A DNA stretch of 64,000 nucleotides from Heliocidaris erythrogramma (GCA_025617745.1 CM046873.1:33241101-33305100), one strand, 5' to 3'. Positions 1 through 64,000 are shown, numbered from the stretch's first letter. Made by a program: numbers and translations. The notes: generated by a model not told the origin, from the letters alone.

Positions 1-676
1 CTGCGATGGAATTCTCACGCAATCGAATATTATATGCAATTGTTTTATAAGCTGCATATTGAAATGCGCATAGTAATCTAGGTTGGTTTTTAGCTTGTGT
101 TAATTATTGTGTACTTCCAGTCTTAAAGACTATATTTATGAATGTTGTCTCTAATGCAACAAAGTCTATGATGAAGAGGTGGCTGGCCTGGATCGTAAAA
201 TAGATTTGTATGCATATTCAAACTTTAATCTAGAAGTATATATATGCATGTTTAATGTTACTTTTATCATTAATGCATATTTTATGTATTAAAAGATATA
301 CACAGAGCGGAACTTGTACATAAAGAGTACCTTGGTATCTAGTTGCAATTGTAAGCTTTCTTCAAATTGACATGGAGCATAAAGGATGAAAACAGTAACA
401 TGTGTGAAGTGAAAGGTTCTGTATAATATGCTGAAAGACCTTTTCATTATCAACAGTCATAATTTAAAAAAAATGACTATACAAGTAACAAATATAAGGT
501 TCAAAATATTCGCTCAGACTATATAATGAGCAATTTGCTGAAATAAATAGTTTTTTATTTCTTTTAATAAAAAAAATTTAGTTTTTCGAGGATTTCGTAT
601 TCTCATTTCTCTTTCTTTTATTTCCGGAGTCCCGTTGTGTTTTTATTTTCTTTTTTTTTCTTTTCAAACTAGCCTA
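1..676. other. No gene recognised; AT-rich flank
   Basis: No coding exon, RNA gene or transposon end was recognised on either strand. The stretch is AT-rich with short A and T runs, one long pyrimidine-rich tract near 590-665, and frequent stops in all frames. Confidence 0.5.
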
Positions 677-765
677 CAGTCTGAGAAAAAACTTAACCAA
701 TCCGAAAAAAAATTCCCCAATATAGATATTTCAAAATATTTGAAGCAAAATTTCATACCTGCTGA

Positions 766-1645
766 AAAGGAGAATTAACCCCAGAATATAAATGTACTAG
801 GTGTACTATATTCTTACTCATTGGCCTTTATCACTTTAGAAATAAAATATCAGAAAAAAGGGTTTAAATCAAGACATTCTAGCACACAGTATCATCTGCT
901 AACACTCTACATGGGGGATGCCATTTCCTTGATGATATGAAGTTATACATGAACCATATAGGAAACCGTTCCGGTCAGGAAGATATTTTAAATCCTAGAG
1001 CTAAATTGCTTCTCTTCATTACAAAAAAATCCCCATATATGATGAAAAATACATAACGGGTGTATACATATACATGTATTCTAAAATTTGAAATTTATAG
1101 TTTTCTTTTTAAATTCTCTGGTTTTGCTGAATGGAAATCGATTTCTTGGTCTTACCTGGCAGAGCAGAACATTCTGACTATTGAAGTCCATGATCTCAAA
1201 GCAGGTGAATGTATAGTTTTTCACTATTGACGCTCGGGAAAGTTATTCCATAAATTTGAATTAATTCGCTCCGTCGCGTACGTCTTAGTATAAAGAAAAT
1301 AGATTTCTATTAATAGTAAAATAAGAATTTTGAAAGAAATATAAAACACATTAATGTTTTTAGAATATTATGTATATATCTGTTCAATATTCTAAATCTC
1401 AAATGGGATTTTGTATCAGGAAGAAAGACAATTTTGCATTCGGAATAAAAATCTCTTTTATGTACACATCAAGGAAATGGCAGCCCCAGGTATCGCTATA
1501 GCAGACGATAAATTTTGCTGAGAAAATCTTGATTTACACCCATCTCCTATATTTTAATGCAAAACTACGTAGGACAACAAGAAGGAATAGATTACATCTT
1601 TGAATATAAACACGTTTATATTTTGAGGTTAATTCCCCTTTGGGC
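766..1645. mobile_element. Nested inverted-repeat element inside copy A
   Basis: The left end around GGAGAATTAACCCCAGAATA (770-789) is inversely similar to GAGGTTAATTCCCCTTTGGG (1625-1644). Further in, CCATTTCCTTGATG near 922 pairs with CATCAAGGAAATGG near 1467. The sequence to either side continues the arm of copy A (compare the uninterrupted arm at 34468), so this looks like a later insertion. No coding capacity was seen. The family and target duplication are unresolved. Confidence 0.45.
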
Positions 1646-2247
1646 TCTTCTATCAAATGACACTTAAAGATTTGCTGATATTTATGCTGCAGCGAGCAAA
1701 GGGCCAGAGTTTTGTGAAAAGTTCAAAATCCAGACTTGACCCGAATTTTATGCTGGCTGGTATCAGCAAAGTTGATATTCATGAAAAGGCTTAGAAATTT
1801 TCACATTTTAATCAATAATAGGCAATTTATTAAAAAAACCAAGGGTTTGATTTCTATGTATGTACTCATCAACTGTTTTATATTCCAGTGAGCAATAAGC
1901 TACTTTCTTGAGTGTTTTGAAATAGTAGTTTTGGGGAAGGTTTGAATAATCAAACTGGCTTTCTCAGTCAACCATAAACTTTTGTTAGTATAATGTCAGG
2001 ACATACAGAAAACGAAGCCTATGTTTCAATAAATTGTTTATTGATTAAAATATAAACATATATAAGCCTTTTCATGACTCTCAACTTTGCTGATACCAGC
2101 AGCACGAATACAAATTTTGGTCAACCATGGATTTTGCATCAATTTTACAGCAATGGCTTTTGCTCACTTAACAGTAAAATGCTTAAGCGTAACATATAGT
2201 TAGATGTTTTGGTGTCATTTGGTAGAGGAAACTTTAAGCCATCCATA

Positions 2248-2373
2248 CATGGGCGTAGACACGCATAATTATCCATTGTTAGTGGGGGGGGGGGGGGGAA
2301 TGATCTATTCATCATTCCCCCCCCCCCCCCCCCCCCCCTAACAATAGAAAGTGTGTTCGTATCTACGCCACTG
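2248..2373. mobile_element. hAT-like MITE with poly-G/poly-C core, 8-bp target duplication
   Basis: Termini are CATGGGCGTAGACACG and, inverted, CAGTGGCGTAGATACG. The interior is a near-palindrome of a G run, a short AT loop and a C run. It is flanked on both sides by the exact 8-bp repeat CATCCATA (2240-2247 and 2374-2381). An 8-bp duplication with CA-G ends is typical of hAT transposition; the family assignment is inferred because there is no transposase. It lies within the right arm of long-inverted-repeat copy A. Confidence 0.75.
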
Positions 2374-2663
2374 CATCCATAGGTCTGGACATTTCATGAA
2401 CATATTTTGAAATGTTCATTGGCCGGGAGACTTTTTCCAACTGTCGAATTTGTTAATACCAGCCAGAACAAAATACCAGTTATTATCCAGTTTGGATTAT
2501 AAGCACCCTTTCGCATAAGTCGCTTTTGCTCACTCGAACTTGAAATATCGCCAGATTTTTTGTGCACTTGGAGAGACACTACGATATCCACATGTATGAC
2601 AATTTCCTTCAAAATATTCTTTTTTTTAGAGAGAGAGAGTAAGGAAGTATTGGTATCACGGGT

Positions 2664-3001
2664 GCCTTAGTGCAGCTACGCCACTCTCAGCCTTGAATTT
2701 TAAATAAAGCAGTACAATATTCACTGAGCTCTGAATCAAATGAACTTCGATATTATTTGTAAAGACTCTTTTTCACAATCCACCTCTCTATGATAATAGC
2801 ACCTGTATTCTGTAAAGCGCTTAGAGACATTATGCGTTATATAAATCCAGAATATAATATTCTGGGCCCTAGGAAATCTAGTGCGATATAATAATGGGGT
2901 CGGTCGAAGTGACTGCTGTCGTCTATTTCCTTGAGGGGCGAGAGAACCGAGGAAAATAAACGATTATCTGTACATAGTCGCCGAGACCGACCCCATGGTC
3001 G
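2664..3001 (+). repeat. Dispersed repeat, copy 1 (SINE-free version)
   Basis: This ~340-bp stretch is repeated at 3352-3958 with about 90 percent identity by eye, including GTAAAGCGCTTAGAGACATT and AACGATTATCTGTACATAGT. The second copy carries a SINE where this one reads TTTCACAATCCACC, so this copy approximates the empty site. A retrotransposon fragment lies between the copies, suggesting both are 3'-tail sequences of one family. Confidence 0.6.
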
Positions 3002-3033
3002 GTAATTCTATTTAAAAAAATGAAATAGCAAAC

Positions 3034-3350
3034 ATGTTTAACGAATATTTTGTTAATGTAGGTCCTAACCAAGCTGCTAAAGTTGATGAGAGTAATTGTA
3101 ACTTTGTAGAATTGTTATCACAATCAACAGATAAATCCATATTCTTCATCCCCACTGACTTTATTGGAATATTAAGAATCGTCCACACCCTTAAACGTAA
3201 TCACTCCTCTAGTCATGATGAAATTAGTACTCACTTATTGAAACAGATTATAGATAATATTTTGTCACCTCTATATATTTTTAAACTCTCACTCTCCCCT
3301 GGTGTCTTCCGGACCCCCTTTAAAATTGTTATACCAATTGTTATACCAAT
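3034..3350 (+). pseudogene. Non-LTR retrotransposon reverse transcriptase fragment
   Basis: The reading begins MFNEYFVNVG and continues through HSSSHDEISTHLLKQI to SPGVFRTPFKIVIPI. This matches the N-terminal (fingers) part of non-LTR reverse transcriptases: an F-NEYF-NVG start, an S-G-D-IS-LLK block and a VIPI block. Only about 105 residues remain; the catalytic palm with its A/YADD motif is absent. The similar block of the 22-kb element reads HNYRPISLL after this point, whereas here the reading runs into the dispersed repeat. It is a 5'- and 3'-truncated remnant. Confidence 0.7.
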
Positions 3351-3351
3351 T

Positions 3352-3958
3352 AGTGCAGCTACGTCACTTTCAACCTTGAATTGTAAATAAAGCAGTACAA
3401 TATTCACGGAGCTCTGAATGAACTGAACTTCGATATTATTTGTAAAGACTCCTTTTCACAATAATAATAATAATAATATTGGGTATTTATATAGCGCTCG
3501 TATCCACCAATGGTGCTCAAGGCGCTCCAATATTACCCTGGCTTTAGCCGAGCTGCCCTATAAGGCGCTCAAAGCATTTCAAGGAATAAATTCCTACCAG
3601 GTACCCATTTACTACACCTGGATGGAGAGTGGCAAATGTAGATTAATGTCTTGCCAAAGGACATTAGTGCCGCGGCGGGACTCGAACCGCGAACCAGGAG
3701 ATCCACAGTCCGGTGACGTATCCACTAAACCACGACACCTCTCTATAATAATAGCACCTGTATTCTGTAAAGCGCTTAGAGACATTATGCGTTATATAAA
3801 TCCAGAATATAATATTCCGGGCCCTAGGAATCTAGACGGTCGGAGTGACTGCTGTCGTCTATTTCCTCGAGGTGCGAGAGAACCGAGGAAAATAAACGAT
3901 TATCTGTACATAGTCGCCGAGATCGACCCCATAGATCGGACTAGATTTCCTCGGGCCC
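3352..3958 (+). repeat. Dispersed repeat, copy 2, interrupted by a SINE
   Basis: This is the same sequence as 2664-3001, starting GTGCAGCTACGTCAC and resuming after the insertion at CTCTCTATAATAATAGC. The SINE at 3463-3745 splits it. Confidence 0.6.
3463..3745 (-). mobile_element. tRNA-derived SINE, reverse orientation
   Basis: On the minus strand the element starts with a tRNA-like head: an A-box-like segment TGGTTTAGTGGATACG and a B box GGTTCGAGTCCC within about 80 bases. These are internal RNA polymerase III promoter elements. The body contains the words AAGGCGC and TATATAGCGC, common in marine-invertebrate short repeats. It ends in an (ATT)n tail, read as AATAATAATAATAAT at 3463-3478 on the plus strand. 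The uninterrupted version of the host repeat at 2664-3001 supports insertion. The target duplication is not clear. Confidence 0.65.
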
Positions 3959-4029
3959 TGTTTATTTGTTTTATATCCCTCATCAAAAACAGATGTGGAT
4001 CTAACTTTAATCTAGGTATGACAAAATAA

Positions 4030-4930
4030 TTAAGATGATCTAAAATCTAACGTTGTCGTTAGACCTCCAACGTAACATACATCTAATGTTAGTAACACAG
4101 TTACAGTAAAACAGTTTAAAATTAAAATATTGCTTTTCATAGAGCACATTGGAGCCTGCACAGTGTATTGTAGTTTCAACCCATTATTTGCATAATATTT
4201 TTTTATTCAAATCATTTTAACAACAAAGTTCGGTGAGACGATCCATTCGTCATCCAGGACAGCCATAACGTCTTATTCTATCTAAATTATCATGCCCCTC
4301 TACAAACCTCCTCCTTTCGAACTAAATTCATTACTGAGAAGGCAGGTAATATTTGTCTGTACCCAACAACTCCTTTTCTCCAGATTGTGTACTATATTTC
4401 TTTTAGTTAAATAATTGTTTTTCCCATCAATATTTCTCAATGAATTGTCCTGCAGCCCCCCGTAATTATATTATTGAGCAACTCTGCTCGTTCTGATTCT
4501 GTTTTGTTTTGTTTTTGTGTTTTGTTTTTGTTTGTTTCTTTTTTTTTTCTCACCGGAATGAGAGGAGACTTTTACAGGTTCGAGAAGTCTGCTCAAAGCA
4601 CCGAGCCGGATTGTCCAGAAGATACCCCCCCCCCCAAAAAAAAAAAGAAGAAAAAAAAAACATTAAGTGGAAGGACCATCTTTGATGACCGGAGCTGCGA
4701 ACTCCTCCACAAAAGTAAATTTGAAAACCAAAATAATAAAAAGAAGTACAGAAACCCGCCCGTAGATGGCGTCAATATTCGGAACCGAATCGTACGCATC
4801 GATCGATGGGGCTTAGTCGGTTGTTGTTGATTTTGTTTCGGATTTTTGGCATACGTCCAGTGTAGGCTCTGGACATGGACCAGGTAGGTCCATGCTCTGG
4901 ATCAAGTGCAGTGCCGTATATAGATACGGC
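4030..4930. other. No gene recognised; low-complexity stretch
   Basis: AT-rich sequence with T-rich (4500-4550), C-run and A-run (4623-4662) tracts. Open frames here are low-complexity (Lys or Phe runs) and resemble nothing known. A short direct repeat of the words GTGCCGTATATAGATA occurs near 4911 and 4945. Confidence 0.4.
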
Positions 4931-5103
4931 ACTGGATCAGTGCAGTGCCGTATATAGATAGAGTCTGGCCAACTCGGTTTCACTTGGGTAGCAACATGGC
5001 GTATATTCCTTGTAAGCTTGCAACAAAGGAATATACGCCATGTTGCTACCCAATTGAAACCGAGTTGGCCAGACTCTCTCTATATACGGCACTGGATCAG
5101 TGG
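4928..5103. mobile_element. Near-perfect hairpin element (MITE-like)
   Basis: Two inverted arms of about 68 bases (about 4944-5012 and 5028-5093) pair with few mismatches; GAGTCTGGCCAACTCGGTTT at 4971-4990 is mirrored before 5080. The loop is about 20 bases around GTAAGCTTGC. Both sides carry the direct repeat GGCACTGGATCAGTG (4928-4942 and 5089-5103), which may be a target duplication or an outer terminal repeat. There is no coding capacity; open frames here are palindromic artefacts. Confidence 0.6.
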
Positions 5104-5647
5104 ATAAAGCAACGCCCTCAACGACCCGGCGCGACGCGTACGTCGCCATGTTTGGGCTCGCAGAAAAGCACCGCTGCAGTATACTCTTTCAATACAATTT
5201 TATGCACTTTTAGAATCAAATAATTCAGCATTGGGATGTAGTATCCACGAATTAACTGCAAAATCAGGCAAAAACAAGTGTACCCTTACAAATTCTAGAG
5301 GCGATTTAATGTGACAATCAGTATAATGTATATCTTTCGAATGGGAGTACACAGCAGATGCGGAGCAGATGATGTCCCACGCTATGTCCCACGTGGTCCC
5401 GCGCATGTGTTTGAGTGCAGGGCTCCTAATTTTGGTTGTGCGGCGGCATCACTGACCTCTACCACCAGGTGGTAGAAGTCAGTGGGCGGCATCAACTGCC
5501 CGCATAGAGCCGGGCGTACGATGCGATATCCACGTAAGGTGGAGATCGATATGCGATGCTAAGCCCGCTTTGACAATGCATATGAAAAACGGCAGATCCA
5601 TGATATCTCACTCAACCTGTTTTAGGATGTGGGTGTGCCTCTGCCAA

Positions 5648-5850
5648 TCTCAAAACAGGGGGCTAAGGAACTAAATGGTTAATTGAGGAAGCTCATTTTT
5701 GAGGGTCTAAGGAGCGAAAGGGCTCATGGACAGAGCTAATTTTGAGGGTCTGAAGAGCTAAAAATTGGTTGGGAAATCCCATTTTGGAGGGTCTCGGGAG
5801 CTAAAACTAAAAGGTTCATGGTCAGAGCGAATTTGGAGGGTCTAAGGAGC
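5648..5850 (+). repeat. Minisatellite, about 3 diverged units
   Basis: Imperfect tandem units of roughly 60-65 bases share the words GAGGGTCTAAGGAGC and GGTTCATGGTCAGAGC. The consensus of each unit is an AATTTTGAGGGTCTRAGGAGCTAAA core. No coding sense was recognised. Confidence 0.6.
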
Positions 5851-5859
5851 TAATATTAT

Positions 5860-6500
5860 TAAAGTAGTGTATTAATTGACTGTTTTAATTGACTAAAATA
5901 ATCTTATGTTTTGGTTTGATTTGGTAAATGTTAAGGTGTATTTCTTGCACCAAGATCAAAGCTAGAAAATTTGATCTGAATTATTTAGAAAATACACAAT
6001 TTACATTCAAGTCATAAAAGAATCACCCTGGAACCAAAGCTTGTTTTAAAACTCAAATGGTGTACTGTATATTGTGACCGTTTCACTAAAAACCTATTTA
6101 CAGAATAAAATTTTCTGCAAAACAGAATGTCAGAATAATATACATAGGTGATTACATCATTAATCAGGTCCTTTTGGCTTTACAAAAGTATTCATCATTG
6201 GCTGTAGCATCTTCATAATATTATCTTCTATTTTATCGGTTTATAGAGATCCTAAAATAGATACAGCAATTTGAAACATCACATAAATACAACATTAATT
6301 GTATAAATGGAAGTGGAACCTTCTTTCTAATATATTGTATAGACCAGAACTACTGTTTGGCACCTCAGTCAGACTAATATAGAAAGGTGGTTGCATTGTT
6401 ATCAGAGCAAAAGTTTCCATTGCAGGTTTTACCAAAGCATTCATCATTGGCTGAATTAAGCACCTTCATATATTAACCCCTATCGCCAAGAAATATACTA
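5860..6500. other. No gene recognised; one diverged direct repeat
   Basis: AT-rich. The word ATTCATCATTGGCTG occurs near 6190 and 6438 with similar surroundings, suggesting an old ~248-bp duplication. Nothing else was identified before the Tc1 element at 6501. Confidence 0.4.
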
Positions 6501-6750
6501 CACGAAAAAAAAGTTAAGGACCACTTTTTAATTTGTGTATAATTTTTTTATACGAGGTATTATATTTCTGTAAATTCCCCAATACAACTGTCCTGAATGT
6601 CCTCAAACACACTGTAATCAATTTCACACATGGGTGGTTTCAGTTGTTGCATAATGTCTCTCGCATCTTTGCACATCCTGAAAAGTGGGCCCATAAGGGC
6701 ATCAGCTGACGAAGTGGTACAAATGAATGTCTGAATGTCTTTCAGTCAGC

Positions 6751-8045
6751 TCAGTATCGAGTATGGCCTCCTCCTGCAGCAATAACGGCTTTACAGCGCT
6801 GTCTCATGGAGCTAATGAGGCGATTGATGTCTCTGACGGCCAGTGCATCCCATGCAGCCTCCAGAGCTACACCCAGCTGCTGCAGTCCATGTGGATGGGC
6901 TTCAAGCTGCTAGATACTCCTCCCCATCATGTCCCAGACATTTTCTATAGGATTCAAGTCCGGGGACTGCGCTGGCCACTCCATACGCTCAATTTCATGG
7001 TCCTCGAGGAACTCAGTCACCACCCTAGTTCGGTGGGGACGGGCATTATCGTCCATGAAAATGAAGTTTTCCCCACATTTTCTGCAAATGGCACCACGAT
7101 AGGTTCAAGGAGTTCATCCCTGTACCTCACTCCTGTCAATGCTCCCCCTGCGACCACGTAGAGACGAGTACGGTTGCCATAGATGATGCCTCCCCACACC
7201 ATGATGCTGCCTCCCCCATAACGGTCATGTTCTGCAATACAGGGGTCGGCAAATCTCTCTCCTGCTCGTCTCCAGACTCTCCAACTTCCATCATTGTGGT
7301 CAAGGGAGAATCTGCTCTCATCTGTGAACAGAACTCTGCGCCATTGCTGTTGGGTCCATCTGACATGCTCCCGAGCCCAGTTGAGACGGATTCTTCTGTG
7401 AGCAGGGGTGAGTGGGACACACTGAGCTGGCCTTCTGGCATGCAAATTGGCTCTGTGAAGTCGGATACGAATTGTTTGAGTGGAAACAATCACTTCAGTT
7501 GCTCCAGCGAAGTCATTATTGAGGCGATGTGCACAGTGAAAGCGGTTGCGGAGGCTGAGATTCGTCAAGTAGCGATCATTTCAAGGGGTTGTTGAAACTG
7601 GTCGGCCACTGCGGGGTCTCTCGGCAGGGGCGTATCCAGGGGGGCGCAACAGGCGCCCCCCCCCCTATTAGCAAAAAAAAAAAAATCCTCATCTAGCAAA
7701 AAAAAAAAATCCTCATACCAATTGAAAATATTGTTCATTAAATAGGCTTCAAAATTGGTCACATATAGCACTATTTTGCATCTCAGCCCTTCTTCAGAAG
7801 CAAAAATTTTCCAAAGACCCCTCCCCCATGACGGCGATCAATAATTCCTGGCGCCCCCCCCCCCCCCTATTGGGAAATCCTGGATACGCCACTGCTCGGA
7901 GTATAGCCCTGTCTCTCGGTTTGCTCTGCTGATGACACTGTGTGACACGCCCATCATTTCGGCTACTCTTCGCTGACTGAGGCCCAGCTTCCAGCATCCC
8001 CAGGGCTCTGGCAACTTCTGTTTCACTCAGGTGGCGTCTTGGCAT
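6751..8045 (-). pseudogene. Tc1-like transposase, inactivated
   Basis: This DDE transposase would cut and paste the surrounding element. The minus-strand start at 8045 reads MPRRHLSETEVARALGMLEA, followed by the helix-turn-helix segment QRRVAEMMGVSHSVISR. After the nested insertion the reading resumes as ERPRSGRPVSTTP, the GRPR-like linker that follows the HTH region. The catalytic part shows VLFTDESRFSL (first Asp), GGGSIMVWGGI and, near 7030-7060, FMDDNARPHRTR (second Asp), then QSPDLNPIENVWD with the third acidic residue. The C-terminus AAGGGHTRY ends at a TGA at 6751-6753. Lesions are the 270-bp insertion plus a stop in the GRSI-stop segment near 6915. The unit lies between its own inverted repeats. 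Confidence 0.9.
7625..7894. mobile_element. Poly-G/poly-C non-autonomous element with 5-bp target duplication
   Basis: Termini are CAGGGGCGTATCCAGG and, inverted, CAGTGGCGTATCCAGG. G/C runs lie just inside each end and A runs in the middle. It is flanked by CTCGG on both sides (7620-7624 and 7895-7899). Removing the element with one CTCGG copy restores the Tc1 transposase frame (..LYSE-RPRSGRP..), which fixes the boundaries exactly. No transposase is encoded. A hAT-like origin is possible from the CAGKGGCG ends, but the duplication is 5 bp rather than 8 bp. Confidence 0.85.
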
Positions 8046-8268
8046 TGCTGTTGTCACCAAGTTGTTGATTGTAGAGAATAAAGACAGAAAATGCTTTTGC
8101 ACCCACTTTTGTACCACTTCACGTGGTCAGCTGACACCCTTATTGGCCCACTTTTCAGGATGTGCAAGGATGCAAGAGACATCATGCAACAACTGAAACC
8201 ACCCATGTGTGAAATTGATTACAGTGTGTTTGAGGACATTCAGGACAGTTGTATTGGGGCATTTCCAG

Positions 8269-8704
8269 AAATACAATACCTCGTATAAAAAAATGTATAC
8301 ACAAATTAAAAAGTGGTCCTTATATATAAGGTGCACGCGCAGCGCACATACGCAGTTCTAATTTTAGCTGCTCCCGATCTCACTGCTCTGGTACACATTG
8401 TATGCGGTGCATGTGCTGAGCTGAGTCAGCGGTCGCAGTGCTGTATTTAAAGACCTGGTCGGTGACTGAACAATATACATCAATGGAAATACAATACCTC
8501 GTATAAAAAAATGTATACACAAATTAAAAGTGGTCCTTATATATAAGGTGCACGCGCAGCGCACATACGCAGTTCTAATTTTAGCTGCTCCCGATCTCAC
8601 TGCTCTGGTACACATTGTATGCGGTGCATGTGCTGAGCTGAGTCAGCGGTCGCAGTGCTGTATTTAAAGACCTGGTCGGTGACTGAACAACTATACATCA
8701 ATGG
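8269..8704 (+). repeat. Tandem duplication, 2 x ~217 bp
   Basis: GAAATACAATACCTCGTATA starts at 8269 and again at 8486. The two units match almost completely through GCAGTGCTGTATTTAAAGAC to CATCAATGG. The unit contains the right inner end of the Tc1 element plus about 150 bases of flanking DNA, so the duplication arose after that insertion. Confidence 0.85.
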
Positions 8705-8974
8705 AAAGCTTATTGGACGTAGAATACAAAAATATATGATTAAGACCAATGAGACATTTCGTAATTGCACAATAAGCAAAACAAAAAATAATTTTCAGCC
8801 TCCCCGCCATTTACGGGTGAGCCGGTCCGAAATAAATCGCAAACCTATGACGTCATGTTATGAAGACCCGCTAGAACTTGAACTTAGTATTTGTACATAA
8901 ACAACACAAGTTGAGCGGGGAGAAGTCATTGAACGCTGAATAATAAAGTTTTTTTACAAAAGTTTTGAGTTGTC

Positions 8975-9295
8975 ATGGCGTCAGTTGTGATCGAAGAAGA
9001 TAAGGATGATTTGCTGATGGACTGTGAATACGAGGAGGTAGAGGATGGTGAGGAGAAGATGAGGGAAACTATGAAAGTGAATCGAGTTCTGGCAGCGGCA
9101 GTAGTGACAGTGACGAGGACAATAGTGATCTGGCCGGTGATAAAGACGGGGATGCTGCCGCATGTGAAGGTTAGGGGTATTAGCGTGGGAGTATGAGCCA
9201 CTGCCAAGGCAAGAGGAGGACCGGGAGAAAATGTAGGACTGAGATAGAGATTTGCAAAACCGTGACAACAGAATGCATGGAAATGTAGAAGATTG
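8975..9295 (+). pseudogene. Degenerate first exon of an acidic protein (unassigned)
   Basis: An ATG at 8975 begins MASVVIEEDKDDLLMDCEYE. The reading becomes very acidic and then shifts frame twice: near 9060 into EGNYESESSSGSGSSDSDED, and after about 9180 into AWEYEPLPRQEEDREKM, with RDNRMHGNVEDW at the end. The last codons run into GTAAGT at 9296, a good 5' splice site. An acidic Ser/Asp tract followed by a Y-EP motif and a R-x(n)-GN-x-W segment is reminiscent of proteins with a P2X7 C-terminal-like cysteine domain, often found in transposon-related genes. That similarity is from memory and weak. Two frameshifts and internal stops argue against function. No further exon was recognised. Confidence 0.35.
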
Positions 9296-10400
9296 GTAAG
9301 TTTTGTGATTTCTTATTGATGATTTCAATAATGATCTGAAACTATAGCAGAATGTTTAGAATCAGCAAACTCTCTCACCATGTTCACCTAGAGCAAGACT
9401 AAATTTGATCGACGTTCAGTACTACTAGGCCTACTATCACAAAATAAAGCAAGAAACTTTACTAAACTTGATCTGGCGGATATAAATGGCGACTGGGCTT
9501 AGCGAATTTGGCCATTTGTGATTTATATATAAAGTATTAATTTCTTCAAAATGAACCAATATTTTGAGCTTGGTTGTTAGTTTAACGCGAGGACATCGTC
9601 GACTGTCAACTTCGACAACTGCGGCCATAGCTATAGTATACCTACTAACCTAGCGTTCGCGGCAGCTCCCGGTAGGTAGGTTACCTGCAGCACGGGCGGC
9701 ATAGACATGCTATGATAGCCCTGATGCAGGCCAGCCACGTATGCAGTCCATGCATCCGAAAATGCAATTTCAAGATTCCTGCAATAAATATTTTACAAAG
9801 AATCGAAGAATCTCGTCTAAATATATGGTAAGAATGATTCCTTTCGCATTTTGATGGCTATAATTTTGCTAAATCTAGACTAAACCAAATCTAAAGTTTA
9901 ACAAACATGACAAAGTTAAAACCTAACACAAGCAATGCACTCATTATTGTGCGAGACATGCCTACAAACGTGAAGAGCATAATCGACTCATAACAGCCCC
10001 AAAATTAAATGGAACGACGATTAATCCCCATTCATATCTATTCTATTCAGTTTTAATTAAAATAATCATTTTAATTAGTAAATTAAGACACAAAGTCTCA
10101 TCGAGTTACGTAGCATTCCGTATTGACATCGCCTACTGTGTGCAGAAAGGCTCGCGATCGCTACATAACATGACGTCATCCGCTCGAAGGCTCTTATTCG
10201 CGATGTAACTTCAGGGTTTTGAAGCACTTGAATTCCACCGGAATTCCGGATTTCAAACCACTATTTCTCATCCGCATGGCAATTTCTGGATAAATAGTGG
10301 TGATTTTCCTCTTCTGTGTCCCCTAAGCTTCAGATTGATATATAATTCACCTATTTGATTTATCGCTTCGGACCAGGTCTTTAACACTGTACATGCCACT
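9296..10400. other. No gene recognised; contains a dispersed repeat fragment
   Basis: The segment around 9452-9515 (AAACTT..GGCGGAT..ATGGCG..GACTGGGC) is similar to 28069-28126, so a dispersed repeat is present. The rest holds CpG-containing stretches (9640-9720, 10140-10200) but no exon or promoter that can be defended. Confidence 0.4.
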
Positions 10401-11344
10401 AGCACTGCACTGAATTCAGTGGTAAGAGTAGTTCAGTGGTATGCACTGAACTCGATGTCGCATGCAGATTGATCTCGCTGAGCTTGCCCCTAGCACTAGG
10501 GGGCACTAGGCCGCCCAGCTCCCCCCGCTGCGCTGGCCTAGGGATCGACCGTTCCCGGACAAAGGGCTGTGCGCATTGTTTTTTCATATCTGGAGCGAGT
10601 CGGAAGGCAAAGGGGGTTAGGTCAGCTGCTTTTCAGTTATTTTAGACGTAATACTGCACTGTATACGGACTAGGGAGAGTTATTTCCTCCTTCCCGCGCG
10701 AACCGCGTAAACTGTGACGTTTTAGCAAATTTTGAGAGCGCCTTTTAGGCCTTTTTCTCTCACTTCCCCCGCTTTTTCGCTTTCGCTTTTTTTAGTGGCT
10801 GAATACGGCGGGGGGGGGGGGGGGGGGGGGGGGCATGGCCCCCAGCCTGTCTATGCCAGAGACCATGAGTTGAATATCTCCTCCAAGCGCTTATCAGCTA
10901 AGTATAAGAATTCTCAACTGAGGGGTGACTTATTGCACGATAATGCCGAAATGTCGAGCAAACCTCGAAACTTCATTTTGGGTTGCGGCCCGGGAAGTCC
11001 TGCGCTTGATCATTACTCGGCTATTCATGTAGGCCTATTATTATTAATTATTAGATTTGCAACATTTGAAAACTAATAATTGGTATGACCCATGATATTC
11101 ACATTAATAGTTAATCATGTTTTTAGACCATTTTTGTACATTTATACATCCGCAAATTAACAAATAAACACTTTTTGCCGAGTTTTTTTTTTAGAACCCG
11201 TCCCCCCCCCCCCCCCCCAAAAAAAGTTTTCGAGTGGACGTTTCGGCGACACCCTAAATTGGTCGATGGCTGAGAAGGATAGCACCAAGGTCACCAAGAA
11301 GAAGCCGGCAACACACCCACCTGCTGCCGAAAATGATTCCTTTA
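10401..11344. other. No gene recognised; homopolymer-rich stretch
   Basis: Includes GC-rich sequence (10480-10640) and a long G run followed by CATGGCCCCC (10808-10840). A C run with adjoining A run lies near 11202-11226. Open frames are short and without family features. GGCGACACCCTAA at 11247 recurs as GGCGACACCCTAATTG at 12394, on the other side of the Harbinger-type element. Confidence 0.4.
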
Positions 11345-12388
11345 GGCTGGGTTCACATAGAAGTATACTATTCGGGTATACGGTGCACGTTTTCGAGGGC
11401 ACGCGAATAGCTTGAATCGAACAATAGGATTTCCTAATACCGGGTCACATGAGAGGGCCCTATACGAAAATGCCGTATAGCTGCGTATAGCTGCGTATAG
11501 TATAGTGGGAATCGTACTTGTTCGATTTTCGTGCAGCGTATACCATCCTGTTCGGATGTGGCAGCTGGTGTTCTGAATTTCCCTATAAACAATTTATTGT
11601 GTGCTTTGGTTAAATAAGGTAAGTTACAAATAAAAGGATTTCTTGGTACTCATTTTATTGAATTTCATAGCACATGCCGTCGTATTTAAGTTATCCAACA
11701 CTTTAGGGTTACTATGTCAAATGCCCCCCCCCCTTTTTTTAACTGAAAGAAAAATATCTCATGCACATTCTGTGTGATTTATGTGGGCTCTGCATTTTTC
11801 TTTCTTTCTTGTTTGACCTTGAAAGGATTGAAGACACAAGGTCAAAATGGCTCAACTAACCCGCAGCGCGGGTTAATTGAGCCATGTTGTTGTGTATAGT
11901 CGAGCAACATTTAACTAATTACTTAATTATTCTTATAATAAGTTAAATAATGTGGGAATAGATTTAATTCAAGAAAATATTGTTTATAAAATGATTTCTT
12001 TATTATTTCACTTTTGATAAGAGTTCACAGAGCTGGGATGGGGGAGTAGAATCAAGCTACCCCCCCCCCCCCCCCATAAAAAATGACGTCATCAAAGCAA
12101 AAATAGGAATAATTGATAAAATCAATTAGGCTGATTCATGTTTGAAATGTTAAAATATATATTTGGAAACATAACTACAGTATTTCTAATCACATCCCCC
12201 AACCCCCCCCCCCCAAAAAAAAAAAAAAAAAAAATTTAGTGTGTAAAATCATATGGCTCATATATTACAGTAGGACACGCGTGCTACCTTATGTGACTCG
12301 CCATGCCCGTATAGCGTATAGCGTATAGCGAATAGCGAATAGCGAATATCGTATACCGTATACCGTATACTTCTATGTGAACCCAGCC
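11345..12388. mobile_element. PIF/Harbinger-type non-autonomous element, TTA target duplication
   Basis: Perfect inverted ends GGCTGGGTTCACATAGAAGT and its complement are flanked by TTA on both sides (11342-11344 and 12389-12391). A 3-bp TWA duplication is the PIF/Harbinger signature. Next to both ends are clustered short repeats (GTATAGCTGC, GTATAGCG, AATAGCG, GTATACC), a common subterminal arrangement for transposase binding. The ~1-kb interior is AT-rich with poly-C tracts (11727, 12060, 12204) and no recognisable transposase. Confidence 0.75.
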
Positions 12389-12838
12389 TTATGGCGACAC
12401 CCTAATTGATTTTTGGTTACACAGCTGCTCCTGAAATCCTCGGATCTAACTAGAAATTTTACAGTTTCTACAAGTCTGGATTTTCCTTTTGATTTTAGGA
12501 AGCATCAATTGCAGACCAAATTGAAACATTATTCGAGTAAGAAGACATTTTGTGGGCTTTTAAGCACCCAGCACTCAACTCTTAGTTTGCATGATCCCTA
12601 TTAACACACCTGTAATTCAAATTTCCCGCCAGCCCAGTACTGCCAGTCATGGCTCCGGGTTCTGCTTCAGAACCCGAGCCAACTGTAAGTGATGCTGGGA
12701 AAGAACATCAGTGGGTAGTAAAACAAAAATCCGTCCGCAAAAAAGGTACTTACCATCAGCCTGAAAAAAAGGAAAAGACAGGAAAGCTTATTCGGCTTCA
12801 AGTTCAGACTCTGACAACACTACTGTTTATCGTACTCC

Positions 12839-12946
12839 TATAGACAATCACTGGATAGATCTGGATAGATCTGGATAAGCTATTTATAGCACCTATGGTG
12901 CTATAAATAACTTATAATCAGTAGATCTATCCAGTGCTTGTCTATA
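12839..12946. mobile_element. 108-bp hairpin element nested in ORF1
   Basis: The inverted arms begin TATAGACAATCACTGGATAG and end with the complement CCAGTGCTTGTCTATA. The centre GCACCTATGGTGC is also palindromic. Removing it at a TA site rejoins the ORF1 reading TVYRTP-IDRKK, which supports a clean insertion. TAGATCTGGA is tandemly repeated inside the left arm. Confidence 0.7.
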
Positions 12947-13289
12947 TAGACAGGAAGAAGAATTTGAAAAACTTTAACCCACTGAAAATTTCGATAGTTA
13001 TTAGAGAAGCATGTAACAACCAACCGGTAGAATTGGTAAAACCTATTAGTTCAGGACTATTGGTAAAATTACAGATCCAATTAATAGACAACATACCTGT
13101 TAAGGTTTCTGAAAGTAGAATAGGGATCAAGGGAGTCATATACGGAGTCCCTCTTGAAATTACGGAAGAAGAGTTACTGCAAGAACTAAAATTCCAGAAT
13201 GTTACAGCAGTTAAGAGAATCAGGAAAAAAGACAAGAGGAATATTGGCCAGGCAGAGGAAGTTGGTGAAGGTCAATCGACCTACATCCA

Positions 13290-13957
13290 GTTAACAACAA
13301 AATTATTCATACCCCTTGGAAAATTCTTTTTTGCATTTTTCCTAAAAATGAATGGTTAACTGAATTTAATTGCACATCACTTGAATACATTTAGTTATCA
13401 TCTGCAAATGAATGCTGTTTCTGGTTTCACCTCATTTGCATAACAATAGAAAAGGTGAATTATCCAAACTGGGTGATGTTCAAAATTATTCATACCCTTG
13501 GTGATCTACAGTTAACAACAAAATTATTCATACCCCTTGGAAAATTCTAGTTTTTTGCATTTTTCCTAAAAATGAATGGTTAACTGAATTTAATTGCATA
13601 TCACTTGAATACATTTAGTTATCATCTGCAAATGAATGCTGTTTCTGGTTTCACCTCATTTGCATAACAATAGAAAAGGTGAATTATCCAAACTGGGTGA
13701 TGTTCAAAATTATTCATACCCTTGGTGATCTACAGTTAACAACAAAATTATTCATACCCCTTGGAAAATTCTAGTTTTTTGCATTTTTCCTAAAAATGAA
13801 TGGTTAACTGAATTTAATTGCACATCACTTGAATACATTTAGTTATCATCTGCAAATGAATGCTGTTTCTGGTTTCACCTCATTTGCATAACAATAGAAA
13901 AGGTGAATTATCCAAACTGGGTGAGGTTCAAAATTATTCATACCCTTGGTGATCTAC
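13290..13957 (+). repeat. Three tandem copies of a ~221-bp unit inside ORF1
   Basis: Units begin at GTTAACAACAAAATTATTCA at 13290, 13511 and 13735 (spacings 221 and 224) and are nearly identical. Each unit holds the word CAAAATTATTCATACCC twice in the same orientation, about 180 bases apart, so the array alternates a short and a long block. Before and after it, ORF1 reads ..GQSTYI and VPMRSVILTF, so the array interrupts coding sequence. Confidence 0.88.
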
Positions 13958-14714
13958 ATGTACCTATGCGAAGCGTTATACTGACATTCAATAGGAAAGA
14001 CCTTCCTGACAATATACATCTATGTTCTTCCCGGTTAAGCTGTATGTCCCCCAAATCAAGAGATGCTTTAAGTGTCAACGATATGGGCACACGGCCGACA
14101 TATGCAAATAAAAATGAGATGCGTTAGATGCGGTGAGCACCACACTTTTTCAGAATGCCCAAACAAAAATTCACCTAAGTGTCCCAATTGTGGAGGGGAC
14201 CACTCTGGTGCATTTCAAGGTTGCGAACAAGCAATCAGGGCAAAACAAGTTCAGGAGATTAAAATCACTCAAAAAATGACATATGCAGAAGCGTCTCAAA
14301 TTTGGATGACACAGCAAAGTAAAAAAACCGGTAATTGAAGATTCCAGAGCAAAACAACCCAACCCAACATCTAAGATACAAAATATTAGCCAAATACCTA
14401 GTCAAACTACTCAAGGAAATCACCCCAACACACTGAAGCCGATATGGCATCTGATCAAAATAAAGAATCTACCACCTCAAAGGATCTCCCAGATCTTCTT
14501 CTCAGGCGACTAATATCCCAACCCAACCAATCAGAAACAAAGCAGTAATAAACAAGAGACCCAAACTTTATTTCTTTAGCTAATGACGAACAAATTTTGG
14601 AATTTATATTCGAACTTATCCAGTCATTAACAGGGAAAACCCCGGAAGCAATCAAAGTCATCGGTATGCCAGCTTTTGAGCGATTTCAACAAAAATATCG
14701 AATAATACAAGAAG

Positions 14715-15233
14715 ATGCCATCTAACCTTACCATAATGGCCCTCTTTTCCATACTCCAATGGAACGCCCAGGGGCTATTAGGGCACGGCCAAGAGCTTTC
14801 TTATCACCTTAATAAAATCATGATTTACTATGTATCCAGGAAACTTGGTTTCATGACCATAGTTCTTTTATCATCCCCGAATATACTTGTGTCTCATAAA
14901 AATAGAGATGGACAACGTAGAGGGGGATGTGCCGTTTATATACATCAAGGGGTACCTTATGAAGGCCCTTTTGACAATCCAAGTTTAGAAGTACAGCAAG
15001 TTAATGTTTATGTAGGCAACGAAAAAATTTATATAATCAATTTTTTTACAATCCATGTAAGAAATTAAATGAATTTATTTTAAAAGAATTATTAAAGTTT
15101 ATAAATGAAAGAGATAAGATGATAATCACAGGGGACTTTAATGCACATAGTCCATTGTGGGGAAGCGAGAACGATGAAAGTTCGATGCAGATGTTAATAA
15201 ATCTTATGAATCATTTATTAACTACTTGAAAAT
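14715..15233 (+). pseudogene. I-type ORF2, endonuclease part, duplicated copy 1
   Basis: The ATG at 14715 opens MPSNLTIMALFSILQWNAQG; the WNAQGL motif is the N-terminal Asn block of AP-type endonucleases of non-LTR elements. RRGGCAVYIHQGVPYE follows. After a frame break near 15065 the reading continues with MIITGDFNAHSPLWGS, the catalytic GDFNAH motif. The expected ~220-residue domain is shortened, because after LMNHLLTT a stop and a jump lead into linker sequence (KERNRLSNKLKREF..). This enzyme would nick the target DNA. It is inactive here. Confidence 0.8.
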
Positions 15234-15279
15234 ATGTATTAGGGAAGTGATTAAAAAAAAAGAAATATAAAAAGAAATC

Positions 15280-16530
15280 CAGTTCCATGGTGAAACAAAG
15301 AATGTTCTAATAAAATAAAAGAAAGAAATAGACTCAGTAACAAACTGAAAAGAGAATTCTCTTTTGAAGCAATAGATGAGTTTAAGAAGAAGAAAGCGGA
15401 AGTTCAGCGAGTCCTCCGTCTAGCGGAAAGGGAATACTGGCAGGTTTTTTGCAAAAGACTTGACAGGTATATGCCGGAGTCAAAAATTTGGGCTTGTATA
15501 AAACGCTTAAAAATGGAGTATCAACAAAGGAATCTAAAAATATGTCTATATTGGTTGAAAACGGACAGGACATTATATTAACCCAAGAGAAAACAGAAGC
15601 CCTTGGTAAATTTTTTCAATCCTTGGGACTGAGAAATAAAGAAGCAACCCTTAAACAATCCTGACAAGAACGGAAAATGTATGAACTCGAAAAGGCTGTT
15701 AAAACCTCCACACGCACCATGGTGCCAGGAAAGGACAATATTCCATATATTGTCTATGGAAATATGTCCAAGAGAGCTAAAAACACTATGTTACATATTA
15801 TTAATGAAATATGGGAAACTGGAAATATTCCACGTCCTCTAAAACATTCCATATTGGTTCCAATTCTTCAAACTGGTAAGGATTCTAAAAATGTAACTTC
15901 TTACAGACCGATATCTCTCATGTCATGTTTTGCAAAAATTACTGAGCGTATGATCAATGACAGATTCAGGCCCGTAGCTATAGGGTTTCTAAAGGGGTGG
16001 GTCCTTTTTGGCAAAAGTGGACCTTTTTGTCATAATCAATACGGACCTTACGGTCCTTGCGAGGGGGTCCGGGGGCATGCCCCCCCCCCCGGAAAATTTT
16101 AAAATCTAGATGCTGTCTGCTGCAATTTAAGGACTCCGAGGGGAAATTTAGGGGTTGTGAATGATGATTTTGAACACACAATTTTGAAGTCGCAGAAACA
16201 AAATATTTATTAGAGTGTCAATCTGGTAACAAAGATTAAAGGTGTGTGTGGTTTTTTTTTCATGAAAAAGCGGACCTCAGCCCAAGAAGGGGGGGGGGGG
16301 GGGTCGTCCGACCCCTCCGACCCCCCTCTGGCTACGGGCATGAGATTACAATGGTACATAGAAAAGAATAATTTATTGCCTAATTTCTTGAGTGGGTTTA
16401 GAAAAGGGCGTAGTTCCACTGACAATATTGTTCTCCTGGAGAATGACATTCAAAAGAGTATTAATTGTTGTGAGCATACGTTGGTAGTCTTTTTGGATGT
16501 TGAAAAGGCCTACGATGGCCCGTGGGTCGA
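15280..16530 (+). pseudogene. I-type ORF2, linker and reverse transcriptase start, copy 1
   Basis: After a linker (FKKKKAEVQRVLRLAEREYW) and several frame breaks, the RT begins at MYELEKAVKTSTRTMVPGKD. It runs through KHSILVPILQTGKDSKN and SYRPISLMSCFAKITERMI, the RT blocks 1-2. A poly-G element then splits it after MINDR. The reading resumes LQWYIEKNNLLPNFLSGFRK and VVFLDVEKAYD, which carries the first catalytic Asp (FLDVEKAYD), before the duplication join cuts it at GPWVEG. A 41-bp deletion near 15675 removes the block present in copy 2. Confidence 0.8.
15967..16342. mobile_element. Poly-G/poly-C element, 5-bp duplication AGATT (copy in duplicated unit 1)
   Basis: Termini are CAGGCCCGTAGCTATAGG and, inverted, CATGCCCGTAGCCAGAGG. 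C and G runs lie inside both ends. AGATT occurs on both sides (15962-15966 and 16343-16347). Excision with one AGATT gives a continuous RT reading MINDR-LQWYIEK. The same insertion exists in the second duplicated unit. Confidence 0.85.
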
Positions 16531-16818
16531 AGGACACTGAAGCCGATATGGCATCTGATCAAAATAAAGAATCTACCACCTCAAAGGATCTCCCAGATCT
16601 TCTTCTCAGGCGACTAATATCCCAACCCAACCAATCAGAAACAAAGCAGTAATAAACAAGAGACCCAAACTTTATTTCTTTAGCTAATGACGAACAAATT
16701 TTGGAATTTATATTCGAACTTATCCAGTCATTAACAGGGAAAACCCCGGAAGCAATCAAAGTCATCGGTATGCCAGCTTTTGAGCGATTTCAACAAAAAT
16801 ATCGAATAATACAAGAAG

Positions 16819-17337
16819 ATGCCATCTAACCTTACCATAATGGCCCTCTTTTCCATACTCCAATGGAACGCCCAGGGGCTATTAGGGCACGGCCAAGAGC
16901 TTTCTTATCACCTTAATAAAATCATGATTTACTATGTATCCAGGAAACTTGGTTTCATGACCATAGTTCTTTTATCATCCCCGAATATACTTGTGTCTCA
17001 TAAAAATAGAGATGGACAACGTAGAGGGGGATGTGCCGTTTATATACATCAAGGGGTACCTTATGAAGGCCCTTTTGACAATCCAAGTTTAGAAGTACAG
17101 CAAGTTAATGTTTATGTAGGCAACGAAAAAATTTATATAATCAATTTTTTTACAATCCATGTAAGAAATTAAATGAATTTATTTTAAAAGAATTATTAAA
17201 GTTTATAAATGAAAGAGATAAGATGATAATCACAGGGGACTTTAATGCACATAGTCCATTGTGGGGAAGCGAGAACGATGAAAGTTCGATGCAGATGTTA
17301 ATAAATCTTATGAATCATTTATTAACTACTTGAAAAT
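16819..17337 (+). pseudogene. I-type ORF2, endonuclease part, duplicated copy 2
   Basis: This is the duplicate of 14715-15233 with the same opening LFSILQWNAQG, the same frame break and the same GDFNAH motif. It shares all inactivating changes, so the lesions predate the duplication. Confidence 0.8.
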
Positions 17338-17369
17338 ATGTATTAGGGAAGTGATTAAAAAAAAAATAT

Positions 17370-18715
17370 ATAAAAAGAAATCCAGTTCCATGGTGAAACA
17401 AAGAATGTTCTAATAAAATAAAAGAAAGAAATAGACTCAGTAACAAACTGAAAAGAGAATTCTCTTTTGAAGCAATAGATGAGTTTAAGAAGAAGAAAGC
17501 GGAAGCTCAGCGAGTCCTCCGTCTAGCGGAAAGGGAATACTGGCAGGTTTTTTGCAAAAGACTTGACAGGTATATGCCGGAGTCAAAAATTTGGGCTTGT
17601 ATAAAACGCTTAAAAATGGAGTATCAACAAAGGAATCTAAAAATATGTCTATATTGGTTGAAAACGGACAGGACATTATATCAACCCAAGAGAAAACAGA
17701 AGCCCTTGGTAAATTTTTCCAATCCTTGGGACTGAGAAATAAAGAAGCAACCCTTAAACAATCCTGACAAGAACGGAAAATTGTCCTTTCTTAAGAGACC
17801 ATGTGATTAACGAAAAATTTTCGATGTATGAACTCGAAAAGGCTGTTAAAACCTCCAAACGCACCATGGTGCCAGGAAAGGACAATATTCCATATATTGT
17901 CTATGGAAATATGTCCAAGAGAGCTAAAAACACTATGTTACATATTATTAATGAAATATGGGAAACTGGAAATATTCCACGTCCTCTAAAACATTCCATA
18001 TTGGTTCCAATTCTTCAAACTGGTAAGGATTCTAAAAATGTAACTTCTTACAGACCGATATCTCTCATGTCATGTTTTGCAAAAATTACTGAGCGTATGA
18101 TCAATGACAGATTCAGGCCCGTAGCTATAGGGTTTCTAAAGGGGTGGGTCCTTTTTGGCAAAAGTGGACCTTTTTGTCATAATCAATACGGACCTTACGG
18201 TCCTTGCGAGGGGGTCCGGGGGCATGCCCCCCCCCCCCCGGAAAATTTTAAAATCTAGATGCTGTCTGCTGCAATTTAAGGACTCCCGAGGGGAAATTTA
18301 GGGGTTGTGAATGATGATTTTGAACACACAATTTTGAAGTCGCAGAAACAAAATATTTATTAGAGTGTCAATCTGGTAACAAAGATTAAAGGTGTGTGTG
18401 GTTTTTTTTTCATGAAAAAGCGGACCTCAGCCCAAGAAGGGGGGGGGGGGGGGGGTCGTCCGACCCCTCCGACCCCCCTCTGGCTACGGGCATGAGATTA
18501 CAATGGTACATAGAAAAGAATAATTTATTGCCTAATTTCTTGAGTGGGTTTAGAAAAGGGCGTAGTTCCACTGACAATATTGTTCTCCTGGAGAATGACA
18601 TTCAAAAGAGTATTAATTGTTGTGAGCATACGTTGGTAGTCTTTTTGGATGTTGAAAAGGCCTACGATGGCCCGTGGGTCGAAGGATTGTTATTTAAACT
18701 CTTTCATTGTGGTAT
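17370..18715 (+). pseudogene. I-type ORF2, linker and reverse transcriptase start, copy 2
   Basis: This is the duplicate of the RT start, but it retains the 41-bp block missing in copy 1, so the reading MINEKFSMYELEKAVKTSKR is longer. The nested poly-G element (18114-18494) again splits the domain. After it, FLDVEKAYDGPWVEG continues into LLFKLFHCGM, and there a second retrotransposon is inserted. The rest of this RT (YADD, thumb, RNase H) resumes at about 24563. Confidence 0.82.
18114..18494. mobile_element. Poly-G/poly-C element, 5-bp duplication AGATT (copy in duplicated unit 2)
   Basis: This is the duplicate of 15967-16342, differing mainly in homopolymer length. AGATT flanks it at 18109-18113 and 18495-18499. 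Confidence 0.85.
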
Positions 18716-18840
18716 GGTTATGGCCTCCTGGTTATGGCCTCGGTTATGGCCTCCTGGTAAACGCACTGATTTTTGAGCTCCTGACATATCAACTACAAAT
18801 CTGGTGATAATATACGAATTTTGATTTCATAATTTCGATA

Positions 18841-19849
18841 ATGGAGAAGGGATCCAGAGAATATAATCTGAGGACCCAGCAGAAGGGTAAATCTCATCAA
18901 ACTACTGCCAGCAAGAGCAAAAACGATGATGTTATTTCTAGTGAGAGTGAGCAGTCTGCAAGCACGGGAGCCGCCTTGAGTGACACGTCATTGCATGAGG
19001 ATCGTAGCGCCATGCTGGGCATGACGGGAGCGGCGATGATCCACACTGAATTCGCTTCTTGTATGAATGAATTTAGGGCTTCGTTTCAGCAGTTGAACGG
19101 TAAGCTGGATAAATTAATGGATGAAGTAACTAACATAAAAGCTGACCTATCAAATACCAAAAAGAATGTATCGGATATTGAAGCGGGTCTTACTTACACC
19201 TCAGAAAAGGTTACTAACATCGAAAAAAAAGATCTCCCTCAATTACGGTCACTAATCGACAAAAAAACTGATGAATTGCAAGAAAAAATTACATTAAGTG
19301 AAATTCACGATAGAAAGCCAAATTTGCTCATCTATGGTGTGCAAGAAAGAAATGAAAAAGAAAATATCTATGAGGTTGTTCACGAGGTACTTGTCCATTT
19401 CCTCGAGATTTCTAAAGATGAGGCTTCACGTATACCTCTGGCTAATGCTCACAGGCTACCCCGACCCACCCGTGGAGATGCAGCTTCTCGTTCCCAACCT
19501 CCCGCAATCATCGTCAGGTTCGTGAGGATGATCGATCGTGATCGCCTGCTATACGGCTTTGAACGAAGACCACGTCAGCAGTCGACCAGCGCTAGTATGA
19601 ACCAGCAGTCTACATCATCCCCCTTCAGCCGAGTGACAATTCGCACTGATCTGCCACCACAGATGAAGAGAGAGAGAGGGACGACTGGCTGCTGTTGCAT
19701 ACACTCTTCGCAAACAGGATCACTTAGCAACAAGAATCAAAATCATAGGATCTAAAGTAGTTCTTCAAACGCGAAAGATCACGAGGAATGGAGCTACGCC
19801 TGATGAGAAGTGGTCTTTATGGTCTGAAGCGAGAAATACAGAAGGGTAA
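18841..19849 (+). pseudogene. Retrotransposon ORF1 protein, coiled coil plus RRM-like domain, one frameshift
   Basis: ORF1p of L1/CR1-type elements is a trimeric RNA-binding chaperone. The reading starts MEKGSREYNLRTQQKGKSHQ with a Ser-rich basic/acidic N-terminus. It passes through a heptad-rich stretch (about residues 75-150, with repeated NIKADLSNTKK, VSDIEAGL and VTNIEKK), then LLIYGVQERNEKEN, which begins an RRM-like domain. The frame ends early at 19755. A shift in the AGAGAGAGAGG run near 19672 gives a better C-terminus (RDDWLLLHTLRKQDHL, then PDEKWSLWSEARNTEG, stop at 19847-19849). The GA run is a plausible slippage or sequencing site. Apart from this the ORF is intact and better preserved than the host element. 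Confidence 0.8.
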
Positions 19850-22284
19850 TTTTCTCCCATACTTTATGTTACAAGTAACGTACATTATTGTTTTGATCGG
19901 CGAAAACATTTTTAATTTGTTCACACCGTCCAGCATTTTCAACTTCAGATTTCGAGCTGCATTATAATCTGCTTTACCTGTAATTTGTTTTTACACAATT
20001 CATAATTTATCTCACGAAAGTCGGAGTCGGAGTAATTTTCGTTAATATTAAACCAACTTTTCAATTAACAAGACTAGTAACATCTATTTCATTCCCACTT
20101 GGGTATATACGCTTGAAATGCTGGTGACTTTTGTGATCTTCATTTGTTTGTGACGTTCTTCAGTGTGGCATACTCTACCTTCAAACTCACCTGTAATGCT
20201 TGTAGATTGCAAAATTGCAGAAGACAACTTTTTTTTATACCTGTATGACCCTGAAAATCAATTACATAATTCCATAACTTGTACTTTGTTTCTCCATTCC
20301 AAGGAGGCAACTTCTTGGGTTTTTCCCTAGACAATCACGATAATGTAATTTCCCCCTCTGTATTCAATATAAGTAAATACATATCCAGCTTTGGAATTTT
20401 GTTACGTGCATGTCAGGTCTTCACTCCACCGCTAAAATGTTTTTATGTATACCATTACTAAACATTACTAGGGATTATTATAACTTTAATCAATTTACCG
20501 TTCATATTAAACATGGTATGCTGTCTCATTATCAGGCCATTATATTCACTGTTGTATTAATTGATGCTAAAATGGAATATTACAAGAGTCGTCTGGTATT
20601 TATTATCTGTCAAGGCTAAGATAGAGGAAATTTCTTATTTACACCAGTCACTTATACCTGCATGCACACTGATAACAAAATAGTAAGTTTTTTATCTTCA
20701 TGTATATCCAAGCATAGTAAACTGCAAGGTTTTAGAATCAGAGGATTATCAACGATGTATTTTTATATACTCTGGAAGATGGTTGGTCGAGTTAGCCATT
20801 CTGTTGGTGAGTGTGTGTCCGGCTGATGATGTTGGTCGGGATCAACCAAATTAATTTTTAAATTTACCAAAATATTGGTGAAATCTTCCCAAAATTTTGT
20901 TCATGTTGACCGGTTTCGTTGGTCGTATATATGTTGGCGGCGCCGGAGTGGTTGTTTTGACCGATCATTTTTTAGAGTCTTTTAAATGTACCTTATATGA
21001 ATATTCATCTATCCATTCACAGGAAGATCCCAATAATCATCTTCATTATATTCTTAATCCTTAAACAAAATTTAACAGGAAAAGTCTAATTTTAGTATTT
21101 TATTTAGTTGCATTCATATTATAATGGGCTACGTTCTTGTATAATTATGTATGCATAATTTAACATATTCTAACCACACTGGTTTGGTTAGGGGAGTTTG
21201 TATTTTCTTCTCTTTTTGTAATTAATGTGGATATTAGTCTTGTTATGCTCCTTATAGTGCCAAGCCAGGAAATATTTTTTGTTCGTTTACAAAACAAGTA
21301 TATTGCATTTATTTAGCTGCATAACAGTCGAGGTGGACTTTCTTCTTTTTGAAAGGGTATAATCTTGAATAATATTTTTGTGTTCATCGTTATGCTGTCT
21401 TTTCACCCCTTGTGATTGGAGGGTCAATTCATATTGTTTTAGAGAAATATAAATAAAGGAATGAAGGAATGTATTTTTTTTTTTAAAGAGATGAAACATT
21501 TAAATTTTTGTTTGCAACTATGTATTGTCAAAACTTGTACAATCTTATATTTAACTAAAACCTGGTAATTATTCACTCCTGTAATCATTCACTCCTGTAC
21601 GCTTCATTACCTGCTTATTATCTCTTCGATTTATCATTAAAATATACAATACATGGCTTTCACAGGGGGAAAATAGTGAAATCGCCTTTTAATAAAATAT
21701 AATTAATAATTGTCTTTAGATGATTTTATTACGATAATTGATTAATTAAACTTAGTTCTTGAATCATTCGTATCCATAGATGCACCCTTTTTCCTGTTTT
21801 TCACTTGTAGTTTAAACTAAATAAAAAAAATGTAGAGCCTACATTCGGTACGGTACAGGCCTGGTAGACAACTGGTCGGAATTTAAATTAGGGAAAACAC
21901 ATCTCTTCTGAATATTTACATTATAACCTTTATTTCTGTTACCCGGGAAGCCTGCCCTGAATTGTTGATGTTGTAAAACCTAATTATTCAAATCCAAGTG
22001 TTGTCATGGAGTGGTTTTCTGGGTTTATTATGGGAGCTCACCCTTGTTTTCACATGTTTCTTTAAGAATGCACTGGCTTTTGTCGCCGTTGCTCTTGAAT
22101 TTGTATATATGTGTAAATGTTTACCAGTTAAATCTTTTGTTTGTAGTTCCTTTCTTGTTTGGTATGAACTTTACCGGTTTGTCTCTATTCTTTTCTTTTT
22201 CTCTCCAGGTCTCTGCCTCGCCCACGCCCACATTCACATGGACTAAGCGGGATGCGGTGTATTTCATTTCGTGTTTTTCCCGTA
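19850..22284. other. Unexplained 2.4 kb between ORF1 and ORF2 remnant
   Basis: No motif was recognised. AT-rich with several short open frames lacking family features. It includes a pyrimidine-rich segment ending CTCTCCAG at 22202-22209, resembling a 3' splice site, but no matching exon could be defined. It could be a deeper nested insertion or a long spacer. Confidence 0.4.
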
Positions 22285-24199
22285 AATTCCCTGATGGCTG
22301 AAAATGCACCATTTACAACTTTGAATGATGAGGAGCTTTATGATTTATTTAGACCAAACATTGGCACTCAAAATAGTAATTACAACTACACTTTTTTTGA
22401 TAATCTTGTATCGGATGAAATGAATATTCTAGCTTCTGACTTAAACGATAATAATACTGATACTTATCAAAGTTCTAAATACATTACTGTAAAACAATTT
22501 AAATCCCTTGAAAATTCAGACAAACATTTTTCAGTTATGCACATGAACATAAGGAGTTTAAGCTGTAACTTTGATAATTTACGCCTGTTAACAGATACAC
22601 CACTACACTCATCGTAAATACACCGCATACAAAAATACCCTTACCAAAATTTTACGAGGTGAAAAACGCAATTACTACACGACTCAATTAACACGTTTTA
22701 AATATGATATTAATAGGACATGGAAAACAATACACGATGCCATAAACAAGCACAAAGTAAAATCACACATAACAACAATCTTACATAATGATGTTGAAAT
22801 TCATGATCCATTTAGGATAGCCGATACTTTTAATCAATATTTTTCGGGAATTGGAAAAAATCTTGCTGAAAATATTCCGCCAACACAAAAGAAATTTACT
22901 GACTTTATTCACCATCAAAATCCCAATTCTCTGTTTTTAGTACCTGTACATAGAAATGAAGTAATTGATATAGTAAATAACTTAAAAAACAAAAAGAGCT
23001 CTGGTCACGACGGTATAGATAATAGTTTATTAAAAAATATTATTGAATATATTGTCGATCCATTAGTACACATATTCAACCTCTCTTTAAATAATGGTGT
23101 CGTGCCAGACAACATGACAATTTCAAAGATTATACCAATTTACAAAAAAGGAGATAAGAACAATGTATGCAACTATAGACCAATATCTTTATTACCTACA
23201 CTTTCAAAAGTTATGGAAAGAATTATCTACACAAGACTTTTAAATTTTTCCTCAAGGTAGTCTACTGGGCCCTCTTTTATTCATAATCTATATAAATGAT
23301 ATTCAAAATTCTTTTGATATTTTATCGTATATTCTCTTTGCAGATGATTCGAATGTGCTGTATTCGCATCCTAATCCTGACATTCTGATTAATGTTTTGA
23401 ACAATGAATTAGATAAATTGGTAAATTGGATAAGAGCTAATAAATTGTCAATTAATGTTCAAAAAACAAAATATATGCTTTTTAGCAATTCTATTGAAGA
23501 ATTACCATACAACATCAAATTAGACCATACTGACATTGAACTTGTTAATTCAACTAAATTCTTAGGCCTGATAATAGACAACAAATTATCATGGAAAATA
23601 CACATTGACTCTATATGTCGTACAATTTCGCGCAATATTGGTGTCATTAACAGGGTTAAGTTTTTATTGTCATCCTCTTCACTTAAAATGCTTTACTCAA
23701 CATTAATCTTACCATATTTAAACTACGGAATTATTGTTTGGGGGAATACACACGCAACTTACCTTGATAGGATATTACTTCTCCAGAAGAAGGCAATACG
23801 TGTCATTTTAATACATCCTGGCGATCTCATACAGATCACTTGTTCATTAGCAATAAAATTATGAAAATTAAAGATTTATATAGATACAGCCTAGGTCAAT
23901 TCATGTATCAATTAAATAACAATATGCTACCGTCAATTTTCAACACCTTATTTAACAAAAACAAAGATATTCACAAATACCCCACACGACGATCTGATGA
24001 ATTTCATCTACCTCTAACTCGAACTATCCTTTCTAAATCAATATTCACATTTGAAGGACCTAAGCTCTGGGGCATCCTCGATAATAATATCAAGGACTCC
24101 CCAAGCTTAAACTCTTTTAACTCTAAGCTAAGATTTTTCTTAGAGACAATTCTCAACTTTTATAGCTCCTCATCACTCAGCTACTTTTATTTCGGTTAG
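22285..24199 (+). pseudogene. Non-LTR retrotransposon ORF2 remnant with internal deletions
   Basis: The reading starts around MAENAPFTTLNDEELYDLF and reaches FSVMHMNIRSLSCNFDNL, the first endonuclease block (N-IRSL). The rest of the endonuclease is missing: after LLTDT the frame shifts near 22605 to a linker (YTAYKNTLTKILRGEKRNYY) and the RT start FNQYFSGIGKNLAE. Next come LKNKKSSGHDGIDNSLLKNI, SKIIPIYKKGDKNN and NYRPISLLPTLSKVMERI. A second deletion then joins LLNFSS to STGPLLFIIYINDIQN, removing the first catalytic Asp block. The YILFADDSNVLY motif, KFLGLIIDNKLSWKIHI thumb and LPYLNYGIIVWGN follow. Stops occur at 23260 and 23862. It is inactive. Confidence 0.85.
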
Positions 24200-24562
24200 T
24201 ATTATGTTGACGCCATTTTGAAAGTTGTATTTTTTCTCTAAATATTGCATTCTGTATTCCTGCTGATCCGTGGGTTTGTTGACGTGCCGGTGCTAGATTC
24301 TGGAAACCTTTATCTTCTTTCCCTTTTCTCTCTTTTTTAAGTGTTATTTAATATGCTATTTAAAGAATGATTTTTTTAAGGAGGCTGCACCCTACAAGCT
24401 TTGCTTTTTAGCAGTCTCCTCCATTACCAACCTATTACATAACTATTTTCTATAAGTTGTACGTAATATTTTCGATGGTGTTTATACTTATTGTGTATAT
24501 TGATGTACAACACTAAACGACGTATTGTATTTGGTTGGAAATGGAAATAAATGAAATAAAAT
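24200..24562 (+). other. 3' untranslated region and tail of the inserted retrotransposon
   Basis: This is non-coding sequence after the ORF2 stop, ending in GGAAATAAATGAAATAAAAT. Host RT coding resumes immediately afterwards. It contains a palindromic word AGGAGGCTGC..AGCAGTCTCCT (24380-24421) that could fold as a 3' stem-loop. Confidence 0.55.
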
Positions 24563-26396
24563 GAAATACAAGGAAGGATGTTTGCGTGAATACCTAACAG
24601 AACGTACTTTTCAAGTAAGAATCTTAGATACAGAATCAAGCACATACAAAATGCATAACGGTTTACTTCAAGGTAGTGTTTTGAGCCCCCTCCTCTATAA
24701 TGTGATGATGAGGGACATTCCAACAGACCCAGACGGAACAATATCTATGTATGCAGACGACTGTGCAATATGGACGTCTAGTAAACATGTTGATATAATT
24801 GGATTGAAAATCCAATCTTATTTGGATAGATTATCCTCTTGGTTCAAAGAATGAGGTTTTAAACTCTCAAATGAGAAAACTGTACCTGTATTATTCACGA
24901 AAAGTTCAAACATTCCTCAACCAGTATTGAACTTGGAAGGGAATATTCTAACATATAAACCGTCTCACCGTTTTTTAGGAATTTGATTTGATAGCAAATT
25001 GACCTGGCACTCTCATATAGAAAATGTAGCTACAAGATGTAAACGAAAAATAAACATATCATAGGCGTAGGAAGATAAATTGAAGTGGGGGGGGGGGGTG
25101 GGGGGGCTGAGGAGGTGAATACCGGGGCGTTATGTTAATAAATGGTGCGTTTTCCTGCAATCTAGAGTTAAAATTAAGCAAATTTTACAGTCTCCATGGG
25201 TGCACAATCGAGTTTGAGTGGGGGGGGGGGGGGGGGGGCTGGCTGAAAGTGGCTTCCGCCCCCCTACCCCCCCCCCGTTTCCTACGCCTATGCATATTAC
25301 GTAGTTTGACAGGAACAAAATGGGGAAGCTCATCAAAATCCCTTCTAATTGTTTGGCGAGCACTTAACAGATCTCTTCTGGACTACGGGTGCCAAGCATA
25401 TTATGATAGTGCAGCTGAAACTACCAAAAAGATCTTAGATTCTGTGCAATATCAAACTCTTAGGATATGTGCGGGGTGTCTCCCGTTAACCTCTTTGAGT
25501 TCTTTACAGGTTGAAATGGGGGGAACTACCTCTAGACCTAAGAAGAAAATTATTATCTAGCAAGTACAGACAAGGTATTGAGAGAAATTTTAATCACCCA
25601 CTGGTAAGTCATATAGAACCATGCTGGCAATTTGAATACCTAAAAGGCAAATGTGTTTATAAACCTTTTGGATACAGGTTACAGTGTAAGATGGGAAAGA
25701 AATTATCGAAAAACTTAGTCCTTCTGTTCCCCCCCCCCCCCCATGGTTATTCTGTCCACCAATCATATCTACTGAATTAAACTTACAATTAAAGAAAACA
25801 GACCACCCCATGCAATTACAACAACAGAGCCTTGAATTAATACACACCAAATGGATAACTCAATTGCACATATATACACTGACGGATCCAAATCACCTGA
25901 TAAAGGAGTAAGTTCATCTGCCTTTTATGTACCATACTTTTCAATAAATCGAGGGAAAAGATTAACTAATTTCACTTCGTCTTACAGGGCTGAATTGATT
26001 GCTATTCTTCTAGCCCTCGAATGGGTAGAACATATGGACATTTACACGGGTGTGGTTATATTTAGTGATTCACTTAGTGCTCTTTTATCCATACAAAACC
26101 GAAACAATGAACCAATTATTAATGAAATTCTAACGATTACTACGAGGATTAAGTACAAAGGAATAGACATATATTTGGAATGGATCCCAGGACACTGCTG
26201 AATCACGGGCAATGAAATAGTAGACTCGTGTGCAAAAACTGCTCTATCCCAAAATATTGAAATATATAACAAAATAACACTTTCAGAAATAAAACAACTT
26301 ATAGTTCAGAGTTCCAAAGTACTCTGGCAAGAAAGATGGAATCAATCAAATTCCAGTTTAAAAGAGCTGCAGTCATCAATTACATCCACTTACACT
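24563..26396 (+). pseudogene. I-type ORF2 continued: RT palm/thumb and RNase H
   Basis: The reading resumes at GCLREYLTERTFQVRI. It continues with LLQGSVLSPLLYNVMM and ISMYADDCAIWTS, where YADD is the RT active site. FKLSNEKT and HRFLGI (thumb) follow, with stops at 24853 and 24985. After a nested element, LIVWRALNRSLLDYGC and LRICAGCLPLT follow. A poly-C tract and frame change lie near 25510-25740. The RNase H domain is at 25851-26201 with IYTDGSKSPDKG (first Asp), YRAELIAILLALEW (Glu), VIFSDSLSALLSI (Asp) and EWIPGHC (His), followed by GNEIVDSCAKTA (Asp) across a stop at 26201. RNase H after the RT places the element in the I group of non-LTR elements. Confidence 0.85.
25060..25292. mobile_element. 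Poly-G/poly-C element, 5-bp duplication CATAT
   Basis: Termini are CATAGGCGTAGGAAGAT and, inverted, CATAGGCGTAGGAAACG. Long G and C runs lie inside. CATAT is present at 25055-25059 and 25293-25297. Excision with one CATAT restores the reading CKRKINI-LRSLTGTKWG. Confidence 0.88.
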
Positions 26397-26614
26397 CAGG
26401 GGCGGATACAGGATTTCCAGAAAGGGCGGGGGGCGCGCATTTCAGAAAGGGGGTGCACACTGAGGAACCCTCCGTTTGACGAAGCCAACGGCCATCTAGG
26501 GGTCCGGGGGCATACTTTGTCAGACAAAACAAGTGTCAGGCGCGGATCCAGAGGGGGGGGGGGGTGGGGCGCACGCCCCTTGCGCCCCCCCCCCCCCCTC
26601 TGGATCCGCGCCTG
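26397..26614. mobile_element. Poly-G/poly-C element with internal foldback, 5-bp duplication ACACT
   Basis: The left end is CAGGGGCGGATACAGGATTT and the right end, inverted, is CAGGCGCGGATCCAGAGG. ACACT flanks both sides (26392-26396 and 26615-26619). The right half is itself a hairpin: AAGTGTCAGGCGCGGATCC at 26527 pairs with its complement at 26601-26620, around a G run and a C run. Confidence 0.75.
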
Positions 26615-26639
26615 ACACTTGTAACCTAGGTAGACAACA

Positions 26640-27409
26640 TGGTAAGATTGAATCTTGGATTTTGGTTCAGAATTATGAAAGGTGAGGAGGACAGATACAC
26701 TTTCTTGATTCATAGCTTGATTTTAATATGCACAAAGATCCAATTACCCAGTTCACATCAGAATGGTTGAGTTGTATTGAAGATATACTACAAAAAGTCG
26801 GTTATGGAAATATATTTTTATCACAAGGACAGGGAGTTGGAACCGATTGGTTTCTAAAGGCCTTGAAATTGCGCTTAAAGGATATGTCAGAACAAGATTG
26901 GCATGCAGCAACATGGTCAAATCATATTTGTTCAAATTATAAGATGATTAAAAAAGCATTGGCTTTTGAGAAGTATCTGTTTATTTTAAGTGATAATGAT
27001 GCAATTACATTGTGCAAATTTAGATGCAGGTCCCATAGGTTACCCGTTAATAATAATAGATTTTCTCGAGAATCAGTGAATAATGATTTATGTACATTGT
27101 TCGCTGAAAGAAGTCGGAGATGAGTTCCATTATTTATTTGTGTGCTCTTTCTTTAGTAAAGAGAGACAGATGTACATACCAGAAGAATACTTGAGACCGT
27201 GTTCTTACCAAATGTGTAGATTGTTTAGTGTAGTTAAAAGATGCCACTTAAAAAGAATTGTTAGATTCATTAGGATAGTAATGCTGTTCTTCTCTAAATC
27301 ATTTATTGATGAAAAACTTCTGGACAATAATACAGTTGCATGTACCAGAGCGAATGTAACAACTAGAAGTGGCAAGGTGGTAAAACAACCAGTGCGCTTG
27401 ACATTGTAA
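26640..27409 (+). pseudogene. C-terminal part of a retrotransposon polyprotein (clade unassigned)
   Basis: The reading around 26728 gives MHKDPITQFTSEWLSCIEDI and later CKFRCRSHRLPVNNNRFS. A frame change near 27105 continues as KEVGDEFHYLFVCSFFSKER and RHLKRIVRFIRIVMLFF-like sequence, to a stop at 27407-27409. The pair of cysteines, R-LP, C-x2-C-like gap and GDEFHYLFVC-FF-ER form the zinc-binding-like C-terminus seen at the end of many invertebrate non-LTR elements. It follows the RNase H of the I-type element, but whether it belongs to it or to another element could not be decided. Confidence 0.55.
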
Positions 27410-27537
27410 TCATTCTATAAAAACTTGTCAGTTTGTTAGTTAATTTGTTTTAAATTAACCTTTTGAAACATGCACATTCACAATGCATACATTTCAATTG
27501 TACTCATTTTTATTGTATTTTTTTTGCAAATAAATTA

Positions 27538-27705
27538 TGTTTATTTGTATAATCATATAGGCCTATTCATTATTGTAAATATGTTCATTTGTATAATCAT
27601 ATTCATTTTTGTAAAGATGTTCATGTGTACAGTGTATAATCATATTCATTATTGTAAATATGTTCGTTTGTATAATCATATTCATTATTGTAAATGTGTT
27701 CTTGT
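27538..27705 (+). repeat. AT-rich minisatellite, about 4 units of ~40-45 bp
   Basis: The phrase TTTGTATAATCATATTCATT followed by ATTGTAAATATGTTC recurs four times with small changes (one with GTGTACAGTG added). It starts just after the retrotransposon C-terminal stop. Confidence 0.7.
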
Positions 27706-27871
27706 TGAGACTCTCATACTCCCGATTGGGGGTCGATAGAGTTTAATCAAATCGGGTATTATAGCTAACATGCCCAGTAATCCTCAAATTGGCAAGAATC
27801 CTACCTAGGATATCAAAAAACAGCAGAACGGCGGAATAGATAGGATTTGTATGGAGCGGGGGTATATAGTG

Positions 27872-27989
27872 CAGCAAGGTCTTGTGGTAAAGGCGTCTGG
27901 TCCGAGTGTCAGAGTATTCTCTTTCTACACTGCACTCGCGTTTAAGGTCCTGGGTTCGAATCCCGCTCTTTCTTGCTGATAATTTTTTT
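27872..27989 (+). tRNA. tRNA-like sequence with pol III boxes (pseudo-tRNA or SINE head)
   Basis: Ends CAGCAAG (27872-27878) and CTTGCTG (27972-27978) are complementary over 7 bases like an acceptor stem. An A-box-like TGGTAAAGGCGTCTGG and a consensus B box GGTTCGAATCC (27953-27963) are present. A run of seven T follows at about 27983-27989, which would stop RNA polymerase III. The length (~107) is too long for a normal tRNA, and six bases separate the T arm from the acceptor strand. The anticodon stem TCTGG/TCAGA would have an 8-base loop. A degenerate leucine/serine-type tRNA or SINE head fits best. Confidence 0.45.
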
Positions 27990-28616
27990 CAGTTATGAAT
28001 CGATAACGATAGCGTTTATTCCGTTATAAATTGAATTTCAAAAATGAAAACCAAGAAACTTGACTAATTATTCACTTGCTCAGGCGGATTTAATGGCGGC
28101 TGGGCATAATAACGACTTTGGCCATAAAATCTAATCTAATCTAATCTATGAAAGGGCTAGGCAAGCGGTAGTTGGAACTGAGCTGAAGCATGTGGTGTTT
28201 TGTTATTTTCTTACTAAGTTTTAAATACAGAGGTATATAAAATATTAAAAGTTTACTTGATTCTAAATGTAAATTAAAAGAGAGAAGGAGTCAGAAATTA
28301 CTGAATTTGAATAGGGCGGTTTACTTAGTATATGCACAGACTTTAATTTTGCACACGGCCGCAACCTCGGGCAACGGAACTGTCGACGTCGACTGCTGGG
28401 GGCTGCTCTATTAGTCCCATCTATAGATGTACGTGTAGAGTACCGATAGAGTGCGTCGCATCAAAGATTATCTCATCAATACTTGAAAGAAAATCAATTC
28501 TACATTACATCACGCCACCCTAGATCTAAATCAAGGTTAAATTTCACATGAGAGAGTATACACAAAAGAGGATTTTTCTCCACAGTTTCCGCAAAATGGA
28601 GGAAACATGCTGTTAG
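27990..28616. other. No gene recognised; dispersed repeat fragment and (CTAAT)n
   Basis: GGCGGATTTAATGGCGGCTG (28083-28102) and surroundings resemble 9472-9495. A short CTAAT repeat lies at 28127-28148. No exon of the downstream receptor was found here. Confidence 0.4.
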
Positions 28617-28750
28617 CATGGGCGTCAATCCTCACAGGAATTCTATTCAAGTGGGGGGGGGGGGGGGGGGGACACCCTAATGTTGCATCCAGGTGTGTCC
28701 CCCCCCCCCCCTCCCACTTGAATAGAATTCCTGTGAGGATTGACGCCATG
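28617..28750. mobile_element. hAT-like MITE, ~40-bp inverted ends, exact 8-bp duplication
   Basis: The left arm starts CATGGGCGTCAATCCTCACA and the right arm is its complement over about 40 bases. A G run and a C run surround a short centre CACCCTAATGTTGCATCC. GCTGTTAG flanks both sides exactly (28609-28616 and 28751-28758). It could fold into a ~130-nt hairpin. It sits 88 bases before the assembly gap. Confidence 0.85.
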
Positions 28751-28838
28751 GCTGTTAGTGTTACGGAACGTGCAACAGCGATTCACGATATTTGGGAAAA
28801 GGCCCGGAAATGCTCGGGGTGTTTTTCATCCCTTTCCC

Positions 28839-29338
28839 NNNNNNNNNNNNNNNNNNNNNNNNNNNNNNNNNNNNNNNNNNNNNNNNNNNNNNNNNNNNNN
28901 NNNNNNNNNNNNNNNNNNNNNNNNNNNNNNNNNNNNNNNNNNNNNNNNNNNNNNNNNNNNNNNNNNNNNNNNNNNNNNNNNNNNNNNNNNNNNNNNNNNN
29001 NNNNNNNNNNNNNNNNNNNNNNNNNNNNNNNNNNNNNNNNNNNNNNNNNNNNNNNNNNNNNNNNNNNNNNNNNNNNNNNNNNNNNNNNNNNNNNNNNNNN
29101 NNNNNNNNNNNNNNNNNNNNNNNNNNNNNNNNNNNNNNNNNNNNNNNNNNNNNNNNNNNNNNNNNNNNNNNNNNNNNNNNNNNNNNNNNNNNNNNNNNNN
29201 NNNNNNNNNNNNNNNNNNNNNNNNNNNNNNNNNNNNNNNNNNNNNNNNNNNNNNNNNNNNNNNNNNNNNNNNNNNNNNNNNNNNNNNNNNNNNNNNNNNN
29301 NNNNNNNNNNNNNNNNNNNNNNNNNNNNNNNNNNNNNN
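28839..29338. other. Assembly gap, 500 N
   Basis: Exactly 500 undetermined bases, a conventional placeholder length, so the true size is unknown. The missing 5' exons of the receptor gene could lie here or further upstream. Confidence 0.99.
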
Positions 29339-30286
29339 ATTCAAGCCCCAATAGCTTAAAAACAGAGTGAAATGGCTAAAATGTACCATAATGGTAAGAT
29401 AGTTGAAGATGTCTTCTTTAAATTGATGCTCACCAAAATACGATGATAGGTGACTGAACACTGGCCAATGTTCAAAACGCATGTCAAAATCGCCTTTTCC
29501 CAAGTTTGGGCTGAATGTTGTTCAGGAGTTATTTTCATTATTTGTGAGTGCATTAAAAAAGAGACATTCAACCAACCTTGTGCTGACCGTCCATTTCATT
29601 CAAAACTTGGACAGAGGCAATTTGACAAGAGTCCGGAAAAATGTTACAGTTCAGCTGTCCATGGTCGGATATTATTGATCAAGGTGTCAAATTAAAGGAA
29701 ACATCATCGGCTACAACAGGAGTATCGTTTATATCTACTGATTCCAAAGATATCTAGCGTTGAATCTGTGTTTCCTTGTTATTGATTCAAACTGTATATC
29801 GACATAAAATCTATTAAACCAAGCCTAGAGGTATTCCAAATTATATCAACATATTTCCTTATCTTAATAATTTTCTATGTAATATTATTTTGCTTTCTAT
29901 CATTTGCATCTTTTGCATTCAAATTTTATTTCTTATCTAATATGACACTTTAAAATAAGACAGACGCGTCTAATTTTTCAAGATATCCATCCTCACAAGT
30001 GGAAATATTATAAAAGAAACCAGTAACAGTTAATAAAAAGAAATCACTCAAGCTGGTAAAAGACTAATATATATATATATATATGTGTTTGTGTTTGTGT
30101 GTATATGTATTTATATATATATGATTTTTATATATAGCAAAAGTTGAATTTCGTTCAAATGTTTACAGTTTTGTAATCGGTATAACAGGAAAAAATGTAA
30201 GACCTACTTCGCATCAATAAAAAATGGGAATTCAGTCGAATTCAGTTTGATTTGATTTTCCTTTAAAACTTTATTTTGTTTACCAG
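29339..30286. other. Intron or 5' region of the receptor gene; no exon recognised
   Basis: AT-rich, with (TA)n and (GT)n microsatellite sequence at 30067-30122. No leucine-rich-repeat exon, signal peptide or promoter could be identified. It ends with the pyrimidine-rich acceptor of the first visible exon (TTTTGTTTACCAG). Confidence 0.5.
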
Positions 30287-30358
30287 GGACCTAAGCGGTA
30301 ATCAAATCAGTGCCATTTCGCAAAGTGCATTTGACAATCTGACAAGCCTGGTATATTT
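30287..30358 (+). CDS. LRR exon 1 (visible), 72 bp
   Basis: Acceptor TTTACCAG, donor GTAAGT. The reading DLSGNQISAI followed by AFDNLTSLVY plus a split leucine codon (TT/G) matches the LxLxxNxIxxI..AFxxLxxL repeat. It is preceded by upstream sequence not recovered. Confidence 0.9.
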
Positions 30359-33300
30359 GTAAGTGCCGCTGATATGAATCTCCATACCTGCCAATGATGC
30401 ATTTCCTTATTTTGACATAATTTTTTTTAAAGCAAGCGTTCTGTTACGTTTTTCTGAAATGGTATGCCTATATTTAAAAAGAAAAGTAGAATCGACTGTC
30501 TTCGCTAGCCTGATTCAATTTCATTTTGAATTTTTCCAAGTGTTGTAGATAAATGACGTGTAAACGATGCCATAATTGCTTGATTTGAATGATGAGAACA
30601 CAAATTCATCATATTTTGTGACATTACTGGTCGGTGTTTGCAGAAACTCTTATTGAGCAAGTTACGATAATTTTTCGTTGTATTCTATAAATCAATCTGT
30701 GGAAAAATCTTATAGAACATTGATTCTGTCGAAACCTTCACATGACTAAGACGAAAAAGTAAGAATACAAAAAAGAAATAACGTCAGAAACAAATACCAA
30801 TGTTTTTATTGAACTTATTATCTTCATTATGTTTCACCCTGTGTCAGAGATTTGCGCTACAATCAAATTAGTTCGATAAACCAAGCCTTCACACGACTCA
30901 CGAGCCTTGAGTCTTTGTAAGTACTCAAACAAAATAGGCCTATATACCCCCACCACCTTCCTACTGCTGCTTTTGTAAACTGGTTTAATCCTTTTGTTAT
31001 TAGTATTAGTAGTAGTAGTACTACTACTAGTAGTAGTAGTACTACTACTAGTAGTAGTAGTAGTAGTAGTAGTAGTCGTTGTAGTAATAGTAGTAGTAGT
31101 AGTAGTATTACTGTTATCATTGTTATTATTACTATTATCTTCATCATTATCATCATTTTTTTTTCAATTGGTTTACCGCATCATTTGTTAATGGGGCTTA
31201 AAGAAAAAGTTGAGTGTTGGAAAAGGGGAGATAAAATTTGCGAGCTTTCTCATTCTCATTCCTATAGAAATATCCCCTTAAAAAGGATTGGTCTTCATTT
31301 TCTAAATATGAAAAAAAATATGGCTGAGTGCTCGGGCCGAAAATTCTTATATGCCATGTGTGTGCAGTCCAACATACCCATTTCTATGTGCAGTGCCTGT
31401 GCTTGTCAGCGGGATTGGGTCAATTTTGTATCATTTGGATGATTTCAAAAACCTCACAGTATACACATATTCTTCTTTAGACATGATAAACCATTTCAAA
31501 TTCCTCCGAGAGAGTTTCTTTCATAATGTAACTGCATGACCAGAACTCAACTTTGGGTAAAGTACAAGTATGATATACCCTCTTTGTGGTTAGAGTGTCA
31601 CGTATACTTTCACGCAGGACCACAGCGTTTTCAAAGATGTCCAATATATGAGAAATTATCAACATTTTATCTGTTGTCACATTTGTGCCTATATATATAT
31701 CTTTGAAATTATGTGAATGGTACGTGCTTTCTTAGCTGTGGTTTGAAGTTACAATGTCCATAAATCGTATTAAAAAGCAGCACAGTTGTAATGTGTTTAT
31801 CTGTGACTACAGTTAAATGTTATACTTTCTTTCAAACGTTTTCCCAATATTTTATAATAACACTATCTAGTTTTGTTAACTAATAACCCTTATCATTTTT
31901 ATGATTTCATCAATTTCTCTTTCCTCCTGTTAATAGTTTTGGTAATTTCTATCTGTGTTTTCGTTTTTGCTTTGTTTCAGGTACTTAAACAAAAATCGTA
32001 TTAGTTCCGTAAACGGGGATTCGTTCTCCGATCTGACAAAGCTAGACATTTTGTAAGTTAATTTGGGATTATTGGTTCCAAAACATTAATGGTCGTTTGT
32101 GCCAAGTGTAGTTGTATTGCAAACTGTTAAAATTGGCAGAAACCATAGAGCAAACATTACGATGAAGAGATAGTCACACTGAAGTAAAATAAAATCTAAC
32201 AAACAAAACAAAATATCATTGTTTTATTCACTGTACAAGGAATGGTATCAAACTTATGTTGAAGCTACTTGTTGTTGAATCGTTCCAGCTGGAAAGTAAG
32301 TTAAATACGCAGTGATGATACTTTTCTTCTGGTTACCAACCAGAACAAAAGAGCGATTTTGAGTGATGTTAACAAACTTTATACACATCATCCATCTTCC
32401 ATGATCTACAGTTGATCTACGTATGATATCAAATGCGTGAAAGTGAAATCGCACCAATAATAATTTAATCAAAATTCTGGTCTTATATGCACCTTTTCTA
32501 GCTTTGTTTATTGTGTATAGATGTAATTTCCGCTGTGAAAAAGGGGGTAGAGTACAATCTGTGTTGATATACGAAATTTACTAATACATGTATATATAAC
32601 AAATATAAAATCAATTGAAAAAAACATATCACTATCATATCAATTCTACAACTGGAATTTTCTAAAAATGTAATTTTAAAGCTGCACTTTTTCACCGACT
32701 TTTCCATATGTAAATTATATATGTGATATTGATATCCAAATAAAATGTACGTAAACTAATTACACTATCTACATTGTGCAACTTAATGCTATGAAAAGGA
32801 GTTTCTTGCTTTGGACAGTTGTCACTTCTAAAATAATCATTATAAAAAGAACTGGTCATATTTGACCAGAACGATAATGAGATTTTTAATTAAAGTTTTA
32901 GCCAACAATGTTGTGTGTACATGTGAGTTTGCTCGAGTATGTTAAAAGTAGGGTTGGTGTAAGGTGGACTTTAACCCTTTCAAGACAATTGACCACATTT
33001 TGTGGTGTGGCTCAATAACTTTTGATTCAGAGCTCTAAAAAAATATGCCAGAGCAGAAATGTCTGCACACACTAGGTACATTTTTGTTGCATGGCAATAT
33101 TGCGTTTGATGCCAGGAATTTTTAAAAGGAGAATAAGCTTTAAAATCCTGAAATTGGCAACACATTCAGATATTCGAAATCATTCTTTCTTTTTTTTCCT
33201 TCAAAATTGGCATTTATATTCACTTATTCGACAAAATTCTGAACAATATGTATTGTATATTACTTTCAAAGGCACTGCAACCTATTAGAACATTGTGACA

Positions 33301-36300
33301 CTAACAGAAAAATATTATTGTTGCTAATTTGAAAATTAAATTAAATAATTCCTGTCCTGAAAGGGTTTTTTTGTTGTTTTGTAGCAAAAGGGTTAATGAA
33401 AAATCTCGTTATCGTCATCGTTCAAGTCGTCAGGAGTGAAGTTGTGTTAACAGGCCAATGTGGTATACAAGTTGGTATTACAGGGGCCCGTTGCACAAAA
33501 GTTGCGTTTGCACGCAACTCAGGAAAATTAAACGCAACTTTATTTTCAGCCAATCAGAAGTGTGCATTAAGGACTTGCGTTTGATTTTTAGGAGTTGCGA
33601 TTAAACGCAAGTTTTGTGCAACGGGCCCCTGTTCACATAATGTTGTTATTAGTATCATTTTTGCATCTTTTCTGGGGTGCTCTCTGCTGGTCGGAAAATG
33701 TTAACTGCATCACAAGAAAATGTTCCAAACTAACTGTCTGGGATCATTAAACCAATCTCAATCGTCATTCCTGTACTTCGTTTGGATGAACCGTTAAAAG
33801 TGCATTGAAGTCTGACTACAATATAAAACATCACATTAATCCACTCGAAAAAATCAGCGGTGCGTCACCCGTTTCCATATTTTACATACAACGATGCAAC
33901 ATTCTTTTACACGAACAATCGTTGAACAAGTCACCTTCGTAAAATAGATGAATTTAGTTGTCAGCCTAATTCAGTATGTTTGTTCAGTTTGAATAATATC
34001 ACGCAGTATATAGTACCAACTACAAGAAAATGTGATTTAACGCATCTAGTTGAACGGGGGCGGCTCTAGGGTTTCGTAAAAGGGGAGGTGGTCAAATTCC
34101 TATATAAAACAGGATTATCGAGCAACAAAGATTCATATCCCCCCCCCCCCCCCACACACACACAGCGTAAAGACACCCCCCCCCCCCCGAGCCGCCCCTG
34201 CTAGTTAATATAATATATTCCGTCATTGTCCATTCTCGTCATATATAATTCATTTGTAAATTGTATGAAATAATCCTTTAATACACTGATGTAATGTATC
34301 TTTGATGCGATCATGCAAAGCACATTGATAGCATGAGATATTAAATTTTACGTTTGATTATTGTTTGTAAAGGAGAGAAATGTGGTTTGGATTGAAAAAT
34401 TGCTCGGTCTGGTATACGTATGTGAAAACAGAATGCAAATGGAAAACTAGACCTGTAAAATTCCTCACAGTGCGTCCCCCCAAAAGTTAACAGTTGGAAA
34501 ATGTCTCCCCAAATATATATTTCAGAATATTTTCAATAAATGTTGATTTCGTGTATATAGCTTAGGGCCTCTCCTATGCAATAATGCCAAAAAATCTGAC
34601 TAGTTATTACGCTTAAGTGACCAAACCCACTTTCGTGAAAGGGTGCAAAACTTGACAAGAAATGGTATTTGTTCTGGCTGGTATATCAACAAAGTTGAGA
34701 ACCGTTTGAAATGGACATGTGTAAAAAGTCTCCGCAATGAAATGTTTCAAAATATTTTCAGGAAATGTTCATACCTGTGGATAGCTTAGGGTCTCTTCTA
34801 TCAAATTACACCAAATTATCTCAAACTATTTCACGCTTGAGTGAGCAAAAGGCACTTTTGTGAAATGGAGTAAAATCCATACTTGACAAATGTTTATGTT
34901 CTGGCTGGTATCAGCAAAGTTAAAAGTCATGGAAAGGCTTATAAATGTTATATTCTGATCATTAAAAGAAAATTTATGAAAGAACAGACTTTGTTCACTG
35001 TATGTCCTGATATATCTTATCAAAACTTTATGGTTTAGTGAGCAAGCCAGGTGAAATTAAAAGATTCACCAAAAAGTAACATTTTGAAACACTCAACAAA
35101 GTAGTTATTTGCCCACTCAATCGTAAGATGTTGATGGCTGTGTAAAGGATATACATATAACAAAGCCTGTTATTTCATAAATTGTCTTTTATTGATCCAA
35201 ACATGGAAATTTCTAGGCCTTTTCATGACTCTCAGCTTGGCTGATACCAGCCAGAGCCAATATCAATTCTTGTCAAGTCTGGAGTGTGCACCCTTTCACA
35301 AAATTGGCTTTTGCTCACTCAAACGTAAAATATTGGTAGATAATTTGGTGTCATTTTATAAAAAAAGACCCTAAGCTATCCACAGGTATGAAAATTCCCT
35401 TTAAACATTTTGAAACATTTATTTGGGGAGACTTTTTCCAACTGTTAACTTTTTTATGGGACGCACTGTAGATAGAGTCATAACATGATATATAACCTAG
35501 GAGGCAGAAATTTGACAGGTTCTATTAAAAAAACAGTAAATGCCTAGTAATTGCTTCTTCTATGTTTTTCCTTGCATGCAAAAAGCAACTACTTCTTGCT
35601 GAAAATTGCTTCCCCTGACCGGTAATAGCTTACCTTTCTATTCATATTTGTTATTTCCAAAAGAACGACACGATAACAGTTTCAAAGTAAAAACAACAAA
35701 GAAAACATAGCATTTTAAGGAATGGCACATGTTTCGGAGTCATGCAGACTCCATCGTCAGCCTGAAGTTTTACAACAGAATCAACTTTTTACTTAGAATC
35801 AAAAGGAAATGATAGTTTACTTGCATGAAATGGGTTCTCTTTATTGTAGAACAGAATTTGTAAAAAAATAAAATTTCAGTTAGCCATTTAACTTTTGTGA
35901 AATTCAGCATCAGTAGATCAAACAACTATATACACCAAAATCCAAAAATGTGCAGGGAGAACACTTTTTATATAAGGTCATTTGCCCGTGTGGCAGCCTG
36001 ACCTCATGTTCAGTGTAGCACTTTTTATATAGTTTCAAACAATATCAGCTGCCAGCCTACAACTGCCAAGTGCACGAGTCCAAGTACTTGCTTCTACTTC
36101 TTATTAACCCAAGCAGTATTGTTCTGTCCATGGCTTCTATGGGTTTGGGGTTTTTTTAATGGTGAAGATACAACCAACAAAGCTAGAAAAAAGCAATTAC
36201 TAGGCCTTTACTAATTTTTGCAGATGTATACTGGACCAGTTAATTCTATCCAGTATTGAATTTTATATTTTTCAGGGATTTGCGAAACAACCAAATCAGA

Positions 36301-39300
36301 TTTAGTGGTAACTTCGGAAGTTCGACAAGTCTACAAGTATTGTAAGTTATTTTGCATATTCTATACCTCTATCGTTGTGGGGGTGAGGAGTGTCAGGGGG
36401 TCGGTAGGCCAATTTGCATTGAATCATTAAATTCCTCACGACAGGCTTATATACAGACTAAGTGAGAAGTACGATTTGCTGTGGTTTGGATAGGCATACA
36501 CGATCAATCAAATATGTGGTGGATCAGGAAGATGGCGAATAGCCCACCCTCCCCGACCACCACACACTCATCATCATCTTTTTCCTGATCATTATTTTTG
36601 CCGACTATATGAGTGGGGATGCAGGGGATGTTCCCATCAGCTTCTCTTCTCGTACTTTCACCCACACTCTATCCTTTTCTCCTTTTTTTTTGCGATTCGT
36701 TTGGGAGCTAGTACCCCATACCCTCCCCCGGATATACGCCAGCACTGTTCGCGCTATATACATGTAGATCTAATTCTTTGCATCAAGGTTCATATTGCAG
36801 ATATAACAAGTCATTCACAATGGGTATATAAATCTTACCTGTTTGCTTTGCTTACATTATTTCAGGATTGAATCTGGAATTCTCAAAGGGATGGGGAGGG
36901 AGGGGGGGGGGGGGTCCAGATGGAAATGAACATCTTTTTCCCACTCCCAAAAAGAAATTCTCCATTCTTTTCTCAATAAGGGACCGCAGCCACGCATATG
37001 TTGCCTTGTGAGGCAAAGCTTGGTGAATAGTTTTAAATCGCCGTAGTATGACAAGAATATCAAACGAGTGATTTCGACCTCAGTCTTCACTACATGTAGG
37101 TCATTACCGGTCGAGGACTAGTTGCACAAATTCTTGTCAAATACATACCTGTTCCTATGCATCCCTATCGTTCTAATTTGCCCTGTTTTACGGTACACAT
37201 ACATGTGTCATTACCGGTCGAGGCCTAGTTGAACAAATTCTTGTCAAATACATGTACATATTCCTATGAATCCCCATCGTTCTTATTTGCCCCGTTTTAC
37301 GGTACACATACATGTGGTAGAAATCATAAGGAACATTTTTGTTATAATAATAATAATTATTATTATTATTACTATTATATTATCATCATCATCATCATGA
37401 ATGATAACCATGATAATGATGATAGTAACAATGGTATAATGATGCTAATAAATATGATAGCCAAATTTTGATTATTATTGGCAATGATATTAAAGATTAT
37501 TATGATAATATTGATAATGATAACGTTATTTTCATTATCATTATTATTGCTATGAATTTTATTTTCGTCATTATGTCATAGCTATTATCATCATTATTAT
37601 CATTATTTTCATTATTTTTATTATCATTAGTATCATAGTTATTGGTATTCATCTTGTTATCATCATCTTCATCATCATTGTCATTTTAATTCATTACGGT
37701 TGGGAAACACAGATGGTCGACACGGAAAAATGATTTCCATTTTTGGGCAGAGTATATTTTAATGAAATTCATTTTCCATATTATCCTTCAATTATCGGCC
37801 AATTATACAGAATTAATAAAACTAGGCACTCTTTACTCAAGGATGTTGTTCGCCAGATATCTCAAAGAAATTGAATTTAGCAGTAAATTGTTTTCACTTT
37901 TATTTTCCTCTTGTCTTTTGTTACAGGGATTTACGTAACAATTCCCTCGGAGAGAGACGTTATAGGGGTTACGGATTCCATTTTTTTCCTCCGTTGTCAG
38001 AAAATGTCGCCTTATCTTTCGCTGGCTTGCCAAACCTGACTCGTCTGTACGTTTGTAAAAAGAATTTATCAAAATGATTATCATCAACAACAGATTCTTA
38101 TATGACTCGTTAGCTGAAAACCATGTTGCACATCCTTAATTAAAAAAAAAAGACATTAATTTAATTTTGTTAAAAGGTGATCCTTATTAGTATATTCCCG
38201 GATTCATTACCAAAATCATCAGTCATTGTGTTCGTATCAAAGTACAAGCTACCACATGGGGCCTTCTTTGTAATCTGTACGGAATTAGCATTAACGAAAT
38301 ACTGCTGCATTCCCTTTTAAAACCATTTAGAAGGTTTTGGCAACATGTTGAATTGTTTAACATTTGGCTGTTTCACTGAATTAATAATTGGTACTTGCCT
38401 TCATACTAACCTGAGAAAAAATACTCATGGATGGAATGTTCTTAACTCTTTGTTACCCAAGTATTTTACTCTCCCATGGGAATTGTGTATAAAGTCAGTG
38501 CCAAACGGCACAATGACTCAGTGTCAAGCTAAATGCTTACTGAAATAAGTTGAAATACGTTGACTGTGTTTCTGAAAGGCAAAGTTTTGCCATCAGTGAC
38601 TAATGAGATCTCGAATAATCTGTGCTCGTTATTGAAAACATTCACACTACTAACGCCTTTATCTTTAATATAACGTTTATTTTCGTGCTAATATATTTAC
38701 TTCGTTTTGTTCCTTCTAATTTTTGATCAATTAATACCTTTATAACAACTATCATTCTGATATTTTTCTTTATCAGTGTTTTCTTATGCATGAATGTTCT
38801 TCTATGCTTCAAATATTAGAAAACTGCCATCGTTATTGTAGCTGAGAAATTCTTGTATTTGAGCTGTTGGTATGTTTGCGAACTTTAACTGAACTAGAAA
38901 TGTGCTTCTTTCAGGCCCCCTGTTGAAGAAAATTGTATTAAAGTTTTTTCCATCCCCATTTTCTTGAAAGGTATCTAAGCACCAACAACATTAGGACATT
39001 ATCCGGAAACACTTTCATTGGTCTGACAAGTCTGTTATATTTGTAAGTAAGACTCACACAAAGTAACATTTTGAAACACTCAACAAAGCAGTTAATTGCT
39101 CAGTCAATTGATGGGATGTGTTAGGATATACAGAACAAAAAGCCTGTTATTTCATGAATCGCTTTTTATTTCCCGGAATATGGACATTTCTAAGCTCTTT
39201 TATAACTCTCAGCTTGGCTGATACTAGCCAAAGCCAATACCAATTATTTTCAAGTCTGGATGTTGCACCCTTTCACAAAGTTGGCTTTTGCTCACTCAAG

Positions 39301-42300
39301 CGTAGAATATTGTACGATGTTTTGGTGTCATTTGATAGAACAGACACTAAGGTTTAAAAATTTCCTGAATATATTTTGAAACATTTATTTGGGTAGAATT
39401 TTTTCAACTCTTAACTCTTTTCTGGGACGCACTGTAGAATTAACATTTGAAGCTCATACTTTGAATATAGCATGTGACATGGAACCCTTCACATATACAG
39501 ACCAAAATATTTTGTTAGTGATAGGTACCCTTTAAGATAACATACAGAGAATTAACATCTTAAATACTGCGATTTCTTGACTCAACGCCCCCCCCCCCTT
39601 CCACTCAAATAATTACGATAATTGCAATTCGGAGAGAGTAGAATCTTGTGAAAGGTTTCAATCATTTCCCTTATAACCCACTTTTTTATTGTATATTGTT
39701 CCTTTGTGTAACAGAGACCTTAGTCGCAACGAACTCAATTCCATATCAAGAGCGTTCGTCGGTCTCAAAAGCCTGGAAGAATTGTAAGCCCATGTTGCAT
39801 AATTATGGAATATCACATATATGAACTCAAAACATATACAGTGTGCATCAAATAAGTACACACTTTGAAAATATTCCCCAACATCATAATTTCACAATAT
39901 CGATGTGAATTTTTAAAACTACGATTATGGGTGTCTATTTTTATCGGATGTCACTATGTGAGTAAGTACCGGTTACTTGTGGTAAAACTCGCAAAAATTG
40001 GTTCTCGCAACAAATGCCTCAGTCTTGAATTTGATCGAAGTGCATATCAGCAGTAACTTCATGTTCTCTGTTAACTATCAATAATTGATTTGAACAATCA
40101 TTTAATCCTTAATCATATTCCTAGCCACACACCCCACCCATCCCTTCCACACGTACACACATACTCAAACGCCCAGCACAAAACAAAACATTGTTGACTT
40201 GAGCATACTGGAAGGATGCAAAATGCAATCCATTACAGGAAGATGGACTTAAAGTGTGCCATTTTTAAGAAGACAAATTTTAAAAATCTGGTTCTGAGAA
40301 TTTAATTTGGTTCCTTTCTTTGCACCATCTCTTCCAACCAGTTGAGGATGCGTTACTGTCTGGCGAATGTGGAAAGGAAGTTAAAATATTTTATCAATGA
40401 ATTTGATTTTCTTCTAAATTCTTATTCGTCATACAAAAGCTGTTGTAGTTCCTTCTTGACGGCCCAGGAAAAATAAACAAAAGTACCTCTTGCAATGCTC
40501 ATGATGCTGATACAAGAACTGAGCTGTCCAGATACATTTAACCCTTGTTTCGAAGCACCCTGTCACTCACATTTATCGATTTCTCGATACGCGAATGTGG
40601 GTGTGCACTGTCAGATATATAGGGTTAAGAATTACATGACTTTTTAAATCATTAACTGATAGTTAACAGAGAACATGCAGTGACTGCCTGACACGCACTT
40701 TGATCCAATTCAAGACTGAGGCACTTTTGCGCAAACAAATTTTGGTGAGTTTTACAAAAGTAGCCAGTACTCACTTAAAAGTAAAAAACATGAACTGTCA
40801 ATACTCCGAGTGTCATCCGATGAAACAGACCCTTACCCATAATTGTATAAGAAAAAATCATGTCGATATTGTGATAATACGATTTTACAGGATATTTTCA
40901 AAGTGTGTACTTTTTTATACACACTGTTGTCACGTGGATTAACCCTAATTGTATCACTGACACAAGTAGAATATTTTGGATTAATGTTATATAATAAAAT
41001 ATGCATTATAGAATCATGTGTTTCAATCAATTCATTTGGGCTGGGGGGGGGGGGGGGGTAAGGACATAATTTTCTTGAAAGCCAATTTGGAAATATGACA
41101 TAAAACAATTATTGTGCAATGCAAAAGGAGACTATACTCCTACCATGACCATTTCACGCCTGACCGAGTTGCCAATATCTTTGTAGTGATCAAAAATTGT
41201 CCTTTTATTTAAAATCTTGTAATTTTCTGTACTTTCTTTGATTGTATTTTTTAAAATAATTTTCTTCTTAATCTTATTTTTCCTATTTTTCTTCCTTTTT
41301 AAAAGTTTGTGTGCGTATTAACATAATACAATTGATATGGCATATAGGCCTACACACATGATCAAAAAAGGTCCTTTGGGAATTACTCTCCTGTGTTAGT
41401 GTGAAGCGCACACGTGATCATTCGATCGCAATGTGGAAGAATCGATCGAGAAAAGGAGATTATATAGTATAGGTTTCCCGCTCAATTTAATAAATTATTT
41501 GTCACTGAAATTCATATTAGGAGCATTCAATTTAACGCGAACCGCGCTCACGTGGGTGAATCGCCATTCAAATTTGGAATTCGGTCGTTCAGTTTGACTA
41601 TCCGTGCAACCAGGGAGGTGATCTCCACTTCAACCTCCCTGGTGCAACCAATTCTGTTTTGCGTCATTCAAATTAAACTTTGAGCACGTTTGCTTTCAAT
41701 TAAAACACGATACTTTCGAAAAATAAACTCAAGGGCGATTTCAAAGGCCTATTTTACTGCCCATAGAAATCAAGTTCGGATTATGTAATACACCATTGTA
41801 ATGTTCGCACATTTCTAAAGGTGATAGACAGGGCTGTTAAAATTGTCTTGAGTTTATTTTTCGAAAGTAGTTTTTATCGTGTTTTAAGTAAATTTTGAAA
41901 TTGGCCGGGAAAATCCTATGCATTAAAATCATTGTGCATTTTGAGTTTTTAAATCATACAAATGATAAGAAATTGACTAAATCTTGCTGAAACATCACAT
42001 CACTGCCGATAGAAATGGTGATATGATGGGACTATACACACACATGGGGCATGAAAGTTCGATCCAAACTTTAAAGATATTTGTCATCATATTACGAATA
42101 TCAGGGTATTTAAAGAGTAATCCTTTTCAGGGAACTTTTCTACTTTGATACTCTTCCATACTGATATAAACAAAAGAGAAAGTTCTCTAATTTTCAATTT
42201 TACCAGAACCCAACATTGTTTTAATTCTTATACATTTTTATCTTTACAAGTTCCATGAAATGATTGTGGCATGTTGCATCACAAGTTCCTTTTGATATTT

Positions 42301-43137
42301 TACCTACCCAATCTTCTAGGAAGTTGAATCGGAACCAAATCTCCAGGATAGATAATGCCTTCAACGGCCTATTATCCCTGCAGTTCTTGTAAGTTTCAAC
42401 TCGCCAATATGAGATATATTTTTCTTCTATCAATAATATACTACCTTATTCTGCATTTTTTAATTGCAAAAAAGTACGCTCTTAAAAACTCTCTTTCATT
42501 TTAGTAAAACCCTTAATTACTCAAATTGCATTTTCATTATTAAAATTATCATTATCATTATTATAATAATCATTACCTTTGTTTTGATCATTATTATTAT
42601 CATTATTATTGTTGTTGTTATTATTGTTATATAGTGTAGTTGGCATATTCATTTTCCATATTAGTCAATTGTGATGGCCAATGTCACCTGCTCAAGACTA
42701 TTTTTTTGAAAGGTATTCACTATACCTGGGGAGTGTTTCATCAAGCATTTTGTCAGTGATCTTCACTGACAACTGTTATAAGCTACTGAAATCCTTGCAC
42801 ATGATTGGCTGAAAGCAAATTTGTCAGTAAAAATCACTGACAAAACGCTTGATGAAACGCTCCCCTAGAGCATTCCTTCGCTTTTCATTTGCATATTCTC
42901 GACAGGGACCTAAGCAATAATCAGCTTTTTCTAAGCGAGAGGAGTCCATTCCCTGAATTGAGAAACTTGAAGACGTTGTAAGTGTGGTTTTGAATTTCTA
43001 ATGTTTTATACCGTTTCCATGTTCATTCTATAAAGTGATATACGTATTTTACTTCGCTCTCTTTTCCTATTAAGGTTAAAAAACGAAAAACATACCCCCC
43101 CCCCCCACACACACACACACATACAAGTACCCATCCC

Positions 43138-43176
<39 letters not shown>

Positions 43177-46100
43177 CTGCCACCTGCAAAGTATTATCAG
43201 GAACAAAGAGATAATAAAACCGATAAAGCGCTTTTTTTAAATATTATTTATTTTATTTATATTTATATAGTTCTGTTACATATTTTGCCTATTATGAAAC
43301 GGTAGTTCCTCATTCTATACAAAATGTGAAGGCCAATGATATCATATCCCTTGCGTCACGCTCTTTCCTAATATATCATAGACCTTACAAAATATGCTCT
43401 ATTAATAAATTTATTAATAATTTTACATATTTGTTTGTGTAATTGTGTTTTTATCAATCATACTTTGTATTAATCCCCCCTCCCCACACAAATCTTTAAA
43501 CGGATACCTATCGCATGCCATGTGTATATAGCCTACTTTCAGAATAGCGTTTGGAGATATGGGGTGGTATTCTGAGATTTATTTTATCTTGATTTTAGTG
43601 AAAAGATTTTAATTGTCATTTTGAATCTTCCAAATTTACCATTGTAATCAAAGATGTTCTGGAATGGTATTCTGAGATTTATTCTATCTTGATTTTAGTG
43701 AAATAATTGTCATTATAACAAAATGTATGCTTATGGCGCATCATTGATTAATGACTGCGCAGAAGTGGCTGTGTACGCGAATTCATCTGCACAAACACCA
43801 ATGAAATGTTGCAATTTAAAAGTTGTTATGACAATTAAAATCTTTTCTCTAAAATCAAGATAAAATAAATCTCAGAATACCACCCATGATTCACAAAGAA
43901 GTATAAAGCCTTAGTCACAACTGCCCGTACGTTTTTTCAGGACGCACTCCCTGTGCGAACTGCCACGGACCTCTACGTTTTTTCCAACCCCGAAAAAACG
44001 TAGAGGTCCGTGGCAGTTCGCACAGGGAGTATAAGTAGTAGCGTGGTTGCGGGCTTCATACGCAAGGTCTTGCAGTTAACGTGCGGCACGCAAGGCGTCA
44101 GTACGCCTCAGTCGGAAATTTAACATGAGTGTAACGTGCAAATGCCGTGCGATTTGTATGTGCTCCGTGCAGATGACGCAAGGTTCACGTCCGTTAATCG
44201 CACGTACACCGTACGTGTTGCAAGAACGTACGGGCCTGTTGCGCCACATTCACGCCGGTAGTAGGGTGAAAGCAAGATGAACGTAATAAAACCGTACGGC
44301 AACAGTACGGTCGGCGGTGGATTTCCACCCTCTTAGCCTCACGTGTTCTTTTCTGACCCCTGCCTCTTGCTCCAGCCATTGTGATTCAAGAGTCAGTCCT
44401 GAAAATGTCTTGAAGAAACGTCGGACCTCCTGAAGACACTGAAAATTCAGAGCGAAAGTGTGAGAACTCTGTTGCCCGCACGGTTTTTATACCGGCCCCA
44501 AATTGGCCGTACGTTGCACGAACTTGTTTGCATGCGCCGTGAGTGGGACACACGAAGCACGCAAGTCACATGCACGTTTTCAGCTATGATTGGATACCCG
44601 CGTAACACGCACGTGGCCCGCAAGGAGCGCATGCGCACTTGCGTGACCATCACATGCGTGCCTCGTGAGTGCTGCCTGCGGTATTCGCGCGGTTTTTACC
44701 CCCAGCAAACGTGCGACCCACCCACGCTATTCGCACTACCCTCTTGCGGAGACTGTGAGTGTTCATTACGTCCTGTCCATGGGCTGCCTGTCGTAGCGAG
44801 AACGCAGAAAATAATGTGCATACACATTTTTGGCCTACGGCTTTAGCGTGCTGTCTGCGAACTCGAACTCCGTACGAACAACCTGCGTCCCCCTTGCGTT
44901 TTCCCATATTTCTGCCAGTAAACCACCCGTAAACTACCCGTACAAGCCCGTACGGGCAGTTGTGACTATGCCCGGTTGACACTTTCACGATTTTTGGTCC
45001 CGCACTGCCCCGCATTGAATGCGTGCCAGTGCGTGACAGTGCGTGCCACTTCAGTGACACGCACTGGCATGCATAGTTCCCGCATAGTTCCCGCATTGTT
45101 CACGCATTGTTCACGCATAGTTGACGCATAGTTCACGCATAGTTCACGACTATTTTACAAGTAGTTTGCGCATTGTGTTAACTATCAAAAAAAACAAAAA
45201 AAAAAAAAACAAGGCAGACGCCCGGGCAGACGTCTATTCGCTCTCGTGTTTTCATTAATTCAGCATAACTATCGTCATTAAGATGTTGAATTCTGAAGAA
45301 GCTAATTTAGAAGAGAGAAGGTGTTTATATGTAGCTGCAGGAGCATTAATAGTTTATCAACAAGAAAGAGATCTTGAAGAAAGACGAGAAGAGGAGAAAA
45401 AAGGTCTTATCATATAGTGCTGAATTTTCCTTCACAAAATCGGCTATTAATTGAACAGCGTCTTCGGTCCACTTGTACTCTGGGACATCCCTTTTAGATG
45501 TACGTGCTCTTTTTGTTCGCTTAGTTTTCTCTTCATGCTCTGTATTCTCTGTCCCATCATTATCTGATGAGGAGGATGAAGCCATGATTTTGCTGCTGGC
45601 TCAAACAAGAATATTTTGACAAAACGCATCACGTGACTGATATGCGCGGTCCTTGCGTGAAAGTGCGCGAAGGATGCGCAACCACTGCGCAAATTATGCG
45701 GGACCATGTCGTGAACTAGTCGTGAAGTGCGTGCCACATTCCCGGGGGTGGGGTACCCACTGTTTTTACGCCACGCACTGGCACGCATTGGCACGACTTG
45801 TTTGCGCATAGTTTGCGCACAGTTCACGCACTGCTGCAATGCGGGAAGTGCGTGGCAAAATTTTCAACATGTTGAAAAATTTTTTTCGCTCTTCACGCAT
45901 TGCCGCGCATTGCCGCGCATCGTCCCGCCCCTTCCCGCAAGTGTCCACGCATTGGCACGCATGATGCAATTTCAGTGCGTGAACTATGCGGGAACCGAAA
46001 ATCGTGAAAGTGTCAACCTAGCTTAAAAAGGCTTAACTTACATTCTACGAATGAGTCTTTTCAGCAGGGACGTCGTTGTATAGACCATTTTGAATGAGGG

Positions 46101-49100
46101 TGTCGAACCAAATTCACGGAGAAAAATAGCTGTACAATTTTTAAATAGCAAAAACCGTGATACACGACAGAAACTCCATTTTGTCAGGTACATTAGCTTA
46201 GTGTTTATTTTTCATGATGTATCTTTTTTCTCAGGAACCTAGCAGCGAATCGTATCAGCACAGTGGGACAGAAATTCTCTACTCTCTCGTCGCTTGTGTT
46301 ACTGTAAGATTTTTTCCCTATTACCAACATGATATACTAGTATCTCATTAATGGTACTTCATCCCTTTTGCAGAATTACACAAAATTCCGCGAAACTTTG
46401 CACAAGTTTAGTAAACATCCTGTAGAATGTCAAGATCGCCAGTTCTATAACTCCTTTGTAAGAAATGAAATCTTGCTTTTGTTGCAGAGGGAGCTATTCA
46501 GAAAGTACACGTAGGCCTACTATATATTAACGGTCAAATTTTTTTTTTTTTTAATTTCGCTTTTTTTCCGAGTCGAAAAAATATAGTGTTACAAAATTAT
46601 TACTTATTTAAAAGCAAACTATAATCAATTTTTACATCTGCACACATTTTTCAATTACAATTCTTTTGTACTGTGATTTGTTGCATACTCACACAACTTC
46701 AAAGTTTAGGGCTGCATAAAGGATGAAGTACTTTTAACCCATTGACCACTGAATTCTGTAATTCCCATAGGCTTAACACAGGGACCACCAGGCTTTCGTA
46801 ACTGAGTTAATATGAAGCTAATTGACCTAATTCACCTAACTGTATCGAGTAAATGAAAAAGAACCCAATTATTCTCCACAACTCACATATGGCTATAAAT
46901 CTAAACAACAAATCCTCGTTTTCAGTGGGTGTTGATAGCGATGATCATAAACACCATAAATAGAGACTCGAATAAATTCATTTCATAGTTACACTACGAA
47001 AAAGTAGTACGTCATTTTATATGCTTAGCAGTAAAAGTTCATTAATAATGTCTGTTAATGAATATGTACAATTAGATATAGCAAGGCCGTACGCAGGGGG
47101 GGGGGGGGGGGGGGGGGGGTCAGTTGCCCCCCCCCCCCAGAAATTTCAAAATCATACTTTTTTTAAATCGGGTTTTAGACTTCAAGTTATGGGTTCCTTT
47201 GAAAGTGATCATCTTGCCTCCCCCCAGGAAAAAAATTCTGCGTACGGCCTTGAGATATAGAAATGACAAAGTGCCATTATTGCTTACAAAATTAATATTA
47301 AAAGTATTGTATAAGATGTATGATTGTCACGTAAACCGTACATTCAAATCATAGACAAATGTAAAAGAGAAAACCGACACAACAGAAAAGGCATATGAAA
47401 CGAGAAAATAGCATTTAAGCTGAATTTAAGTATTTCTGTCTTCAAATAATTTACAATAACAAGTGACAGATAATAAAAGAAAAGTGTTTTGTATTACATA
47501 AATGATCTGCAGTTGCCCCTGAGGAGTCTGCTAACCCGCACAAGTGGTGTTGTTGCGTCCCCTTCTGACCATCTGTTGATTGCCCGTCTGCCCTTATCAG
47601 CGGATCTGGTCTGGACCACTAGCCCCATAAAGAACTTGTTCTGTCTGGCATCTGACGAGGGTAGTCCCACCATAGCCTTAGAATGTCTTACTCTAGCTCG
47701 CCTGTCAGCCCAGCTATGTATAACTGAAATATGGCTGACTTTAGTACCCCTATACTGGTACCCGATGGAGATAATCCTAACGTAGCCCAAACTACAAGGG
47801 GACAGCCTAACAGCTATGATTATCAAAAGTATCATGCTGCCACTTTGCTGTCAAAATCGTGTCTCCCGAGAGAAGATTTTACCCATACACTTTTACCCTA
47901 TGGAAGAATTTAATGGGTATCCACACTATTTCCTGCAGTGACAAAAATAACCTTCCACACATGAAACTGGTTTATTATAAGAAGTACCTTCACAAAAGAA
48001 TATATTAAGACCTGAATGTAAATGAGTTCAACTTCCTTGAGCAGTTGAGCTGTAGAGAAGCTCGAATTTAATACATTGATAAACGGTTTTCTATTCACTC
48101 ACTTCTACAATCGGGAGCAAAACTAAGGAAATCCTATAGGCTTGAGAAAGAGTCGAGAAATTCAGCAAGGCTACCCGAAGTTGAGATTTCTTTCAAAAGT
48201 TGAACCTTTGCAAGTACTGTTTTATACACTTTATCCTACATGGGGGGGGGGGGGGCAAGTCCAGTATTTAGCAAGTTATATGAAACTTACATGATATAGC
48301 GAGCAAAGCAATTACATCTTTATTTTTCTTTAAATGTTGAACCCTTTATTTAAGGCTATTTAAAGTAGACATTCAAAGAAAATCACAAATATGGCAATTA
48401 ATGCATCACTAGAAACTGGGAAGCTTACAGATGGCAATCGTATAAGTTTTATGTCAACTGCGTATCTGATGATTATAAAAACAACACAAATAAAAGCTCT
48501 TCTCAGCATCTGGAATATCCGAGGATTCGCCAGAAATATAGCGATGTTTTGATGTCGTCACACAAGGGATCGATCCTGCTTAAGCAGACGACGTCCTATA
48601 ATGAATGAACGTAATTGCAATGCAATTATTTATCAAATTATAAAGAGTTTGGTGTATTTAAACATGACCTTATTTCACACCATTATAAAGGGAAAGTGAA
48701 ACTGATTCTGATAGCTAAAAACCGTTTGATTGTAAATACACAGGAGAAGGGTCAATGATCAATGAAATAAACCCCACTTTCAAATTGAAAAGCCCTCCGA
48801 ATAATAGCAGGATGGTATTCGTTCCCTCTTGAAACGCCGAAATGCCCGGGTGCAAGCAGCTGAAAATACAATGGCGTCTTATTTTGTTTACAAGTGACTG
48901 ATTCCTTTATTTTTTTAACGCTGCATTTTTCATCAAAATAATACCATACACGAAGTTAAGAGTGAGGCAACAGACTAACATTAAGACTGACGCTAGTGAA
49001 GGAAGAGAAATAAGTGAAGAGGAGATGACAAAATAGGCTCTGAAAAATGTGTAAGATGTTATGGGACATCGTCTGCTTAGACAGGACTGGTCCATGGTGT

Positions 49101-52100
49101 GTCGTCACATATCTCAGCAGCGTTCGAGGAGCTCTTCAGCTGCTATATCGGGGCTGTATTTTACCGTTTTATAATTGATAATAATCATTTCTTCAAATGT
49201 TTCCAAGCGTTGAATTTGGATAACCTTGTTTAATTTATGCCATCTATGCAATAATAAGTATTAAGCCAATATTTAAAATCATTAAAGTTCTACTTTAAGA
49301 ACTTTAAACCGGAGGCTCCAAAAAACGAGTCCTGAAAGAAAATAATTATGCGAGGGAGTAAAGCGACCGAGCTTTGGAAAATTTTCGCATTTCAAACATT
49401 CAAAAACTAGATTCTAGTGCATTTACCCTCCAGATTTGGGGGTGCATAATCCGTAAGGATTATGATTTCTCTTCATTTCCCCCCTTTTTTTCCTTTCTCT
49501 CCTTAGCGTGTTTTGCGTCCCCTCAAAGTGCCGCCCGGGGCACGCCCCCCCCCCCCCCCCCCCCAAGATACGCCACTGAGCAAAGCGACCGAGTGGGGGA
49601 GGGTGTGGGAAAGGTATCACCCTCCCACACCAGGGACTTTTTCAAAAATCTGTCTATAAATCTTGCATTTTAGAGCATCTCGAAATGGTTTTTAATGAAA
49701 AGAAGGAATGCACGGATCTACGCCAATGGACGAAACCCCTTAATTGAGAGTAAAAGTGAGAACGAATTTGCTTCGATATATTCGCAATGAAGTGATGGCA
49801 TTTCTTATTTCTTTACTTCTAATCATTAAAGAATGTAATGGTATTTCAAGACATATTTCAAAACATAATGATCTTGGATAATTATTAGTTTTAAAGGCCA
49901 AGTCCAACTCAATTTCAAATATTTCAATTTTTATAGATGTGATAATAAAGAATCTCTTCCTTGTATGAAAATAAGTTACAATAATGACGATTTTACATGT
50001 TCCATATGGAGTCAAACCATGTTTTACATTATTGAAGCAAAAAAATGAAATATATGATATTTCATATAATAAAATACATAAGGAAAGGGAGTGCATGACA
50101 TCATCGGTACACTCATTTGCATACCGCCCATGTTATGGATATCACTGTTTCATGAAATAATGCAAAAATTCAAAATGCCATAACTTTCTTATTTTACATC
50201 CGATTTCAATAAAATTTTCACTGTTATACTTGTTTAAATCTACTCTATTTATTCCAGTCAACTTGATATTAGGGTGGACTTGGCCTTTAAGTTAATGTAT
50301 CATAATTCTTATCTATTTTATCCAAAAATACTGGGGGATGATAATACAGGCCACCCACCACCTCATATATTTTTTTTGAGGGGGATATAACCCCCCCCCC
50401 CCCCCCCCCCCCGCGGATCGACACCCACGGTCAATAATCTAGAGCTTGAGTAGTGTTAGGTCAACATAAGAATGAAATTTTTATATGACAATCATACTGA
50501 ACTGAACGATGAAATTGTACGGTAGCCCAGTGCCTGCACCGATGAACCGGTATGGTTCCTTTGTTAACCTATGGTAATGACATAATTCAGTAGTCATTGG
50601 GTTTATCCAGAATAAATGTTTGCCTTTCAGAAATGTTGACTCTATTTTGACGATATTGTACATGAAGTGATGGGAGAAGGAGAATGAAAGAGAGAAAAAA
50701 AAAAGAATCAGTCATGTACTAAAGCAAATGAGAAATCCCAAATGGTAAAATGGTTTTACAGTTTTATAATTAGACCCACTTATAAAGCTATTTTATTTGA
50801 CATTTTTAATACCATATCTCAAAGGAACATGGTGAAAAACATCCAGAGCCCAAATTTTATGGCAATTGGCTCATTGGGCCCCGAGATATGGCCGCATGAA
50901 TACCTCCTTAGCCCCATTGAAGTCAGTGTTAAATTGGCCTGGTTCTAAACTGTTAAGAACCAGGCCAATTTACACTGACTTCAATGGGGCTAATTAGATA
51001 TTCATATAGCCATACCTTGGGCCACCATGAACTGATTCATGTCAAATTTGATGTGTGAACGTTTTCCATCATGCTCTACCTAAATATGGTCCTAAATATA
51101 CTGAAATACAAAAATTCAAAATTTGATGACGTCACACTTCGGTGTTTTTGTTTTTGTTTTTGTTCTTCCTTCTTGGGGGTGTTTTTTTATTGTAAGAAAT
51201 GGCTTGTCACAAAGAGCAGAACACAGTTTTCAAGAACTTAATTCATTTTAACCTTTATACAAGTTAAAAGACAAAATGAAAGTGTTTATTTTTTAAAAAG
51301 GAATGTAAGACTTGTTTTTCTTGGCAATCGAGTCATGGCATTCTTCATTGGGTTTCATACATATGCCAGTGATATTCATTTATTTTATCTTCTTTATAGG
51401 GACCTGTCAGGGAACAGAATCACACGAATTCAGAACCGTGCGTTTGCTATGTTGGGAAATCTCGAGTATCTGTAAGTCCACTTCGTTAGATAGGTTGAGT
51501 TATGGTCAGGTTTGAAGGTTCTCCTTCAATTCTGAAGATTAGTGCAATCTTTTCTATGGTACCACTTCCGGGTTGTCACCTTACTCTTTGCGATAATTGT
51601 AGCGCATTAACATCCATAGGGTATGACTCTCCTACGCACATGGCCTCCAGTCAAGGTTGCCACATCTAGCATAATTATGCTTTTTAGCATAATTTTGACC
51701 CTCTTGGAATCTAGCATTATTCCTGGCATAACTTGGCCAAATCTAGCACATTTTCACTAGGATCTAGCGTAATTCTGAATTTCGGACTTTAAATAGAGAA
51801 TTTACTTTTAAGAACAGATATCTAAGGCTGAGGATTTTTTTTTTTTTTTTTTTTACTTGTCAGAAAATTTTGGACTGAAAATTGTTCCCAGGCGCCTGAG
51901 TTACGCTTCAAATGGATCTAGCATAATTTTTTCTCAATTTAGCATAATTTGGGACGATATTTGGCATAATTCCGATTTTTAGCTGTGGCAACACTGCCTC
52001 CAGTTCACTTTCTCTCCAATTAGGTACTAGGAAAGCACCTCTCCGAGAAACGGAGGGTTTTCCCCCGAACCCGAACCAGCACCGTACGCTTAATACACAC

Positions 52101-52918
52101 AATGCGGCAACATATTTTGGTTTGCCCCCTCAGCCCGGGACTCGAACATGAGCATGATCAGGCGATTAGACTGGGGAAAGACGGGGAAAAGAAACCATTG
52201 GAAAAGGTTGATTATCATAATTACCTGAGGTTTTGGAATCATCAAAATGACAAGAAATTAACTCAACTGAGCTGAACGTCTCATGCACTTCACATATATA
52301 CCGTGCGTCTGAAAAAAAAACTTTACACTTTTGAAATGGCTGCCAAATAAAAATTATATGATTCTGAGAGAAAAGGTTTATATGTATGGATAGCTCATGG
52401 ACTCAACTTACATATGACACCAAAAAGTCCGAAAATAAATTCATGCTTGGGTGAGCACTGCTCACTTTAGTAATGGCGGCACCAGGGGGGGGGGGGGGGC
52501 ATTTGCCCCCCCAGTCAGAAGCTTTGCCCCCCCACTTGCCCCCCCAATAATTTTCGGAGTGAAAAAAATTAAAAGGGTGGAAAAAATTTTGTGTACGCCC
52601 TTGCCCCCTTTTTTTTTTTTTTTCCTTGGCGCCGTCCTTTTTTTTTTTTTTTTTTTGCTTGTCAGGGAATTATGGAGGGAAACTGTGCCCCATAACCCCT
52701 ATACTGAGCGTTTTGTGGAAGTTTGGCAAAAAAAATTTTTATGTCCCTACCCCTAAAAATTTTTGTGTACGCCCTTGCCCCCCTTTTTTTTTTTTTCCTT
52801 GGCGCCGTCCTGTTTTTTTTTTTTTTATTTTTGCTTGTCAGGGAATTATGGAGGGAAACTGGGCCCCATAACCCCTATACTGAGCGTTTTTTTGGAAGTT
52901 TGGCAAAAATTTTTTTAT

Positions 52919-52992
<74 letters not shown>

Positions 52993-55900
52993 ACTGAGCG
53001 ACTTTTTGAGAAGCTGGCGAGACCAAAAAAATACGGGTCTACGTTTTGACATATTTTGACACATATTCATATTTGTACCCCCTATTTTACTCAATCCTGC
53101 ATCTGCCCCCCCAACATTTTCTTTTGCCCCCCTCTTGCCCCCCCACTTTAAAAATCCTGGTGCCGCCACTGCACTTTAGTAAAGGGTATGAAAATTAGGT
53201 TGAGCAGGAATTAGCCTTCCAATTTGTGAGAGGCGAGTCATTTGGAGCTTACAAAATTGAGGGTGATATGATAAATTCATTGCGATCAGTTTTGGTTTTC
53301 GGAGTGAATTTTATGGTTTATTTTTATGCATGAGTGAACAGGAATTGCATTTATTATTGTAGCATTGTAACTTTCCCTGGTAGACTCAGTGGTGTGTTCA
53401 TGTGAGTCAGGATGGGATGATGGTACATGTTGCAGGGGAGGTGAGATTGGGTAGGACCTTTATTGTTGGATGGATGGGATAAGGGTCAAGAGGACATTAT
53501 TCCACCCCCTCCCACTCTCTCGCTTCGTGGGTGTGCTGGTGCATACCTTGACAATTCATATACATTGGTCTCCATTCCAAAATATCCAGACCACCTTCCC
53601 TTATCCCGAATTCTATCATTTCCCAAATTTGGACATGTTGCAATTACCCATTGACCTGAAGAATAAGTAGCCAACATCTGCGACATTCCTTTTTTCGACG
53701 CTACAATAATAAATGCAATTCCTGTTCACTCATGCATAAAATGTTAATCCATTAACCTCAAATTTCACTCAGCAAACCCAAACTCATCAAAATTGATCAT
53801 AAATTTTTCATATCATCCTCAATTCCGTAAGCTCCAAAGGACTTTCCTCTCACAAATTGGAATGCCCATTCCTGCGCAATCTAATTTTCATACCCTTTAC
53901 TAAAGTGAGCAGTGCTCACGCAAGCATGAATTATTTTCGGACTTTTTGGCGTCATATGAAAGTTGAGTCTATGGGCTTTCCATACATATAAACCTTTCCC
54001 CTCAGAATTGTATTTGGTGGATATTTCAAAAGTGTAAAGTTTTTTTTTGAGACGCACGTTATGTGCATATTAGACCACACACACACATACACGCACATGT
54101 AGCATTCAAAGTTTGATCCAAACTCTTTCATATTGTCTTCTTTAGAATATGAGGGCATTTGAAGAGAAATTTTTTTTCAGCTGACATTTCTTCTATGATA
54201 TTCTGCCAAACTAACATAAAAAGAATGAGAAAGCTCACATTTTTTTTCACATTCAGGCTTACAAGAAATCAATCTTCTCTTACACGTTATCATAATTATA
54301 TAATTCGGATACGGAACGGGTACATACACATGATACAGTGAGATCAGCAGGAGGTTTCTCCTAATGCCCCATATGAAATTGGAGGGGCGGCTGATGAAAT
54401 GAAACAGAGTAGTCCAGGGGCAATGCTTAAACTTGTTTAATTGGGAAAGTTGATATCATTTTCCCAACTAGCACCAGAAATAAATAAATGAATAAATGAA
54501 TAATTAAACAACAAATAAATAATATTTATGAAAAGGAGTAGCCTATCAAACTATAGCAGTTGTCACATAAAATTTTAAAGACGCCTCTGCATAAGTCCTG
54601 GGGACCGGTGATCCTGCAGTTCCCCGTTATATTAGTTTATGCAGACCAACAGACAACAGTGGCGTAGTTACAAAGACACCGCCAAGTTTTATAAATGGGA
54701 AAGGGGGGGGGTAACTTCGAGGTAGTTGCTTTGTTTTCTTCTTTGATATTATTGAAGGTTAACAGGAAATACACTTCGAATAATTCACTTTATCACCATA
54801 TTTCACTTATGAAACCGTAATTATATTTTCTGTATTGACCAATGAGTCTCGAAGTGGTGTAATTTATGTTTCCCCGTCCTCTTCTTTTAGACGGATCTCC
54901 GGGGAAATTTTAGATGTTCCATCTAACGTTTTCTCTGATTTGGAGTCTCTTAGGTTCATGTGAGTATTTAATTATTAGATGTCTTACATTTGATAAGCTG
55001 AACCCTGGAAAGGTTATGTCAATTTGGAATCAAAGAACCTCAATATCCGTCATACATGCAAACATGAACAAAAAAATTACTCTGAAATGTAGTGCGTTAA
55101 TCAAAACATTAACGAGACTGGCTGTGATCGCACACCCCATTTTCGAGGTTCTAACACGAAACATTCCTTGCCTTATTAGGGAAATCCTGCAATGTTAAGT
55201 TACGCACGTATTAATAACACTGCAATGCACCTTAGCGATTTCCATTAAAAGTGACTGAATCATGAGCTAATTGATTTTCTTATCTGAAGAAAAGGAAACA
55301 CCCCCAAATACCAGGACCTGTTATAGTCCGTGTTTCAGACTGCAAAGGACAGGAGGAAATGAAACTGAACCTTACTTTGTATGTTGCCTCATTTACTCTA
55401 AAACAAAACAAAGAATATAAGTTCACCAACTTTCATTAGGTGGTTACAGCATAAAGTAGGTCCTTAAAATATACATGTTTTTAATCTTCTCTCTTTACCA
55501 TCCCATGTCCTTTGGAAGAATATCCAAACGTTAAGATAATGCAATTGTATTATTCATGATAAATGTTGCTTGATAACATCTGGTTTGATTAACGCAGATT
55601 TTTATTTGTTTATTTTTGTAGAACCACAGCCGACCACCGACTTTGTTGTCTTGTTGAAGAATCCGTCAACACAACGTGCGTTATTACTTCTTCCCCCCTA
55701 TCCTCTGGAGCGTTGTAGCAGTCTTTTGCCAAATCTTCCGTTGAAATTCATAGCCTGGCTCTTTGCATTATTTGCTATCATCGGAAATGTTCTGGTCATC
55801 TTAGTCCGTTTGTTGGACAAGAGGCTGAAAGTGGCAGGTGTGACCAATAAATTCTTGATCAATCAGGCTATGGCTGACTTATTCATGGGTATCTATATTG

Positions 55901-57342
55901 CCATGATTATCTCAGCCGATGTAGAACACGGCAAATACCACTTCTTGGTGGATAAAGCCTGGCGCACTTCGGAAAAGTGTTCGTTCGCTAGTTTAATCGG
56001 TTGGGTATCCAACGAGGCATCCGCCATAGCGGTAATCTTGAGCACGGCAGAAAGATTGGTTTGTACAGAAAAACCGAGGGGGAGGCTTACGTTCTTTGCC
56101 TCCTGCCTGCTCATTGTTATGTGCTGGGTGTTGTCCTTCGTTTCGAGCGTCTTGGTAACAGTGATAAGCGAGAAATCCCCAGAGAAATATGGCTTGGCTG
56201 AAATGTGTATCCCCGTTTACTTTCACTCGCAGCCGAAGGATGTGCTCATAAGTGACAGCCATTGGACTGTTCTCTCTACCACTTACACGCCACCTACGAG
56301 GCAGGTTGAAATTCTCAACCCACCAATGCGGTACTCTGTCTACATCCTCATCATTGTAAACCTTCTGTCCTCCCTCATTACCGTAATCTCCAATGTGAAG
56401 ATGGTGGTAAGGAAATGGAGGCATATTCGTACACTTGAAATAATAATTGATGTCCCACTCGGTAACATGGATGGTGCAACACCCGGTGCCATACCTGATA
56501 CCACATCCGATATTACACTTGATACCAATCGTGACAACATACCTGATAACAAACATACCACAAATGCTACCACACCCAATATCGAACCCGATACCAACCC
56601 TGACACCACACACGGTGCCACTCCCAATACCAAACCTGATACAACACCCAGTGCAACACCCAATACCAAACCGGATATCACACCCATTACGGCGCCTGAA
56701 ATCGCATCAGGTTCCACACCAAATACCGAATCTGTTACCACACCGTGTACCAAACCCAATACCAAACTTAATACAAGACCCAGTGCCACACCCAGTACCA
56801 ACTCTGATACCACGCACGGCACCACATCCGCTACCGCACCCGATTCCAAATTTAATACCACTCCCGAAATCATTATCACGCCCGACACCACACCCGACAC
56901 CACACCCGACACCACACCTGATACTACACCTGATAACATACTTGATACCATACCCGATACCACTTCTGATATTCTACTTTATACCACTCCTCTCGAGCAC
57001 CAACTTGTCCGCAAGGCTGCTCAGCGGACTGCTGTCATATTTCTCATTGACCTTTTGTCTTGGATTCCCGTTCTTGTCATCGGCATCGCTTCCCAAACAG
57101 ACGTGTTGATGACGTCACTCTTTTCCTGGGCGATTATGTTTCTGATCACAGTGAAGGCGGCTGTCAATCCCTTTCTCTTTACATTCCTTTTCTATTCAGA
57201 GGACTGCAGGAATGAAGGTAGTGCCCTGATTTTCAGCTTGAGAATGCCCAGAGATCCAAATGCGCCCCCGACCATAACTTATTCAGAAACCGAGACAAGA
57301 GATGCGTTGGACGAAACTCTCGCAATCGCTTTCGGAGTTTAA
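30287..57342 (+). CDS. Leucine-rich-repeat GPCR, relaxin-receptor-like (type C LGR), 5' incomplete, frameshifted
   Basis: A cell-surface receptor: the leucine-rich ectodomain binds the ligand and seven helices signal to G proteins. Thirteen coding exons are visible: 30287-30358, 30848-30916, 31981-32052, 36276-36341, 37927-38046, 38971-39042, 39715-39783, 42320-42388, 42906-42977, 46235-46303, 51400-51471, 54891-54959 and 55622-57342. Every LRR exon is phase 2 at both ends and has AG/GT sites, giving 297 residues (12 repeats). The last exon holds the hinge, 7TM domain and tail. A short hinge with CC directly after the last repeat points to type C. No LDLa module or signal peptide is visible because the 5' end is missing. 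The hinge frame reaches a TAG at 55716 unless one C of a six-C run is disregarded. Introns (0.5-5.1 kb) are full of transposons. Confidence 0.9.
30848..30916 (+). CDS. LRR exon 2, 69 bp
   Basis: The exon starts after GTGTCAG and ends before GTAAGT. The repeat reads DLRYNQISSI then AFTRLTSLES; it is one residue shorter than exon 1 between the Ile and the AF motif. The upstream intron is 489 bp. Confidence 0.9.
30990..31150 (+). repeat. (AGT)n/(ATT)n microsatellite in intron 2
   Basis: About 45 copies of AGT/GTA triplets with CTACT inversions, grading into ATT/ATC triplets. Open frames over it encode only Val/Leu runs and are not genes. Confidence 0.9.
31151..31980. other. Intron 2, remainder; nothing recognised
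   Basis: No exon or element identified. It ends with TTGCTTTGTTTCAG, the acceptor of LRR exon 3. Confidence 0.5.
31981..32052 (+). CDS. LRR exon 3, 72 bp
   Basis: Acceptor TTTGTTTCAG, donor GTAAGT. The repeat reads YLNKNRISSV then SFSDLTKLDI with the split leucine. Confidence 0.9.
32053..33480. other. Intron 3, first part; nothing recognised
   Basis: AT-rich, without exon or transposon ends that I can support. Confidence 0.45.
33481..33631. mobile_element. 151-bp MITE in intron 3
   Basis: Inverted ends CAGGGGCCCGTTGCACAAAA and complement, followed by GTTGCGTTT repeats in both arms. No clear target duplication (flanks TGGTATTA and TTCACATA), so the superfamily is not assigned. Confidence 0.75.
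34054..34200. mobile_element. hAT-like poly-C MITE in intron 3, 8-bp duplication (1 mismatch)
   Basis: Ends GGGGGCGGCTCTAGG and, inverted, CAGGGGCGGCTCGGGG, with C runs and a CA repeat inside. Flanks CTAGTTGA (34046-34053) and CTAGTTAA (34201-34208) are an 8-bp duplication with one difference. Confidence 0.7.
34468..35468. mobile_element. Long-inverted-repeat element, copy B (complete), intron 3
   Basis: This is the best-preserved copy: it starts CAGTGCGTCCCCCCAAAAGT and ends with ACTTTTTTATGGGACGCACTG, followed by TA. The halves are inverted copies meeting near 34970, with words such as GCTTGAGTGAGCAAAAGG, GGTATCAGCAAAGTT and TTTCAAAATATTTTCAGG. No open frame suggests a transposase, so it would need one in trans. 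Confidence 0.8.
35731..35760 (-). ncRNA. Hammerhead-ribozyme-like core motif
   Basis: On the minus strand the sequence is CTGACGA, T, GGAGTC, TGCAT, GACTCC, GAAA, C. CUGANGA, a closed stem II (6 bp with a 5-base loop) and GAAA are the conserved core of hammerhead ribozymes, known from Penelope-like retroelement ends. One unpaired T lies between CTGACGA and the stem. The stem III partner and cleavage triplet could not be placed, so activity is unproven. No reverse transcriptase was recognised next to it. Confidence 0.4.
36276..36341 (+). CDS. LRR exon 4, 66 bp
   Basis: Acceptor ATTTTTCAG, donor GTAAGT. It reads DLRNNQIRFS then FGSSTSLQV. This is the shortest repeat and lacks the usual A before F and the leucine after it (SST), so it is a degenerate repeat in a conserved exon frame. 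Confidence 0.88.
36342..37100. other. Intron 4, first part; nothing recognised
   Basis: Contains a G run near 36903 and pyrimidine-rich sequence. No exon or element was defined. Confidence 0.45.
37101..37318 (+). repeat. Tandem duplication, 2 x ~107 bp, intron 4
   Basis: TCATTACCGGTCGAGG starts at 37101 and 37208. Both units continue through TTGTCAAATACAT and TTTTACGGTACACATACATG with few differences. Confidence 0.85.
37340..37690 (+). repeat. (ATT)n/(ATC)n triplet microsatellite, intron 4
   Basis: About 350 bases of imperfect ATT, ATC and GAT triplets on both strands. Open frames over it are artefacts. Confidence 0.85.
37927..38046 (+). CDS. LRR exon 5 with a 16-residue expansion, 120 bp
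   Basis: Acceptor TTGTTACAG. The reading DLRNNSLGER begins a normal repeat. It is followed by RYRGYGFHFFPPLSENVAL, then SFAGLPNLTR with the leucine split as CT/G. I chose the donor GTACGT at 38047, not GTAAAA at 38055, because only the former gives phase 2 and the L-x-x-L-x-x-L spacing of the other repeats. The extra residues lie between the strand and helix sides of the repeat; in related receptors LRR units are 22-24 residues. Confidence 0.8.
38047..38970. other. Intron 5; nothing recognised
   Basis: AT-rich intron without identifiable elements. It ends CCATTTTCTTGAAAG, an acceptor weaker than the others. Confidence 0.5.
38971..39042 (+). CDS. LRR exon 6, 72 bp
   Basis: The acceptor CTTGAAAG has a poorer pyrimidine tract; the donor is GTAAGT. 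The repeat reads YLSTNNIRTL then TFIGLTSLLY with the split leucine. A transposon starts within ten bases of the donor. Confidence 0.88.
39050..39434. mobile_element. Long-inverted-repeat family, right half only (copy C), intron 6
   Basis: It begins ACTCACACAAAGTAACATTT, matching the inner right arm of copy B (35058 on). It ends with TTTTCTGGGACGCACTG followed by TA. The left half is missing. Its edge lies about 8 bases after the exon 6 donor site. Confidence 0.75.
39715..39783 (+). CDS. LRR exon 7, 69 bp
   Basis: Acceptor TGTGTAACAG, donor GTAAGC. It reads DLSRNELNSI then AFVGLKSLEE with the split leucine. Confidence 0.9.
39839..40926. mobile_element. Long-inverted-repeat element, divergent subfamily (copy D), intron 7
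   Basis: It starts CAGTGTGCATCAAATAAGTA after TA and ends with the approximate complement TTTTTATACACACTG. The arms (to about 40090 and from about 40655) are inverted copies. They keep the same order of subterminal words as copy B: a TTATGGGT..CATCGGATG block, GTGAGTA..GGCTACTTTTG, then CTCAGTCTTGAAT. The ends differ, so it is a related but separate subfamily. The centre (40090-40655) is not inverted. Confidence 0.7.
40927..42319. other. Intron 7, remainder; one palindrome and a G run
   Basis: There is a G run at 41042-41059. An inverted repeat, ACTTTCGAAAAATAAACTCAAG (41711-41732) against its complement near 41853-41874, defines a hairpin of about 41690-41895. A small CCAGGGAGGTGATC palindrome lies near 41611. 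No exon was found. Confidence 0.45.
42320..42388 (+). CDS. LRR exon 8, 69 bp
   Basis: Acceptor CAATCTTCTAG, donor GTAAGT. It reads KLNRNQISRI then AFNGLLSLQF with the split leucine. Confidence 0.9.
42727..42866. mobile_element. 140-bp MITE in intron 8
   Basis: Inverted arms GGGGAGTGTTTCATCAAGCA and complement, each continuing with TTTGTCAGTGAT. The loop contains a CATGATTGGCTGAAAGC word. TA-rich flanks; the superfamily is not assigned. Confidence 0.75.
42906..42977 (+). CDS. LRR exon 9, 72 bp
   Basis: Acceptor TTCTCGACAG, donor GTAAGT. It reads DLSNNQLFLS then PFPELRNLKT with the split leucine. Confidence 0.9.
43081..43173 (+). repeat. Homopolymer/microsatellite tract C(n)-(CA)n-A(n), intron 9
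   Basis: A C run, then CA repeats, and after CATCCCCT a run of about 30 A. Length is likely imprecise in the assembly. Confidence 0.85.
43563..43884. mobile_element. ~320-bp MITE in intron 9
   Basis: Inverted ends GGTGGTATTCTGAGATTTAT and complement, extending to AAAATCTTTTC. The left arm word ATTCTGAGATTTATTCTATC recurs in direct orientation near 43667, so the left end is partly duplicated. Confidence 0.75.
43909..44971. mobile_element. GC-rich inverted-repeat element with subterminal CGTACG repeats (Harbinger-like?)
   Basis: Ends TAGTCACAACTGCCCGTACG (43912-43931) and the exact complement (44949-44968). Both flanks are rich in short words such as CGTACG, ACGCAAG and GTGCGG. Immediately inside the left end is a hairpin ACGTAGAGGTCCGTGGCAGT against its complement (43950-44030). 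On the minus strand a start near 44379 reads MAGARGRGQKRTREAKRV, a short basic N-terminus that could be the remnant of a second transposon protein. Termini and subterminal structure resemble PIF/Harbinger elements, but the 3-bp duplication is obscured by the adjoining element. Confidence 0.55.
45283..45417 (+). pseudogene. Truncated N-terminus of a transposon protein (putative transposase stub)
   Basis: The reading is MLNSEEANLEERRCLYVAAG followed by ALIVYQQERDLEERREEEKKG and a stop after 44 codons. The acidic, Glu/Arg-rich helix resembles the start of Harbinger-type nuclease proteins only in general character. The sequence after AAAAAAGG switches to the end of the minus-strand stub, marking a deletion junction at about 45405. 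Confidence 0.4.
45430..45585 (-). pseudogene. Truncated N-terminus with MADF-like start
   Basis: The minus-strand start at 45585 reads MASSSSSDNDGTENTEHEEK, then a basic segment KRTKRARTSKR, and YKWTEDAVQLIADFVKENSA with LYDKTF. The W-x(4-6)-LI-x-F/V-x(3)-P/S-x-LYD pattern is that of MADF/Myb-SANT-like DNA-binding domains, which accompany Harbinger transposases. The domain is cut off after about 20 residues. Confidence 0.5.
46235..46303 (+). CDS. LRR exon 10, 69 bp
   Basis: Acceptor TTTTTTCTCAG, donor GTAAGA. It reads NLAANRISTV then KFSTLSSLVL with a split leucine (CT/G). The AF motif is replaced by KF. Confidence 0.88.
46304..47081. other. Intron 10, first part; nothing recognised
   Basis: AT-rich, one T run at 46541-46552, no exon or element ends identified. 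Confidence 0.45.
47082..47252. mobile_element. hAT-like poly-G/poly-C MITE, exact 8-bp duplication AGATATAG
   Basis: Ends CAAGGCCGTACGCAG and its exact complement. G and C runs lie at the left. AGATATAG is at 47074-47081 and 47253-47260. Confidence 0.88.
47489..47913. other. Coding-like island in intron 10, unassigned
   Basis: The base composition changes abruptly to a balanced, codon-like sequence inside an AT-rich intron. Open frames exist on both strands. On the plus strand ADFSTPILVPDGDNPNVAQ continues to LPREDFTHTLLPYGRI and a stop at 47911-47913. On the minus strand a frame runs 47835-47494. I recognise no family. A fragment of a retroelement gag/pol is the likeliest origin. Confidence 0.3.
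48573..49090. mobile_element. ~520-bp inverted-repeat element in intron 10
   Basis: The left end CCTGCTTAAGCAGACGACGT is matched by the complement of ACATCGTCTGCTTAGACAGG (49067-49086). The interior is AT-rich without a transposase. Target duplication unclear. Confidence 0.55.
49091..50780. other. Intron 10, later part; homopolymers and repeat fragments
   Basis: AAAGCGACCGAG occurs at 49361 and 49582, on either side of a C run ending AAGATACGCCACTG. This looks like a partial poly-C element related to the family elsewhere in the window. A second C run lies at 50392-50412. No exon recognised. Confidence 0.45.
50790..51125. mobile_element. ~330-bp palindromic element in intron 10
   Basis: The core arms CCCCATTGAAGTCAGTGT (50912-50929) and the complement of ACACTGACTTCAATGGGG pair almost perfectly over about 45 bases around AACTGTTA. 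Outward the pairing continues with more mismatches (ACCATATCTCAAAGGAACAT against the complement of the right side). It would form a long hairpin in RNA or single-stranded DNA. Confidence 0.65.
51400..51471 (+). CDS. LRR exon 11, 72 bp
   Basis: Acceptor TCTTCTTTATAG, donor GTAAGT. It reads DLSGNRITRI then AFAMLGNLEY with a split leucine (CT/G). Confidence 0.9.
51652..51996. mobile_element. hAT-like MITE in intron 11, exact 8-bp duplication CCTCCAGT
   Basis: Ends CAAGGTTGCCACATCTAGCA and, inverted, CAGTGTTGCCACAGCTAAAA. ATCTAGCATAATT words are repeated on both sides of a T run. CCTCCAGT occurs at 51644-51651 and 51997-52004. Confidence 0.88.
52471..53171. mobile_element. hAT-like poly-C/poly-G element nested in copy E, 8-bp duplication CACTTTAG
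   Basis: Ends TAATGGCGGCACCAGG (degraded) and, inverted, CAGTGGCGGCACCAGG. CACTTTAG is at 52463-52470 and 53172-53179. The right arm of copy E carries the uninterrupted site near 53897-53904 in inverted form, confirming the insertion. Inside is a partial tandem repeat (CTTGGCGCCGTCC..GGCAAAAA, about 52600-52770 and 52780-52920) and a 72-base C run. Confidence 0.85.
52921..52992 (+). repeat. Poly-C tract, 72 bases
   Basis: Uninterrupted run of C from 52921 to 52992. Length in the living genome is uncertain. Any protein reading across it is an artefact. Confidence 0.95.
54891..54959 (+). CDS. LRR exon 12 (last repeat), 69 bp
   Basis: Acceptor CTTCTTTTAG, donor GTGAGT. The repeat reads RISGEILDVP then VFSDLESLRF and ends with AT of a split codon that becomes Ile when joined to the A of the terminal exon. 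The Asn of the LRR core is Glu, as expected for a terminal, irregular repeat. Confidence 0.85.
54960..55621. other. Intron 12; nothing recognised
   Basis: Short AT-rich intron ending in TTTGTTTATTTTTGTAG. An open frame from 55570 runs through the acceptor into the terminal exon but is only readthrough, not coding. Confidence 0.6.
55622..57342 (+). CDS. Terminal exon: hinge, 7TM domain, long Thr/Pro/Asp loop, tail
   Basis: Joined in phase, the exon starts TTADHRLCCLVEES-VNTTCV, a short hinge with adjacent cysteines and an NTT glycosylation site, as in type C LGRs. After a six-C run (55693-55698) the frame must change by one base to give PLERCSSLLPNLPLKF and TM1 (..IIGNVLVILV). TM2 holds MADLFMGIYI. 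C137/C213 (counting from 55570) can form the TM3-ECL2 disulphide. TM3 ends AERL instead of DRY, TM4 has MCW, and TM5 is SVYILIIVNLL. ICL3 (residues ~283-486) carries ~180 residues of repeats. TM6 has IDLLSWIPV and TM7 AVNPFLFTF. The tail is ~50 residues, stop TAA 57340-57342. The family normally has a short ICL3. Confidence 0.92.
56461..56993 (+). repeat. In-frame Thr/Pro/Asp/Asn repeat in intracellular loop 3
   Basis: About 178 residues of diverged units such as TPNTKPD, TTHGATPN and DTTPD. The most recent part is a perfect 12-bp array (CCCGACACCACA) at 56881-56932 giving PDTT five times. The repeat stays in frame throughout with no stop, while third positions vary, so it is translated sequence rather than junk microsatellite. 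It is likely disordered and offers many Ser/Thr sites. Confidence 0.9.
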
Positions 57343-57599
57343 AGTTGTTTGTCCGAAATTCCACATAGAAAATTTACGACTGATGATTTTCAAATCATAG
57401 ACGTTGTTGAGAAATAGATTTCTGCATCGTCGCATAATACTTGATCTAGCCTTCGTCAGGTCGCACATGTATAACATGCTTTATCACACATTTTGATAGG
57501 TATCAGTGTTCACATTGTAGTATCAGAATTAGAGCTAAAATTTATGGGGTTCCACAAGGACGCATTTTGTGCCCATACAGATTTTAAAAAATATTACTG

Positions 57600-57605
57600 A
57601 ATAAA
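57600..57605 (+). promoter_or_regulatory. Candidate polyadenylation signal AATAAA
   Basis: AATAAA lies 258 bases after the receptor stop codon and is the first canonical hexamer downstream. Use is inferred. Confidence 0.45.
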
Positions 57606-57823
57606 TGCATTGGTTTAAAAGATCAGGCTGAATAATTCCCATATCATTTATATTTACTATTATAATAGAATATACCTGTCCGAAGTTGACTATATAAAAA
57701 AGTGATCGAGTTATTGTAATTATTTATAGATGACAGCTTTGAGACTTCGATTTAGTAAAAGAAAAAGAAAGTTATGTATAAAGAAAGGAAAAGGGCAAGT
57801 TTTTTTTTCATTTTTTGAATATA
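57606..57823. other. Receptor 3' flank; nothing recognised
   Basis: AT-rich sequence up to the next transposon. Confidence 0.45.
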
Positions 57824-58625
57824 CAGTGCGTCCTCAAAAAACAGTTAAGTCAGAAAAAGTCCCCGAAATAAATATTTCAGAATATTTGGAACAAAATTTC
57901 ATACCTGTGTAATAGCTAAGCATCTCTTCTATTACATAACACCTAAAGACCTGTGAGCAAGGACCACTTTTGTGAAAAGGTGCAAAATTCAGACTTGACA
58001 AGAATTGGTATTTCTTCTGGCACTTCAGACATTTTATCAACGATGAAGTTCTGTTCACTGTATGTCGTTACGTATCTCATCAGTATTTTCATGTTTCAGT
58101 GAGCAACATTATCCCCTTTACTGAGTGTTTTGAAATATTAGTTTAAGCAAGGTTTTAATTCAAGCTGGTTTTCTCAGTCAACCATAAAGTTTAGAATCCC
58201 ATCTCAAGAAATATAGAAAACAAAGCCTATTCTTTCATAAATTGCATTTTAATGATCAGAATATGAAAGTTTCTAAGCCTTTTCAAAACTCCAAACTTTC
58301 CTGATACCAGACAGAACCAATACAAAGTTTTGTCAGCCATATATTTTGCACCATTTCACAATAATGGTTTTTGCTCACTCATGCGTAACATATCGTTAGA
58401 TTTTTGGTGTCATTTGATAGGAGAGACCCTAAGCTATCCATAGGTGTGAACATTTCATGAACATATTTTGAAATGTTCATTAGGGGAGACTTTTTTCAGC
58501 TCTCAACTTTTTACGGTTCTTCGAAATACCAATTCTTGTCAAGTTTGGTTTTTGCACCCTTTCGCAAAAGTCGTTTTTGCTCACTCAAGCTCAAAATATT
58601 GCCACATATTATATACTCTTTAATG
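57824..58625. mobile_element. Long-inverted-repeat element, copy F
   Basis: It starts CAGTGCGTCCTCAAAAAACA after TA, with the same subterminal words as copy B (TATTTCAGAATATTTGGAAC, CATCTCTTCTATTACATAAC, GACTTGACAAGAATTGGTAT). The inverted right arm carries GGTGTCATTTGATAGGAGAG and GAAATGTTCATTAGGGGAGA. The right end lacks the GACGCACTG terminus and passes into a partial further unit (58530-58620), as in copy A. Confidence 0.75.
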
Positions 58626-59319
58626 AAACGCAAACAATAATATATGGAGAAATTTTCAGTTTAACTTTGCTCAGAGCACAGAAGCTGAGGTAAATGAAGA
58701 TCGTTGCTATAATGATGTAGTTGTGGAATTCTCTTCCAATATTTCTTTTTCGTGAAGTTAATTACCGCAAACTCTAAAACTCTGAGACAAAAAGTTGCAT
58801 TTTTCAGAAGTTTAAATTACTTGACATTATCTGTTGATTTAATGTTTGTCATTTGTTGATATTATATCTCTATGTTGTAAATTTTAGTCAACACTGTCAA
58901 ATATTACTCTACTTTTTCTTCTTCTCTATTATAGTATTTCGATCAGATTTAATCATGTTAATTACATGTGATATATACGTTCCTCTTTTTTTTTCTATTT
59001 TAGGATACTTCAAAAATAACCGCTTTTTGGGGATAGCATTTAAAATGATTTATGTACATTTCATCTAACGTCGTGGGGGATATACCGGCACGAATAAATA
59101 AAACAAAACAAAAAACAGACCAACAAGAAGAAAATATACAATTAGGGGCCTAGAGTGGAGACCATTTTTTAATATCTCTCCATGGTTGGCCATTGCCAGT
59201 CCGTAATGCTCAATTGAAAACTACATAACAGGTAATATGTTTTGGGATAGTTTTGTTACGGTTGTTACGGTTAGCACAGTTTGCATACTAAAACTTCATG
59301 CGTAAATAATTTCATTTTA
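58626..59319. other. No gene recognised
   Basis: AT-rich sequence with short, featureless open frames. Confidence 0.45.
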
Positions 59320-59934
59320 AGTCCCTTTCACACCGGGGAGCCACCGGGGCTGCGTAGAGTTGCGTAGTGCGGCGTACCAACTACGCCGAGCTTACGCTGC
59401 CCTACGCTATGCCTACGCTGGCCTACGTGGCAATACACCGAGGGACGCAAAGGGGTATACGCGAGATGGACGCAACAATTTAAAGATGTTTAATTTTTCG
59501 CGTACTTTCGGCGTAGAGCACTAAAGGCAGAAAGTATGCAGTTTTTACGAAAGTCTACACAACACTACGCTACTGTACGATTCGCCTACGCAATAGTAGG
59601 CTACCCTACGCCAGTCCGACGAAAAATCCTTTGAGGCTGGCATGGTGTTGCGCACTTCTGCTTAGTGTGGGTTGAGGATAAGCAAACCTACGTACACAGA
59701 ACTACGTATACGTACGTAACCCTACGCTTGTTATACGCAATCCTAAATGCGTAGGTACGCCAATAACATATGCAGTAGGTACGTGGGGCCTATGCACAGG
59801 GTACGCAACCATACGCCATCGTACGCCAGTCTATGCATAACCTACGTAGGGACTACGCCGATCCGAAGCGTAATTTTGGCGTACTCGGTACGCCGCACAA
59901 CGCAACTCTACGCAGGCCCGGTGTGAAAGGGGCT
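59320..59934. mobile_element. PIF/Harbinger-type non-autonomous element, TTA target duplication
   Basis: Ends AGTCCCTTTCACACCGGG and, inverted, AGCCCCTTTCACACCGGG. TTA flanks both sides (59317-59319 and 59935-59937). Both halves are packed with TACGC/GCGTA words (CTACGCTGGCCTACG, CGTACGTAACCCTACG). This subterminal arrangement is also seen at 11345 and 43909-46018. No coding region. Confidence 0.78.
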
Positions 59935-59999
59935 TTAGCGATTGCAAAACAGTCGTTTAATTTACAAGGTGCATTGTACAGACGTAAGTTTTGTACAGT

Positions 60000-60430
60000 G
60001 AGATAATTTTTGTTTTGTAGCATTCTTTATTGCATTCATTCAGTACAAATGAAAATCGTACAACTTCATTTTTAATAGATGTACATAACACAATTACCAA
60101 AATGTATGGAACATTATACATCTCTCAGAAATACATAATATAATGAAATATATAGTACATAATACATTCAAATTAATCATACTGAATGAATAATATAGAT
60201 CATAGCCTTCCCCGCCCTCCCCCTTTTTTTTTTGTTTGTAGCATTCTTTATTGCATTCATTCAGTACAAATGAAAAATCATACATCTTCATTTTTAGTTC
60301 ATGTACACAACATATCATAAGGACAGTCTTCAGTAATACATAATATAAGTAAAATACATGTATAGTACACAAGGTACTCAAATGAATCATACCGAATGAA
60401 TATTATAGATTAACCCCACCCCCAAACAAA
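60000..60430 (-). repeat. 3' end of reverse-strand retrotransposon, duplicated ~223 bp
   Basis: GTAGCATTCTTTATTGCATT occurs at 60017 and 60235, each followed by CATTCAGTACAAATGAAAA and about 200 similar bases. On the minus strand each copy ends AATGCAATAAAGAATGC, i.e. an AATAAA signal near the 3' end. Two tandem 3' ends suggest either a duplicated 3' UTR or two insertions of one family. Confidence 0.65.
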
Positions 60431-60558
60431 CAAACACACAAACAAGAAAAGAAAGGCAAAAAGAAAGAAGAAAAGAGAAGAGAATAGATAAGGGCAGTCT
60501 ATAGCGGCAAAGAGCCGCCAACTTCACACGATCGCGAACCAGGCAGGCTGCTCACCCA

Positions 60559-61490
60559 TCATGACCATTGTTTTCGTTTCACGCTTATGTGCGTTACTTT
60601 GAACTGTTCCCATTTCTTATAGTGTAGTGTCAAAGTATTCCGTTCGGTTGCAATCTTTCTTTCTTCTTGTTTACTTTTAAAGGGATACTCAACCGCAGAT
60701 TGTGGACGTTTTAATGCCGCGAGAGGGCACTGTGATCGTTACCTGATCATGCCGTTGCGACTGGTCGCCGCACAAACATGCACGCTCCACCTGAGTTCGA
60801 GCTCTCGTGCGAGATTCGGTCGGCTTCGTGCAGTCGAAATGTAATCCCACTTAGTCCAACGGACGCGTTCGACGCACAAACTTTGTGTACGAGTGAATGG
60901 GGCTTACGCAATCCTGACTTTCCCCACGGCCGCCCGGTTGCGTATCCCTTTAAGCAGTTTTTCTCTTATTTCTTCAATACTTGGAGGCTTCTTTTTTTCC
61001 CCGACTAAGTTATATCAAATATTTAATTAATAAAATAACATGATTATTTGCCGATCTTCAGTTGTTTCCTCTAATCCAATGTGTACTTCCTTCCAAATCA
61101 TGTCTTTAAGAATGGGAAAATCTAAGATGTTACTTCACCGTTCCCATAATTTTGTTACCATTTCACATTCAAAAAATATATGCCTATAAGTCTCCTCCTC
61201 TTTACCACAAAATGAGCATTTATCACTTGATATAAAGTGAAACCTGTAGAAATGATGGTTCACAAATATAATATAGAGCAATTTAAATTGAAATTCTCTC
61301 AATTTATTATCCAATGTGCTTAATCTAGGACGACAAAAAACCTTTTCAATTTCTTTTACCGACATATTATACGATAATTGTAAATTCTGAAAACTAACAG
61401 GAGTGTCGGCCATTTTTTGTATGCACGCCCTATACAAATTCTTTGAACAAACTGATTCAAATTGAAAATTTTTCTTTGAAAACATAAATT
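60559..61490 (-). pseudogene. L1/Tx1-like retrotransposon ORF2, C-terminal fragment
   Basis: The minus-strand reading contains LSTLDNKLREFQFKLLYIIF, SSDKCSFCGKEEETYRHIFF and ECEMVTKLWER. The C-x2-C..H-x(4)-C knuckle after a KLREFQ-K-LH-like block is the C-terminal signature of L1/Tx1-type ORF2 proteins. After frame breaks (stop near 61137) it continues with IEEIREKLL, a MITE, and SKQEERKIATERNTLTLHYK, to a TGA at 60559-60561. Endonuclease and RT are absent (5' truncation), as usual for dead copies. Confidence 0.75.
60681..60949. mobile_element. 269-bp MITE with TTAA target duplication
   Basis: Ends AGGGATACTCAACCGC and, inverted, AGGGATACGCAACCGG. TTAA lies on both sides (60677-60680 and 60950-60953). 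Removing it with one TTAA rejoins the retrotransposon reading EKLL-KSKQEERK. TTAA duplication is typical of piggyBac or Kolobok mobilisation. The interior is GC-richer than its surroundings. Confidence 0.85.
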
Positions 61491-61499
61491 CTATTTTTA

Positions 61500-63250
61500 G
61501 ACCGTCAAGATATGATTCATTTTATCGATCGCAAAAATTGATCGTGTAAATAGAGGGTGCATTATAGGCCTACAGATATAAGTTTTCTTGATATAATTCG
61601 TAGTGTATAGATTACAAAAAGTTGTATTGAGGCATTATTAAATAATTCTGATTAATTTTCAACTCCATTCAAATGTGAGTTCGTTTAAGTTTTCGTGTTT
61701 GTGGCTTCTTTTTTGAAATTGTAGAACGCAGCCATGCATTAATATTGCGTTTTGGTAAAGGAGTAAATACTTGTTTTCGATTTGTTGGAAGGCACCGTCC
61801 GAAGTATTGTGCTATCACACGCAAGTGCTCATAAATAAAATGTTTAGTGTAAGAAGGTATTGGGAATTTGAACTGATCGACTTTATCAAACTAGGTCATG
61901 GGTAATAAATCACAAAATGTCCGATCCAGTCGTGTTTTTACCCCCGTATCACTATATATAAACATATCCTAGCTTTCATGTGCTTTGTGGATGATGAATT
62001 GCATCTGTATGTTGGTAACAGATATCATTTATTATTCTAAGATTTGTAAAGGCATTTGTTATATATTGTACCAGTATCGTAAGTGAGTGTACGCTGTATA
62101 AATTATTGTGCATGCAGGTAATGTAAAGTGTACCAATTACCTGAAAATTGTGCACAGCTAAAACGTAAAAAGTTAACCTAAAACAAACTTTACCTGACCT
62201 TCTATGGGTTAACGGTTAAGGAGTATGAAGGAAAAAAAAGGTTAAAACACCCTCGCGCGGAACCAAACTCCGAGTTCGGTTCTTTCGGTTCGGGCCATAT
62301 GCCATCCTTGTTTTGTGCGGGCGCGTATACGGGTCCGTCAATTAGTCTACTGGCAAGTTTCTGTACTGTTTATTTTAGAGAGTATTTAAACTTGCAATAT
62401 CTCTTTATAGAATTAATATTTAAAGCTCATACTTTGAATATGGCGACATGGAATTCCTTACATACAGAACAAAATATTTCTGTGATTGGTAATTAGACAA
62501 TTGTAATCAATTGTATGTAAATAGGAGGTATAATACATTCAATTCTTGCAAATAAAAATATGAGTTTGGGAAGGTATTAAGATTTCATACGGACTTTGTC
62601 AAATTGTGTAATGGTTATTATATCACACATTTCCAATATTACCGGTCCATTCGTCTTTTTACACCCTCCTTTCTGTTTGTATCTTATCCTTTTATGTGCT
62701 TTGTGCAGGATTAATTACTTTATCGCAGGTTTGTACCCTTTGTAACTGTTGAATACGTGTTAATAAGTTATAACTTAGATGTGGATGAACTAGGCATTTT
62801 TTCAAGTACTAATCTATCGTAAGTAAAATTAGACCTATTGATACATTATTAAAGTGGAGGGTAAAGATGATCTCACAATTATTGTAATCAATATGGGAAG
62901 AGAGGTTAAAAGTGTGTTATATTCAATCTTTTGGCTGATAAAAAAGGGTTTAGTTTAAGAAAAGCTTTTGGAGTTCATGCATTGTTATATTTAAGATTTG
63001 TAGGAACTATGTACTTTTTCTCATTATTATACAATCGTAAGTAAGTTTACTCATAAATCATGTGGAGGTTGACGATGATTAAATAATTGCGATCAATATG
63101 TAAATAGGAAGTATAGCGTGTTAAATTCCATTTTTTCCAAACAAAAAAAAAAGTTTAAGAAGGTATTGGGTTTCAAACAAACGTTGTCATAATTGGTTAT
63201 GGTTAATAAATCAAGCTTATTCAATAATAAAAACGGCCTTACAGTCTCCG
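61500..63250 (+). repeat. Three diverged copies of a ~0.6-kb unit
   Basis: The phrase AAGAAGGTATTGGG followed by a TTTGAAC/TTTCAAAC-like word, GTCATAAT/GTCAAATT and GGTTAATAAATCA recurs around 61850, 62570 and 63160. ATCGTAAGTRAGTTTA-like words recur at 62079, 62817 and 63031. No coding sense. Part of it (62417-62500) also resembles intron 6 sequence at 39436-39530. Confidence 0.5.
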
Positions 63251-64000
63251 TTTGTATTTGTCCCAATTCCCGATATTATTTAAAATTTAATAGTATAACA
63301 GTGCTTATTTGTTTGTTTTTCAATGTGTTCAGTTACGTGATATATGTGTGTTTCTATATTTGTCAGACTTTCATTCTTTTTATCTTTTACCCTTTCTCTC
63401 CTTTCTCCCTTGTTCTCTCTCACTTAACATAATTATTCAAGTGACTAATAGTTAACAAGCATTATCAAAGAAAAATATAGATTGATTAACACAATCAGGA
63501 TAATCAGTGAATAAGATGCCTGTTTTTGCAAATTCTTATTCTTCAAACTTCTTGTTACAATGTGGGACTGTATGTAAAGAATAGTGAAATAATAATTTCC
63601 CTCTGATTTTCCCCCCTTTAATGACAGGTTATTGTAAAAATAACAAAAGACCTTATCGTCTTGTGCCACCTGTGATAATGGGCCCAAACAAGAGGCACTA
63701 ATCAACAGAACGATCGCACTGTGCATCACAAAAGCTTTGTAATAACCCATTTCTGGTCTTAATTGGCTGCATGACACGCGTTGTATCACCAATCCTTTTT
63801 TTTAATGAAGATTTAGAAGTAATAGAGATGCCAATGATAAAAGTACTCTTGAGAAATAAAAATGGAAGATAAGTTTAACACCTGAAAAGCTCACCCCAAA
63901 ATGAGAAGGAGACCTAAGATCGAACATTTATGAGAAATGTGAGTTGGTCGAGCGGTACTGTCAGTGGTATACAGTCAGATCTCTATTTTCTCGCCAAGAA
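63251..64000. other. No gene recognised at the right edge
   Basis: AT-rich, pyrimidine-rich around 63380-63420. No exon, RNA gene or element end can be supported. Confidence 0.45.

Follow-up and report, generated by a model that had tools for sequence, protein, structure and literature searches.

An in-frame 12-bp tandem repeat between TM5 and TM6 of an LRR-containing GPCR gene in Heliocidaris erythrogramma

The third intracellular loop (ICL3) of a receptor faces the cell interior and ordinarily contributes to the control of signalling. An ICL3 filled by a tandem repeat is a known oddity of the dopamine D4 receptor (DRD4), whose repeat carries SH3-binding proline motifs. The exon-3 48-bp VNTR of DRD4 ranges from 2 to 11 repeats and shows a nonsynonymous bias, according to the available part of PMC3164202. 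Receptors with an ICL3 longer than 46 aa have been placed in a group "gated by ICL3" with a tendency towards a single G protein (PMC10033409, accessible text), and the ICL3 of M2R is described as wrapping round arrestin (PMC13105114, accessible text), for which PxxPxxP spacing serves as a phospho-code in the part of PMC7913897 at hand. Among LGRs, the gonadotropin receptors have threonines in ICL3 that have been linked to arrestin binding (PMC4505104, available part). The locus described here places a repeat-filled ICL3 in the LRR hormone-type receptor family, for which no report of an ICL3 tandem repeat was encountered.

Type C LGRs are marked by N-terminal LDLa module(s), several of them in type C2 (GRL101), and the 7TM domain of type A LGRs is encoded by one terminal exon. 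RXFP1 and RXFP2 have 10 LRRs, and the hinge of type C LGRs is ~30 aa, compared with 72-123 aa in other LGRs, as given in the accessible portion of PMC4561518. Within type C1, some genes of the RXFP/LGR3 clade carry phase-1 introns in TM2 and TM5, and some of the arthropod-LGR4 clade carry a phase-0 intron after TM7, as far as the available text of PMC11863921 goes.

The repeat block and the loop that holds it

The window, a stretch of 64,000 nt given as one strand (Heliocidaris erythrogramma GCA_025617745.1 CM046873.1:33241101-33305100), contains a 7TM exon with a single unbroken frame from TM1 to the stop codon (55624-57342; 572 codons without a stop), ~50 codons of which follow TM7. The repeat block lies in frame between TM5 and TM6, as the original prediction had it, with limits now refined to those in Table 1. 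Eleven raw hydrophobic segments were grouped as seven TMs, the fifth and sixth of which enclose the block; TM1-4 match 7tm_1 above the cut-off (E=3.6e-9), and TM6-7 do so below threshold (E=0.052). With TM ends set by hydropathy, not by the numbering of PMC10033409, ICL3 spans ~213 residues between hydrophobic cores. Alignments to solved LGR chains place 265-270 residues between the ECL2 cysteine region and TM6, compared with 58 for RXFP1, 51 for the LGR 8w1z and 49 for TSHR, whose TM6-7 piece reaches a score of just 1.1 bits. The loop flanks, NVKMVVRKWRHIRTLE... and LEHQLVRKAAQRT, are preserved on either side of the block, the pattern that insertion into a normal loop should leave.

Table 1. 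Features of the receptor gene and its repeat block, in window coordinates
Feature	Position	Strand	Remarks
LRR exons	30287-30358, 30848-30916, 31981-32052, 36276-36341	+	
LRR exons	38971-39042, 39715-39783, 42320-42388, 42906-42977	+	
LRR exons	46235-46303, 51400-51471, 54891-54959	+	
Terminal exon: 7TM domain, ICL3 repeat, C-tail to stop	55622-57342	+	acceptor score 2.7, 96.5 percentile
Hinge coding stretch, LRR-exon frame (TTADHRLCCLVEESVNTTCVITSSP)	55623-55698	+	homology support weak
Six-C run, meeting point of the two frames	55693-55698	+	
TM5 hydrophobic core	56335-56391	+	
Strong potential splice donor, gtg/GTAAGG	56407-56412	+	99.4 percentile of window GT sites
12-bp coding tandem repeat, in frame, degenerate	56464-56991	+	~44 units, 176 aa in ICL3
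Array, period 24	56490-56552		Tandem Repeats Finder
Array, 36-bp higher-order repeat	56586-56686	+	2.8 copies, 81% matches; Tandem Repeats Finder
Array, period 12	56748-56801		Tandem Repeats Finder
Array, period 12	56877-56963		Tandem Repeats Finder
Exact 12-periodic run, 38 bp	56881-56918	+	just over 3 units; youngest part of repeat
Possible in-frame acceptor AG	56996-56997	+	87.2 percentile; 591-bp excision would keep frame
TM6 hydrophobic core	57031-57087	+	RXFP1-like in comparison of TM6-7 with solved chains

The unit consensus, ACC ACA CCC GAT, encodes TTPD, and Tandem Repeats Finder resolves four distinct arrays inside the block; the perfect 12-bp core that had been predicted corresponds to the 38-bp exact run. 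At lag 12 the block has a self-identity of 0.58, compared with 0.35 +/- 0.02 (maximum 0.42) in 2000 codon shuffles, and the best fit to the consensus jumps in phase twice, once by 3 and once by 6 bases, each time keeping the frame. A 20-base pattern derived from the unit, with at most three mismatches, has eight matches in the window, all of them within the block, and none in 100 shuffles. The 176 residues, among them T 50, P 27, D 20, N 15, I 13 and S 11, carry a net charge of -16. Since the +2 frame is likewise free of stops throughout the block, the open frame is weak evidence of coding. Allelic variation in the length of the repeat is plausible, given the fresh exact core and the 36-bp higher-order units.

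The DRD4 VNTR is the closest precedent, being an in-frame coding tandem repeat in the ICL3 of a class A GPCR; its unit is 48 bp (16 aa), whereas that of the present repeat is 12 bp (4 aa, TTPD), in an LRR-GPCR host, and the block holds no PxxP motif of the SH3 type (0, against a shuffle mean of 3.9). With ~213 residues, the loop lies beyond the 46-aa divide (PMC10033409, accessible text) together with those of muscarinic M2 and other long-ICL3 class A receptors, and it resembles that of M2 in being rich in Ser/Thr and suited to arrestin, as described in the available part of PMC13105114. Unlike the loops of these receptors, it is a tandem repeat, and the three solved family members compared are short-looped.

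Receptor family and gene structure

Upstream of the 7TM exon, LRRs are encoded by eleven exons that measure 66-72 nt and share phase 2 (30287-54959, + strand; LRR_8 E=2e-54), from scans that retained stop-free candidates only, so that broken exons could not have appeared. The combination of an LRR ectodomain (LRR_8) and a class A 7TM domain (7tm_1) identifies an LGR, with its two halves offset by a one-base frame shift, and the solved chains closest to the 7TM domain are LGRs. The closest match of the LRR part alone is the IGF-binding acid-labile subunit, and the matches ranked after it include LGR5 and LGR4, within the best 60 of 170.

The description of the receptor as relaxin-receptor-like is unsupported here, the assignment being unsettled on the sequence comparisons. 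TM6-7 are nearest to RXFP1 among solved chains, and TSHR, FSHR and LHR are absent from the 16 matches for this region; TM1-4 are closest to glycoprotein hormone receptors (TSHR 45.0 bits versus 31.8 for RXFP1), with FSHR also nearer than RXFP1; and a whole-frame search of solved chains places 8w1z first and RXFP1 second (47.3 bits). An LRR ectodomain, with eleven LRR exons here, is shared with RXFP1 and RXFP2, as a short hinge would be if read through; the gene does not resemble these two in its ICL3 repeat or in its introns: the frame from TM1 to the stop is uninterrupted, without the TM2 and TM5 introns of some RXFP/LGR3 genes or the intron after TM7 of some arthropod-LGR4 genes. A six-frame motif scan of the window found no LDLa motif, in a sequence where the gene has no defined 5' end and positions 28839-29338 are a 500-N gap. 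A tandem duplication, 99.3-99.6% identical, occupies 14430-18686 in the same assembly. The label "type C" is unsupported, given the mixed affinity to PDB chains, the LDLa result and the introns. The 7TM domain on a single terminal exon recalls type A LGRs; unlike glycoprotein hormone receptors, the gene has the ICL3 repeat and, if read through, a hinge far below the 72-123 aa of other LGRs (PMC4561518, accessible portion).

The receptor had also been taken as otherwise ordinary, which the raw sequence contradicts, as one base separates the frame of the LRR exons and hinge from that of the 7TM, with the shift upstream of TM1. The LRR-set frame gives a plausible hinge and then terminates (TTADHRLCCLVEESVNTTCVITSSPLSSGAL followed by a stop). 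The hinge measures ~42 aa (55622-55749, last LRR exon to TM1 core) only when read through the frame change, and its match to FSHR is then weak (E=0.17), with much of the score from TM1. The discrepancy at the C6 run would reflect an assembly error, a recent lesion or an unrecognised splice.

Possible origin and role of the repeat loop

The reading preferred here, tentatively and at somewhat less than an even chance, is that a coding minisatellite has made ICL3 disordered, acidic and rich in Thr, so that the loop buffers the access of G proteins and provides phosphosites for arrestin. A 12-bp minisatellite would have been born in frame where a divergent LRR-containing GPCR gene encodes ICL3, and grown by rounds of slippage or unequal exchange, of which the old decayed flanks, the 36-bp higher-order units and the young exact core may be traces. 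Once transcribed and translated, it would add ~176 residues, bringing ICL3 to ~213, and the length and charge of the insert may buffer access of the G protein to the receptor core, altering coupling. The predicted disorder-prone character stands: the charge-hydropathy score of the block is -0.134 (five of seven sub-windows negative, two about zero), and the 7TM parts score as folded.

The block is also phospho-rich in potential, with 61 Ser/Thr among 176 residues, and the Thr/Asp lattice could present many kinase sites, so that a phosphorylated loop might recruit arrestin; threonines in the ICL3 of gonadotropin receptors, members of the glycoprotein hormone group, are tied to arrestin in the available part of PMC4505104. 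Against residue-shuffle means, [ST]xx[DE] (15 versus 8.3), TP (16 versus 9.3) and [ST]xx[ST]xx[DE] (10 versus 2.7) are in excess, which any TTPD-like unit would produce because shuffling the residues abolishes its period. In the block the short arrestin code shows no enrichment (7 versus 9.7), and the broad long code is modestly so (15 versus 9.7, reached by 116 of 2000 shuffles). As the C-tail also has Ser/Thr close to acidic residues, arrestin would not necessarily be recruited by the loop. A bolder version, which seems very doubtful, would have each TTPDTTPD pair carry a full PxxPxxD arrestin code and the fast-evolving minisatellite act as a tunable phosphorylation array, with allele length setting G-protein gating and arrestin avidity and in-frame excision from 56407 toggling long- and short-loop isoforms.

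A close rival to the preferred reading, though on balance rather unlikely, is that the translated minisatellite is a neutral passenger merely tolerated in ICL3, a length-permissive part of GPCRs. Tandem repeats can spread by slippage in the absence of selection, and variation between units gives no clear, frame-specific sign of purifying selection, which makes a functionless tolerated insert quite possible: in-frame pN/pS over all slots is 0.82 uncorrected (0.73 with Jukes-Cantor correction), against uncorrected values of 1.02 and 0.82 when the frame is shifted in either way, and mean mismatch at codon positions 1, 2 and 3 is ~0.21, 0.30 and 0.29, without a third-position excess. The Pro slot, where pS (0.64) exceeds pN (0.37), argues the other way, as do the [ST]xx[ST]xx[DE] and TP enrichment given above, though any TTPD unit would yield it, and, weakly, the frame-keeping of both phase jumps. 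Under the minisatellite reading favoured here, selection, if any, would act on bulk and composition, not on exact sequence. The loop would equally drift free of constraint if the frame difference between hinge and TM1 meant that the gene is broken. Such a recent pseudogene is unlikely; besides the terminated LRR-set frame and the weak read-through hinge, it draws on the N and F that stand in TM5 and TM7 where tyrosines are expected, but the 7TM exon is stop-free over 572 codons, the LRR exons are open within the limits of the scan, and the place where the two frames join is a C6 run, probably a typical site of consensus error, in an assembly that also has the duplication and gap described above.

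Less probable still is that all or part of the block is an in-frame exonic intron (exitron) spliced from 56407, leaving a short loop or two isoforms. The donor scores 5.0, above the six scored donors of the same gene (0.0 to 4.9), and acceptors ending before 56998, 57016 and 57025 would all keep the frame (591, 609 and 618 bp), but these acceptors are weak (-1.4, -2.3 and -3.4; 77-87 percentile) beside the seven scored acceptors of the gene (2.7 to 8.2), and the top nearby acceptor, 57101, is out of frame with the donor (694 bp) and would delete TM6. In-frame excision would also remove VRKWRHIRTLE and leave at most 4 + 18 residues, from the "SN" of TM5 to the end of the "ID" in TM6, a loop shorter than that of RXFP1 (~37) or FSHR (~32).

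A receptor's selectivity for G proteins and its binding of arrestin have been proposed to depend on how long ICL3 is and how it is phosphorylated. As the compared family members are short-looped, an insertion of ~176 residues with a regular phospho-lattice would make a clean natural experiment, in which the receptor core is unchanged, the loop has been added by slippage and one construct removes it. If neutral, the repeat would show how far ICL3 can grow before an LGR ceases to tolerate it; if its length varies in the population, it would be another system of the DRD4 kind, outside the family to which DRD4 belongs.

A repeat-filled third intracellular loop

The receptor gene lies on the forward strand, and its 7TM domain is encoded by a terminal exon that begins after the acceptor ...TTTTTGTAG and runs as one long frame to its stop, with seven transmembrane segments that we grouped from 11 raw rows of a hydropathy scan. 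The cores of TM5 and TM6 are separated by 213 residues, 176 of which form a degenerate tetrapeptide repeat with the consensus TTPD, from ACC ACA CCC GAT, while both native loop ends (NVKMVVRKWRHIRTLEIIIDVPLG and LEHQLVRKAAQRT) are kept around it. The original prediction of an in-frame repeat within the third intracellular loop (ICL3) of the 7TM exon is borne out, as is its exact 12-bp core, which is seen in a 38-bp exact run. Lag-12 identity is 0.58, against 0.35 ± 0.02 in codon shuffles (n = 2000; maximum 0.42), and a 20-base unit pattern (up to 3 mismatches) has eight matches in the window, all in the repeat, and none in 100 shuffles; a chance origin is ruled out by both sets of shuffles. 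TRF reports four arrays within the repeat, with periods of 12, 24, and 36. The repeat is layered, with an old body that has decayed, higher-order units of 36 bp, and the one young exact run. Slippage or unequal exchange acting repeatedly leaves layers of this kind, and variation in repeat length is therefore plausible, judging from the sequence.

In PDB alignments, the distance between the cysteine region of ECL2 and TM6 is 265 residues versus 58 in RXFP1, 270 versus 51 in 8w1z, and 266 versus 49 in TSHR, the last comparison involving a TM6–7 piece that scores 1.1 bits only. ECL2 looks about 28 residues longer than that of RXFP1 by eye, and the remaining excess in length is the repeat.

Positions of the receptor features and of the surrounding elements within the window
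Feature	Position	Strand	Remark
LRR exons (eleven)	30287 to 54959		66–72 nt each
Terminal 7TM exon	55622-57342	+	
One-base frame discrepancy	55623-55720		LRR-set hinge frame vs 7TM frame
C6 run	55693-55698		the two frames meet
ECL2	56206-56334		
TM5 core, end	56391		
End-of-TM5 residue	56392-56394		Asn (VISN)
Best donor near the repeat	56407		gtg/GTAAGG
TTPD repeat	56464-56991		176 aa
Exact run in the repeat	56881		38 bp
AG acceptors, first exon bases	56998, 57016, 57025		excision of 591, 609, and 618 bp
TM6 core, start	57031		
TM7 NPxxY motif	57166-57180		Phe (NPFLF)
Tandem array	8268-8707		217 bp x 2, 99% matches
Tandem array	13288-13958		224 bp x 3, 98% matches
Tandem duplication	14430-18686		~2.1 kb, 99.3–99.6% identical
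Uninterrupted C run	52921-52992		72 C, adjoining a 176-bp tandem pair
Transposon remains	7017-7580	-	
Transposon remains	23244-23861	+	
Transposon remains	25836-26198	+	
Transposon remains	61135-61521	-	
Dispersed repeat family	1694-2180, 34723-35472, 39049-39438, 58069-58512	both	76–81% identical

Affinities of the receptor and its leucine-rich repeats

The whole frame is matched in the PDB by 8w1z (49.0 bits), RXFP1 (47.3), and TSHR (41.8), where 8w1z is a nematode LGR. The TM1–4 piece is closest to TSHR (45.0 bits), followed by FSHR (41.2), 8w1z (40.9), and RXFP1 (31.8), and the TM6–7 piece to RXFP1 (26.0) and 8w1z (20.6), with no glycoprotein hormone receptor among its 16 matches. Pfam matched the split 7TM domain, though not in a scan of the whole ORF, and NCBIfam gave no match for the two 7TM pieces. 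Tyrosine would be expected both where TM5 ends and within the NPxxY motif of TM7; the residues found, Asn and Phe, could reflect altered activation or decay.

Eleven phase-2 LRR exons, each flanked by an AG acceptor and a GTAAG or GTGAG donor, lie upstream, as found by scans that retained open exons only and would miss broken ones. Joined, they match LRR_8 (E=2e-54) and, among the best 60 of 170 PDB matches, the IGF-binding acid-labile subunit most strongly (155 bits); LGR5 and LGR4 are among those that follow. Motif scans found no LDLa motif, and a regular expression found no LRRNT-like cysteine cluster in 20001-30287. According to PMC11863921, phase-1 introns interrupt TM2 and TM5 in some genes of the RXFP/LGR3 group, and TM7 is followed by a phase-0 intron in some of the arthropod-LGR4 type; all of these introns are absent here. 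A hinge of about 42 residues with eleven LRRs would fit type C over A or B (PMC4561518), provided that reading continues through the frame change upstream of TM1 and that no LRR has been missed. Because the PDB affinities are mixed, no LDLa motif was found, the clade introns are absent, and the hinge and LRR fit is conditional, we class the receptor as a divergent LGR of unsettled type rather than as a relaxin receptor. The earlier label of relaxin-receptor-like is unsettled: TM6–7 are nearest to RXFP1 and TM1–4 to TSHR, and neither an LDLa motif in the motif scans nor RXFP/LGR3-type introns were found.

Integrity, coding status, and splicing

The LRR phase, carried into the last exon, yields a hinge that bears cysteines, TTADHRLCCLVEESVNTTCVITSSP, before it reaches a stop, and the 7TM domain follows in the next frame, one base away. 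A later exon start at 55711 scores 3.3 versus 2.7 for 55622, yet runs into a stop, and starts at 55719 and 55722, which would lead from the LRR frame into TM1 with no hinge, score weakly (-4.0 and -2.2). A 54-residue LRR-plus-hinge peptide has 25 matches to LRR proteins (best E=0.012), chiefly through its LRR part, and the read-through peptide is best matched by TSHR chains (E=0.046, residues 19–64, mostly within TM1) and by FSHR (E=0.17, residues 8–62); the hinge would thus be indicated mainly by position and cysteines, with weak homology. The discrepancy reflects an assembly error, a lesion of recent origin, or an unrecognised splice, and we lean towards the first because the 7TM frame holds 572 codons and a 500-N gap and a near-identical tandem duplication are present. 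A pseudogene, broken between hinge and TM1, is improbable. The duplication itself is of very recent origin or else an artefact of haplotype assembly. Transposon remains flank the gene (4 of 9 scanned ORFs matched), with Tc3-type transposase HTH, reverse transcriptase, RNase H, and zf-RVT domains; the window holds no tRNA, and no Rfam family reaches its gathering score there.

The repeat sits in the 7TM exon without frame change, its two phase jumps being of 3 and 6 bases, but a second forward frame is likewise stop-free across it, so the open frame is weak proof of coding. When units are compared, the uncorrected in-frame pN/pS is 0.82 (0.73 with Jukes–Cantor) versus 1.02 and 0.82 in the shifted frames, giving no sign of purifying selection on the repeat residues by this comparison, and only the Pro slot leans clearly synonymous (pS 0.64, pN 0.37). 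The residues therefore drift almost freely, the Pro slot apart, and these ratios speak for a translated but functionless passenger that is tolerated, a reading we regard as less likely than not yet a close rival of the favoured one; the bulk, charge, and composition of the repeat could still matter. Alternatively, the repeat might be removed as an in-frame exonic intron. Scored with a rough hand-made matrix, which places five of six tested gene donors at 0.0 to 1.3 because a non-G last exon base is penalised, the donor at 56407 stands at the 99.4 percentile of 3339 GTs in the window and outscores all six, and three AGs downstream keep the frame. However, these acceptors reach the 77–87 percentile only, under all seven tested gene acceptors, and the products would lose the TM5 extension and juxtamembrane residues, leaving a loop shorter than those of RXFP1 or FSHR. 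In-frame pairs with the better acceptor at 57101 (donors 56486, 56462, and 56615; 615, 639, and 486 bp) would delete TM6. Given the weak acceptors and the lost residues, excision is kept as a minor rival and is very unlikely overall; full excision would be unlikely as the main form and possible as an alternative isoform.

Proposed working of the loop and its precedents

By a charge–hydropathy formula, the loop scores -0.134 versus +0.42 and +0.37 for the two 7TM halves (five of seven sub-windows negative, two about zero), and it carries a net charge of -16 and 61 Ser/Thr, in agreement with the predicted disorder-prone loop rich in potential phosphosites. AlphaFold2 without an alignment gave a model too poor for use (mean pLDDT 41.6, pTM 0.29). 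The T-x-x-T-x-x-D spacing recurs in TTPDTTPD: there are 10 instances of [ST]xx[ST]xx[DE] (mean of 2.7 in shuffles, reached by 0 of 2000), 15 of CK2-type [ST]xx[DE] (8.3; 7 of 2000), and 16 of TP (9.3; 5 of 2000), which bears on proline-directed kinases. Such excesses are expected from any TTPD-like unit. In residue shuffles, PxxP, the SH3-type motif, was not enriched in the repeat (0 vs 3.9). The broad long arrestin code, with spacing from PMC7913897, is modestly raised (15 vs 9.7, reached by 116 of 2000 shuffles), and the short code is not enriched in the repeat (7 vs 9.7).

Long ICL3s occur elsewhere in class A. A tandem repeat in ICL3 is already known in DRD4, with a different host family and unit; the DRD4 VNTR shows a nonsynonymous bias, according to PMC3164202, and residue constraint is likewise weak in the present repeat. 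Among the papers listed in a literature search, titles and openings of abstracts showed no precedent for an LGR whose ICL3 is filled by a repeat, and the term "intracellular loop" had no text match in PMC8286064, PMC6267866, and PMC11863921. Pattern searches confirmed none of 25 candidate stretches in a genome contig collection and none of six in a viral one, as expected for an animal gene. The novelty seems to lie in the receptor family and the TTPD unit.

Arrestin binding in gonadotropin receptors has been tied to ICL3 threonines, G-protein choice in other receptors is gated by a long ICL3, and the ICL3 of M2R wraps around arrestin, as stated in PMC4505104, PMC10033409, and PMC13105114, respectively. 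By the reading that we favour over its rivals, although it is itself somewhat short of probable, the acidic and probably disordered loop would act as a buffer for G proteins and as a phosphosite array offered to arrestin.
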